Assembly: GCA_029891345.1 (NCBI GenBank)
Contig: CM056999.1
Coordinates: 30,047,418 to 30,111,417 of the forward strand
From: Dryococelus australis
Taxonomy: Eukaryota; Arthropoda; Insecta; Phasmatodea; Phasmatidae
Length of the DNA stretch: 64,000 nucleotides
Direction: 5' to 3'
Position 1 is the stretch's first letter. Each line of letters begins with the position of its first letter. Shown one piece after another: positions 1-64,000 of the stretch. A program made the position numbers and the translations under genes. The notes below the pieces were generated by a model, which made no database searches, was not told the origin of the DNA, and worked only from the letters and a program-made list of their open reading frames with translations.

Positions 1-635
1 ATCAGAGTTCGTTGCATCGATCACGAACTTCTGGTATTTTTATTCTGTTATCTGCGATGTTGCAACGTTGTGAATTGCACAGCGGATTTGTGCTCCGATT
101 TTACACTACCTGCGCATGTGCACGTCGAAGTGACATTATCTCTTATGGGAGTTTTAACCTTGGACAAGAGCACAACCCTTTCTGTGCCCTTTCCTTTGTA
201 TATGTAACATACGGAGGCGGTTCCAACGTTTGCTGCTTCGTAGCAGCACTGACTAAATAGACGAGATTTTACAACCGCAACTTACCGCTAGATGCCAGTA
301 GAGATGAAAATGCGGCATTTACACCAAACAAAATTATCGTAGCAAAAGTAAACAAATCCTTGTTTATTATGCTCAGCTGACGAGGAGTTTTTAATATTAA
401 TTTGTGGAATTTATCATGTGGAAGTGCAACAATTTTCAATAAATTAGTATGCGTGCGTGGGCGTTTTTCTGTTTCGTTGGACACTGTACTCTGAACAAGA
501 CATGCTTTTACAGAGGAATGTTGTAAGTTTATTTTCAAACTAACACTATCGTATTTGTGTCACGGTACTACTTACAGTTGGCACGACTGAAAGGCGTTAG
601 TTGTTTTTCCAAGCTTCGAAATAAATTCCGTTCAA
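1..635. other. no recognised feature
   Basis: I see no convincing gene here. Open frames of 80-90 codons occur on both strands, but their peptides match no family I know and have no domain pattern. The right part could be the 5' flank of the hAT element that follows. Confidence 0.5.
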
Positions 636-2399
636 TCAATTTTAGCGAACAGGAAACTGACTTTCGAGGAAAAATTATCCATTTTATGTTTAGGCCCTGA
701 TCGACCACATCTAGAAATTACCACAATTTCTAGTGCAGCGGTAGTGCCTAGACAAAGCCCAGTTTTAAGGACCTCGGATACTTAAGCGAGGAAAAAAACA
801 CGAGAACTCACATGCTCACAAAAATGTCGCATTGATCTATCACTTCTGGGCAGTGTAAATATCAGCATGCAACTTGACAGAACTTACAGGCAGTCAGTCA
901 GAAAACATAATGAACAAGTGGATAGAAACCGATACATTCTTGGCAGACTAAATGAAAGTGTGAAATTTTTTCGGGGTTGAACTGGCTTTACGAAAAGCAT
1001 GACAAAAGTAAAACTTCCGAAAATCGTGGTGTATTTAAGGGCCTTGTTAATTTCGTAAGTTCTATTGACATTGCATTGAAACATCACTTGAAAAGTGCCA
1101 GTGTATTTAAAGGTACTTCGAAGACAGTACGAAATTAATTGTGAGAGTGCATGTTATGGGTTTGCAGGGAACAAATATCAGCAGAAATAAAACAGGCATA
1201 TTATTTAGCTGTCATGGTAGATGAAACAACTGATGTGTCCACTACACAACAAATGACAATTGTGTACAGGTATGAAAACAATGGTACTTTTTTTTTTTTT
1301 TTTTTTTTAAATCCAGACGGGCAAGATGAAGAATCGTTATACGACATTATTTACTCAGAAATAGACTTGCAATTGGGAGAAAACAAAGATAAATTAATTG
1401 CTGAGTGCTCCGATGTGTTGCTGTCATTAGTGGTCATGTTAATGGAGTTCAGGCACCTTTCGCTTACTACACACACTGCTACGCTCAGCAATTTAACTTA
1501 GTGATGAAGAAGTTACGTGAGAATATTTTTCTCTAACTTATCTGGATTTCCTGCATTCTTTGCTCGATCTTCGAAGAGGACAAAACTGCTCGATCGTGTT
1601 GTGGAAAAGAGACTACCAGAATTGGCAACCACAATATGGGTTTTCAATATTTGGGCAGTTCACTCTGTGTTAGAACAAAAGAATGAACTGATTGAGTGTT
1701 TAGAAGATATTCATAATTCTAAACGAGTAGACGAAGAGACACGGCGAGAAAGCAGTGGACTTCTGTCTAATTTGCATGATCCAGTATTTTTGTTTTGGCT
1801 TGAGTTTTTTCACCGCATCTTAACCTATGCTGACATTTTATTTTAAAAAAATTACAAACCATTGCCATTGATTCTGGGAAAATTAAAACATATATTGACG
1901 AGTTCGTAAGTTACGTCCAGACTGCTAGAGATAGTGAGCAGGATATAAGTCTTTCCGAGGAACAAACTGATAAAAACAAGATAAAGAAACTCTCAGAGAC
2001 AGCCGTGATTGGAAATGCTAAAGGAGTGTTGCGATGCAGTTATTGTTGCCATCAAGGAAAGATTTTCCTTTGACACATCATTTGATAGTTTCAAAACTCC
2101 TTCATGCAAATTTTTTCCTGGCATTTTCTAAGACACAAGAACACATTGTTCTAACTCAGCAGTCTACTTAGGATTATTATAATAACTCCAATGACAACAA
2201 GCGAAGCTGAAAGGTGTCACCCTACTCTTAAGAGGATAAACCCTTTTTCCGCAACAGTATGCCAGAAGAACGACTTACTGCTTTAGCAATGTTATCAATA
2301 GAAATGTCTATGATAAATAACATGCAGGATTTCAACCATCGAGTTATCAACAAGTTTGCTCAGCTGAAGAACAGAGGAATGGATTTCGTATACAAATAA
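636..2399 (+). pseudogene. hAT transposase fossil 1 (DUF4371 type)
   Basis: This is a broken hAT transposase gene that once coded for a cut-and-paste enzyme. The N-terminal stretch reads KLTFEEKLSILCLGPDRP at about 650-705. The DUF4371 core follows with RKHNEQVDRNRYILGRL at about 897-950 and VDETTDVSTTQQM at about 1218-1256, the first catalytic-Asp block. The C-terminal hAT dimerisation block is visible as TSEAERCHPTLKRI at about 2197-2238 and continues in another frame as ERLTALAMLSIE, ending at a stop at 2397-2399. A run of about 20 T at 1289-1309 interrupts the coding sequence, and at least four frame changes or stops break it. No BED-finger exon and no matching terminal inverted repeats were found. 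It is a dead copy of some age; the family call is firm, the exact subfamily is not. Confidence 0.85.
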
Positions 2400-3596
2400 G
2401 AACATGTCGCCTGTCTCATAGTATTTAAATTTGTAGCAGCAGAGTACTTTTTGTATGTTAATATGTTTATCAGGTTAATGCCCAGCCTTAAATTCAGTAG
2501 AGCGCAACTTGTATGTAATATCGTTTGGTGCACACGATGTTGAACTTGATCTACCACTTCAAATTCTTATCTCAGTGAGAATGATACGATAATAATTACA
2601 TTTATACTGTTTAGTCTAACACAAAAAAAACATGGTGATGAGATTAATTTAGTCATTCATGAAGGGTACATTAAATCTCTAACGACTCATATTGAAAGTT
2701 GGCTTATGTGTCCACTGAGTTTTGTTGTGCAAAATATGGTGCCTACTTGGTTTAGAAAACTTTGACAGTGTCACTTTGCCGTGAGTGCTTACATTAAACC
2801 GAACACTTTTTCACAACTACAGTATGAGTTGCAGCTGCTAACAGCTGTTTCAGCACCCTTCCAACCCAGACGGCCTGCCATAATGATTTTGCTTCAAAAA
2901 CGGTAACAGGTAGAATGTGTTTTTTTTATTTCTGTTCTTCTCATATTCTTAGATTTGTTTTTACAATAAATACTCTTTTACGTGTCGTATGCTGTTCACA
3001 CATATATTTTTTACATATTTGAGGATTTAAAACAATTCTGGAGTGAATGTCTAATGTAATTACTAGCATTTGTCATTACCTCAGCAGAAATTACACGTAT
3101 ATTTTTCATGTAATTAACATGCAATTTATTTGTACGTAAAAATAAACGAAAATTGCATAACTTCAAAACAACAATAGTAATTTTTTTATGCAAGCAGTTT
3201 TATCTTACTCAGATGGGTAGAGATTCTGAAATGGGTTTCTTTAAGGATTGCATCTACATATGCCTGGAGTTAAGACAGAAAATTATCAGAAGAAAATTTT
3301 ATCCTAAAAAAAACTTAATATTCTTACCAGCTGTGTATTCAATGTTTAGATACGAAAACTGCTTAAATGGCACAATTTTGCACCTGGAAATCCAAATTTT
3401 TCCCTTTATTGGCTCGGGAAGGGGATGGAGTGTAGGTGTGTGTGTATGAACACCCATTAATTGACATCACCGGCCGCTATTGTTTATACCATTGCTGCCA
3501 TATTCATTTATCTTGTTTGTGACCACAACAAATGGTCCAGTACATGGTTACAAGCCTAAAGCCCGAGTCAGAAGTACTCTTTTTTCTTCTAGGCCA
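2400..3596. other. AT-rich stretch, no recognised gene
   Basis: Probably the 3' flank of hAT fossil 1 plus old unrecognised repeat. The short open frames at 3,011-3,449 on both strands have low-complexity hydrophobic peptides and no family resemblance. I could not find the right terminal repeat of the first hAT here. Confidence 0.4.
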
Positions 3597-3680
3597 GGGG
3601 TCTCCAACCTTTATTTTGATGAGGGCAACATTTAATCCTAGTTTTGTGGCCGCGGGTCGAAATATGCAATACAATAAGTA
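3597..3680 (+). repeat. hAT-like terminal repeat (orphan left end)
   Basis: The sequence begins CAGGGGTCTCCAACCTTTA and continues with a 'gagggcaacattt ... gcgggtcgaaat' pattern that is typical of the ends of hAT elements. It faces right. I found no reverse-complement partner in the window. The right end of the next hAT (at about 6,694) has a different sequence, so this terminus probably belongs to a separate truncated or non-autonomous element. Confidence 0.55.
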
Positions 3681-4174
3681 AAATCATAAACAATGCAGTA
3701 TTATCTGAAACATTTAATCAGATATTTATATTTTTCTTATTTTTGAGTTATTTTTTTAAAACATTACAAGTATAGTTATTAGGGCAAAGTAGACTGCAAT
3801 TTTCATGCAAATATTTAAGACTTCATTACAAAATCCGCTAAATAGAGCTTATCACTATTTTTCCGTTATTCCTTATTTTGGTTTATTATAATCACGATGC
3901 TTTGTCAAATATTTCTTCCATTTTTTATATTTATGTAATTTCTTTTAGCTTTTGATATCCAAATTATTTACTTCTTAAAGATAATTCGACTAATTTTTTT
4001 ATATATCGGCAAATGGTGCGTTGCAGGTGAAGTGGTATTTATTTAATTTTGTATTAATTTTCGTTTCTTTCGTTTAAATTTTTATATTTTTACTGTACTC
4101 ATGTTGCTTGCATTGTTGCGAATCGAAATGTAAAAAAAAGTATAGCCAAAAGCTTAATTTTATTATTGTAGGAA
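3681..4174. other. AT-rich stretch, no recognised feature
   Basis: This holds T-rich low-complexity sequence between the orphan hAT terminus and hAT fossil 2. It may be interior of the truncated element that starts at 3,597. Nothing codes here. Confidence 0.4.
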
Positions 4175-6373
4175 CTGACCAGAGGCATGTCATTGGCACA
4201 ACTATCAACACACTTTGGAGAGTGGCCATCCAAACTCACAGACGGGGTGCGAAAAATGCTTGTTGAGCGAGGACCTGTGCAAGTCAAACACATAGGGTTT
4301 CCCCTTGATTCTAAGGTAGGAAGTTTCCTTCACATTAATACGCAAAGAAACTTTGCAATAGGGAAAATGTTCTCAGGATTTGGATACTATAGGCCTACTC
4401 AATACTGTAAAATGCAGTGTTATGTTTTGCCTGCAAAGTCTTTGGAAATGCAAACTCATCTCTTGCTGGAGACCAAGGATATTCAGATTGGCGAAACTTG
4501 GCAAAAATTTTTATCAGTCATGAGAAGTCTCTTAATCATATCAAAAATTGTCAATATTGGCGTGAACTGACTGTACGATTACGTTCGGATAAAACGATTG
4601 ACAAAGAAAATGAAAGAATTATCCGAGCTGAAACAGAACATCGGAACCAAGTACTGAAAAATTTACTTTGTGCTCTCCAATTTTTAGGGACTCGGGGATT
4701 ATCCTTTCGAGGTACAAAAGAGACTCTTTTCTAATGTCACAACGGTAATTTTTTTAAACTTGTAGAATACATTGACAAATTCGATGTTGTCATGGCTGAG
4801 CATGTGAGAAGAGTTACTCCTGAGGAGACATATGTTCACTATTTGAGCAAAAATATACGAAATGAGTTTATTAGTCTCTTGTCCACTAATATCCAAGACA
4901 TGATTTCAAATGAGCTAAAACAGGCAGCATATTAGTCCATAATATTGGACTGTACACCTGATGCAAGCCACGCTAAGTAAATTACATTAGTGGTGAGATT
5001 TTTTAATATGTAGCAAATGATAAATTGTCAATTAACGAACATTTTTTAGGTTTCATACCTGTCACAGATTATATAGGTGAAGGCATCACAGAAACTTTAC
5101 TTAATGAGCTATCTAGACTAAACATCCCTTTAAAGAACATGAGAGGCCAGGGATATTATGATGGCTCCATCATGAAAGGAAATCATGCTGGAGTGCAGAA
5201 AAGTTAACTTGATTTGAATTCTCGAGCATTTTTTGTGCCATGTGGAAACCACTAGTTTAATCTAGTGGTTAACTATGACGCCCTGTCTTGCCCTATTGTA
5301 GTAGACTGTTTTGGTATTATACAAGAAATATTTAACTTCTTCTCAAGTTCAACTCTCTGTTGGAATATTTTGGTGAAACACGCATAAAATCGTACAGTGA
5401 AATCTCTCAGCAATACTCGGTGGGAGAATAGGATTGAAGACTTATTGCCTCAGAGATATTGTATTGAGGAAATTTACGATGCCGTGTACGAAGCCTCTCA
5501 AGACATGAAACGCGATGCATTTGGCAGGAACACCGATTTAGGAATAGCAAAGAAAACTACAAAGTTTCAAGTTCCTGTGTTGTTTAGTTACTTGGTATGA
5601 GATTCTGTTAAAATAAACATGGTGAGTAAGGCCTTGCAGAAAGTCACACCTGACCTTCAAAGCGCAATGGATCTCGTCAAAAGTGTACAGAGGTTTCTAG
5701 AGAATATGAGATCAGAAGAAAGCCTTAATAACGTCACCACTGATGCAAAAGAACTTGCAGAAAAAGTCTGTGTTGCTACCGAGCTTGAAAAATAAACCCA
5801 AGTTCGTCCAAGGAAAATAAAAAAGATTTCTCAGATGAGATTGAAGATGAACCTGTTCAGACTGGGAGAACGTCGTTCAAAGTTAATTTCTTCTCTGTTG
5901 TGCTTGACACAGCAGTATCCTCGCTTAAAGAGAGGCTTGAACCATGGAGAACCACAATAAGAGTTTCAGATTTCTTTATGACATTGAAAATCTACAGACG
6001 CGCGGTAGGAAGGAGCTGAAATATGCCTGTACACATCTTCACAGTGTTCTAAGTGATGGAGAAAAATGTGATATAAACGGAATTGAACTGTTTGGCGAGC
6101 TGCAAATTTTTGCAACAATGCTGCTCTCTGGAAGATCTCCAGCTAAAACCTTGACGTTCTTAAAAAAAACATGGTTATATAGACACCTTCTCAAACATTT
6201 TTGTTACAGTAGCCAGTGGTGAAAGAAGTTTTTATAAGTTGAAACTAATAAAAACTTATTTAAAATCGACTTTGCCGCAAGAACGTTTAAGTAGGTTGGC
6301 AACAATGACCATTGAAAATTACTTGCTAAATGAAATGGACACAGATTTATACTCAATGAATTCGCAAAAATGA
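4175..6373 (+). pseudogene. hAT transposase fossil 2 (TTF zinc-finger/DUF4371, ZMYM5-like)
   Basis: A nearly full-length but broken hAT transposase of the kind often annotated as 'zinc finger MYM-type protein 5-like'. Visible blocks in order: ERGPVQVKHIGFPLDSK (about 4,266-4,316); the TTF-type zinc finger CFACKVFGNANSSLAGDQGY (about 4,420-4,480); SDWRNLAKIFISHEKSLNHI with WRELTVRL; TIDKENERIIRAETEHRNQ (about 4,597-4,655); LGTRGLSFRGTKETLF (about 4,685-4,733); the DUF4371 core with ILDCTPDASHA (about 4,943-4,975) and NEHFLGFIPVTD (about 5,034-5,070); MRGQGYYDGSIMKGNHAGVQ (about 5,139-5,200); NTRWENRIEDLLP (about 5,412-5,450); and the C-terminal dimerisation block ASGERSFYKLKLIKTYLKS (about 6,213-6,270). 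Several frameshifts and stops separate the blocks. It is distinct from hAT fossil 1 in sequence and domain make-up. Confidence 0.92.
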
Positions 6374-6617
6374 AAGCCAGAAAAAATTGTTTGTAATGAT
6401 GTAAAGCTTTATGTTGTTAAGCTTTGCCTAAATTTTTGTAAACTGACTTGTGGTTATATTAATTGAATTTGATAGACTTTCTGCCATTTTAAATTTTACA
6501 TAGGCCTAAGTGTGTTTTTTAATTTATGTAGCTTATATTAATGCAAGTTATTAAATTTTTCGGGGGATTGCGGGAAGGAGACCCCCATACCACCTCTATC
6601 GATGGTTTGTGAGGCGG

Positions 6618-6694
6618 GGGGGGGGGGGGGGGCGTGGTAAGGTGCGCCAAAATATTGTTCGCTTACACTAGAAAAATGTCTCGGGCCGGCCCTG
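6618..6694 (+). repeat. poly-G run and right terminal repeat of hAT fossil 2
   Basis: A run of about 17 G near 6,618-6,632 precedes a terminus reading CTCGGGCCGGCCCTG, ending at about 6,694. A GC-rich palindromic end closing in CTG is what the right end of a ZMYM-type hAT looks like. The matching left end (CAGGGCCGGCCCGAG) is not seen upstream of 4,175, so the left terminus is lost or diverged. Confidence 0.6.
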
Positions 6695-7111
6695 CACGGC
6701 GTGTCTGGCCCTCAAGAGGAGTGTCACGCTCTTCTGTTACAGAACTTTTCATAAATTTTATTTATAAAATTACAGATTAGCGATTCCCTCATTTGAAAGC
6801 AGTTAGAAATTTAAATATAAAGGTTAAATAATTTAATTATACAAAAAGTCAGAAAAGTGTTTAAAGGGAGGATTATTCGTTTTTGAAACGACTGTAATTA
6901 CCTAAGTTTGCGGATCGGAAATATCTTACACACCCTTATAATCCACTGCATTCCGTTTAAGAAAAAAAAGAAAAACTTAATTGAAATTATAAATATACAC
7001 CAAATATTAATTATTGTTACACTTTTTAACTCCCTTATATTTAATACTTTATTAATGGTAGGCACCTCCTAGTATTATAGCTAAAAAAGCCAATGGCTTT
7101 ACCTAGCATCA
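6695..7111. other. no recognised feature
   Basis: AT-rich spacer between hAT fossil 2 and the SINE. No coding or RNA signal seen. Confidence 0.4.
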
Positions 7112-7377
7112 CAATGGTGCCGCGGAGTGTAGTGGTTAGACTACTAGTCTCCCACCTAGGCGAACAGGGTTCGATTCCCGGTGGGGTCGCTTCTGAATTT
7201 TCGCTTACGGGAATGTTGCCGGACGATACTGCTGGTCGGTAGATTTTCTCAGAAATCGTCCGTCTCCCCCCCCCCCTCCCCTTTTTTTCATTACGGCCCC
7301 TTCGTCTCATCTCGTGTTACTCTCATCGGCTCTCAATGCCTCGATTTTAAGAGCCGCCTGAATCTCTCCAACTGAAA
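7112..7377 (+). mobile_element. tRNA-derived SINE, copy 1
   Basis: The head is tRNA-like: an A box in GTAGTGGTTAGACTA (about 7,129-7,143) and a B box in GGGTTCGATTCCCGG (about 7,167-7,181), followed by GTGGGGTCGC. The body continues with GGGAATGTTGCCGGACGAT and a C-rich stretch, and ends in a segment with GAGCCGCCTGAATCTCTCC. A second, more diverged copy with the same body lies at 25,368-25,632. The element is transcribed by RNA polymerase III when active and moves using a LINE's enzymes; the partner LINE is not in this window. The internal promoter boxes look well kept here. Confidence 0.82.
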
Positions 7378-7647
7378 TTATAGTAGACGTGTGTAGTTTC
7401 TGGTATCCTTCTTTTAAACGTGCTGTAAATCTTTTCTTACGGATTTGATCAGAACCCAGAAAATTTAGCTTTTGTAAAACGAAATGTCAACAATAAATTG
7501 TTTTCAGTCATCTGTCATCAATTCCGTTAACAATTGCCATTCATTCATAAGTCACCAATTAAGGTAATTATTTCAACTTTATATCATATTTTCCATTTAA
7601 AGTAGTAGGCTTATTCCATTTTTAAGCATAAAGATATGCTACTTGCG

Positions 7648-7655
7648 TTTCGCTT

Positions 7656-7729
<74 letters not shown>

Positions 7730-7734
7730 AAGCG

Positions 7735-7737
<3 letters not shown>
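7648..7737. repeat. (TA)n palindrome with GTGTG arms
   Basis: The left arm TTTCGCTTTGTGTGTGTG (from 7,648) is followed by about 42 bases of (TA)n and then the reverse complement CACACACACAAAGCGAAA (ending 7,737). The whole forms a perfect or near-perfect hairpin. Open frames reading as IYIYIY through it are repeat artefacts. Confidence 0.9.
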
Positions 7738-7826
<89 letters not shown>

Positions 7827-7840
7827 TGTGTGTGTGTGTT
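7738..7840. repeat. compound microsatellite (TA)n-(GA)n-(GT)n
   Basis: About 68 bases of (TA)n run into (AG)n near 7,806 and (TG)n near 7,827-7,840. It directly abuts the palindrome on its left. Confidence 0.93.
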
Positions 7841-8289
7841 CCTGTACTCCAGGTAACCTAAAAACAGGCCGTCTCGAAGGAGACGAAGACGCGAGGCAAG
7901 ATTTAGGAAGAAGCAGGCCTGCATCGGCCGCCGTCCGCATATATTTTCAGGTTGATTAGTTCCTCTAACGACAGCGTGTGTTTAAATGAGCTGGGACAGT
8001 AATGGGCGTACAAGCCTGACAGCCTGAACCACGATGCGACTGCCGACAACGAGATCGCCAAAAAACGTCGAGAATGCCATGAATTCTTCGTTTTAAATGA
8101 TAATCAGCTAAGTCTACAAACTATTATATTAATGAGCAGAGAGAAGTTTTCTATTGAACTGACATAATTTAATTAAATAACTGACACATTTGCATTAATA
8201 GTCTTTTGTTTAAAACACAGTCAGTCTGGAACAAAGAGACAAATAATTTAATTAATTTTTTTGGAAGTTCGAAATTCTAATTTCCAGGC

Positions 8290-8291
<2 letters not shown>

Positions 8292-8360
<69 letters not shown>
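8292..8360. repeat. (TA)n microsatellite
   Basis: About 69 bases of uninterrupted TA. Unlike the tracts at 7.65 and 26.8 kb it has no inverted arms. Confidence 0.93.
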
Positions 8361-8362
<2 letters not shown>

Positions 8363-9780
8363 ATCGCTTCAGTCAAGGGAGAGGCTAGTTTTGTTGAGGC
8401 CACAGATAAAGTTTTGTCTGCGAATTTATTAAAAATTTCCTGCCTGTCTAAATTAATTTGGTTATCAGAAAACTAATCAAATTCCACATTTTTTCTTGCA
8501 GCGTCTCTACTGGGTAATTATTTCCAGTATCAGTAGATATTTTTTCTAGCGATATTTCTTGTTGTTTGGCAATTGAATTTTGTTATGTTATTGGTGGGTG
8601 TTCATCTGTCGCACGCATAAGTTCCTACATCTGTTGTACCCTGTCTCTCTACATGGCTTTAAATATCTCCATCATTACACTTTTATGTTACGTAACGAAT
8701 TTGTTACATGTGTAACCGCACGCGTGGTCTACTAAATGCACACTTACACACGTAGTAGTGTCTAAGTTACATAATTTGGCTGCGACAACATAGGGCGATC
8801 TATACTACGCACAGAGCTGCACTACACAGCCATAAATGGTGTGGTACATCCGTGGACTCTGACATATCATTGTCATATCTAACTGGGGAGTATTAAAATA
8901 TTTATATAATCATCAAAGTACATTTGCATTACACCGTCGGTAAACATAAACAAATGTGGCATGTGACATGCTCTCTTACCATTATTAGGCCTACACCCTG
9001 TAACTTCACGAATCAGCGCGTTAATTCCCCGTCCTCTCCTTTCACCCTGAAATTTGACCCGTAACAGAATTTAACATGCTTTTTAACCATTACACAACTC
9101 GGGGTTGTGTAACACTGGGTGGAAAAGAGCAACACATTCTCACAGTGGCCGCATCTTTGCGGACGTGTGTTGTAATGTGTAGAATGTGATGCTGGGAAGA
9201 ACACACACAAGGCCTCCTCGTTGGGATAGCCAAAATGAAATAATATGCTGCTGTTGCTGTGTATGGTATATAATTTGCATTTAAACTTCGCCCCACGTAA
9301 TATTATGCTGTTGTAAACGATCATATATTGTAAGTATACAAATATCCACTGCCACCACATTGTGTATCCAATATGAAAAATTTAGTAATTTTGCTTTCAA
9401 TATGTTCACAAAAGTTGTATGGTTATCTGTAAAGGTGTGTGTGCCGGTTACCATATGAAGATTGGTTTGCTGGGTTTTCTGCATATATGTAGAACACTTT
9501 GAATATTCAGCTTGTAAATAATGATCCGCTGAGATTACTGTTTACTGAATATTTATTAATTTTGAGATTTGAATAATTCTGTCGGTTTCCTCAACTCCAG
9601 CCAGGACCAATTGCATATGGCGCTCACGAGCAGTTTTGCATGCAGGTTAATGTCAGTGTAAGACCTCTTTTTTTTATATTTCTCACTCTAATGGACACTG
9701 TAGTATACATACGCAACAATAGAACGCTTGAGTCACTAGGCTGCGCAGCTGACTTGCAATAATTCAGTGGGAAAGGATGT
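8361..9780. other. no recognised feature
   Basis: Moderate AT content with overlapping open frames on the minus strand at 9,013-9,484. Their peptides have no recognisable domain and show no exon-like splice context. Confidence 0.4.
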
Positions 9781-11049
9781 GATATTACCTAGGCTGCCTC
9801 TGTATAATTTCCCGGTGCAGTCCTGGGCTGGTAGGTGAGAAAGCGTATTACCATTGGCGTGGCCAAATTTGGCTTAATGAACAATAGCCCCACTTGGGCT
9901 AGTCAATTCGACGCCTGTTGGGACGTTCTGAAAGGGTTAAATGATGTTTTCAGGTGGGTGATTGTGAGGTCTAGGAATGATTATACCCGGTTGGAGCCAG
10001 ACGCCGTCAAAGCGACGTCAATGTTGATGCTGCGTCTCTTAACCTCGGGGTTGCGGGCCATACACCTAGACCAATCTCCTCGCCGTTGAAATGTTGTCCT
10101 CTGCACCGTTGATTACTGCTCCAGATGAATGATGTTTGCTAAACGATAGCCCGTCGGTTGGCTATGCACCCTTTTTGATCTTGGCGGGAAATTACCTAAC
10201 TATTACACGTGCATACTTGGGCTGTCGGGGCCTCCCACACGTCCATACAATGCGAAACAAGACTCATGAACACTTGCAGATTAAATGACTTACGTAAACT
10301 GAGTGAGCAGGTATTGTAAGGACCCGTCCCCTGACACGCATGATGCGACTTCAATAAAGTATGTACCGCTCAATTCACAGGCGTATTTATTTCGTTGAAT
10401 TACATTCCCTTCTATGAGAGCACTTGACATGAACACTGTTGGCTATTATAAACGCCCATGTGGTAGAACTGCTAAACGCCTTGCAACAAACAATGGTTAC
10501 TGCAAACTAAAACTCCCCTGGGCGATGTTATTCCCACGGGGAGAGCAGGTGGCTTACTGGGCGCCTATGACAAAAGAACGGTTCCGATATTACGTTAAAG
10601 TCTATTGTAGTGAATGTCCAGATGCAAGATATTGAAGGCCGCCCAGGGCGCGCGGGAAATCGTCGGAGCTCATGACACGCACTCTAACTCCGTTGGTTGC
10701 TAGGCGCTGACTAACTTAGCGCTTGACGCGCGGGCTCGTCTCAGCTTACCCTCGCACCGAAACGGCACTACTTTCTGTCTTGACTTGCAGTTCCTGCCCT
10801 TGCAACATGCTAAATAACTAATTAAACATTTAAAACCCTCAAAACAATCCTGCAATACAAAACTCCTGTGAATGGAATGGACAAAACTCTGTGTGAATGA
10901 TGAAGTAAATAATTACACATGTCTCTTCACCGTAAACAATTAACACTCAAATAAACAAACAAGTAATAAATCCTTTAATCAAAACACAACAACAATGGCT
11001 TTAACTAGGCCTTGTACACTTAGTTCAAGATAGTCAGCCTAATTCATCC
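9781..11049. other. GC-richer stretch, possible LTR/3' flank of the minus-strand gypsy element
   Basis: Base composition changes here to a more GC-rich, CpG-containing sequence (for example 10,640-10,760). Read on the minus strand it lies just past the end of the gypsy pol gene. A purine-rich AGAGGAGGATG motif at about 11,047-11,057 (minus strand) could be a polypurine tract that starts an LTR. I could not find the second LTR or fix the ends, so this is a suggestion from position and composition only. The two short plus-strand frames at 9,835 and 10,414 match nothing I know. Confidence 0.3.
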
Positions 11050-11809
11050 TCCTCTGCGGCGTTTCCATGGAAACCACAGGCTGCTCTGCATCGGCGTGCC
11101 CTTACTCTTGCTCTGCGCCTGATCGCTCCAGCGACCGGGTGCACACTCTACGTGGCGCAGAGCGTGCAGCGCTTTGCAGGCTACGGCCGGACAAGCGGTC
11201 TTAGCGGTACGACCACGTGGCACACGTCAAACGTCCCCCCGCCCCCTTTTTCGACCGTTTGTAGGCCGTCCGATGTTACTGGCAGCAACTTCAGATGCGG
11301 GCCGGTCTGCACGACAGCAGGTGGTACCGCTGCTCCTGTGGCCCTGCCGCACGAGGCACGACCGGTGGTCGCCCCTTCCTGCCAGGCAACTCCAGCTGCT
11401 TGCATTGTCGACACGGTGAGGGCGGGTGTGCCCGCCGATGCGACCGCCGAAGAGCTTCCCGACTCGCTACCCTCGCTGTCTCCTTCCATGCTCCTGCTGT
11501 CCTGATGAATTTGCAGTTTCCGGGTGCGACCCGGCTAAACAGCTCCTGCAAACACACTTGCACTTGCATTAACACCTTGCTTTAATTCAACCTTCTTATC
11601 TAGTTGCACCTCATGCTTGCTCGCTTGCTCTTGAACCTCTCGCTCTCCTTGCGTTTCCTCCACCTGCACTTGCACTCCTCCTGCTCTTGCACCTGCATTT
11701 TTGGAATCATTACAGGTTCCCTGAGGGGGTAACTCCTGCACACTTTCCTCCTCCTCCCTTGCATCTCTTTGAAGTGCTGATGCACCTTCTGTGCTGCTCC
11801 TCTCATCCT

Positions 11810-12910
11810 GGAGCTAGTCGACGGTGTTCCCGTCATGCTTCACCTCTGATGGTGAACTTCCGTTGGCGGGCACAAGCGGGTTATGTGCTGGATCTCCCCC
11901 CTGAAGTGACGCCACACATCGCGTCTCCTCTCGCTCCTCCCCGAGCTCAGCACAGCCTGTGCCGCCATGGAGTCGGGACACACCGGGACCGACTTCGTCG
12001 TCGACGGCACCCGCGGTTAGCCAGATGTGGTCTCGATGTACCCTCACCTGCCTCCTTCCCATGAGGATTGTGTATGTGGTCGGCCCGTGCATTTGTAGCA
12101 CTTGATGCGGCGCACTCCATCGCGCTGCTAACCCTGCACAAAATTCATTCTTTGCAGTGGACTGGGGGTGCGCCCGTACATACACCACTTGTCCTTCATG
12201 CAGTTTTGACGATGGTCGGTTTGTGACCGGTAGCCATCTTGCCGCATATCAATCCTGCTGTTGTCTCACTTTGCGGAAGCATCTTTGCCTTTGTCGTCGC
12301 TGTGTGTCAGTGCTCGGAATTTCGCTGCTGTCCTCTCGTTGCGAACATTTTGCCTACCCCGGTAGGCGTATATTATGGCCTAAGAATACCTCGGCAGGTG
12401 ACCTTCCAGTTGCCGCGTTTATTCTTCTCCTGAGTGTGTAGAGGATGGCGGGAATGTGGTCCTCCCAGGTGGCGTGGTGTTCGCGTACACGTAACTGTAG
12501 TTGAACTTTTATTTCTTGGTTCCTTCTCTCCGTCAGGTTGGCCCTCGGAGGATACATGGTAGTTGTGATGTGATTAATGCCCCATCTGGTACATAGCTCT
12601 CTCCACTTCTGGCCAGTAAACTGCATACCATTATCTATTATCAGGTTACGCGGAAATCCCCAGCACAGGAAAAATTGCTCCTCTTAAACTCTTGTCACAT
12701 TCCTTGCGCTCGCCCCGATAGTGGGGTATGCCTCCGGCCATCACGAAAAATTATCAGTCACCAAAACTAGAAATAGTTTACCTAATCTTTTCCTTGGGTA
12801 TGGGGCCATAAAGTCCAAGTATACCATCGTGAATGGTTTACGGGGCATGCGTGGCTGCTGTTTCTGCCTCCCATCTGCACGACGTGTCTTGTACAAGTTA
12901 CATTCCTGAC
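11810..12910 (-). pseudogene. gypsy 1 integrase region
   Basis: The integrase core reads YLDFMAPYPRKRLGKLFLVL around 12,760-12,820 (minus strand) and later MYPPRANLTERRNQEIKVQL around 12,500-12,560, the asparagine/glutamate part of the catalytic core. The C-terminal segment (about 11,900-12,120) contains GPTTYTILMGRRQVRVHRDH, a typical end-of-integrase beta-barrel. The Zn-binding N-terminal domain is expected near 12,900-13,060 and is only faintly visible. Fossil. Confidence 0.82.
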
Positions 12911-13399
12911 ATTGTCGTACTTATCTCCTTGTGTCCCTGCTTAATCCTGGCCATAAAAATGGTCCCGTACGTTCCTGACCGTCTGTTCAACACCTGGGTG
13001 TCCATCCACGCTGCCACAGTGGAATAGGTGAAGACTTGATCCCTCGCACACGTGGGGACATACACCCTCCATTTCCCCGGCTGTTGAACCGAGCAGGTCT
13101 CCAACCTGCCGTCTACGACGCGCCATCCCTCCACTTCTCGGTATTCACATTGTCTCGTCTTTTCCTGCGTGAATCGGTAGCTTCTTTGTGCCGTAACGAC
13201 TCCCCTGTACAAATCGCTAATCAGACCCTCATTGTTGGCGGCTCTGATACTGGGTCGCGAGAATTTGGCGGTAAAATATCCTCCCATCCTGCTTCATCCC
13301 GGACAATTACCCCATTGTTTGCATTGTGTGACAACGCGTCCGCCAGTTCATTTTCTTTTCCGGGCACATGTTACGCTACGAAATCGTACGCCTGCAAGG

Positions 13400-13720
13400 T
13401 TAATGCCCATCACGTCAACTTACTCCTTGCTTCTCGCATACCATGCAACCACACAAGGCACCTGTTTTCGGTCGGTAGTGTGAATCTCTGATACTCGAGG
13501 AGGCGTTTGCCGTATTTCTTGACCGCCCATATGACTGCCAGGCATTCTCTCTCATTGACATTATAACATTTCTCAGCCTGCCCCAGTTTCGCGCTCACGA
13601 AGTCGATAACATGTTTCTCCCCACTGTCGCTAACATGGTACAATACTGTGCCAACTCCCTCCTGCCTTGCGTCAGTTTGAAGGTACAAATAATGGCTCAC
13701 GTCGCAACGTGCTAGTATCG
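13400..13720 (-). pseudogene. gypsy 1 RNase H region
   Basis: The minus strand shows LQTDARQEGVGTVLYH, the first Asp block of RNase H, and FVSAKLGQAEKCYNVNEREC followed by LAVIWAVKKYGKRLLEYQRF, the helix typical of gypsy RNase H. It lies between RT and integrase as expected. Fossil. Confidence 0.88.
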
Positions 13721-13899
13721 GACATGATCTGATTTCGCGCTTGATATCTGATAATGCTTTCTCCGTCTCGCTTGTCCACTGAAACCGTTTCTACGGTGGC
13801 AGCTGCTCAGTCAAAAGTGCAGTGATTGTTGCGAACCTTGGGATGTGGTCTCACAACCAATTTACGAGTCCGAAAAACTTCAATAGCTGCTTGCGTGTT

Positions 13900-14560
13900 T
13901 TAGGCGGTGGGTAATTGTCAATGAGAATTTATTGTTTCGAATTTAGCCGGTTTCCCTCCTGATCCGCTACATGGCCTAAGAAATCAATGCTGGTTTTACC
14001 CACTTGGCATTTCACAATCGAGCATGCGAGGCCATTGATTGCAAAAGCCTCTCCAGGACTACTTCCAGCTGTTTGACCAGATAATTACGTCATCGAGATA
14101 CGCCAGCGTATACTCTCCAATAATTCCATCCAGCACACGTGCCATCATTGCCTGGAATGTCGCGGGTGCACATTTTAAACCAAATGGCATCGCACAGGAT
14201 TGAAAACGCCGGCCATTTGGGACTGTGAAAGTGGTTTGGGGCCTGTCCTCCAGTATCACAGGCACCTGCCAATATATGCTCTTCAAATCCAAGGATGTCC
14301 AAACTTCCGCCTGCTCTAGCGTGCTCAATGCGTCTTTCACGCTTATGTATGGTGGAAGTGCACTACATGTTACTTGGTTCGATGGTCGGGAATCTACACA
14401 GAATCGCCAAGTTCCATCTTTTTTGGAGCTAATGTGATAGCGGAATTAAACTGACTATCCGTCGACTCGATCACTCCATCGTCAAGCATCGCCTGAATTT
14501 GCCTTTTTATTGTCCACATTTGGTGTGGCAAGTAGCCTCGCGGGATGGTGTGTACCGGCT
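13900..14560 (-). pseudogene. gypsy 1 reverse transcriptase region
   Basis: The minus strand contains the RT blocks FTVPNGRRFQ, CAMPFGLKCAPATFQAMM and the polymerase motif YLDDVIIWS (about 14,085-14,110). VWTSLDLKSIYWQVPV is the first Asp block. Together these are diagnostic for Ty3/gypsy RT. Fossil. Confidence 0.92.
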
Positions 14561-14990
14561 TTTCATCTACCAATGATATTGCATGCTCAGCGACGGTGGT
14601 GCTCTTCGATGCATCGTTTCCGCCATATACACTGCGGCGTTTGTCAAGGACACGCTGAAATGCGACCTGATATTCGCGCGGGACCTGGTTGTCAAATTCC
14701 CCTAGATTGACCTCGGGTAGGCTATCCATCGGGCAGCGGTCCAGGTTGTACACAGTGCATCTTTCTGTCGCACCAAAATGTATTCTCCCTGCGGCTGGCT
14801 CCACGATTGTGTGTTGTCCTGTTAAACATGGTATCCCCAATATAGATCCTCGCATATTTCTGGTGTAACAATGACCGTTGTTTTCGATTCAGTGTCACGG
14901 ACTTGGACCGTTACTATCTGCGGCCTATCCTGCGGCCATACTACAACGCTCGTTCATGGCCAACCGAATCACGTGGTCTTTAGGCGTCAC
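14560..14990 (-). pseudogene. gypsy 1 protease-RT linker region
   Basis: The minus-strand peptide contains GSILGIPCLTGQ (end of a retropepsin-like domain) and later VDEKPVHTIPRGYLPHQMW, the standard entry into gypsy RT ('PIRQRPRRLP' region). Recognisable gypsy sequence ends near 14,990. Confidence 0.72.
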
Positions 14991-17900
14991 GTCCTGCTCG
15001 TCTTTAAAAAAAAAACCGCTTCCCTGCATTTTCTTCCAGGAAATGATGTAAAAATCATAGTTGCCCTTCATAGTACAAAAAATTGAACTGAAGACTGTAG
15101 GCCTATCGATTCTTCTCAACTGCATTTACAAGTACAGTATAATTCCGTGAGACATGTTGAACTTGTGATTTCTACATATTTTTGTTTGTTTCCAAAGGAA
15201 AAAGTTAAGTGTGTGCATAATGAAAGTAACAGAGGCCTAATATTTCTGTTCTGCTGTCCATGTAGGACTCATCAACTGTAAAGAATTAAAATATAGGGTA
15301 ATTGTCGGGCTACAATTGTCATATACCTAACACATTCACAGTTATGCCGGTATGGCATAGCCCTAACGCGCATGACACGACTGCCAACAGCCAATGAAAT
15401 ACACGATAGATAGTCATAAACCCAACCGATTCTGTCGTCCAACCAGCAGTTTTGGATTAGAAATGATTTCTGTTCTTCTTCGTGTCGTGCGGCACGACGC
15501 ACAGAATGTACAACCTTGCAAAATAAAATTGTACTGCAAGCTTTCCCTACAATGGTAAATATGCAGCTTAAAAGAAAGATAAATTGAAAATTAAATTAAT
15601 GTATCTAACTCTTAAAAGTAATAATTTTACCTTTGTATGTATTAGCGATACCAATTTTCCACCTTTAAGCATTAAAAATTCCGCTTTTGTTCACCACCCT
15701 TGAAACTAGCGTAGCCTATCAGCGCATTCTAAATAAATAGGTTAAATGCCGAGAGTGTGGTGTCGGCCGTGCTGTAATTTCAAGTAGTCACATTGAAATG
15801 TATCGTGGTTGCGTTTTTGGTCTTGTCGTGCTTTGTCGGTCAGGGCTATGTGATTCTGGCATTACAACGATACGCACATTCTCAAAACAAACACAGTGGC
15901 CTGGCAACAGTTGACATAACGATAATATTATTTTGTTTATGTTGCTACATTTGTTCCAAATAAATTAAGTTCAAAAGTTCAAAAATATTTATTTTTGATT
16001 GATCTGAGACGTTTTTAAAATGAGAAATAACTTTCATTGCAGTTTTTACTGTAAGCGTCACCTAAAAAAGTTGTTGCAAAACTTCTGTGGTTGCGATTAT
16101 CCAGAAATAAACAAAAGAAAATATCTGCGCTAGAAATAAGGTTAACATACACACTTTCTTAATTCGTAGGTAAGTTTTTCATTTGATATCATAGTACAAG
16201 TGTCAGGGCTATTGATTGGCTAAATACTGACACACAGCGATAGTAACAAGGAAAGTTTAAGCAAATGGAACTCGCCTTGTTACTATAACTGTACTTATGT
16301 AAGTGATTATCGCTATGCTTGATTGTAGCCACTCTAACTGAAAACAAGCAGTTCAACTCTTATGTATAACTGTGCTGTGTTAGTGATGTGCATATAGCAA
16401 GATTAGGCCAGCCTTGACAAGTGGTATATTTGGACACTGCTATGCATACAAATTCATAACTACTTCGTCACATTGGTATGTAAGTAACTTTTAGATTCTA
16501 AGATTCACAGTAGTGGGGAGGACTATTAATTCAAGGGAAATTGTCGGGTAAAATTAGTAAAACAAATGAGAAAACCAAAAAAGAATCTAATACTGTAAGA
16601 CAAAATATGGGTTAACAAATACAAGAAATAATTCCCTAAAAGTGAATTCATGCAAAATTATATGTACTACCACTCTGATTCCCACAGCGTAAGCTATAGC
16701 TTGCGCAGAGAACTCACATCAATTTATCAGCTACATAATTTGTTTTACCTGTTTAATAGTAATGGCCCAACAATATAGGAAGCAAGAAAATTGCTGTCTG
16801 TCTACATGCTCGCAGTCGCTTGTGCTTCGGAAAGCAGATTGGCACAGATCTTGTTTGAAATCACGTTTCGGGAGCTTTATTTCAGGTCACGCAATATTTT
16901 AGTTTATCCATATAAACTTGCATACACTTCTTTTACTGACTTATTTTCTTGCTGGTGAGTAGTCTGGTTTCCATAATGAGCATGGCCACAAATTCTAACG
17001 ATAAATATCACACGTAATGCTAGTTAACAATGTAATTTCGTCTAAGACATGTTGTCGTTATAAAACTCCCTTAGCATGACACACGTCAACACTGGTGGTT
17101 AACCTTTACATAACTCCAATATTTTTCTACCGGAACCGCATAACACCATGAAATATGACCACAAGTTTTATAAACAGTAACATGCGCAAAACAAATATAC
17201 CCCACAAACCCATCTAATGAGTCCTTCTAATGATATTAGAAAATCGCCAAACGTAGAACTGTCTAATAGCAATAATTTATTTATAGACCTTTGTTTACGT
17301 TTGCAAAGAAGTGCTCTGATATTTTAATTTTGCTTTTTCTAAACATTGATTCGTCGTAAAAGCTGTAATTAATATATGTGAACGGGAAAAATTAATTTCT
17401 GTGATAATTTTTATTTTAGTATTGTTATTCATTGTACAAAGATACTCTTAGTGAATAATAATATGAAAGCTGTACGTTTTAAGTAATGATAATGCTTTAT
17501 TTGACTGAAACCATGCAATATTACCCAAACTGCTCCTGGCCTTGAGGTTGTATGGGGTACCAAGCCATCAGCATCTTCGTTGTGAGTGAGTAATCAGCTA
17601 TTGTCACTGTGAATAGGTTGACAAGGGCAGTAGCATCCTTGAGGTAGTAGTTTGTAAAGTTTCTCGGAGGGGAAGGAGGAGTGCTGGAATTGTAGCAGAA
17701 GTTGACAACATTGCGTATTTTCCCCGTGTAATTGGTTCGCTGGATTGCACATTACATAAAATATAGTAATTTTTTAAGTAAAATATGTGATTTCCCTTCC
17801 AGTAAGATGCCTGGCAGGGATGAAATGTGGGCAAATGTAAATGCAGTTTGCTTTTTGTACGTGTATGCATGTGTGTATACACTCATACATACATACACAC

Positions 17901-19502
17901 ATTCATACACACACATGGTGTGACAGTTGGGTATATATAAGCATTAAATACCAAATATGTTTTTAAAGTGTGATGTACCGCATGGTTCCTGGCCAAGAAA
18001 GTATTTGTCGTCCTTGGTGTTCTGTATTTAATGAAATGTAAATTACATACTCGCCTTTATCCACCTGTGCCAGCTTTGGTGGGGGACTATTATTAAGAGT
18101 TTGCTTCGAGTTCCACTTCTAAGACTGACTAAGCAGCTTTGATTGCTCTTGGTCTCAAGCTGGAATCTCATTGTGACATTTCTTGCTTTATTCTACTCTA
18201 TAGGATGTTGCAGTTACCAGAGATAGCGTGCAAATACATGTACCTAACAACTCAGTGTAATAGTCATCTGAATATGGGGTTACATTTTGCAAACTTCTAC
18301 ACGCGCTTGTCTGAAGGACAGCAGAAGATTTATTTGGAATTCTAGTTGAATTAATTTTTGGAGTCGTGACATGGTAAGACTAATTGTGTGGTGCTAACGG
18401 CAGGTGGCCACATATTGTACCAGTAACCTCTAGTTTTCTATTTAGGATTGTTTTCTTGACTGTTAAAACATGTAAAAAGGCTTTTGACGGTAAAGTGAGC
18501 ACTTTCGAAATAAACCTTAGAAAAAAGTCACTGCCTGTACCTGCATATATTTACGGGAAGTGACATGCGACCAGTAAAGTTGGTAACGAATGGAATGTAG
18601 CTCCGTTTCTTAACATCGAATAAAAAATGTTAGACAAACATTTGTGATAACTTAAATTATTTCTTGCGCTCTTTCTTTTTCTAATGCATCGAAGTGTACA
18701 AATAAGTAGATTTTTATAACATTTTCTTTTCTAATAAATTCACAATTTCACTTGACCGACACGTGACTACAGTGACGAGAGCCATGACAATGTTAATTTT
18801 ACATTAGGCGGAAGAATACAAAACGTGCATACATGTAGATCTTAAGCAGGGCTTTCAAAAGTGCTCATTTTAACGTGAACAGCCTATACACTCATTGACT
18901 GCTTATCAGCCAAATTCAAACCAGTATTTTTCTTTGTTTCAGGTTGCAGTGAAGTAACATGAAGAGAGAAAATTTTGTTACATTAAATAGTTGTGGCAAA
19001 CAAGGAAATTAATATTTGTGTAATTTTGCTTATGTTCTCTTTTGTCATTCTACATAAGTTATACGTTACATTCGCAAATTGAATAAACTTAGAAAATAAA
19101 CTGTGTAAATTTTTTTTTCTTAGCAGCTGCCTGCCAACAGATACTCTCAAGTACAAGTAAAATGCCGTTATAACATTTCTGAAGTGCCCCGAGAAATGTG
19201 CCATATTTAGGAAGGGAAAACTTTAAATGAGGGTAACTTTGTATTGAAAGACGTGTTTGTGAAGGAAGGGTCGGCAGCTTACTATGCAGGGAAAGGTTAT
19301 AAGAGCGTATTTTATAACATGGTTCCACTGTAACTGCTTTGGGACAAAGCACGTAAACACTGCAGGTTAAAGGTGCCGAAGGAGTTCAAAATTAGATTTT
19401 TTGATCCTACATTTATTACGACATTTACTGGTAAGTGACAACAGACTATAAAAACCATTATGTATATAGTCAAATTACCAAAAGTAGATAGAATACACAA
19501 CT
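14991..19502. other. long AT-rich stretch without a recognised gene
   Basis: I found no coding exon, RNA gene or complete transposon. It holds short microsatellites (CA/TA-rich at about 17,866-17,918) and a small perfect palindrome GTCGTGCGGCACGAC near 15,483-15,498. Open frames of 60-90 codons have no family resemblance. It may be intergenic or old intronic sequence. Confidence 0.45.
17866..17918. repeat. imperfect CA/CATA microsatellite
   Basis: A run built from repeated CATA and CACA steps, interrupted by TT. Simple repeat. Confidence 0.7.
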
Positions 19503-19655
19503 ATGTGCTCACAGGCTGGTACTCATGAATACATACACGCACACAAAAGTCAGACTTAACATATTTTCAACGTGACTACACATCCGCGTGGAAAATATGT
19601 CCATCTGACTTGTGTGCGTCCGTCTATTTATGAGAATCACACTGTGAGTACTTGT
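19503..19655. repeat. foldback (inverted) repeat, MITE-like
   Basis: Two arms of about 65-70 bases face each other around a loop of about 15 bases near 19,570-19,582. Matching blocks in the left arm and the complement of the right arm include CGCACACA, AGTCAGA, ACATATTTTC and CTCACAG. The arms differ at scattered places, so it has aged. No coding capacity. Its outer ends are not sharply defined. Confidence 0.7.
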
Positions 19656-19863
19656 GTATTATATCTGCTGTTGATGGTGTAATTAATACTGGCCTAGCAG
19701 CACATTCCCACCATATTAATAATGCTGAAGTTACATGCCTCACGATTTAAAAATGTGCATGTGTCTATTGTAAGCTCTCTTAGCAAATGTTGTGGATAAA
19801 ATAAAATGAAACAAATTGTGCAGTTTTGTGAGTAAGTTATATCAACAGAATGAATGCATTTTG

Positions 19864-19897
<34 letters not shown>

Positions 19898-19924
19898 CAC
19901 ATATGTATATATATATATATATAT
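19864..19924. repeat. interrupted (TA)n microsatellite
   Basis: Two TA tracts separated by an ACATATACACATATG spacer. Confidence 0.9.
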
Positions 19925-19969
19925 TGTAATCATAAATGCAATATAATAACTCAAATCATCAATTTTCAA

Positions 19970-20036
19970 TTAGTATTGCAATTAGTATTGCAATACTAAT
20001 ATTAGTATTAATTAGTAATGCAATTAGTATTGCATT
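19970..20036. repeat. short ATTAGTATTGCA repeats
   Basis: The 12-base motif ATTAGTATTGCA recurs at least three times, and one copy is inverted (TGCAATACTAAT), so the segment can fold. Confidence 0.75.
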
Positions 20037-23000
20037 CAGTCTGTGCAAATAACTATGATTCTGACCCATATTTTCCAATCAGTAAAAATTCCTCTAATTA
20101 CCAACAAATAACCAAGATGTACCAACAGGAAATTGTGATGACATGTCATGCATGCTTGTAAGGCATCATGACTCTGCCCTTGACAGGATTTCTCCTGTAT
20201 TCATGATGTACCCCTTAAAGATGTAAGAGACTAGAGAACTAAAATCCCAATAACCATACTTGTAAATTCGTTTTATGTAAAAATTGGTGTATATAGATAA
20301 ATTTGTGTTCTAAAAGAAAGTGAAAACTGTTTAGGCCTACATGGCTATATACAACAAAATAAAGAGTCCCCCAGTAAATACTTCTGAGTAATTACAAATC
20401 ACTGGACAATTATATTTTGTAGTTGTTTTCAGATATTCACAACCTCGCTGTACTTCCAAGTTTTGTAAAAGAAAATGAGAAGTAGAATTTGAATCTTATG
20501 AGATTGAGAATTAAATAACATAATATGTGTATAAGCTATTTCTATACCTATCTGTACAAACACAAAGCATTATTTTACTATAATGAAGAATGTTTTTATC
20601 AGTGTTCTGAAGTCTGTAAATTAAAATCAAGACGTGTTAAAAATACTACCGTGAAAATTACACATTCATTAACTATACCTTCATTAAATATTGGTGTTGG
20701 TTTGTAAGCACTGACTTTATATATATATATATATATAATGCATTTCCTCAGTGCCCTACTCTTCTAAGATCAATCACAAGTAAATAAGTTTTGCTAATGT
20801 TTTCACTAGTGATTATAATGGAAGGCCTAGGATACATTCACCGTAGCGTTCCCGTGACAAAATAACGGTGACATTACCGTGTAAGTATGAAAATCTTCCG
20901 GCTACAACCGCAGTAAGAAAACTGTTACGCGACTAATGAGAAACGATCACAAAAAAGACAGGCTGTACATGTATCGCGGATATTCACAAACAGTGTGTTG
21001 GCTAACCTGATGTTTATTTTTGTTTATTGGCTTGTGATGAAAAAAGTTTTGCGTGAATCGTGTTTCAGGATATTTAAATTGTGGTGTACATGTTAATAAT
21101 TGCATTGACTATTTAAATAAACGGAAATCGGAACTGCACCACTAGGTTAATTTAATAACTGTGTTCTTGTTACAAGCTTACTCTGCACGGACTCTCGTAG
21201 TTGGAAATGTCTGGTGATTGGCCGGCGTAGAACTCGCTGTAAGAGAATTGAAAATATTCAATACTCTTTACGCCGCTACCGCGAGCAGGCCACTATCTTA
21301 CGCCGTTATGTTGTCGTGTTGTAGCTGCTCCCATATACAAGTGTGGGTTCAATTTTTTTATTGTTTTTTCTCACGTTGTTAATATTCTCCCCATTGTCAA
21401 CATATTGCACAGTTAGTAAAAAAGCCCACTGAAATTAGTCTTTTATGTACTGTAATAATTCACATAGGCTATTTCATACAAGCGCTGGTATTGCAGAACC
21501 GGATTGGAAAACTATGTCCCAAATCATAAGAATTCAATTACTCTAAGTTAATCAATTACTCCAAATTTTAAAAGCACGCCTCCGCACTAATTTAATCAGG
21601 TCGTACCTATATATTGTAAGTTACCATTATTTTCACCGCATGCTTTTCTTACGAGATAAAATTTTAATGACAATGTATGCTGTGAAACTGATTCATTACA
21701 CTTAAAAAAAAACTATTATTGACAGTACATTAACAATGCTATAAGGTTAGTTATTTTATTTCGCGCACATGAATGAAATAGAATGAAGGTCTTGACAAAC
21801 AAGCCATTAAAAACATTCGTGGCATTCTCCATGTGCAATATTGAGCAATTTAGTGGTGTTATTTATTATTTAACTGTGACATATGTACTGTGATACAAAC
21901 GTGTGTTTAACTGGTTAAGGGAGCGTTATATAAATATTCACATGTACAAGAAATTAGTCATACAATATACTGGCACCAATATAATTGCACATGCCTGACA
22001 AAAATTTCTTTATAATTCTTTAGGATTTCACTTTTATCGTGTGCGGTAACTTGATGGACGTTTCTTTTTGGATCATCGTATTTTAATTTCTAGCTTCCTA
22101 CATTTCTATACACGCTCCCCCAGGACAGGTCCAGGCCTTCTGTTTCTCTTATTTTCGAGCAAGTGTTTAACCTCTTCAATTAAAATTATAACATGCTATT
22201 CAGTGCCAGTGACATTATCACTACTCTCACTTTTCGTTTTATAATCTGCCATTTCACTGACATAAACCAAAACAAAATTCAAGTCATAAGACGATGTTTA
22301 TTAAACTATGTTTTTTTTACATCTTATTTACTCTATGCATTAGCACATGGCACTTCGAGGTTGAACAAATGCGCATTTGTAGACAGCTAATCACAACACA
22401 CTTTAATAGTTTTTTGCTAACGAGTAGATATTTCATCTGGAATTTGTAACGGATCCACTCGTAAATTAACAGACACCACAAAAAGGTGTTGTAAAATGCG
22501 CCACCAACTTTAACGAATGGTTAGCCTTAACGAATGGTTAAGTTACGAGGACTTTAAACGAGAAGTTGTAAAAATGGCCCTTAATGGTTAATAGTAAACT
22601 TTTCCGTGAGTAGCCCAATATCAGTGAATTTCTATTTATGAAATTCCGAGCTAAATAAAGATTCGTGTTATAAGCAGCCAGCACTTCTGTCTTTTTTCTG
22701 ACGCCATACAGCTATCATTTAGCTATCATAAAACGGTATTGGCATTGTGAAAACTCAAGGAAACTAACTGAACTGATTCGTACTACACCTTGGATGGGTT
22801 TAGCTGATTTAGAGATAAATTGAACACACATCGAATAATGTTTTCAACCTCCAACCTGTGTGTGACACGATATAAACCATTAAATTATTAATAGCTGTTT
22901 GTACTATCATGTTATTAAAATTAGTATTTAAATATCCCATGTAAGAGTAACATACATAAATGGATTATGATTTCGTATAATCACGTCACTGGCAAATTTA

Positions 23001-23102
23001 CATCACAAAATAACATAGTCTTTTATGTATAGAAAATATTTATTTACTCTTTCTTTGATTCCATTGAATGTGCCCAGTTTTAAACATAAACAAATAATCC
23101 TA
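20037..23102. other. no recognised feature; 3' side of the esterase gene
   Basis: This lies downstream of the esterase gene on its own strand. A short (TA)n occurs near 20,720-20,737. A partly CpG-containing stretch at 21,180-21,320 stands out from its AT-rich surroundings, but I see no exon or promoter in it. Confidence 0.4.
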
Positions 23103-23108
23103 TTTATT
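23103..23108 (-). promoter_or_regulatory. candidate poly(A) signal of the esterase gene
   Basis: AATAAA on the minus strand, 280 bases past the esterase stop codon. A second AATAAA lies at about 23,039-23,044. In AT-rich DNA this hexamer is common, so the assignment rests on position only. Confidence 0.35.
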
Positions 23109-23387
23109 TCACTGTAAAGCGGAATAGGACTACAATATTTCAGTAGTAATAATTATACTTCTTAATATTTACTTAAGAAGTTGCTACTACTGACAAAACA
23201 GTAGAAATGAATTGAAATATAGTATCTTTGGTAAGGTAATTCACTAAACGTAAGTAGACATAAATGTTATATAAATTAAATTCAGTCAAAACGTTAAAAT
23301 ATATTAAGTGATTCCACTGCAACACTATTTAGTGTTTTGCAAACAAATACCACTTTTAAAAAAATCAAAATTGTAGATATGACAATT

Positions 23388-23553
23388 CTAATTTTTCTGA
23401 GGTAAGAACTCTCTGTATAGGTCTCCTAGAAACTTCGTTCTTCGCTTGAACATATCAGTTTCCATTTTTAAGCCCCCGTTTATTTTCAGATAGCTGAATT
23501 TTTCTTTTGTTGCTGGTGTCCATGTGCTGTCCACTGAGCTACACGATGGATTC
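23388..23553 (-). CDS. carboxylesterase, terminal coding exon
   Basis: The last coding exon of a carboxylesterase (COE, alpha/beta-hydrolase fold) gene; enzymes of this family cleave carboxylic esters of hormones, xenobiotics or lipids. The acceptor is a T-rich tract ending ttgttacag at 23,554-23,562, and the stop is TAG at 23,388-23,390. The exon gives the last base of the Gly codon and 54 further residues: NPSCSSVDSTWTPATKEKF begins it, so that with the upstream exon the joined text reads FAKTGNP, the signature conserved near the C-terminus of insect esterases. It continues YLKINGGLKM and ends FLGDLYREFLPQKN, a typical esterase C-terminus. The phase-2 junction with the upstream exon is exact. 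No frame damage. There is no C-terminal membrane anchor or KDEL-type signal. Which esterase clade (juvenile-hormone-esterase-like, E4-like or other) cannot be decided from the C-terminus. Confidence 0.9.
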
Positions 23554-24950
23554 CTGTAACAAAAAAATTCTGCTTAGGCTTAAACTGTGCCAGTGGTCTA
23601 CATAATCTGTGAAGTAAATATTGGGGTTTAATTGTGTACATAGCCTTTGTGTATGCATGTGTGGCGAAATTTAACTTTATAGATCTGTAGTACGAAAAAA
23701 TATTGAAATAATTTAAAGGAAAAATATGTGGGTAGAATATTTAACCTCTAATTGGTTATGTCGAACTAACTTCACATTTATTTTTTCGCTTGTGGAACTT
23801 TTTTTTAAGGCGATTGTAATATTTTACAAGCCAAATCGGCGTGCCGTTTACTTAGTTAATTAAATGTTGTGATTTTTAGGAGAGTTTTATTTGATATAAA
23901 TAGCTATTAATAACCTTATTGCCTTTATAACACAATTTTGTGTAATCGTTCACATTATGTACATGTATGCCCTTCATTCTTTAAAATGTAGAGGTTTTAA
24001 TAGTCTTACGTCCAATTGCAATTCCAAACAGAGTTTGCTAAGTATACAAAACTTTTATAAATTTCAAGTCATTATATTTTATGCTATATTTATACATACA
24101 GCTGTCAGAATACACAGTTAGTACCAAATATATCGTGGACAAATACTGAGATCTGAAGCAAAATTAATGTACAAACATTATTTTTTCTTTACCGAACCAC
24201 TCGACCACTGGATTAAGTACTCTGTAAGTCAGTAAAAAATATATATATGACTTACTGATGCATAATGCATTAAATGTATAAAAATACTCAACTTATATAT
24301 TTTTTATTTTATCCTATTAGTATTTTTATCCACGAATACATCTCTCCATTAACACTGCACCTATCCAAGCCAAACTTAACTGTTAACGACTTTAAATTGC
24401 CAATTATTTTAAACAGTAATTAATTTTATTTCTGCAATCACAAAGGAAAATCGTGGCTTTTTAATAAATACCATTTGCAACGCACTATTATACGCATTTC
24501 TCAACATTTTCTGTACATATTTAAGAATAAATTAAGCTTTTTGAATAATAGCAATATATTTGTCATATATTTTAGGCGCATCGTTTTAGTATTAATTTAT
24601 GTCAAAATTATGCATTAAATTTAAATTGTGTAACGAAAAGTGTACTGAGTGCGGAAAGTTATTGCACATGCTTAATACAAATTTGTTATAAAATCCGCTT
24701 TGTTGAGAAAGAGCTACTGTATTTAGTTTCTATCTCCGATGGCATGCAACCTTTAAAAACGCTTGGTTATTTTATAACAAAAGAATATTTTCACTCATTT
24801 ATATTTTGGTTAAAATTTCCTCTGATAAACCCCTGTGACAGGTGGTTTAAGTAGAGGCGCTTGTGTGTGTTGGTTGTCGTCTTTATGTAACATACTAATA
24901 TGCATCAAGGAAGTGATCTCTTGCTATAGTCACTAGTAATATGCACGTAC
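23554..24950 (-). other. esterase intron (last)
   Basis: A phase-2 GT-AG intron of 1,397 bases (donor GG|GTACGTGC, acceptor TTGTTACAG|G). It is AT-rich with no repeat or RNA gene that I recognise. Confidence 0.85.
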
Positions 24951-25080
24951 CCTGTTTTCGCGAACTGTGTCCATAGTTTGACCATGTTGGCTCGCACCAC
25001 CGAGTCCGGACTTCCAGGTGGGAAGCTGCGTTTCTGTGCACCTTGGAACAAATACTCAATGTCGCTTCCATGAGCAGCCC
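24951..25080 (-). CDS. carboxylesterase, penultimate coding exon (catalytic His)
   Basis: A 130-base exon that reads, with one base from the exon before, GAAHGSDIEYLFQGAQKR, then SVVRANMVKLWTQFAKTG. The block G-x-x-H-G-x-D/E is the established catalytic-histidine motif of the carboxylesterase family, and VKLWTQFAKTG is the helix that follows it in insect members. Acceptor: cttcacag|GGGCTGCT; donor: ACAGG|GTACG. Phase in 1, phase out 2, both matching the neighbouring exons. The catalytic Ser (G-E-S-A-G block) and acidic residue must lie in exons outside the recognised part. The exon appears intact and under coding constraint. Confidence 0.95.
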
Positions 25081-25367
25081 CTGTGAAGAACAGCCAGAGA
25101 TTTAGAATCTATATGCTATAGAAGAGTAGCTAAAGGTACACAGTTAATAGCCGAAATCCAATAAACAGCGATGTGGCACCTGCTGGAAATACCAGTAAGT
25201 TTGTAAGTTGAGTTATGAACAAATAGAAGCTTCCCGGCGACTGGCGATGGTAAATAGATGAGAATAAATCATGCCTACAGTTGACTTTCGCATTTTTTAT
25301 TCTTCCTCTTAAAATATTAGTTATTCTGCCCGAACATCAAGTTATTTGCGAGACTGTAGATATTCAG

Positions 25368-25632
25368 GTTGAGTAGAACTGGTGGTTTAGAGTGCTGGGT
25401 CTGTTCTGTATATAGCATTAACAAATTAATGAACACCACAAGATGTCAACATCTAAATTTTCGTACGTGGGAATCATGCCAGACGATACCGTTGATCAGC
25501 GGGTTTTCTAGGAGCTTTCTCGTTTCCAGCGTTCTTGTATTACGGCGCTACCACACACTCACCTTGGTTCACCATAATAGGTTCTCTAGACCCCGATGTT
25601 AAGAGTCGCCTGTATCTCTTCACTCCACAAGA
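25368..25632 (+). mobile_element. tRNA-derived SINE, copy 2
   Basis: The body matches the SINE at 7,112: GGGAATCATGCCAGACGATA (cf. GGGAATGTTGCCGGACGATA), then CGGGTTTTCT, ATTACGGCGC and GAGTCGCCTGTATCTCT. The tRNA-like head is degraded: an A-box-like TGGTGGTTTAGAGTGCTGGG remains at about 25,379-25,398, but the B box is gone or replaced by unrelated sequence. It is an older copy than the one at 7.1 kb and lies antisense to the esterase gene within an intron. Confidence 0.7.
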
Positions 25633-26810
25633 AGTTACAAGTAAACGTCACGCCCTATTTATGCATTTCCATAGTCTATGATTCTCATTATTATTTTATT
25701 TACCGGCCGTTAGAATGCTTTCAATGGACTACATATTTTCAAGAATCTGTATGAAACACAGTTCTAATACAATAACGAGGCAAAATAAAAAAATAAGTTA
25801 GTTTGTGTGAATTACATCTCGATGGCGTGATTACAGCCTGTTTTGCAGGCGGCTTGACAAGTACGGAAACTTTGAATAAATAAATAAATAAATAAAGACA
25901 CATGGCCGAAGACTATTTTAGGCCTTATGTATATATGTCGGACAAAAGTATACGGGTGAAAATCCTAAAAATCTTAACATGTATTGTGTAAGAAACAAAA
26001 CATAATTTTATATAAGTTTCAGTGATAATTGTTATTGTAACGTTTATCTCAGATTTGTTTTTGAATAGTTCACATTTCTGCGCCACATTCCGAGATTTGC
26101 TGACATGGCCTTTACAGACGATTTATTGCATTATTATTTAACATCTATATGCTAGGTAGATTTTTCTCTGATCATCAGACCAAGAATAATAATTACGTAT
26201 AACTATTGAAGCTTTATAGCGGAGTATTTCAAACCTTTCAGTGCATGTTACCTGCTCCAACTTTAAATAACTGTGGAAACTGTATGACTGGTAACGCACT
26301 TTAGAAAAACATTTTGCAATCTCATAACATCTGAAGATCTCAAGGACAGGAGCGTAACAGACACATAAATGACTGCTGGTGCAAGTTAATTTAATTTTAG
26401 TGTATTGTGAGTTAAACCCGTTCCAAGTTTGGCTATAAATCAGAAATTCAAATCCAAATATGTATAGAACTAAGCTGATTATGATTTTATTGGAAGTTAA
26501 AATGCGAACCGAAAGTTATATATAATCATAAGCATGCAAGTTAACAATAACTAATTTTAATTATTTATAATGAGTTATTGTTGCGAGAATTTCGATTCTT
26601 GGGTTCCAATTTAAGTTCTTCAACAAATTTATTATTACTTGATCTGCAAATTTGAAGAAGATGGTTTCGTAATTCAGTACGAAATCTGATTTTGTAAAAT
26701 GTTAAACATGAAACAGAAACTCTACTTATGTTAATGTATAAAGGAGTTTAAAAGGAAGGGTTTGTAATTATATCACCAATTCTTTCCAAGTTGAGCATGT
26801 ATTTCTGAGT

Positions 26811-26820
26811 TTGTGTAAAC

Positions 26821-26892
<72 letters not shown>

Positions 26893-26902
26893 GTTTACAC
26901 AA
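26811..26902. repeat. (TA)n palindrome with TTGTGTAAACAGAT arms
   Basis: TTGTGTAAACAGATAT at 26,811-26,826, about 60 bases of TA, then ATATCTGTTTACACAA ending at 26,902. The arms are perfect reverse complements, giving a hairpin of about 92 bases. Confidence 0.93.
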
Positions 26903-28396
26903 TATATATATGTATATACGGTTATGAATGTGTTTATGTATGGAACATTATAACACGAAACCACCTGGAAATTTACGGTAGTATGTGATAATACATACAT
27001 ATTTTGTACACTTTTGACTAGTTTTACTACTATAAAATTTACCGATATTTCTAAATAAACAGAAAATAAATAAGAAAATTGTGACATAAAACGTTAATCC
27101 AGTTTTAATGTGTTGAGGATACATTAAATAAAATCTTATCAGTGCACGCACATATGGGCATATATTAATACATATATGCGACATTGTACGTGCTGCAAGT
27201 TAAACACAACTCCATTCTTTGCGGAGGTTAAAAATGATCACTATGAATATTCACACATTTGCAAAAAGGTTATTGCAGTTTCATTGGCATTTGTGATGAG
27301 AGATTACAGTGTGAGGATTACTTAAATATTTTATGGTGTGCAGCTGTCCTAAATTATCACCGCATTGGACTGAAAATTCAATACTAATTAAAATTTAATT
27401 ATATTGACACAAAAAAATATTTAGTTAGACAACATACTGCTGTACAGTTGGTAGGGTCATCTAAAAGTTATCCTTGCAAAATTACGTTACAGTAGTCTGA
27501 ATAATTTAACAAACACCAATTCTTATCACTTCACATACTATTGACTATTTTGAGTGTATTACATTTTAAATAACAGCTCATTTCCTGATTCAAAAGGATT
27601 TAACATAACTTAACATACTAGCACCAAGATTTTACATCTCGCTAACTTGCAAAGGTGCGCCCCTCAGTAAGTCGGCCAACAAACACTCATACATTTCAGT
27701 ACATCCACGGAAATTGTTGCGGTAATACAAAATGAATATATGGAAATGCGCTCCGTACAATGACGACAAACGGAAGTGAGCAGCGCACATACAAAACACG
27801 GAAACTCTCCGTATTTGCAACAGCCGGTTTTCATAAATGAACAGTGCCGATAAAACACGAAGCAAGTGTTCTGTGCCATTGGAACTAGAATATTACCTTT
27901 CCTGCAGCAGTTGGGAAATTCAAGCTAGTGCAACCTATTTGTTAATACACGAGGATGGAGCACAGGACCGCTGCCGCACCAGTTTGCAACACTTCAAACA
28001 TTACCAGAAACTGAACATGCATCATGATGTACTTCACACGTAGGCCTACACACATGATAATATTTACTTCCGGTATGAGTATTCTGAAGCATAGATCTAA
28101 GAAGCACAGCCTCCGATTATTATACCTCTCGCTCAAATCTCAATCCAGAATAGTAAGTTAATAATTTTTTTATTCCTTTCTTATACACAGACAAACACCC
28201 GTATAACTAAAGTAAAAGCAATTTTCACGTAATATTTTTTGATAAACTATAATCACACAAAACCCTGGTGGTAAATGTACGGAAAGTTTCCGTGAACTCA
28301 CCGAGTGTCTAGTGACACGTAGGGGAAAGTCCTTTATAAAAACCCAAATGTCTATAATTGTACGAAGTTATCTGTATAAATATATATGTTGAGAAC

Positions 28397-29544
28397 CAAA
28401 GCAGACGAGCTGCACTATAATAGCAGTTCGCTTATACGTTGTCATGCTCACCAGGTAGGTCGTCAGCTGTGGTGACCATAGAGGCAAAGCAGACGAGCTG
28501 CACTATAATAGCAGTTCGCTTATACGTTGTCATGCTCACCAGGTAGGTCGTCTGCTGTGGTGACCATAGAGGCAAAGCAGACGAGCTGCACTATAATAGC
28601 AGTTCGCTTATACGTTGTCATACGCACCAGGTAGGTCGTCTGCTGTGGTGACCATAGAGGCAAAGCAGACGAGCTGCACTATAATAGCAGTTCGCTTATA
28701 CGTTGTCATACGCACCAGGTAGGTCGTCTGCTGTGGTGACCATAGAGGCAAAGCAGACGAGCTGCACTATAATAGCAGTTCGCTTATACGTTGTCATGCT
28801 CACCAGGTAGGTCGTCTGCTGTGGTGACCATAGAGGCAAAGCAGACGAGCTGCACTATAATAGCAGTTCGCTTATACGTTGTCATACGCACCAGGTAGGT
28901 CGTCTGCTCTGGTGACCATAGAGGCAAAGCAGACGAGCTGCACTATAATAGCAGTTCGCTTATACGTTGTCATACGCACCAGGTAGGTCGTCTGCTGTGG
29001 TGACCATAGAGGCAAAGCAGACGAGCTGCACTATAATAGCAGTTCGCTTATACGTTGTCATGCTCACCAGGTAGGTCGTCTGCTGTGGTGACCATAGAGG
29101 CAAAGCAGACGAGCTGCACTATAATAGCAGTTCGCTTATACGTTGTCATACGCACCAGGTAGGTCGTCTGCTCTGGTGACCATAGAGGCAAAGCAGACGA
29201 GCTGCACTATAATAGCAGTTCGCTTATACGTTGTCATACGCACCAGGTAGGTCGTCTGCTGTGGTGACCATAGAGGCAAAGCAGACGAGCTGCACTATAA
29301 TAGCAGTTCGCTTATACGTTTTCATGCTCACCAGGTAGGTCGTCTGCTGTGGTGACCATAGAGGCAAAGCAGACGAGCTGCGCTATAATAGCAGTTCGCT
29401 TATACGTTGTCATGCTCACCAGGTAGGTCGTCTGCTGTGGTGACCATAGAGGCAAAGCAGACGAGCTGCACTATAATAGCAGTTCGCTTATACGTTGTCA
29501 TACGCACCAGGTAGGTCGTCTGCTGCGGTGACCATAGAGGCAAA
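28397..29544 (-). repeat. 88-bp tandem array built from an exon end and its splice donor
   Basis: Thirteen units, with the GCAGACGAGC landmark starting at 28,401, 28,489, 28,577 and every 88 bases to 29,457. On the minus strand each unit holds 39 bases identical or nearly so to the 3' end of the esterase exon at 29,508-29,658 (coding FASMVT, ADDLPG), a GT donor, and 49 bases of intron start. The unit nearest the gene is the true exon end with donor CCTG|GTGCGTATG; the other twelve are copies lying downstream in the intron. Donor variants alternate: GTGCGTATG in seven units and GTGAGCATG in six. Units differ by only one or two bases, so expansion is recent. 88 is not a multiple of three. Confidence 0.95.
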
Positions 29545-29658
29545 GCCAGGAGCGCTCTTGTGATCGAACAGGTAGACGTATGTGGAGTGTGGGGACCACC
29601 TGATCTGCTGCATCACCGTCTCGTACATAGGGAACACGAACTCCATGTCCGACTGCAT
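29508..29658 (-). CDS. carboxylesterase, third-last coding exon
   Basis: A 151-base exon of the esterase gene. It reads MQSDMEFVFPMYETVMQQIR, then STYVYLFDHKSAPG and SMVTAADDLPG, where the last G codon is completed by the next exon. S-D-x-x-F-x-x-P followed by V-Y-L-Y/F-x-F-D-H is the usual run of a carboxylesterase between the acidic catalytic residue and the catalytic His. The acceptor is most likely tttggctgcag|ATG (an alternative AG six bases further in would drop M-Q). Donor: CCTG|GTGCGTATG, phase 1. The last 39 bases are the template of the 88-bp array that follows in the intron. Earlier exons were not recognised in the window. The frame is intact. Confidence 0.92.
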
Positions 29659-30184
29659 CTGCAGCCAAACACCACACACCACACTGCCTCTGCACATGAC
29701 CCACAGCTGATTCGGACTCAGGAACAAAATTTTTGGGCATTCAATATCATAGACTAAAATATAAACTCAGTGTGTAGTGAGACAATATTTCCTCAGAAAA
29801 TAATTTTAAAAAAACTTGAATAGTTATGCTTGGCCGAAAATGTACATTACTGTAAAACACACTTTGTTGGTTACATAAAGTTTTAAGTGTATCAAAAACT
29901 GATTTAATTTATACAATAAAATATATGCTGAAATACTCTACTCGAATTTACAAAACTTGCGTGAATGCATTGTTGAGCACAAAGTCAGTGGAATAGAGGA
30001 AAGGATGAGAGAGTATGAGACATAATTGGTAATAGGGCTAAACTGAATCCTGGAGTGAGAGGAAATAGATGGGGTGGGGATGATAACATATAATATATAA
30101 TATTTTTACAAGACACCAGAAGCGTATCGGAGTTAGTGAAGGATGGCGTTTTTAATAAAAATAAAAGAACCATATTTAATTTGT
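29659..30184. other. upstream intron side of the esterase, no recognised feature
   Basis: It follows the acceptor of the esterase exon on the minus strand, so it should be intronic. CA-rich sequence lies directly beside the exon. Nothing else seen. Confidence 0.5.
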
Positions 30185-30694
30185 AATTTATTTATAATGG
30201 TATAAAACACACAAAGTTATTGTTTTCAACACTATACTTCCTATCACCACTATAAACTGTTGTTATTCTCAGTCATCGTGATAGTTAATTTATTTATAAT
30301 GGTATAAAACACACAACGTTATTGTTTTCAACACTATACTTCCTATCACCACTATAAACTGTTGTTATTCTCAGTCATCGTGATAGTTAATTTATTTATA
30401 ATGGTATAAAACACACAAAGTTATTGTTTTCAACACTATACTTCCTATCACCACTATAAACTGTTGTTATTCTCAGTCATCGTGATAGTTAATTTATTTA
30501 TAATGGTATAAAACACACAAAGTTATTGTTTTCAACACTATACTTCCTATCACCACTATAAACTGTTGTTATTCTCAGTCATCGTGATAGTTAATTTATT
30601 TATAATGGTATAAAACACACAAAGTTATTGTTTTCAACACTATACTTCCTATCACCACTATAAACTGTTGTTATTCTCAGTCACCGTGATAGTT
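30185..30694. repeat. 102-bp minisatellite, five units
   Basis: Five head-to-tail units starting at 30,185, 30,287, 30,389, 30,491 and 30,593, each opening AATTTATTTATAATGG and ending near CAGTCATCGTGATAGTT. Units are almost identical (for example one AAAG/AACG and one CATCG/CACCG difference), so they arose recently. No coding content. Confidence 0.95.
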
Positions 30695-31655
30695 AATTTT
30701 TTTATTTCAATACTAATTAAATTCCTTATCACTGCCTCTGTATTGGTTACAGACATTTAATTCACACCCAATTTTATTTTTTACACATGTTCCATCCGTC
30801 TATTGCCATTATTTTAAATACCTGTCACTTACACTCTAAATTCGAATAAGTGGAAAACCACTGACTTGCTGTCAAATTAAACTTCTAGAATTACTGGAAA
30901 TGGCTCCACCTAGAATCGGTGGAAAACCACTGGTGTTTCAGTGTACCAATATCACTAACTGAACAAATGACATCAGACGAATTAAATAATATTTTTATAG
31001 AATTTTTGCAAATAATTACGAGAAATACACCTATTTCCGAAAGCATAATTTGGCAATGTGCAATTTAAATTATGCTTCTGGTGGCAGCGATTGAAACCCA
31101 CAGCTCCCCGCTTCCAACCTGTCCTTTTCTGAGATACCAAGTCGATGTTGATTTCAGAGAGGAAAATATATTACATATTAAACGTAAGTTAAACTACATG
31201 TTAGGCAATTCTTTTTCTATGTTAGTTCAGTTGGTATCATTACAATTGTTGACACAAATATTACGTATAAATGCACTCATTGCACCACATTTCCTGCAGT
31301 TTAAAACTCTAAACCGAACGCTATGATCGTTACGTGAAAACAAAATATGTGTGAAAAACGAAATGAATGACTAGTGTTTATGTTATACGGTAACATGATA
31401 TAGAAAAAGATCAATTTCATATTTAAAAATGTATATTTTATGTGTTTTATTAGTAATGTGACGTTATTTCATTTGATGTACCATTTTTAACTGAACCACG
31501 AGTCAAAACAAAATCATTGTAAATCAGCGAGCGAAATACTTTACAAATCAGTGTAAAATATCGCTGAATCAATATGTGGAGGGAAACTGGCATTTTTCTT
31601 TAATTCTTCACTTAAATAGATTGAAGTCACTGTTGAATAAGTTAGGCGGTGTTAA
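30695..31655. other. no recognised feature
   Basis: AT-rich sequence with short frames only. A possible exon was sought on the minus strand for the esterase 5' part; none was found. Confidence 0.4.
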
Positions 31656-32035
31656 CTGATTAAATCAGTGAAATTCTCGCTGATTCAGACGAGTTCACGT
31701 ATCCAGTCCAACAATCCCGCCAGTCAGTCTCACTCTCTATTACATTGCACCAATGATCGTAGTCCGCAGACTTCGCTCCTGATAGTAACTCTCGTAGCCA
31801 CTCGTCGCTTCGTTGTCTTCGCACACTTGGCGCTTAAGGCGGTACAATGCTTCAAGCTCTAGCCTGTCGACTCAGAGGCCCGTCGCGGCTTAAATAGACT
31901 TGCTGGTCCAATCGAGAAGGTTCCCCGCACACCGAGCCTCGCTGAGAGAGGTTAGAGCGATAATCGGAACATTCTTGTAACGATAATCCCAATAATTCCC
32001 TCTCCTCAAGGAAAGATGACGGCACGAGTCTGAAC
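31656..32035 (-). mobile_element. possible LTR-type fragment
   Basis: Read on the minus strand, a purine-rich TTGAGGAGAGGGAATTATTG is followed by a GC-richer stretch with a TATTTAAGCC box and CpGs, a layout like a polypurine tract followed by an LTR promoter. There is no second copy in the window. The call rests on composition and layout only and could be wrong. Confidence 0.25.
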
Positions 32036-33322
32036 AGGACTATCGAAGCTGCACCAGCACACCTTTATAAATCTCCGTGTGCTTCTCAGGTTACCAGTAA
32101 TGCCCTTGACACATACTTCTTCGCACACTTGGGTTGGACGTGGTAAGAGAAACAATGCAGAGTGGCGGCCTACGTGTAACAATGTGAATAATTAAACTCA
32201 TTGCTGTCTGTTAGGAGCTACACAAACTACCAATATGGTCGCTAAGAAAACATTGTAATAAATACTCGTAATATAAAGAGAATCAACTTGTTATAGCGAG
32301 GTAGTGGTAGATTTTAGAATCTCCTAAGGCCTTGTGGTTAATTTTCTCTCTCTGAGCATGGGAACTGTCTAGTCAGCTAGTACTAGATGCTACCACATTG
32401 AGAGCAGGTGTTGAGTACAGGGTTACTGAAAATTGTGCTGGGTCGCTGCATGGCTATGACACGGTCTAGGTTCTACAACTCAGAAACTGAGACTTTTTTT
32501 TTCGGTCCGTTGCTGGTGGAGGGAATGAAATGGGGGGAAAGAAGTGGACTGGCTGACTGACTGAGGACTGGAGGGAGGGGGTGAGGTAGGAAGACTTTGT
32601 TACCTGCTTTGCAAGCTATGTAACTGTTTCCGCTTGATGTTCCAGTTCTGAAAATATGCTAGAATCTCATATCGGAGTGTCTGAGTTTACACCTGGGATA
32701 TGATCATTCTTGAAGCTATAAACAAATGAATTTGATATTTTCTTTTCCCACAATCGTTACTATAATTTTGATGCCATATAGCGAAACAAAACATTTTTCA
32801 CTATATGCATAATTGTCATAATTTATATTTGTTTCACATATTTGACAGCTATGTGTATCATCTGTAATTTGCCTATTTTCACACATGTTTTGTTTTTAAT
32901 ATTATATTATTTCTATTCGTATTTTTCTCATGCTTAGGATATTTAAAACTTAGTTGTACGAATGACAATAATTTATGTTTAATTGGGTTGAATAGCTAGA
33001 TTTTATTTCTGTTCGTATTTTAATTATTCCTTTTTGGTCCCAATTTTATTGCGATCGCTTAATGGAATTTCATTGTATTTGCTATCATCTGCGAGACCCA
33101 TAATTCTATTGTATAGGGATTTGGGCCGTTTGTGGTGTGTCGTTTTAGGTTTTTAATTAGTGAGCCTTTCGATTGGCTGGCAGGTTCGAACCCTGCACTC
33201 CTATTGGCTAGAGAGCTTAGCATAGAGTTAGACCAGTCCAGTCGTTAGTAAGTTTGCTCTCTCTGTCACCATCCTTCAACGACATATGACGTAGGTCTGG
33301 ACGTTCGTCCAGAAGTTGGACG
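32036..33322. other. no recognised feature
   Basis: Mixed sequence with a G-rich patch at 32,510-32,590. No coding, RNA or repeat structure identified. Confidence 0.4.
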
Positions 33323-33616
33323 TAGCGGAGGATGTTATAATTTAGTTGCTAGGCTATTTTTGATTCACAACTTGTTAGAGTTGAGTATTATGCGTTTGTG
33401 TAGAGATGTGTGCTTGGAAGCCCCTCTGCCTTGTTTTAAGCAGCTGTTTGGAGCTGAGCTAGATAGCTAGATGGCGTCACGTCCGTGAGCCGGCGAGCCA
33501 CATAAAGCAGTACCCCAGAACTACGTTTGTTACCTTCGATTCGTCTAGAAGAGACCCTGCCCTGCATCCTACTAATAAACTGGTAATTTTTCCTGCGAGA
33601 GCAATCTTTCCTACAA
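33323..33616 (+). mobile_element. possible gypsy-type 3' LTR fragment
   Basis: A purine-rich GTAGCGGAGGA precedes TGTTATAATTTAGTTGC, which is how many gypsy LTRs begin. The segment carries CTAATAAACTGG, a poly(A)-signal-like site, and a plausible TG...CA end at TTTCCTACA (about 33,616). No partner LTR or coding part was found. Solo or truncated LTR is the best guess. Confidence 0.35.
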
Positions 33617-34804
33617 TTTCACATGTTCGCCACTTAAATTTGGCTTCGTACGCTATAAATACGTCAGGCCGATCGTTCTAGACATTCCATGCGACGCCAT
33701 GTTGGCAAGGCGTCAGTAGCATTTTCAGCATCAGTTTAACCAGAACTACCTTAAGGGAAGTATTAAGTAGTTCTACGATCCTGAGTAAGCTTAGGCATAA
33801 TTATTTCTTTTACAAGAATTAAATTCAAATATTTTTATTGATACACACGTCAAAAGTTTTTGTGTGTCATATAAGGGAATGTTAGAGACAGGTACATATG
33901 ACCACTTCCTAACGGCAGTTCTAGTTTGTATATTCTTCGCCATTTTGCCTACTTCCATCCAGGTTTGATGATTTAGCTTATTTTCCAGCCTAAAACAAAT
34001 ATGTTTTGAGTGCAATTAAATATTTTCAATAAAATAGTACCGCTGAAATTGACACGTCTGACGACATTTTGTTATGCACATGTAGCTACCAAACCTCTCC
34101 TCACTGCTTTCAGTTTAAAATAAAAAATATATATATTTTCTACATGGAAAGCTGTGATAAATTAGATTTTCAGTTGTTGGACAAATAATTTTTTGTCTCG
34201 TAGATGTGAGAGCTACAAAGGCGAGTACTCTACACCAACTACGCCTGGTTCCTGAGCCTGAGAGTGGTCGGGCAGACGTGTTCCTCTGTGGTGGAACGCA
34301 CTATTGTTTTACATGTTAGTTTTAGTCAATATTGGCAACTATGTCCAATTAACACGAACACCGTGTATGAACAGTCATTTAGCAACTACACATGCAGGCT
34401 TTTATTGCAGAAAAGTGTGAATATAAGATTAGAGTGGCATTATTCTATGTGTTTTATACCAAGCCTACTGTTCCATCAGCTACCCTTATCGTTGCATTTT
34501 CATGTTACTAGTTATAAAGGGGAAGGAACATGGTACACACCTCACACACTATCAGGTCAACTTCTCACAGTATTTCTACTTTCAGTCATACGCTGCTCAC
34601 TCATAATTTATTAAAATATTGATTGGTGGCATTACTGAATGATATACAGTTATATGTTTTAATTGGTCCCCATTCGTATAAATTATAATGTACACATTCA
34701 GTGGAGTAATATAATTTCACATAATGTTTCATACTGGTTTACCCAACGTGGCAGTCTTGTAAATTAAAATACAAATAATTTTATGTAACATCACTACATA
34801 AAAT
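33617..34804. other. flank of gypsy fossil 2, possibly including its 5' LTR
   Basis: If the primer-binding-like site at 34,805 is real, the 5' LTR should end just before it. I could not match this stretch to anything after 57,260, so LTR boundaries are not established. No other feature seen. Confidence 0.3.
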
Positions 34805-34961
34805 TGGCGCGCACAAACGAGGTGGCTAGCGACACGCTTAAGCTACAATTAACAAAGGGAAACAGTAAATGTGTAGAAGTGCTTAAACCCCACACCAACT
34901 ACGTAGGAGTGAACGAACGCCCTACCGTCTGAGGAACACAACACCTATAAATTATAGGCTA

Positions 34962-35555
34962 TTGGAAAATACTGTATGCGAAATGGAGGAAACCATTGAA
35001 ATAACCCAGATGTCAACCACTGTTCACCAGGTAGCTGAGCATACAGACACAGCCAGTGATGCTGTACAGTCGTTCGAGACAGCAACAACGGAACAGCTGT
35101 TTCACCACCCTCACTTTCACAAAAAATCTGAGGCCCTAGAAGCACAATTGACAGAGTCAGTGCAAACTCAGCTAAGAGAAATGCATACCCAATCACAGAC
35201 TCAGCTGAGTGAGATTACGTAACAGCTGACAGAAACAGTTCAACCCCAGGTTTCGTTAGACGTAGCAGTCAATATACAACAGCTGGCGATGGAAGTGAAT
35301 ACAGAACACAGAGAGATTACGGAAACGAGGGAATTGCTGAAGAAAGTGAAAATGATGTGCACCGTACAATTTAATGAGGTCGAACAAAGAATAAACAGGC
35401 TTCAATAAATAAACAGCTGCTACAACAGATCTAAAAATATTGAATCAGTTGGTCACAGAGAAAGAAATTCGAATCGCAAAACACACATATCAAACATCAA
35501 TTAGGACAAGCAGAGAAAGCGACAGTAGTACATGGGTAGCTTGAGGACAAGCTAA
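34962..35555 (+). pseudogene. gypsy 2 gag region, left part
   Basis: Gln/Glu-rich coiled-coil-like protein text (for example EALEAQLTESVQTQLREMHT) follows the primer-binding-like site. It has no catalytic motif; it is called gag by position and by the matching coiled-coil text that resumes on the far side of the Polinton at about 52,470. Confidence 0.6.
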
Positions 35556-35561
35556 TTTAAA

Positions 35562-36030
35562 CCCTAAGATCCACGATTTTTCATATGTTTTTCGTAAATC
35601 TACTACGTTTTTCCCAATAATTTCAAGCTTTTTCCTTTGAATTTCGAGCAAAAAATGCTCTCAAAACAGTCTCAAAAACACCCAAAAAAAAAAAGCACTT
35701 AAATTGCCAAAAACCACCAAAAACAAGCAAATTTTCAATTTTTCAAAAATTGGCATGCAGGATTAGGGTCAATCTAAATACATGCAAATTTCAAGCTAAA
35801 AACAAGCAAAATCAATAAAAAATAAAGCAAATTTTCAATTTTTCCAAAATACACGCTCAGAATTTGTGTTAATTAAAAAACATGCAAATTTAAGCTAAAA
35901 ATCAAACAAAATAAGCTAAAAATCAAGGATATTTTTTTTTTCCCAAAATACGCACTCAGGATGTGTGTTAATTAAAAAACGGCCAACTTTAAGCTAAAAA
36001 TAAACAAAATAAGCTAAAAAGCAGATGAAA
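35562..36030 (+). repeat. left terminal inverted repeat with internal repeats
   Basis: The outer part pairs with the right terminus. Inward it contains about three diverged units of roughly 100 bases sharing GCAAATTTTCAATTTTTC, ATACGC/ACACGC and AAGCTAAAAA motifs (starting near 35,727, 35,823 and 35,925). Confidence 0.8.
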
Positions 36031-36054
36031 TATTATTTTATTATTCATTATAGT

Positions 36055-36310
36055 TTATATTCGAAGCTCTATCGATTTTTTAAAAACTTCTTCAAATTGC
36101 TCTAGATTTTCACCTATTTCTCGAAATTCATATTTATCGCCAATGTTATCTAAGAGTAATAATTGAAAGTCTTGTAAATTCGAATGAAATTTGTGAACTA
36201 ATTCTCTTATTTCGTTTGATGCATTATATAATCTATAAGAAGAAGGCTTTGAACCACCACCACCTTTTAAAATGTTAATCAAACAACAAGGTAAAAGATA
36301 AGATTCCATT
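36055..36310 (-). pseudogene. small Polinton protein of unknown role
   Basis: A minus-strand reading of about 84 residues begins MESYLLPCCLINILKGGGGS and is rich in Glu, Leu and Phe after that, probably helical. I do not recognise the family. It is the outermost gene-like segment of the element on this side. Confidence 0.4.
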
Positions 36311-36849
36311 TTTATTTATGAAGAAAAATTTATTAAGAGAAAGAAAAACTCATTTACAATTATGAAAATTATCTTTTATTTGATGAAATAGATCATCCAT
36401 ACATCTAAAAATTTGTAAAAGTTTTAAAGGAACGAATTCAATATAAGACTGAAAAATTGTATTAAAATATTGAAACATTTTGATGTTTCTTCTATTTAAT
36501 AATATTTGAATTTTATATATCTTCAGTAAGTCTCTCTTTCAAATAATCATAAGTTAAATTCCTTTGGCTGATAAAAATAATTTTCAGGTTGTTCCCACTC
36601 CAACAGCCCTATCAAAATCAACACTAATTTTTATATTAGTTTTTTTTTTAACTACAGTTGTTTTTCTATATACGCAATCAATAATATACATTGTATTCGA
36701 CCCCAAAATAAATAATAATTGGAATTACCACCAAAGTTTAAAGCCGGCTTATAATAAAGTTAATTATTTCTACATACAGTACCTAATTTTGTTTTAAAAT
36801 TTCGAAAATCGTTATAAGCAATAAATGCTTTACCACAAAAATTATTGCC

Positions 36850-37700
36850 AATATCTAGATTACAATTTTCTTTTGGAAAAATTACATTTCTTCCATTTTT
36901 AACATAATATTTCGTACAGTAAAATTACAAAATCGGGCATTTCAAATTGCAAATTATTAAACTGGTCTTTTATATCAAAGTTAGAAACTGTTGATACAGT
37001 AGGAACTTCTTTTTCTAAAAAGTGCCAATAATCAAAACTAATGTGTATTTTAGGGTTTTTGTATATTTTTTATTTAATAGCAACGGCTGTGTAGTATTCG
37101 ATAATAGGCTATATAATTTCTAATTTTTGAATAACATTTTTACCTGGATCAGCATAATCTCTCTCAAGCGAGTCATCTTCTTTCTTTTTTTTTTGATAAA
37201 CAAACAATTGTTATGAGATGAATTACGTATAAAGGTAAATTTATAGCCACCTTTCCAATAAACTTCATTGTTATCATGAATAAAACCAAACAGATATCAA
37301 AGAGGATAGAATATTTCATTTGGTTTAACACTATGAGTAGCTTTTACCCTATAATAATCATCAACACTACTTAATTCTAAATAACTTTGTTCATCTGGAG
37401 ATCTTAACAAAGTATGCATCACTGTTGATGTTATTCCTGTATTATAAAAAGCTTAAATAATACGTCCGTGTTTTCAGATTGATACTCTAGAAAACTGAAA
37501 TAGAAAAGTTAGAACAAACATCAATATGATCTGCTTTATCATATATTACCTCACTTCCATCTTTATCTCTCTTTAGTAAACGAAATGGTTAGTAAACATA
37601 AGCATCATTTGGAAAAGAAAATCCCATCGCCTAAAGAATATCAAATTCAATTATATTATTGTAAACATTTAAATTTCCCCTAGTTTGATCTGTTGAGGGA
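36850..37700 (-). pseudogene. probable major capsid (double jelly-roll type) region
   Basis: The minus strand carries GSEVIYDKADHIDVCSNFLF, NTGITSTVMHTLLRSPDEQS, KATHSVKPNEIFYPL, WKGGYKFTFIRNSS and, nearer the end, NGRNVIFPKENCNLDIGN. The string 'DHIDVxxNFLF..xFSRV' then 'NTGITSTVMHTLL' resembles the early part of hexon-like capsid proteins of Polintons and adintoviruses. The call rests on this resemblance and on the element's need for a capsid gene; I cannot run a structure search. Fossil. Confidence 0.55.
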
Positions 37701-38079
37701 AAAGTTTGTCTGTTAAAGATCTCAATAATTTTATAAACTTATTTAGAAGAAAAAAATATATATAAATGAAAAATTCGAAGAACGTTTCTCGACTGAAATC
37801 ACTCATTGAAACATACAGAAATTATAAAAAGCATCACGAGGCAGGGTACGAAAAAAAAAAAAAAGAAAGATATTCCCTTAATTGACGAAATACGAAGAAA
37901 AATTGGTAAAAAAGAAAGAATGTATAAGTGAAAAATAAAAATTCAATATATACATTATTTCCTGTAGCAGCAAAAAAATTAGATTATTCACCAACACCAA
38001 AAAAAAACATCATTTGAAAGAGAATTATTCTCAAAATCTCCTTATTTATAAGAGCACATGGGTTTTGTACCATTGAAAA

Positions 38080-38770
38080 ATTTGACGCAGTAGGCGTCTG
38101 CTTCTGCTATAAATCTCGGAAAAGAAATTTCAGAAAGAATTAATGTTTATAAAAAACAATATGGTTTACGAGGAGATGGGCATAATTTTTACATTGGGGA
38201 TACAAAAGTAATAATGCATGATGATAAACTAATTGTTAAGGATACAGAATATGAATTAACAAGTGCTTTATAATTTGTTAACAAAAATAAACAATCAACT
38301 CTTGAAGGCAAATACACAAATAATGACTATGAAAATTACACAGAAATGATGTTATCAACCAATGCCGCATTTCAAGAAAATAATCCTAATAAAATGGTAG
38401 CTTCGAGTGGAAGTTGAAAGTACAATAAAATCATTAAACCGATTTATGATAATTAAATAAAACCACAATTAAGATCAGTGCCAAACAAACCCAAAAGAAT
38501 GATATCTCCAAGATCTCCTATATCTGGAGAAGGAATAAAAAATACAAATTTTTGCCGAATGAATATATTTGGATGAACGATGCTAGAGAATTAATTAATA
38601 GCTTGTTAGTTATACACGGTGAAAAAAATGTTGGAAAGAAAATTTTTTGCAATCAAAAGTAAACATAATGAATATGATGAGCAATAAATTTTCTAAACTT
38701 GTTGTTAATAATCCCAAAGGAATTCCATATCTTAAAAGAGTTGTAAATGTAATTCCTCATTAATTTTGGA
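38080..38770 (+). pseudogene. Polinton structural-type protein of unknown role
   Basis: Plus-strand text contains YGLRGDGHNFYIGDTKVIMH, KDTEYELTSAL and RMISPRSPISGEG, followed by ARELINSLLVIHGEKNVG. The middle part resembles proteins common next to the PLA2 and core genes in insect Polintons, for which I know no function. Confidence 0.4.
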
Positions 38771-38801
38771 ATTCAGAACATTATTGTAAAGGTTTTATAA
38801 T

Positions 38802-39122
38802 TTGGGCTTTAACAATTTAAATTGGCCTGAAATGCATTTTCCTGGCTATAATTATTGTGGTCCATTTACAAATGAAAGATTAGAAAAAGGTGACACAGGA
38901 ATAAATAAATTAGATGAAGCCTGCAAGCAACTTGACATTGCTTATAGAGATGATACAGATTTAGAATCTAGACATGAAGCTGAGAAAATTTTACGAAAAG
39001 AAGCTAAGGATATTATGCTATATAAAAATATTCCAATAGGTGAAAAAAATTGCTTTGTTGCTGTTGCTTCAAGTATGTTTACAAAAATAAAATTCAGTTG
39101 GGGTATTAAAATTTGTCATTAA
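38802..39122 (+). pseudogene. parvovirus-VP1-like phospholipase A2 domain
   Basis: The plus-strand reading contains FPGYNYCGPFTNERLEKGDT followed by INKLDEACKQLDIAYRDD. The pattern G-P-x-T/N ... N-x-x-D-x-x-C/A-x-x-(H/L)-D-x-x-Y is the calcium loop and active-site helix pattern of the PLA2 domain in parvovirus VP1. PLA2-like proteins of this kind are also known from adintoviruses. In those viruses the enzyme helps particles escape endosomes. The position beside the core-like and protease genes fits a virion protein. Part of a broken element. Confidence 0.8.
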
Positions 39123-39143
39123 TCATATATTTTTTCTATATAA

Positions 39144-39530
39144 ATGAAGATAAAAAATTTAACTTTTGATATAACCATTGATCAATTAAGAAGTTTGGGT
39201 ATAGATAAACTTTTAACAAAAGATCAATATGAGAGAACATATAAAAATTTGAAAGTGGGTAGAGGTTTCTTATTAGCTTTGTCAGTACCAATACTCAAAA
39301 ATTGTTTAAAGAGAACACAGGACGTGGTTTACATCGTGGAGGATTTATACCACTTTTATATGCCATTTTAGGTGCACTTGGTGTTTTAGTTGGTGGAGTC
39401 AGTGCAATTTATAACTCTGTTGAACAAACTAAAAAAAGAAAAAAGAACTAAAGAACAACAGAGATATAATTTAGCAATGGAAAATAAAGCAGGAAGTGGT
39501 TTAGTTACAAAAAAAGAGGACGACCAAAAA
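39144..39530 (+). pseudogene. small basic core-like (adenovirus pX-like) protein region
   Basis: It starts MKIKNLTFDITIDQLRSLGI and is followed by basic and glycine-rich text, then a hydrophobic LYAILGALGVLVGGVSAIYN and a lysine/arginine-rich tail with KKRGRPK. A short hydrophobic Gly/Ala segment with basic flanks is typical of the small virion proteins found beside PLA2 in adintoviruses. Confidence 0.6.
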
Positions 39531-39559
39531 TAATTTGAATGTATCCCCATGATTAAGTA

Positions 39560-39900
39560 TCGATATTTACGAATATGTGAAAAGACTAAATACTAAAATT
39601 GTTATAAATGTTAATATGATTGACGAACTACCAAATAGAATGCTAGAAATTAGTGTGCTGTTGTTAATTTTGACATTTCGACAAATCCTGGTACTCATTG
39701 GGTTTGCTATTTTAAAGAAAACGATGTTTACTATTTTGACTAATTTGGAGGAAATATTTCTACTAATTTAATTAATTACTTCAAAAACAGAAATGTTTAT
39801 TACAATGATAAAAGAATTCCGAACTCTGATTCAGTTATTTGAGAACATCTATGTTTAATAGTATTACTCGTTTTTTCGAATGGTTTTAAGTTTAATGGTA
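39560..39900 (+). pseudogene. adenain-like cysteine protease region
   Basis: Plus-strand text shows NPGTHWVCYFKENDVYYFD, then STNLINYFKNRNVYYNDKRI and HLCLIVLLVFSNGFKFN. The H-W block, the tyrosine-rich Y-Y-F-D block and the later C/H-L-C-L-x-V-L-L block follow the order of adenovirus-type (C5) maturation proteases, which Polintons and adintoviruses carry. Fossil. Confidence 0.75.
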
Positions 39901-39989
39901 TAATTTCCTTGATAGTCAAAGTCAGATGTATTTGTAAAACTATTAATCTTTAAATAAAATCTTTGACATTAATGTTTATGCTTTAAAAA

Positions 39990-40682
39990 CATGTGTAGAT
40001 TCACAATGCAATTCGGGTGTTTCTGCTTTACAAAGTAAACTTAGCACTTGTTTTGATTATACAAAATCTTGTGTTTCTTTTTTAGGATATAGAGTTGTTA
40101 ATATAGATGATCCGAAAGACGATAATGATGCAATCAATAAAATATTTTTAATAAATAAATAGTTTATTATGTTTTAAAAGAAGATATACATTTACGATTC
40201 AGTAATACTATTGCCAATTATATAAAATTGATAAATGATACAAAAAAGATATTTTAAAAAATATGTTTCAAATACACAATACTATTGTTTCGGACTATGC
40301 ACTAAAAACATATGTGAAATCAATATACAATATTATTGTTTCTGCTTTACAAGCTCAACTTAGTAATGTTTTTGTTTATAGAACAGATTATGTTTATATT
40401 CAAAATCGTAGAATTAATAATATGACTGATTCCGTAGATGGAAAAGATTCGGTCAGTAAAATATATCTTGATAAAGAAATAGCTGATAAATTAACCAATT
40501 TTAAGAAATCAGTTCTCAATTATTGTGATACACTTGTTAACACAAAAGTTGAAAAAAGCATACAAGATTTTGATAAAGAATTAGTTATTAAATTGCAAAA
40601 TTTAAACCGTAAAGTTGAAAAATGTAAGGAAGAAAAATCTCATATATTTCATTTATGTGGAAAGTGGAAAAAAAAAAAATAA
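39990..40682 (+). pseudogene. fibre-like protein region with repeated N-x-x-D-P motif
   Basis: Two similar stretches occur: GYRVVNIDDPKDDNDAINK (about 40,090-40,146) and NRRINNMTDSVDGKDSVSK (about 40,407-40,463). This 'R-x-x-N-x-x-D-P-x-D-x-x-D-A-x-x-K' motif is familiar from phage and adintovirus fibre- or spike-like proteins. The segment after it is Lys/Glu-rich and probably coiled-coil (FDKELVIKLQNLNRKVEKC). Function inferred. Confidence 0.5.
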
Positions 40683-40921
40683 TGTTTTTTGCATAGCCAA
40701 TGATGTAAATTTCTTTTCTTTTTAAATGGATTGTACTGTTTATAAAATAATTACTGATAATTTACCTGATGATACTATGGCAGTTATTAAGGGAACTACA
40801 AAAATAGATATCGGTAAGCCTTTTTAAGTTAATAGGGGCGAGTTTTAAACTTTAAAATTAAAAATAAATAAATACTTTAATTGTTTTGTTAACGGAATGT
40901 TGCCTAAGTATTCGTAAAATG

Positions 40922-40924
<3 letters not shown>

Positions 40925-41019
<95 letters not shown>
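40925..41019. repeat. (TA)n microsatellite inside the Polinton
   Basis: About 95 bases of TA between the fibre-like and integrase regions. Confidence 0.93.
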
Positions 41020-41020
<1 letters not shown>

Positions 41021-42010
41021 TATTAAATGGAGACTAATTTGTGTTTGAAGTGCATGAAAGTCACCAACAATAATAATACAAAATATGAAAAGTAAATGTT
41101 CTATATGTAGTTCCAATAAATCAAAATTTAAAAAATGCCCAATGAAAGAGAAGAAATAATCAACAAATTATATAAACCAGCAAGAAGAAATTTTCCAAGA
41201 AGAAAAGTAATTTCGTATGGAATTTATGATTTATGGCAAATTGATCTTGTTGAGATGGATACTGGTAATATAAAGGCATATCACATATAAATAATGGATA
41301 CAAGTATATTATGACTATTATAAATGTTTTTCAAAACATCTATAAAACATAAAACAGTCAAAAATGTAACAAATGCTTTAGAATGTATATTGATAAAAAG
41401 AAAACCACTTCATATACAAAATGATGCTGGTTCAGAATTTTGTAATAAAATATTTAATGACCTTATGCAAAAATATAATATCAATCACTATTCTACATTC
41501 AGCAAACTTAAAGCCAGTATTGTAGAAAAATATAATCATACAATGAAGATTAAAATGTGGAAAAAATTTGCTTTAAATGGCAATTATAAGAGTGCGTAAA
41601 TATATTAAATGATTTCGTAAAAGAATAAAACAATACCAAAAGTAGAACCATTGGTATGAAACCAATTGAAGTTAATAACAAAAAATGAAAAAAATTATGT
41701 CAAATATATATGATTACTGACTGAACCGAAATATAAAGTTGGCGGTATTGTCAGTGTGATAAAAAATAAACGATTTTTTTTAAAATGGTTATACTCCTAA
41801 TCGGAAAACAGAATTATTTACTATTTCGGAGGTTTTAAATTATGGTGTACTCACTTACAAACTGATATATATCATTGGAGAAGAAATAAAAGGCAGTTTT
41901 TATGAATACGGAATTTCGAAAACTAACTATCTTGATGAATATTTGGTTGAAAAAGTTTTAAAAACTAAATGTAATAAAATGTATGTAAAATGGTTAGCTT
42001 TCCAGAATTA
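41020..42010 (+). pseudogene. Polinton integrase region (with chromodomain-like end)
   Basis: Key text: RRNFPRRKVISYGIYDLWQI then DLVEMDT (first catalytic Asp of the DDE core), HIQNDAGSEFCNKIFNDLM (second Asp), and KASIVEKYNHTMKIKMWKKF (catalytic Glu). Toward the end GEEIKGSFYEYE and KCNKMYVKWLAFPE suggest the C-terminal chromodomain common in this family. It inserts the element's DNA into the host genome. Fossil. Confidence 0.88.
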
Positions 42011-42097
42011 AAATAACTCTTGGATTAATAAAACAGATGTTTTGTGAATTTGAAAATTAAATCTAGAAAATATAATATTAAAATAAAAATTAGCTTC

Positions 42098-42570
42098 TTA
42101 CTCAATTCGATTAAGAATATTAATCGCATTAATCAATTGATGTTGAGTATAGTTATTTTTAGAAATTCTAAAATAGTTACAAAGACACACAATGTGACCA
42201 TTCAATGTTTCTTTCACTCTTTGATATAAATGGATAGAATTTGGAATATAAGTAAATCTCAATAATTGTTCACAATTGGGATGTTTATCTTCAATTCTAT
42301 TCAACTGTCTTTGATAATTTTTTTCATTGAGTTCTAATGACATAATAATCATATTTACAACCCTCAACAAATTATTTTAAAAGAACGAAAATTTGATATA
42401 AATTTTTATTTTGTGTTTGTTTCTGGGAGCTATTACATCTAAGGCCATATAAACTGTCTCTCTTAAATTTTCCACACGTTCATCATGTATTCTATTTATA
42501 TCTCGTAAATGGTTAACTTTAATTTCATTAATTTGTATATGCTCTATTTCACCTTGGTATAAATACATTA
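42098..42570 (-). pseudogene. helical Polinton protein, C-terminal side of BRO-like gene
   Basis: Minus-strand text contains EIKVNHLRDINRIHDERVEN and NYQRQLNRIEDKHPNCEQLL, then QLINAINILNRIE. The first part is helical and charged; the second resembles the C-terminal half of BRO-type proteins (viral nucleic-acid-binding). It continues from the BRO-N domain at 42,560-42,880 on the same strand, so it is probably the same gene. Confidence 0.45.
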
Positions 42571-42890
42571 TATCTTTTGAATCTTATATTCGCCATGTTT
42601 TCTAATTGATGAAATAACTTCTTCAAATATCCATGTTTTAAAAACCTTTGCAATTTTACAAAGCGAACTAAAAATAAGTTAATATTAACCTGGCTCACTA
42701 ATATAAACTGCTTTGCCTTTGTTGTAAGAGAGGTGGCATGAATTTTTCATCTCACCTATTTCTGTTAAAAGTTTCTTATATTTAAATGAAATTAATTTTT
42801 TAACATGTCTTTTGGATTAGAATATTCTAAAATTTCACCAAGATCTTTTCCTTTAAACCATGGATTATTTTCCTCAATAATTATAAAAAT
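42560..42890 (-). pseudogene. BRO-N domain region
   Basis: The minus strand reads SSLCKIAKVFKTWIFEEVIS then SIRKHGEYKIQKI (about 42,565-42,665), a textbook match to the BRO-N pattern 'S-x-x-x-A-x-x-F-x-x-W-x-x-x-E-V-x-P-S-I-R-K-x-G-x-Y'. Upstream text (TTKAKQFI, NPKDM, WFKGKDLGEIL) fits the start of the domain. BRO-N is a DNA-binding domain widespread in baculoviruses and other insect DNA viruses and also found in some transposons. Fossil. Confidence 0.8.
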
Positions 42891-43006
42891 TTATTTATCA
42901 TTCTAAATAAGTTTTTTTTTTAATTTATGTCTAGAATTGACTCCATTTTTATATGCGAAATTAGCACAAGTGAAATTTGCGAGTAGTAAATATGTTTTTT
43001 GTAAAG

Positions 43007-43314
43007 AACATAGATTAGATTCATTGATAAATATATCCTTTGGCTGTGTGTTTGAAAGTGTCCCTTTTTTAGGAACACCTTTAAGATTCGAAAATTTATG
43101 TTTGTCGTAATTATCAACAATATAGTTTCATTAACAATTATTGGTTGCATATTTAAAGGGCTGGGCAAATTTCTTCATCTTTATATTTCTATATAATTGT
43201 CTATGATAGGAAATAAAAAAGTAAAGAAAAATAAAATCAATGAATATAGATCAGATTCTTTGATAAATATCGTATTAGATTGCATATTTAAAAGGGGGAG
43301 CAATTCGCTCCTCC
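43007..43314 (-). repeat. duplicated gene-start module with small hairpin
   Basis: Two minus-strand segments share TTTAAATATGCAA followed by text coding IFI-N/K-ES-N/D-L (copies near 43,010-43,165 and 43,236-43,300). The second copy is preceded by a GGGGGAGC-aattc-GCTCCTCC hairpin at 43,294-43,314. It looks like a local duplication of a promoter plus gene start. Confidence 0.5.
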
Positions 43315-43339
43315 TTATATATTCATAAATGGTTTTGTG

Positions 43340-43800
43340 TTTTTCTGTAATTATATAGCTCTTAAGGATTTACGTTTTCTAATTCATTAACAACATCTTT
43401 CACTTTATGTAAAATTTCGTTATATGATTCACACTTTTTACCAAAGAATGAAATGTTATTTTTACCAACTCAAGTCAATTTCATTGTAAATTCATTATAT
43501 TCGCAGAAAGTTTCGTTGGTAAAGAAATACAGTAAACCATTTGTGTATTTAAAAACAGACTCTTACAATATCTGGCAAATGAGGAAATTTCTTGCTAATT
43601 AGGCATTTCTCTTTCATTTGGAAACGACATTCGTCTATTTCAGCATAATATGCCTTATCATAGAAGGAAACAGTTTTTTCCTAATATGAATTAAAACCAG
43701 CATTTATTTCGTATTTATCAATTAATACAAGCAAGCAAAATCCCGTTATTAGGATGATAACTTGGATAATCAACCATATACATTTATCACCAACCAACAG
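43340..43800 (-). pseudogene. Polinton protein of unknown family
   Basis: Minus-strand text includes YPSYHPNNGILLACINKYE, YAEIDECRFQMKEKCLISKK and FPHLPDIVRVC. It is clearly old coding sequence, but I do not recognise the family. It lies directly downstream of the metalloproteinase-like region and could belong to the same or a separate gene. Confidence 0.35.
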
Positions 43801-43929
43801 AACTAACCCACCCAAAGCTTTTTAGTATATTAAAAAATTGAAATCATTTGGTAAAATGTGAACCATTCTGTTATCAAAAATGGTTTGTTAATTATTTTGT
43901 TTTCATTTTACAAGACTATTTTTTTTATT

Positions 43930-44400
43930 CGAAAAAAAAATGCATGTCCTAGTACACTACCATATGGAAAAAATTTAGTCTGACAAACTCCTAGTAATCT
44001 CTATCTATGTTGACCTCCTTTCTAAGATATAAGTATGTCTGGAAATTCCATGTCATAAGCAAATTTCAAATCTGTGTGTTTTTGCCAAATGTTAAAAGCC
44101 TCTTCAGCTAATTTTGTAATTGATTTATTTGAATATGCAAAATTCCATTTAGATATTTTTTATTCAATTTGTTGGTTGTTGAGTAGCTGCCGAGTACATT
44201 GCCTTCAACAGCACATCTTGGCTTATTGATTAAATTAATCATTTCTTCATCGAGTTTACCATCAATTAAAGGAATGTTATGATATTCTTCAAATATTCTT
44301 AAAGGATTTTCGAACTTTTCAGTACAAATTTTTTAAAGTGAAGTTCCATCACCCTTTAGATATCCATATTCATTAAAAAATATGGCAACATATTCTGTTT
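43930..44400 (-). pseudogene. matrix-metalloproteinase-like region (propeptide and start of catalytic domain)
   Basis: Minus-strand text runs FFNEYGYLKGDG, ENPLRIFEEYHNIPLIDGKL, DEEMINLINKPRCAVEGNVL, then KWNFAYSNKSITKLAEEAFN with IWQKHTDLKFAYDMEFPDIL and later FPYGSVLGHAFFF. This matches a matrix metalloproteinase block by block. First comes the propeptide ('YL.. .GYL', 'A-I-x-x-F-Q-x-x-x-x-L-P-V-T-G-x-L-D'), then the cysteine switch P-R-C-G-V, the first catalytic strand and helix ('A-F-x-x-W-x-x-x-T-x-L-x-F ... x-D-I-x-I'), and the G-x-L-G/A-H-A-F-F-P block. It sits on the same strand as BRO-N, ATPase and polymerase, well inside both terminal repeats. MMPs cleave extracellular matrix and basement membrane; some granuloviruses carry one. 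Fossil. Confidence 0.8.
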
Positions 44401-44719
44401 GATTTTCTTTTTTGGACAGCACAAAATTAATTCTTGTGATAGTGAGAATGATTATGTAAACAAACCTTCATTTTTATACAAAAAATTTTAACAGGACAAA
44501 GAAATCTTTCAAAATTTAAATATTCAAAGGTCAATTGAATTAACCCCAATCAACATTAAAAAAATTACAAAATGTTTACAGACAAGTTAATGTCACGCTG
44601 AGGACCTGTTTATTTTTTGGGTTTACAGATATTTCTATTGTGCCATGGGATCCAATTTTTCTGGCCTTTTTTAGCTCCTACAAAACTCCATTATAGAGCT
44701 TCCCCACTTCACCACCGGC

Positions 44720-45200
44720 CGGCCATTATTTTTTATATATTTTTTTAGTGGTGAAGTGGAGAAGTTCAAATATATATTTTTTATTTCTAGTACTCACCAT
44801 ACTATGTGGCACCTTACACCATACGGGGAATACACCTTTAATTTTTACATCTGCTGCTCATATATTTATATATGAGCACAAGCAAGTGAAGTATTTTAGC
44901 TCAAATTTGGAATGACGACGCAGAGCATGCTTTACAATTGCTATTTTTCCTGTAGCCAGTAGACAGTGTGGCCATCGGCGAAGTAGATAAAGAATTGTCG
45001 TATACAGTTAAGACAGAGTTAGAATAAAAAATCACCAATAATTTCTCTGTACTTCTCATTATTCATTTTTCTATTGAAATCTAAAGTGATAAAACCATAT
45101 GCTTGATTCTAACAGTTTGAACAGATCTCTTTAAATGTCTCATAAGTCCTATCCCCACTGACTCAATCATTATAAATGTGTTTTAAGTCCACGCCACCTT
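44720..45200. other. Polinton internal stretch without clear gene
   Basis: Between the metalloproteinase-like and ATPase regions. Contains GC-richer segments such as CACCACCGGCCGGCC near 44,710 that differ in composition from the rest of the element and could be a small insertion. No gene recognised. Confidence 0.35.
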
Positions 45201-45695
45201 CTCTAAATAACATTGAAAGTTCATGTTGTCTCTCACCGATTGCTTGGGCACTTTCGAATATGTTTGTGACAAATAAAATATATCAATATTGTTGTGCCAT
45301 CCTCTAGTGAAATATTTACAAATAACATCCTGATTTTCTCAAATGACATCATCAAATATAACTAGAAACTCTTTTCACATTGATATGAGGGAATTATTTC
45401 ATCATTGTTATTTTAAAAATATGCCAATTTTTTATTAAACTTGTTGGCTATCACATCAAAATCATTTTGTAGCTGAATATATTTGGGTTAGTTTATACTT
45501 TTTGAAAAAACATGGGATTTATTAAAATTTATCATCCCATCTTACAATAAAATGTATCATCCAGTTGTTTTTCCACAATTGCTCAGACCAACTATAATTG
45601 CTCTTATATTGCCAGGCAGTAATTCGCCAATCTTTTTTTTCTTCGCATCTCCTTCGGAAATTAAAACACCAACACCCCAATCAACTTTTTTCATC
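45150..45695 (-). pseudogene. packaging ATPase (FtsK/HerA type) region
   Basis: The minus strand reads GELLPGNIRAIIVGLSNCGK followed by TT: a Walker A motif G-x-S-N-C-G-K-T-T, as in Polinton and adenovirus-like genome-packaging ATPases. Further on, NNNDEIIPS and text for 'FDDV', a Walker B-like block, and 'GRHNN-DIFY' fit the same family. It would pump DNA into the capsid. Fossil. Confidence 0.85.
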
Positions 45696-45829
45696 TAATA
45701 AGAAAATTTTTGATTAATAAATGGACAGTAAAATATTTAAGTTAACAAATAATAGTTCTGTACTAAAGAATTAACTTTACTATGATATAATTCACCAAGA
45801 TAAATAACTTGCTTGAATATTTTTCAATG

Positions 45830-46465
45830 GAAATTTTTATCTCCTAATATAGACAATAATACTATAATGACAATTGAAAAATTAAGTGCAGTCATTGGGA
45901 AAAAATTAAGTTATAACCATTCCAAGAAGCCAATGTGATATTGAATCATAAAAAACAAATTATAAGTTCAACTGAACATTTTTCAACTAGTAAAATCGAA
46001 TTAACAACATACAGTATGAAAAACAGAATATTTATTAAATCTATTTTTGATATTAAATTTGACCACCGACTATCTGATAATTTTGGTTTTGAGAGAAATA
46101 TGGCTATTGAAAAAGAGAAAGTTGTCATTGTTACTAAGTTACCTAATTTTGACCTATTTAAAAAGATAAATGTTTATTGTAATTTAGCATATGGGATGTT
46201 TATAAAATATGATTAATCTAATAATTTAGAAACAGGCATTATTGATAGTTTTCCACCAAAATGATGTTTCGTTTTAGAGATTATATTTTCACAGGCCATC
46301 ATAACCAATTTTTATAGAAAAAATAATTAATGGTTTAATTAGATTGTTTTAGAAATCAGTGACGAAAATGGTAAACTAATTGATTTTGATGGTTCTGATA
46401 TTGATATTGTTTTGGAAATTAAAGATGTTAAAAATAAAATATATAAGTATTATACTATAAAATAA
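45830..46465 (+). pseudogene. probable penton-like minor capsid region
   Basis: Plus-strand text contains INVYCNLAYGMFIKYD, GIIDSFPP and LEISDENGKLIDFDGSDIDI followed by VLEIKDV. The ending 'V-D-x-N-G-x-L-I-D-F-x-G-x-x-I-x-I-x-L-x-L/I-K' is a conserved end of a Polinton/adintovirus protein thought to be the penton-type minor capsid protein. The role is from family knowledge as I recall it; the match itself is clear. Confidence 0.6.
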
Positions 46466-48584
46466 TTTCTTTTGTAACCCCATGGTTATATATCTATATT
46501 CCATTCAAAATCATGCATTTTTCATAGTCAAAATTAAATTATTTTGCCATAAACTTTTTTCATTAGTTTTTTCCTTATCTCTTGTAATCATATTGTTTTT
46601 TATAATCACATTTTCCTTAGTTTTTGTACCAATTCGCCCATCGATTTCATGTTCAATTGTAAAGTATTTTCGTGATTTAGAGTGAATCCTTTAATTTTGT
46701 TAACTGGTTTCCCTAAAAAATTTCATACCCATTACTTTTTGGCCCAGTACTAATCCAATTTATACTATAATCGTTCTTTCCAAACTCGTCTGTTCATTCA
46801 CCAAGCATACAACCTGTTTTAACTCTATTTATACCATCATCAATGTATATTACGCTATCTGTATCATAATATACTACTTTATAACCTAATTTATTTAACA
46901 TTTCATGTAAATGTAATCTAGCATTTGAAGTAGTAAAAGTTGCTATAATTATATATTTGTTGCAGTGCTCACTTCTACATAATTATCGTATTTATATTAC
47001 AATTCAAATATTTTATCATTGATGTAAATAATATTATTTATTTCTATTCTATCATCTAATTACTATTCGTACCAACGAGTTGGATCAGTGATATATTCTG
47101 TTTATGTAAAATTTTGTCTCTGTCCAAATTTTCCCCAAAGTGAATTTAAACAAATTTTGGCAACAGCACATTTCCCTGGATTTTGTTCAATATTGTCAAT
47201 GTTTAAATCGATATTTTGTTCTTTTTATAACATGTATACATTCTTCTTTTTATTTATAATCGTATTCCCAACAACAAGTTTCTGATTTTATTTTCATAAA
47301 TGTTTTAATATAATTTATGTTATTACTTCTTTGCTCGAAATGCCAAAATTAATAAATTCTAAGAAGTTTGTAACCTTTTTCGATAGCTCTTTCTTCTTCG
47401 CTATGTTTACTTTCTTCTTTTTTCTCTACAACACATTTTGAACATAAAGTAAACAATAGTTTTTCTTGCTTAATATGTAGTACTGGATGATATAAATTTC
47501 GTGGTGGTAAAAATTTACGTATGATCAATCAAAACCAATTTTCGTCGTAATTTTGGGATTAAATATTTTAATTGGATGACCTACTCGATAATAATAATAA
47601 TAAAACATTACTGTCGGATACAAACTACACATACACACATATATATATATATAATTTTTCTCCTGAAACTTTTAATTTTGCAGCATTTGTTCTACATCCA
47701 AAAAATTCATCTCTAGGTTGTAGTGGCTCTATTACATTTTTAGTTTTTCCTAAATTATTTTTGTAGAAAATCGATTTTTTTCCCCATTTACAAGCCCACA
47801 TTTCCCTTACTTTGTAACCTTTTTGTCTTAAAATTGTCGTTCGATTGTTTGTTTTAGTAAATAACTTATCCATACTTTCACTGTAGCATTCATTTACAGT
47901 GTCAAGAAAATAACATTCAAGAAAACCATGTTCAAACTACTATGATATTGATATATTGGTATTGTTTTTTCGTCATAACCATCAACTTTTACTCCACAAA
48001 TAATAACTTATCAACCATTTTATGCATGTAGAACATTTGGAGACGTATTTAACCACAAAAATTGATTATTTACTAAAGATTTCATTTTATCATCTTTATT
48101 TACAGCAATAGTATTATTCATAAGAAAATTTGCTCTATGAACAGCCAAACAAACCCCCGCTATTGTTATGTAGCAAAATGGATCTATATTTGCTATTTAT
48201 AGAAAATATTCTCTAAATCTAAGACAACCATGCCGTAAAATATTATCATCAGGATCATAATATTCAGCAAGCACTTTTTTGAAATAGAAAATATAATTTT
48301 CTCTTACTCTTTCAGCATGTCATTTTAAAAAGTCTTTTCGTTGTTCTTGTTTCACTGTATTAACCCCATAATATTTTGTAGTAAACATTTTTCCTACATA
48401 ATTTGGATTTTCTGGTGTATTAAAAAAATTTGTGGAAACTATCCTTTTTTTGGTTCTTTTAGCCCAAATGTTTTTTGAAATGTTGAAAGACCTCCTTGAA
48501 CGAAGTTCATAATATCAATTATTTAGATATTTAGACTCGATATTTTATGTTGAATAATTTTTTTGCCTTTATATGTAGTACTAG

Positions 48585-49175
48585 CGGCCCAGCAAGTGGC
48601 CTTTTTTTTGTATTGTCATGTACCTAGAACAGTTATGATGTTACAAATTTTTGTTACCATACAAAGACTGAAAAAAAAAAATGATGTGAAATGAACTCAA
48701 CATTGGATATAGTTTTTTCCACTAAGCCACTGCGGCCCCACTTGAAATCGTTCTTTCCACTGAGCCACCAAGGCCCCAATTGGAATCATCTATCCACTGA
48801 GCCACTAAGGCTCCACTTGGAATCGTTCTATCCACGGAATCACTGTGGCCCCCCTTAATTAATTCAACTTTGAAGCAAGACATTTAAAGTAAACAAAAAT
48901 GATATTCCATTAGCTTCATATCTCTATGCAAAATTCTCTATGCATAATACAAAACTTTTCATGGGGAAAAAGTTATTTAAAAAATGAGTTTTTAGGGTAA
49001 AAAGCAATTATTGCTTAACCTTATCTTGCTGAAATTCGAACTTGACCTGTGTTTTACCCTGAGGATTCGCTCTGCAAAATTTGAAGAATTTCTGTTGAGT
49101 TTCAAGGGACTTACATGTATTAGAGACGGACAGACAGGCAGACAAGAGATCGTCTACTTATTATATAGGATGAGG
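48585..49175. mobile_element. small element inserted into the Polinton polymerase region
   Basis: This stretch interrupts polymerase text and is GC-richer than its surroundings. It begins near TACTAGCGGCCCAGCAAGTG and ends near GACAGACAGGCAGACAAGAG followed by TTATATAGGA. Insect repeats with 'ctagcggccc' heads and 'gacagacaga...tatatag' tails are common non-autonomous elements, but I cannot name the family. It contains the 38-bp repeats at 48,719-48,870. Confidence 0.6.
48719..48870. repeat. four 38-bp repeats with tRNA A-box-like core
   Basis: Four diverged units opening CCACTGAGCCACTAAGGC. On the minus strand the core reads GTGGCTCAGTGGATAGA, close to a tRNA/SINE A box. No B box was seen. 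Confidence 0.75.
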
Positions 49176-51119
49176 TTTTATACTCTTTCTAACATAATAT
49201 TGTAAAATAAAATAAGAATCGTAGCCTTTAGAATTATGTGCGATAAATGATTATCCTTTATTTTCTTCAGATAATGCCCATTCGCAAAACTCATCATTTG
49301 TTTTAAAATGCCTTTTGTTACCATGAAAATCTTTAACAGATATAAATTTTGGTATGTGAAAACCAGTATCTTGTGTGGCTTCGTAGTCAAAAATAGTAAT
49401 ATATTTCAGTGTAAGAACAATCCATATTTTTTTCTTGTTTTCGCCATTACAAGTACAATAATTTTACAAAACCACCTTTTTGTTGTCTCGCTTGCATATA
49501 ACATTTATGTTCATCAGTTTTCACAAATTCCTTACAATTCCAACATTTGGCCTAACCACATTTGTGTCTTTTCAGTTCTCAAACATATTTTGTTACACGT
49601 TTTACACTTATAAACAGTCTTTACATGCATCATCGTGATTTGAAAAACCATCTTTTCCGAAACAATATCTATTACATTTTTCGCAATATAGTCTATAATT
49701 CGATCTTCATCTTCCCAAACTTTTTGTGTTGTGGTTTTTTACACAAAGTACATATATTTTTATTATTTTTCCCACACTCGTGTTGATCTTTTTTATTGTA
49801 AGGTTTGTCACTACCTAAAAATGCTTTTATACTATTAATTACATCGTAATGTTCATCGTGTAAATACAAATAAATAGTTATTGTTTTTTTTTAACCAGAT
49901 TTTATAATTAAGTTGAAATGTGTAGCTGAAACAACTTTAATTTGAACATTCAGAAAATTTTATGCATCCATAATATCTTCCAAACTGAAAACAATTTCGC
50001 AATTTTTTCCCATTCTTTTGCAAAGTTCACGACCTAATTCTCCTTGAAATTTTCTTCCTTTTCTAATATACATAACCTCATTATTCGTTAATTCTCTATT
50101 CGAAATTATATTAGTTTCGTATGATAAAGCTGTAATTATTGCACTGGGCCCACATAAATTATCATCATTTGTAATTTTAGTAGTACATTGTTTTGGGTTT
50201 TATATCTTTATATCGACAATTATTTTTTAGGTCTATTTCCTCTTGGGATTTTGTAAACATCTATGTAAAAAGTAATTTCATTTATGTCTACATCTTCATT
50301 TGATGTCATTATTCTCTCAATTTGACTAAGTAAATTTTCGGCGTTTAAATTGTCATTTCTTTTCGCTGAAACTGTATGGTGAAAATTCTGATTATTTGCG
50401 TATATTCTTATTTGTTCACCTTATTTATAACCAGTTAATTTTTGTACTACTTTCATTGTCGCATAAACAGCATTTCGAACAGCATTCATTTTTCTATCGA
50501 ATTACATTGTAAATTATTTATACGAATACCGTATTTTGTTTTCCAAATGTTGAAGTCTTGAATTAAATTATGGCTAATCTCACGAATTTCGAATGGAATT
50601 TTCTTTTCCACTCGCTCGTTAAAAGTGTTTTTTTTTTAAAGGAAAAATTTGACCTAAATTTTTATCTTCTTCTCTAATTTCGAGTTTAGAAAAAGTTAAA
50701 TTTTTTAAATTACGACTACTTTTGTGTTTTGGTTTTAAAAATATCTGATTAGAAAAATGGAATTTTTAAAAGTTCTTTTTTAGCTTTAATTTTTGTCATT
50801 TTATAGCCAGAAAGGGGCAAGTGTGTAAAATTGTTCCTTGTTTTCAATTTTTCAATATTTTTTCTGACTATTCGACTTTGTATAATGCTTGTACATAATT
50901 CATATGTTCTTAAAATACCAAAATTTAATTTTTAAATCTCTACCCATAATTCATAATTCGCTCACTCTCTTCTCGCGCAACTCAACAGCAAGATTGTTCG
51001 CTGACATTTTAACTTTATTTAGTAAGAAAAAAATTAATTATAAAATAAAAAAATAAAAAATGAGTATAATAAAAATAATGGAATAAAATAGAACAAGGGA
51101 TTAGATTATTATTAATAAC

Positions 51120-51770
51120 GATATCGTTTTTAACTAGGTAACTCCTTGTAAAGACTATAATTCTTGAGATATCCACTAAAACATTTATGTTTGGCCTTAC
51201 AATTTTAATTATAATAAAATATTTCTTTGTTGGGTAATTATCATGATGAATTTCATTTAGAATACCTACTACTGTATTGTGCTATTTACTGTTTTTATGC
51301 TTTTCGAGTTGAGTACTCTCTGTTTTTAAGGCATAGTATTTTTTACCATATTCACTAAAACAAGTTTGATATGTTGTAAGTTTGTCTAAAGTAGCCTTAT
51401 GAGGATAAAATGAATCAATAGGTTTTTTTTATCTTTACATACTATGCATGTCTTAGTTGAATAATCATCATGTTGAATTTCATTTAGAACATCTAAAATG
51501 TGTTGTGTAATTTAGTATATTTATGCGTTTCAAGATTGGTCATAGAAACATATTTTCCACATTTGCATAGTACTTTCTCTTTTATTTTAGGGTATAACGA
51601 GTTCTATCATATTCTCTATAACACTTTTTACAGGTGCTAATATGCTTATCTTTTGTGTGTTTGTTTGGTGAAAAATTTTATATGTTTAATACTTCGCCAC
51701 ACCTTTTACATTGCTTACATATGGTATTATTTTCCATTTCGTTAGATAGTGACGATTTCATTTTATTTAT
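51120..51770 (-). pseudogene. zinc-finger-like small Polinton protein region
   Basis: Minus-strand text contains HISTCKKCYREYDRTRY, CKCGKYVSMTNLETHKYTKL and later 'EIQHDDY..KTC.VCKDKK'. The C-x-C-G ... H-x-x-x-x-x-H spacing suggests a C2H2-type finger, and similar text seems to recur within the segment. Role unknown. Confidence 0.45.
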
Positions 51771-51954
51771 AAGGCCAGAAATTTATTACGAAAAATGTAT
51801 TTATAAATTTTTTCTTTGTAAATTACAAAAAACAAAATGGAGTCTCTGCTCAACAAGTTGAACAATTCATTTTAATTAACTAAATTATAAGTTCTGGAAA
51901 AAAAACTAATTATTTCCTGCTACAGATTTTCAAATTTATGAATCTAAATTCGGT

Positions 51955-52091
51955 AAAAAAAAATGTATTGTGTTCTAGATGGTGAATATAAGATTACATT
52001 ACCAGGTCGATATTTAAAATTTTTTGATAAAAATGCTTTAAAATTAATAAATGAGAGAGAAGTTTATATAGTATATAAAGGTTTAAAATAA
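51955..52091 (+). pseudogene. short conserved-looking Polinton segment
   Basis: Plus-strand text includes DGEYKITLPGRYLKFFDKNA and LKLINEREVYIVYKGLK. It looks like real coding sequence near the right terminal repeat. Family unknown. Confidence 0.35.
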
Positions 52092-52149
52092 ATGAAAATG
52101 GAAATTTTATGCATGATGAGTTCTCATAAAATCTATAAATTCTATTAAT

Positions 52150-52457
52150 TTGAATTGTTTTAATATTTCATCTACTTTTTAGCTTTTTTTTTTAGCTTAA
52201 ATTTGCTGTTATTCAAATTACACAAATCCTAAGCATGTATTTTGGAAAAATTTGAAATTAGCTTGATTTTTGGATGATTTTGTTTGTTTTTAGCATAAAA
52301 TTTGTATGTTTTTTGGTCATTTTGGTGCTTTTTTGGGTGTTTTTTTAGACTGTTCTAATGGCATTTTTTGCTCGAAATTCGAGGAAAAAAGCTTGAAGTT
52401 ACTGGAAAAAATGTAGTAAATTTACGAAAAAACGATGGAAAATCGTGGATTTTAGGG
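52150..52457 (-). repeat. right terminal inverted repeat of Polinton fossil 1
   Basis: Reverse-complement partner of the left terminus. The outer 130 bases pair clearly (TTCGAGCAAAAAATGC, CACCCAAAAAA and ATCCACGATTTTT blocks), and the inner part has one or two of the left side's internal units. Confidence 0.85.
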
Positions 52458-52463
52458 TGTAAA

Positions 52464-53520
52464 TTGGCTTCTCCGCTAGGTACCCATATACTACTAGCGA
52501 CAGCCGTTAAACTATCTAAGGTATCTGATAAAGTAGATCAGCTAGCTCAGGTTGTGGAAGGGGTAAGATACCTTCACTTGGGCATGAATGAGCTTGACTG
52601 TGGGGAAGTGTAAACCTTAAACGTCAGAGTACAATACTGACTGAACCTAGAAGTAGTGCAATAATTGCAGAAGAAAACACTGCACTAACTTCAGCTGTTA
52701 CACTGGCGATTACGTCCATTATTACATTACAACACCACCTATCGAAAAATTTGGCGGAGCAATTGTTCAAATTCGAGGGAAAACCAGGGGAAAATCCAAT
52801 TAATTTCATAATAAAATTCGAGGAATACTCAGTACTGTTTGGTTTGGGTGATAATGACACGCTGAGATGCCTTAATCTTGCGCTTACTTATACAGCTTAC
52901 TATTAATAGGAAGTGACTAACAGCACCACTACATCGTATGTAGTATTTAAGAGAAACTTTGTGGAATGTTTTTAGAATACAAAAGTAGAGTCCAGCTCCA
53001 TGCTGAGAGGTTTACCCCAAGCCGAGGTCGCCGCCTAGAAGTTCATATTTCGGAGGTTTATGAGATGTCGCGCCATCTAAACCAACCGATTAGCGACGAG
53101 GAGTTTATGGCAACGGTTTTATTGCAGCTCCTTTATCGCTACCAAACACACTGGTCAGGCCGAAGGGATACTAAAATTGTATCATCCCGCGAGGCGTTGT
53201 TAGTATTTGATCAGATTGAGAAGATGCAGAGGCAACAGGCTATCAGGGAAGAAGACAAGCCTGGTCCCACAGAGCGACCACCGCCGCTGTACGCCGGAAT
53301 CCAGCCTAATCAGTATAGGGGAGGTTTTCGACAGAATATTAATAGCTACCCCAGCGTCGAGCATTTCAAGTGGACTGTTAAGCACCAGATTCGCTAGGTC
53401 TTGGATTACATCAAATAAATAGCCAACACTCTTTTAGGGGGAGGAAGTATTACTCAGGAAGGAGAGGTCGAAGGACCCGTGGACACTGCATGGATCGTAA
53501 GAAGAGGTAACATCAAGAAG
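52464..53520 (+). pseudogene. gypsy 2 gag region, right part
   Basis: Coiled-coil text resumes (AVKLSKVSDKVDQLAQVVEG), followed by capsid-like text: FKFEGKPGENPINFIIKFEE (about 52,767-52,826), the 'F-x-G-x-P-E-x-x-x-x-F-I/L' entry seen in gypsy capsids, and EYKSRVQLHAERFTPSRGRR. Fossil. Confidence 0.75.
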
Positions 53521-54025
53521 GAGAAAGGTTAGGTGAGAACTGAAGCCCTAGATCGCCTATGTCACAAGATACCGCCTTCGCCCAGAAAAAAATTAGCAAC
53601 CTATTTTTAACCAGAGTGTATCCCAGAGATTTCCACACACATCTTTACCACCTAGCATAAACATGGGACAGAACCAACATGGCAGAAAAATGCAAAGCAA
53701 TAAATTACAGCAGTCAGCTCGAGCAAGCTATACACTGAGAGCTACAAGCTATTTACTGCCGTAGCCATGTGGATACTTCAACAACCTGACACCACTGGAT
53801 ACGCGAATGCTTCCTTTCGTAACTCAATAGCAAGGAGAGAGGCGAGTCTGCTGACTACAAATGCAACTTGTAATAATAAGTTAAACTAGAAAGGGTCTGG
53901 GGAATAGGGTTCTTTTCGCTGGCCCAAATCACAGATGTTAGTACCAAGGGGTCCAATTGTGTGGTTAGTGTTCCTCAACAAGTCGAAGTCGAGCTGAAAA
54001 ATTTGGAAAAATTGTTATAAATACA

Positions 54026-54500
54026 GTGCATCTTGGAGAGACTAACAGGGAATTTTTATTGGATAACACGGAGGAAGACGATGTTATTATGCAGGATACT
54101 CGTCCTGAGTTGATGTTAACTGTATGCGGTATGTCAGTGCCCTGCTTATTGGATAGTGGAGCAGAGGTAAGCTGTGTCGTCGAAGATTTTGTTAACGACG
54201 CCTGTGCAACAGGATTTATGTTATCAGTCGTACCTGTACCTAGGCTTCATATTATTGGAGTAACCGCTAAGTCGAGCCCAATAGTTAGCAGGCAAGTGTT
54301 GTTAACTATTGAGTGCCTAGGCAGCACTAAGAAAATATCAGCTTTAGTTATTAAAGTTATGACGAAAACAGTAATTTTAGGCACTGATTTTCTGACATGT
54401 TACAGTGCCAGTTTGGATTTCGATGGTTGGTTAGTGCACACCACTGACAGGGAGGTAAGCGCTGTAACCACCCTGGACTATTGGAGATGGTCTGACAAGT
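54026..54500 (+). pseudogene. gypsy 2 aspartic protease region
   Basis: SVPCLLDSGAEVSCV (about 54,137-54,182) carries the D-S-G-A active-site motif of retropepsins, and VILGTDFLTCYSASLDFDGW (about 54,370-54,430) is the matching C-terminal block ('I-L-G-x-D-F-L'). Confidence 0.93.
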
Positions 54501-54699
54501 TTGTGTGTCAGCTTCAAGGTAGCAGAGTGTCAGCTACATAAGTCTCCACCTATGAATGTTATCGCTTCGTTGGAAGTTATTCTACAAGCTGTAAGCAGTA
54601 TTGCAGGAGTTAGCCGGCACCAAAAATACGTTGTAGAAAAGCTGTTATTGACTAGCCAGGCCATTTCTCGGAACAGCCAGGCCGAAACAAGTTGTACGA

Positions 54700-55460
54700 G
54701 GCCTATGTGAAATTTGAACCTGGAGAGGTGTTTGTTTCATTGCAAAGCTTACCTTATACCGGCAAAGTACGCAAAGGAAACGGAAGATTATATAAATTTA
54801 ATGTTGTTCTGGAATGTGGCAAGACCTGCAGCAAATCCGTACTGTAACCGAATTTTCTGCGTAAGAAAGAAAGACAGAACATTCAAACTGTTTGGACGCA
54901 CGTAAATTGAGTAGTTTCACTATAAAATCAACAGAGCCCACGATCAACTGACGAACTATTAAGTCTATACCAGGGAGTTTGCTATATGTATACGATAGAT
55001 TTAACTCATGGCTATTGGCAAGTTTCTCCTACTGAAGATTCGAAACAGTAACACCACTTTTTTGTTTAGGAATCAACAGTTTTGCTTTGAAGTACTGCCT
55101 CTCGGGCTTTGAAACGCCGTATCTCAGTTCGCGAGAGGCATGAGCGTTACCTTATCAGAAGAATGCGCCGAATTTGTGCGTTGTTATGTGTTCGATAGTT
55201 TGGTTACATCAGCCACATTTGAAGAGCATGTAGAACACCTGCAGTCCGTGCTAAATTAATTAAAGGCAGCAGGAATTACAGTAAAACTAAATAAATCGCT
55301 TTTCTGTCGTGATGAGGTGCCTTTTCTAGGACATGTTTTGACTCCAGAAGGGATGCGCATGGCGCCAGATAAACTTGCTGAAATTATGGATTTTCCATTA
55401 ACCAGAAACGTAAGTCAGTTAAGTGCATTCCTTGGAGTTGTCGGTTTCTACTGTAATTAC
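54700..55460 (+). pseudogene. gypsy 2 reverse transcriptase region
   Basis: Text includes NPYCNRIFCVRKKDRTFKL (entry to RT), YTIDLTHGYWQV (first Asp block), FCFEVLPLGF-like text near 55,080-55,115, a polymerase-motif region near 55,170-55,215, and FLGHVLTPEGMRMAPDKLAE (thumb). Confidence 0.87.
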
Positions 55461-56000
55461 TCGGATAAAGTTGCGGAAGTTTGTTCATCGTTATTGGAGT
55501 TTTTGATAAAATATCTAACGTGGAAATGGAGAGCAGAGAAACAGCAGGCGTTTGAAGCTTTTGAAGAGCTATTTTTGTGAGAGCGTGTGATCCATCATCC
55601 CACTCAAGGTAACACGAATTATATGTACACGGACACATCCAGTTGTGCTTTAGGAGCGAAGCTCGCTCAGCTGAGCCCTGACTGTGCCTAGAAGACGTTC
55701 GCAATGGCGAACCGAACACTTAATACGGCCGAGAAAAATTATACAGTAACTGAGAAGGAAATGCTAGTTGTAATTTGGATACTACAGTATTTCGTAACTT
55801 CTTGTTGGGCGAACGTATTGTATTACAGACTGATCCCCTAGCATTGATAAGCTTACGAACAGGATAGAATTTCAGTAGTCGCCTAACAAGATGGTGATTG
55901 TTGGTTTAGGATATTGATTTAGACATTAAAATTATAAAAGGAAACGAAAACATTGTAACTGATTACCTCAGTTGTGTTCCAGATATAGCGCCAGAAATTA
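55460..56000 (+). pseudogene. gypsy 2 RNase H region
   Basis: YMYTDTSSCALGAKLAQL (about 55,621-55,675) is the first RNase H Asp block and LNTAEKNYTVTEKEMLVVIW (about 55,718-55,777) the helix with the catalytic Glu. Confidence 0.88.
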
Positions 56001-56079
56001 TAAATAAAAATCCCAATGTAGTTTCCGTTGCAAAAGCTGCAAAACAACCGGAATAGTCACAATTACCATAAAAAATTTT

Positions 56080-57260
56080 CGCAAATATTTTTGAAGAACA
56101 GAAAGTTAGTAAATTTTGCAACAAAATGTTAAATAAGCTACAGGAAGTGACAGCTGATCATCAGCTAAGGAATTATTTTTGTAAGGGTGATAATGGAATT
56201 TTATTTCAGCATCGTTTGTGTCAGATAGATTTTGAAGATGAATGGAAAACTGTTGTACCGAGAAAACTAGAGGAGAAGCTGATCATTGGAACTCATTAGT
56301 TGGTTGGCTATATAGGTGTAAAGAAAACTTATGAAGCCCTGCATAGGCAATTCTTTTTGAAAAGGATGCTACAGGAAGTTACTATTACTGTACAAGCCTG
56401 TGACTTGTGTCAAAAATGTAAACACCCACAAGAAGAATTGATAGGAGAAATAGTGCCTAACATTCCAGAAACTCCATTAGATTTGGCATCAGTAGATCTG
56501 TTTGGTACGTTGCCATGCTCTAAAACCAGAGTGACCTATATATTTGTTATAATGGACATGTTTTAAAAATATACCAAGTTATACACAATAGTACATGTCA
56601 ATGCTAAGACAGTTGTAAGCAAGCTGGAACTATTCATAAAGGAACTCGGGAAGCCTATGTGCATATTCTGAGGCAAGCGTATGCAATTCACATGATATTT
56701 ATAGCAGATGAGCTTGAGAGAGTAGGGAATTGTACCTACAACTGCTGCTACTCGCCATCCACAAAGTAATCCCGTGGAACGAAGAATGAGAAGTTAAGGA
56801 AATAAATTAAGGATATTTTGCGATACTACTCAGGAAAGTTGGAGGGGTTTGATTCAACCCGTAGAATTTATTTTTAACCACGCAATTCAGGAGAGTAAAA
56901 ATCTGATACCTTGGGAAAATCTGACGGGCCCACAATTGGAGATTTACGACTCTAATAAATTACCATAGCCTCCAAGAATAGCACACGGTGACGAGCAATG
57001 GTCGGAAAAGTTAAAAGAAGAGGTTGAGCTACTTGTGCGGCGTAGACTGCATTAGTATGTGAATAAATCTAGGGTGAATAAATTACTGCCAGGACAGCTA
57101 GTTTCAACGCAAGTGGGTAGATTGAGCAAGCATTGGGACCACATGATGGTTAATCTTATGCCCTTGTATGCTGGACTGTTTGAGGTAAAGCGAGAGGTTT
57201 TTCCGCAATTGCTACAAGTTAGTAGTCCCGGGCACAAATTAACTGATTGGCAGGCATAAT
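56080..57260 (+). pseudogene. gypsy 2 integrase region
   Basis: The Zn-binding domain is visible as GVKKTYEALHRQFFLKRMLQ and CDLCQKCKHP (about 56,318-56,430). The core starts ASVDLFGTLPCSKTRVTYIF with VIMDMF (about 56,484-56,565). The C-terminal text near 57,140-57,200 (MVNLMPLYAGLFEV) resembles the 'P-Y-x-G-P-F-x-V' end domain. Confidence 0.87.
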
Positions 57261-58490
57261 TTGGTAAATTTTTGAGTGTTCTGCTCATGCCTAAAGAGAA
57301 TAACAGTGTAAGGCGAAGCTGAGTTACTGCTGTGTGGTACACATGCTAGCGGAAGGCATTAATATTTTATAAGTATTGAGAGCTTTGTTAGGGGATTTTT
57401 AAATGAAGCTACGAGAGGAATGCACAATTCGAATTGTTTGCTGCCACTCGATGAGCCATGATATTTAAATAGTTGACCTCCCAAGAGTTTATTTCTAAAG
57501 CCCTGTGCTGGGTGTCTCTGAGGAAGACTACGTAAGAGGATGTAAACGCTGCTAGCGCCATTCCTTATTTTGCCATGGTTGAACCGAAGTGATGTGCTCA
57601 TCACAGAAGTTACGTCAACTGCCTAGTACCAGGGATCTTAACCTGGGAGGAGCACGGTCTAGACAACCTAGAATATGCAATAACCTGCCTCAACATGCAT
57701 GATCAAAGTTGCTCCCTACCTTGAATACAGAACACAGCTTGATATGCTTAACCCTTAAAGGATATAAACAGATGGACCCGAAGGTCTTTTAGGACAAACA
57801 AAGTAGCGATATTCTTTAATAACAACAACGAAACACTTTAGTACTGGAATTTACATACCTTGGTTTCTTCTGCATTGCTGATTGCATCATAATAATCCAT
57901 TTGGGTCGCCAAGTCTTCTCAGTAATGCGAAGTATAAAGTGGCTATGTTTTGTTATGTGGGTAACATTTTTCTCGCTTTGCTTGGGACGCTGGTGTTCTT
58001 GAAAATTGTGCTGATTATTTATGGTAGAGTAAGATTGTTATTGATGCTGTGTTCTTTTGTCATCTGTCGTTTATTATTTTATTGATATGCTGCCTTAAGG
58101 TTTTGGCAATGTAATGTAACATTAGTTCATTGAAATGCCTACAGCTTCAGGCGGAATTTCTTATTGTTGGAAGTGTTGAATGTTATTCTTTGTGTGTGTA
58201 TTTTCTTTCAATTGTTTGTATATTATTGTATGCTGCCTAAGGAGAGTTCAGTTAGGTTAACCCTTTATGCTGTGGTCATAAATAATAAGTATATATAAGT
58301 ATAATGTTAACAATGGTCAAGTGTAAGTGAACAAGTTTCACTTGTTCTCTAATGTCACCAAACATTTATGGTGCTGCGACTACAGACATTTGGTGTAAGA
58401 CCTAAGCACTTGCACTTCACTGCACATGCCAGTCAGCTAAACAAAAAAAAAAAATATTTAAGCTTCTATCACAATTATTCACATTACCAT
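57261..58490. other. gypsy 2 3' flank; no recognised LTR or gene
   Basis: A plus-strand hydrophobic frame at 57,882-58,085 contains two membrane-like stretches (IFLALLGTLVFLKIVLIIYG). An envelope remnant is possible for a gypsy-type element, but nothing else supports it. No match to the 34 kb side was found for an LTR pair. Confidence 0.35.
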
Positions 58491-59260
58491 ATCGCACAGA
58501 CTAAAAGCTGCTGGCGGTTAGCGCACACATGCTGCAAAAAACTCCTTGTGTGCATGTTAGGTGGATGAATGAAGGTTGGGAGGGGGCATAGAGGGTGAGC
58601 AGCCGTGCTGTACTGTTATGTATGAGTAGTAGGGAAATAATGGTTGACGCACAAGGATATCGTGCATCGGAGCCGAAGCCGGGGGCCGTCACCATGTTTT
58701 TATGTCACCATCTGCCATCTTGGACACACATTAATTTGACCTAGACATTTGACCCTTGACCTTGACACCAATGACCTCTGACCCAAAACCCAAAAATTGC
58801 AAAAAAATTCTTAAAAAATTATTTTAAAAATTTCTACAAAGAAGTTTTATTAAAAACCATAAATAATTAAAAAGTTGTTAGAATTTTGTGAATAAATTTA
58901 TTACAGAAATTTTAATTTAAAAATTGTTCAAAAATTTATAAAAAAAATTATTACAAAAAAGACATATTAACACATTGTTTAAAAATGCATTTAAAAATTA
59001 TTATTTGAATTTTTAATAAAAATATCGTTAAAAAATTTATTATTAAAAATTTTAAAAAAAATTACTTTACTTAAAAATGTTAGTACTATAATAGCCACTT
59101 TCCATAAGAATTACCCTTTTCCCGGAAAATTTTCCCTTTTACCTTTAAAATTTCCCTTGTTTCTCTAAAAATTTTAAAAATTCCGAAAAATTTATAAAAA
59201 CATATGTAAGAATTTATTTAAAAAAAAATACATATTTATAGGTCCTCCCAGCACCTTATC
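58491..59260. other. repeat-like stretch with TGACC cluster and A/T-rich tail
   Basis: At 58,736-58,790 six TGACC cores occur within 55 bases, preceded by GCCATCTTGGACACAC. After it comes about 430 bases of nearly pure A/T with AAAAATT steps. The arrangement looks like one end of an uncharacterised dispersed repeat. Confidence 0.4.
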
Positions 59261-59899
59261 CAGCAGATTAATGTTAACACCCACAAACCCCATAAGTCCG
59301 CACACATGTGAGTTGCCGTGTGCTGTACACGTGCACACTAAAATATTGCTACAACACTCTTTTTTTGATGAAATGTTTGAACTAAAACAAATTAATTATC
59401 CCATATAATAAAACGACTCTCTGACACTTGCACAGGGCGGGAAATATTATAAAACATAACTTACACTTTAGTTGAATATTGAGAAGAAATGTTACAAATT
59501 ATAATGCCAGACAAGCGACGCTAGGCTGTTGGTTAAAAATTTAATCGACGGTCATGCAAGCTGCAGAGACATTGTGTGATTGGAGCAGCTGATAAGTATT
59601 TCAAACTCTGGCACACTTTTATTCTTGAAATTATATATTCTAACTTCAAACGAGTTGTAAAATGTTTTTAAACAGTCGCAACAAGAGATATAGTTTGCGC
59701 GCCTTGACTACTACCAAGAATGTATGTCTAAGACCCTGCATTGAACTATATTTTAATAAGAAATTTAAAATTACAGATCACACAAAGTTACATTTCTTGA
59801 GGGAAATTGTTGTTAATGGGACAACCCAGACAAATAAGTTACGTGTTTGAAGATACTTATAGCCTCAAAACAGCCTTGCAATAATTCATATAAAAACAA
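59261..59899. other. left flank of Polinton fossil 2, limits unknown
   Basis: I found no terminal inverted repeat here. The plus-strand frame at 59,662-59,850 is not recognisable; it may be old element sequence upstream of the integrase. Confidence 0.35.
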
Positions 59900-59929
59900 A
59901 TAAAGTTCAGCAATCTTGCCACCGAATCA

Positions 59930-60735
59930 CATGCTCAAGCAAGAATTACTTATCCAAGAAGGAAAGTTATTACTCATGGTTAAAATTATTTTTTGAATAT
60001 GATATGTGTGATATGAATTTAATTTCTAAACACAGCCAAGGTTAAAAGTACATTCTAACTGTAATTTATGTATATTCAAAATATGCATTTACTGTTCCAG
60101 TAAAGAATAAAAGTGGGAAACAAGTTGCTGATGCAGCGTCTACTGTTTTAAAGTAAAAGGTACCTCTTCACCTCCATATGGATCAAGGGATGTACTTCTT
60201 AAATCTACACTTCAAAAAGTTAATGACAACTTATGGCATCAAGATTTATGTAACTTATTCTGAAATAAAATGTACTGTTGCTGAGCATTTCAACAAATCC
60301 AGAAAACAGTTACTTTATAAATACTTCACTTCTCGAAGTAGTTAAATTGTGTGGATATTTTACCTAAGGTGGTAAAATTTTACAATGGTAGATTTTACAG
60401 AACAATCAAGATGGAGCCTGTAGATGTGAAAAATAATGGTATATTAAAGAAAGTATATAATAATCCTTAAGTCATCGATTCAAAATTATTTCAGTTAGAC
60501 ATTTCTACCCAAGTGTTTATTACCTCGAAAGCTACAATGGTGTATCAATACTGGTGGGTTCTATGAACATGAATTACAGAAAGTGCATTCACCAGATATG
60601 TACTTGGTTGATAAAATTATTACTCTGGAAAACATAAGATTTTGGTCCAATTGAAAGGGTTTCCATGTTCTGAGGCTACTTGGGTGGCAAACAAGGACAT
60701 TAAGTCTTTAAAGTAACTCTATTGTAAAGGGCAAT
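59930..60735 (+). pseudogene. Polinton 2 integrase region with C-terminal chromodomain
   Basis: Text shows DMNLISKHSQG after the first catalytic block, KYAFTVPVKNKSGKQVADAA (about 60,078-60,137), HLHMDQGMYF (second Asp), KIYVTYSEIKCTVAEHFNKS (catalytic Glu block) and then GGFYEHELQKVHSPDMYLVD. The end has KGFPCSEATWVANKDIKSL, a clear chromodomain signature ('W-K-G-F-P-x-S-x-A-T-W'). Confidence 0.9.
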
Positions 60736-61590
60736 GCCTGGACGTGGATACACAACTTTTCTGAAATGAGGTCAAATGGAGACTATAAACGAAAGTTGCA
60801 CTTCCCCAAGTCTGTCAGTCTGCCTCCAACCACTGTGCTAGAAGGTTGGGTTCCGAGATTGGATATACTTAGTTAGAGCTTAGTCTGTCTCTGATGGTCA
60901 TAGCTCAACATCTACAGTCTCTGCAATACCTATTCACATTACTACTGCTTGTTGCGACTTTGGTTTACTGGTACTTCATCCTACAACTCACCGCCGGAAC
61001 TGGACAAAGGATTTCAAATGTAAGGAAATAGGCATTTTAACTTGTTTTAATGTGTAGCAACTTGTTTTAAATGTAGGTTTTAAACATTCTGATTTCAGAG
61101 GCCCTTCGGTACCAAAGTTGCTTAGGACATAGGTTATGAAGTGCCCCTGGAAGGGTTTCGAACACCTTCAGGGTAAAAAATAATTAGATGCAGGGTTTTA
61201 AATTTCATACTGTTTCAAGGGTTGTTAATTTCATATGTGTAGACTTTACTTAGTGGGGGTCTGAATTTACTTATTTGACTTGTATAATGGGGAAGTGGGA
61301 TAATTCGGTAGGTTCGTTCAATGCGGGAAATGCGACAAGCCATAGTGACACACACACACATAACGTATAATTATTTTTCTCTTTTGTTTCAGATCCTGAG
61401 TTTACCCAGTGGGTTGGTTTTTGGTATTGGTGAGTAGAGTCACATTCAGTATGTAAGGAACACCCACTGTAAAGTGTAGGTGCATTTCCTTGGGAATAGA
61501 AAGCTTCTCTGAATTGGATTCTTCTTTCAGAAAGTTATTCTGATAATGTTGGAACGGAATCCTATTCATATTCTGATACCTCGTCATCCG
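60736..61590. other. between integrase and polymerase of Polinton 2
   Basis: No recognised gene. A short (CA)n lies near 61,351-61,362. Could hold a small lost gene or later insertions. Confidence 0.35.
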
Positions 61591-64000
61591 ACATATCTTT
61601 GGTCCAAGACTTGCCATATATCCTTTTGGATACAGTATTTGGATGTATAATCGTGGACACGCGAATACGTAATGATAAATCAGAGACAGATGCTAAGCCT
61701 TTTCTTTCAAAGCTGCAAGGCATCAGTTTGAAACGTAACTTACATGGCACCCCACCCTTCCAAAATCTACGTCTCCTTATCAATCAAGTTTTTCAAAAAC
61801 ACTCCCGCTGAGGAAAACGCTACAGAGGTTTTCCATTTTTTAAGTAAAGTTTCCCCCAACCTCCATTCGTCTAATGTTGATGAAATTTACTAGGAAAACA
61901 TAATCACTTCTCTCACTACGATTATATGGAACAGATATTATAAATGAATGTTCACATTTCGAAATACAGACCATTAACCGTAGGTGCTTCTCATATAAAA
62001 TTTCCTAAATTCATTGCCGATAGGAAAGCTTGCATTAATGTGCAGTGCTCGGGATATTGGTGCTTCCTGTACGCCATTCTCGCGAATTTATTTCCAGTCA
62101 CAGTTAATGTCAATCAATCCGGTTCATATCTAAAACCTCACCAGGTTCCGAATACCGAGAGATTGTCGACTCCTGTAGTGTTACACAAGATAAAAGAATT
62201 CGAGGAGCTCAATGATATTTACATTAATGACTACTCTGCAGAAGACAAAGATGGTGATGTTGACAAATCGTTTGACAATGTTAAGGAAGGGGTTATTGTA
62301 CTCATCGATATTTCTCCTGTGCGATGTGATCACCATGTAAACATGTTGGCCATTCGTGCTAGTGTTAGTACTGCCCACTTGCATTTTGCAATGATCAAAT
62401 ATTCGACATGTTTGGTTCACAGTCAGTTGACCAAACACCATTACAGAATTTTTGTTTGCGATCACTGTCTCCAGTATTTCTCAAATGAGAAGCTCGCGGA
62501 ATATAATTATTTATGCCAATAACACGATGCTGTGAGGTCTACTTTCCGAACTGAGGAAAACAAGTACTTGAAATTCACGAATATTGACAAACAGAAAATA
62601 GTGGGTTCAGTTGTGTAGTGTGATAGCGATGCTTATCTGAGACACATGTCCACGTGCTTTCCACATAATGAGAGTAGCAGCACAACAACCATCAACCAAC
62701 ATGTACCATAAGTTTGTAGCATTCTGCTCGTTTGCTCTTACGATCCAATCTTGTTGCAATACCACGAGTTTGTGGGTCAAGATTGCATGTATAAGATGGT
62801 TAATAAATTAGTTGAATTGACAAAGTAGGTTGCAGACATATACAGCAAAACAGTTCCAAGGAAGCCAAAAGCCACGGCTGACAAAGCTGGGTTGGTGGCT
62901 AAAAAAAGTGATAATCTGTAATAAAGAGCTCGGCACAGATTCTGTGGTTGACCATGACCACCTGACAGGTGAACTCAGAGGCTACGCACATAATCAATGC
63001 AATTTGTTGTTCAGACTGAAAAAGAACCAACTTGTAGCTGTATTTTGCAATCTGCAGCATGATGATGCCCACTTTCTTATGAAGTAATTAGCTCCAAGAC
63101 ACATCACACAGCCCGATGGAACCGTGATAATCGGAAATCCGGGCATTATCACACAGCCTGATGGAACCATGATAATCGAACATTCAGGTGATATGAAGGA
63201 GAGTGGAACCACCTTGGAGAAATATAAATCCATTACCAAACACATTCCCCATAGGAGACCTTCACATGGAGGTATGCGAACTGTGCATTTGAACTTCAGT
63301 GACTCATTTCATTTTATGAGTACGTCTCTGGAGACATTGGCAGAAAATTTGACTACTCTTCAGATAAGTGTCACCTGCTCACACTTTACAGATAATGCCC
63401 AGATTGATTTGGCTCAAAGAAAGGGAGTATTTCCTTATGCCTTTGTTAAGTGCATGGAATGTCTGAACCGTACCTCACTCCCAACAAAGGATGCATTTCA
63501 TGATGCAATAAAAAGCAAGAGCATTAGCAATGCAGATTATGTTCATGCTCAATCCATGTGGAAAGTGTTCCATTGCCAGGATTTGCTAGAGTAGCACCTC
63601 AGTACTTACATGAGAATTTCAGAACCATATGTTTGACAGGATATACTTTTTATTCCGCCAAGTACGGAACAGCTTACTATCTCTCTCTCTCATAGGATGC
63701 TATTTTGCTTAAAACAGGTGTGTGGCTGGAGCTGATCATGGGCACAGATAGGTACCTTTTTTTGTGAAAGGCGGGGTTTGGGATGGTACTACCCAAATTT
63801 CAAAAAGGCACACGGATGCCAACAACATTTACATGGGCGAAAAGTATGATCCCATTGTGACAGAAATTTACATCTGTTGTTTCGATGTAAATTGCCCATG
63901 CTGTTATACCACGAAACACAATCTGCCTATTTTGAGTGGGTGCAGTTAGATGTGTTTTCAACGTGGAATTTCGCCAACACCGATAATGATAGGAGATATC
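61590..64000 (+). pseudogene. Polinton 2 DNA polymerase B region with endonuclease-VII-like block
   Basis: Early text: HGTPPFQNLRLLINQVFQKH, SKYRPLTVGASHIKFPKFIA and CINVQCSGYWCFLYAILANL ('I-N-V/I-Q-x-x-x-x-x-C-F-L-W-A-I-L', the usual N-terminal block). Next FVCDHCLQYFSNEKLAEY (zinc-binding). Then VVDHDHLTGELRGYAHNQCN (about 62,945-63,004) has the D-H-D-H ... R-G-x-x-H-x-x-C-N pattern of His-Me finger (recombination endonuclease VII) domains, which occur in polymerases of this group. NFSDSFHFMSTSLETLAENL is the exonuclease-side Asp block, and near the edge GGVWDGTTQISKRHTDANNI matches the 'R-G-G-x-x-x-I-x-x-R-x-A-x-A-N-N' block. The palm motifs lie beyond the window. Confidence 0.9.

Follow-up and report, generated by a model that had tools for sequence, protein, structure and literature searches.

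A decayed matrix metalloproteinase gene in a stick-insect Polinton/adintovirus-type provirus and its recurrence in two element lineages

Matrix metalloproteinases (MMPs) are animal genes. Polintons have capsid genes, and a life outside the cell is hard to show for them. Among insect DNA viruses, the granuloviruses (betabaculoviruses) carry an MMP, the mp-nase, which is described in passages of PMC4500397 as proposed to degrade basement membrane. According to part of a meeting report (PMC10680173), nematode Mavericks carry and spread a wosp protease and a krma kinase as cargo, so such elements do carry host-type genes. The earlier note on the DNA studied here knew of no description of an MMP as Polinton cargo. 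The absence of an earlier record is not supported, since the nr database already contains a TPA entry, 'collagenase [Ladona dragonfly adintovirus]', of the same protein family. The founding adintovirus paper (Starrett et al. 2021) lay outside the literature searched, which yielded no account of an MMP in Polintons, Mavericks or adintoviruses; the adintovirus preprint PMC11071296 contains none of six terms related to MMPs, and metalloprotease or collagenase wording is absent from the portions of PMC8363768, PMC12567637 and PMC11071308 covered by the search. An adintovirus 'collagenase' is thus known as a database record, and what is unexpected is how widely the MMP is retained. Its breadth and its retention over two element lineages appear to be undescribed in that literature.

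The window, the whole stretch of 64,000 nucleotides that was analyzed, comes from the 3.4-Gb assembly of the stick insect Dryococelus australis (Phasmatodea). It contains a whole Polinton/adintovirus-type provirus of 16,972 bp, whose ends start with AGTAGTA and whose inverted terminal repeats, with outer ends at 35524 and 52495, are 75-84% alike. Both flanks carry a perfect 6-bp target-site duplication. These terminal repeats and the duplication indicate a whole Polinton-type insertion, by now decayed, and the integrase, capsid and packaging ATPase genes are further hallmarks of a Polinton/adintovirus. The genes were mapped by tblastn with proteins of two loci of the same genome, L009 and L013; the latter is a locus of a young element family and the source of a full-length MMP frame of 524 aa. 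The features of the provirus are as follows.

35524-52495, no strand: whole provirus (terminal repeats, target duplication)
35518-35523, no strand: left target-site duplication AGCGAC
52496-52501, no strand: right target-site duplication AGCGAC
36522-37726, minus: double-jelly-roll major capsid gene, broken (tblastn with the L013 capsid, E 8e-89)
37778-39113, plus: virion protein with a phospholipase A2-like domain, broken (tblastn E 2.7e-34)
39144-39503, plus: homologue of the small protein p129 (tblastn E 4.6e-15)
39517-39947, plus: putative capsid-maturation cysteine protease (tblastn E 4.2e-27)
41147-42044, plus: retrovirus-type integrase, broken (tblastn E 1.5e-57)
42101-42746, minus: BRO-type gene (DUF3627 at 42101-42376, 2.7e-07; counterpart pieces in locus L081)
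43368-44449, minus: decayed MMP, zinc-site region missing (tblastn E 1.4e-24 and 7.3e-21)
45025-45691, minus: packaging ATPase, broken (tblastn E 1.7e-48)
45727-46423, plus: putative penton/minor capsid gene (tblastn E 8.4e-18)
46797-46982, minus: family-B DNA polymerase fragment (phrog_1907 DNA polymerase, 3.8e-07; PF00136 only 0.084)

The L013 homologues of four of these genes matched Pfam families: PF21738 for the capsid (1.1e-27), PF08398 for the phospholipase A2-type virion protein (3e-12), rve for the integrase (2.1e-11) and Pox_A32 for the packaging ATPase (8.1e-06). No Pfam family was matched by the L013 proteins that correspond to p129, to the gene at 39517-39947, which we take to encode the capsid-maturation cysteine protease, and to the gene at 45727-46423, presumably a penton or minor capsid gene. 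The window also contains two tandem arrays, at 28304-29659 and 30082-30807, with units of 88 and 102 bp and copies mostly 96-100% alike.

The MMP was found where the earlier note had placed it, between the BRO-type gene and the packaging ATPase, on one strand with both and deep inside the terminal repeats. The interval given there, 43930..44400, does hold the MMP but is too narrow, as the 524-aa L013 frame traced remains over the full 43368-44449 by tblastn. Residues 28-199 of the L013 protein matched 44449-43935 and residues 335-522 matched 43901-43368, both on the minus strand, and the remains include a hemopexin-type C-terminus. Residues 200-334, which contain the HExxHxxGxxH zinc site (237-247), had no tblastn counterpart in the window. 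Three minus-strand open pieces, 44111-44332, 44025-44159 and 43911-44000, represent the propeptide, the start of the catalytic domain and a part ending in GHAFF. The reading of a propeptide with a cysteine switch followed by a catalytic-domain start was therefore borne out, with NKPRCAVEG inside the first piece; the switch reads PRCAVEG in the window copy and PRCGVPD in L013. Pfam profiles gave too little signal on four bare pieces to decide the matter: 44025-44159 scored 16.1 bits with Peptidase_M10 (E 0.011), short of the cut-off of 24, and PG_binding_1 matched no piece. Homology is strong against the full-length relative from the same genome, whereas the bare pieces stay below the Pfam cut-offs. 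Frame changes, stops and the missing zinc-site region mark the window copy as dead, one from which an active enzyme could not be made.

The architecture of the protein can be read from intact relatives, which have a propeptide with a PRCGVPD switch, a HExxHxxGxxH catalytic domain and a four-bladed hemopexin domain. The full young-family MMP of L013 matched PG_binding_1, Peptidase_M10 (3.2e-33) and Hemopexin PF00045 (2e-07) in Pfam. The zinc-site residues were invariant in 20 of 20 aligned family members and the switch cysteine was present in at least 90%; the zinc site and the Met-turn occur in both L013 and L081, in the stretch that is missing from the window copy. The best PDB sequence match of the L013 protein was 1su3 (E 6.7e-39), and Foldseek also matched its predicted model to this proMMP-1 structure (E 1.2e-28). 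Domain by domain, the model agreed with 4in9 for the catalytic part (TMt 0.87) and with 1itv for the hemopexin part (TMt 0.84); the whole-chain TM-score to proMMP-1 was 0.31, owing to the uncertain relative placing of the domains in a model with a pTM of 0.53. By eye, the protein has an apparent signal peptide and no apparent membrane anchor. Sequence and model thus both assign it the build of a secreted, zymogen-type pro-MMP, and its domains and homology identify it as an MMP of the animal type. It shares domain plan and fold with animal secreted MMPs such as MMP-1/collagenase.

Whether the gene belongs to the element can be judged from its recurrence in the genome. In a search with the window propeptide piece, 150 of 1478 candidates were scored, which gave at least 149 matches besides the window, 50-73% identical to it; with the BRO piece, 150 of 2594 were scored, again giving at least 149 further matches. 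Counting the window itself, no fewer than 14 of the 150 propeptide places had a BRO match within 6 kb, compared with a random expectation of 0.07 on average and 2 at most (300 random shifts). In all 14 pairs, BRO was on the same strand and 3' of the MMP, 1.0-2.6 kb away. Among the 150 Peptidase_M10 places, at least two had BRO within 6 kb, both on the same strand at about 2 kb. The same-place recurrence proposed in the earlier note as a sign of capture by the element was seen in the same genome for the MMP-BRO pair, at 13 further places by coordinates and in two loci, L081 and L082, that were read directly. L081 has the order polymerase-penton-ATPase-MMP-BRO-integrase, matching that of the window, with ATPase, MMP and BRO on one strand and 69-77% DNA identity to the window over most of the shared stretch. 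Its MMP carries HEFGHALGLKH and matches M10 at 2.2e-25; its BRO is an open piece with Bro-N (2.6e-17) beside pieces matching window 42101-42746. L082 repeats the MMP-BRO arrangement, and the 870 bp available before its MMP contain no ATPase match.

Scoring 150 of 1850 candidates gave at least 150 Peptidase_M10 places genome-wide. Of these, 22 loci of about 10 kb, namely rows 3, 7 and the odd rows 13-51 of this list, all in the top third by score, were examined. The MMP directly followed the polymerase on the same strand in 21 of the 22, a ratio that does not give the share of elements carrying an MMP because the loci were high-scoring MMP matches. All 21 polymerase-MMP loci had an integrase match and a p463 match, and 20 had a capsid match, L067 being the one without. 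These elements form the young family, whose gene order and polymerase differ from those of the window element. Their MMPs are single open frames without introns. The whole frame was open in 10 of 18 young copies, a sample biased towards intact copies by its choice from the best M10 scores. Median divergence among the young copies was 0.96% (153 pairs) and the maximum 1.65%, which points to a recent expansion. The remaining locus, L069 (G000:C11:34136000-34145999), had MMP matches in three parts over 4.3 kb that resembled canonical MMPs, with a highest value of 73% in a part the size of an exon; its intron-bearing parts and canonical resemblance make it an ordinary host MMP gene, in contrast to the intronless frames of the elements. 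The MMP is thus carried by two lineages of elements with unlike gene orders and polymerases and recurs at matching positions in many insertions.

The possibility that a piece of a host MMP was inserted or trapped by chance, unrelated to the element, was tried and rejected. In its favor, the window copy is broken, its bare pieces are weak in Pfam and the host has an MMP of its own in L069. Against it stand the strong window homology, the 149 other propeptide places, the repeated MMP-BRO spacing, the polymerase-MMP adjacency, the intronless one-frame genes inside elements and a closer resemblance to viral-type than to canonical MMPs. No host exon-intron structure surrounds the window MMP, so the element-cargo view of the earlier note held. 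Recurrence inside elements refutes a chance host fragment, to which we give next to no weight, and the window gene is almost certainly an element-borne MMP gene.

The window polymerase region spans 46400-50420, and its pieces had no tblastn match to the polymerases of the host-genome loci compared, the young type included. L081 is colinear with the window through ATPase-MMP-BRO, but its polymerase (region L081:1-614) matches the young type at 38-68% identity; polymerases therefore appear to have been swapped in elements that kept their MMP. An alternative is that the window polymerase, now decayed, has diverged very far. In the same diverged loci (among L009, L011 and L060-L079), dS against the reference was 0.83-1.15 for the polymerase and 0.31-0.51 for the MMP, a gap that hints at recombination between element lineages. 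A second Polinton starts in the window, with an integrase at 59977-60440 and a polymerase from 61926-63737 on to L080:1076, and runs past the window end. Its polymerase is 28-45% identical to that of the young family. No MMP was present in the 2.9 kb of L080 after this polymerase, and an MMP is thus not shown in every Polinton of the genome.

Selection was assessed by dN/dS with L013 as the reference for 21 copies, and rows with dS below 0.03 were left out. The ratios were 0.22-0.44 for the MMP (11 diverged copies), 0.24-0.41 for the capsid (9 copies), 0.21-0.34 for the integrase (8 copies, plus one at 0.72) and 0.12-0.21 for the polymerase (11 copies, plus two young copies at 0.62 and 0.71), comparisons that share a single reference and are hence non-independent, with values raised by decay after insertion. 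They indicate purifying selection on the MMP at about the level of the capsid and the integrase.

Protein relatives of the L013 MMP numbered 129 at 1e-10. The best 120, which were listed, included the Ladona 'collagenase' and gene models from Schistocerca, ants, fireflies, beetles and Rhodnius. Many others were metagenome proteins without a name, and canonical MMPs, from vertebrates and elsewhere, ranked much lower. Among these 120, 78 matched the window MMP stretch at 1e-3, of which 13 ranked 67 or lower. Piece by piece, the best matches of the window MMP were L081 and viral-type MMPs. For four of its five pieces, viral-type MMPs were clearly ahead of canonical MMPs, and the fifth (43911-44000), with nine matched residues, did not discriminate between them. 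Two quick trees were built, for which the groups had been defined in advance by the rank and name of each protein in the list of relatives. The first, of 73 proteins (72 from the list), separated 54 viral-type from 19 canonical MMPs by a branch with an SH-aLRT of 100 and joined L013, Ladona and Schistocerca in one nine-row group (SH-aLRT 96). The second, with 55 rows (53 from the list, L081 added), kept this split at 100 with all 37 viral-type rows on one side; L081 was not firmly placed, L013 grouped with protein P0001 at 95, and L013 and L081 as sisters were not rejected (p-AU 0.473). The element MMPs thus fall with the Ladona collagenase and apart from the sampled canonical MMPs.

The Ladona protein is 42% identical over 95% of the L013 MMP, has M10 and hemopexin domains and is assigned to an adintovirus. 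It comes from another insect order, the window-type MMP is more distant from it, and the likeness is drawn from the protein alone rather than from gene neighbours. An open 277-aa MMP piece of L081 retrieved 0 of 435 protein candidates at E <= 1e-20; this search thus revealed no close kin of the window-type MMP beyond the Dryococelus australis genome. IMG/VR contained no relative of the L013 MMP and none of the L013 capsid; searched with a 20-row MMP alignment, it gave 45 loci, every one a distant M10 protein whose best segments reached 23-51% identity. The capsid protein search returned only six proteins at 1e-20, none named adintovirus, a result that speaks neither for nor against shared descent with the Ladona virus.

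Taken together, the window MMP is probably a dead copy of a secreted, zymogen-type MMP that is a regular gene of an insect Polinton/adintovirus lineage and may have a matrix-opening role. Infected cells would secrete the pro-enzyme, and its cysteine switch would open extracellularly. The active form might then cut collagen IV or other basal-lamina proteins and so let particles through from one tissue to the next, the role put forward for granulovirus MMPs. By this analogy, breaching the extracellular matrix is slightly favored as the main role. The parallel lies in a DNA virus of insects that has an MMP with a proposed basement-membrane role; granuloviruses are unrelated large viruses, and the two were likened by description. 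Nematode Mavericks are a parallel as Polinton/Maverick elements with a host-type protease gene, although their protease differs in type and role, acting in toxin-antidote elements and gene transfer between species.

The MMP might instead act on the virus itself and mature or trim a virion or entry protein. It is kept in two lineages and constrained like structural genes, which would suit such a function, as would the fact that Polinton-type elements already use a protease to mature their capsids (putatively the one at 39517-39947). Against it stand the separate protease gene in these elements and the full pro-MMP plan, with a cysteine switch, a hemopexin domain and the signal peptide apparent by eye; we regard a virion-acting MMP as improbable. 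Still less credible, at a very low probability, is that the stick insect took over some of the copies for its own use. There are many copies, some with open frames, but those open ones that were examined have element genes as neighbours and differ from one another by about 1%, like recent insertions, and constraint is seen in the element's own genes too. More weight, though well short of an even chance, goes to independent capture of MMPs by the two stick-insect lineages or to transfer of the gene from one to the other. The different places of the MMP in the two gene orders fit this, as does the tree in which L081 is not beside L013 and the latter groups with P0001; the strongly supported single side for all viral-type rows and the non-rejection of L013 and L081 as sisters weigh against it, and a single origin of both lineages' MMPs is allowed.

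On the preferred reading of a regular element gene, we tentatively propose, at somewhat less than even confidence, that an animal MMP was acquired once, long ago, became a lasting insect adintovirus gene, diversified across orders and outlasted polymerase replacement and gene reshuffling. The groups concerned are dragonfly, grasshopper, stick insect, ants, beetles and bugs. If this were true, insect Polintons would be viruses that have to cross tissue barriers, with a dedicated spread enzyme in their regular gene set. A secreted matrix-degrading enzyme suits mainly an agent that moves from cell to cell through tissue, so a constrained MMP in two lineages is indirect evidence of viral spread and suggests that these elements spread as viruses through insect tissue. 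They would provide a second insect DNA virus group, besides granuloviruses, for testing the basal-lamina hypothesis. For genome annotation, several insect collagenase- or stromelysin-like gene models may be viral genes. Two Dryococelus australis gene models annotated as hypothetical proteins, P0125 and P0126, contain Polinton capsid pieces, and some host gene models are therefore chimeric with element sequence.
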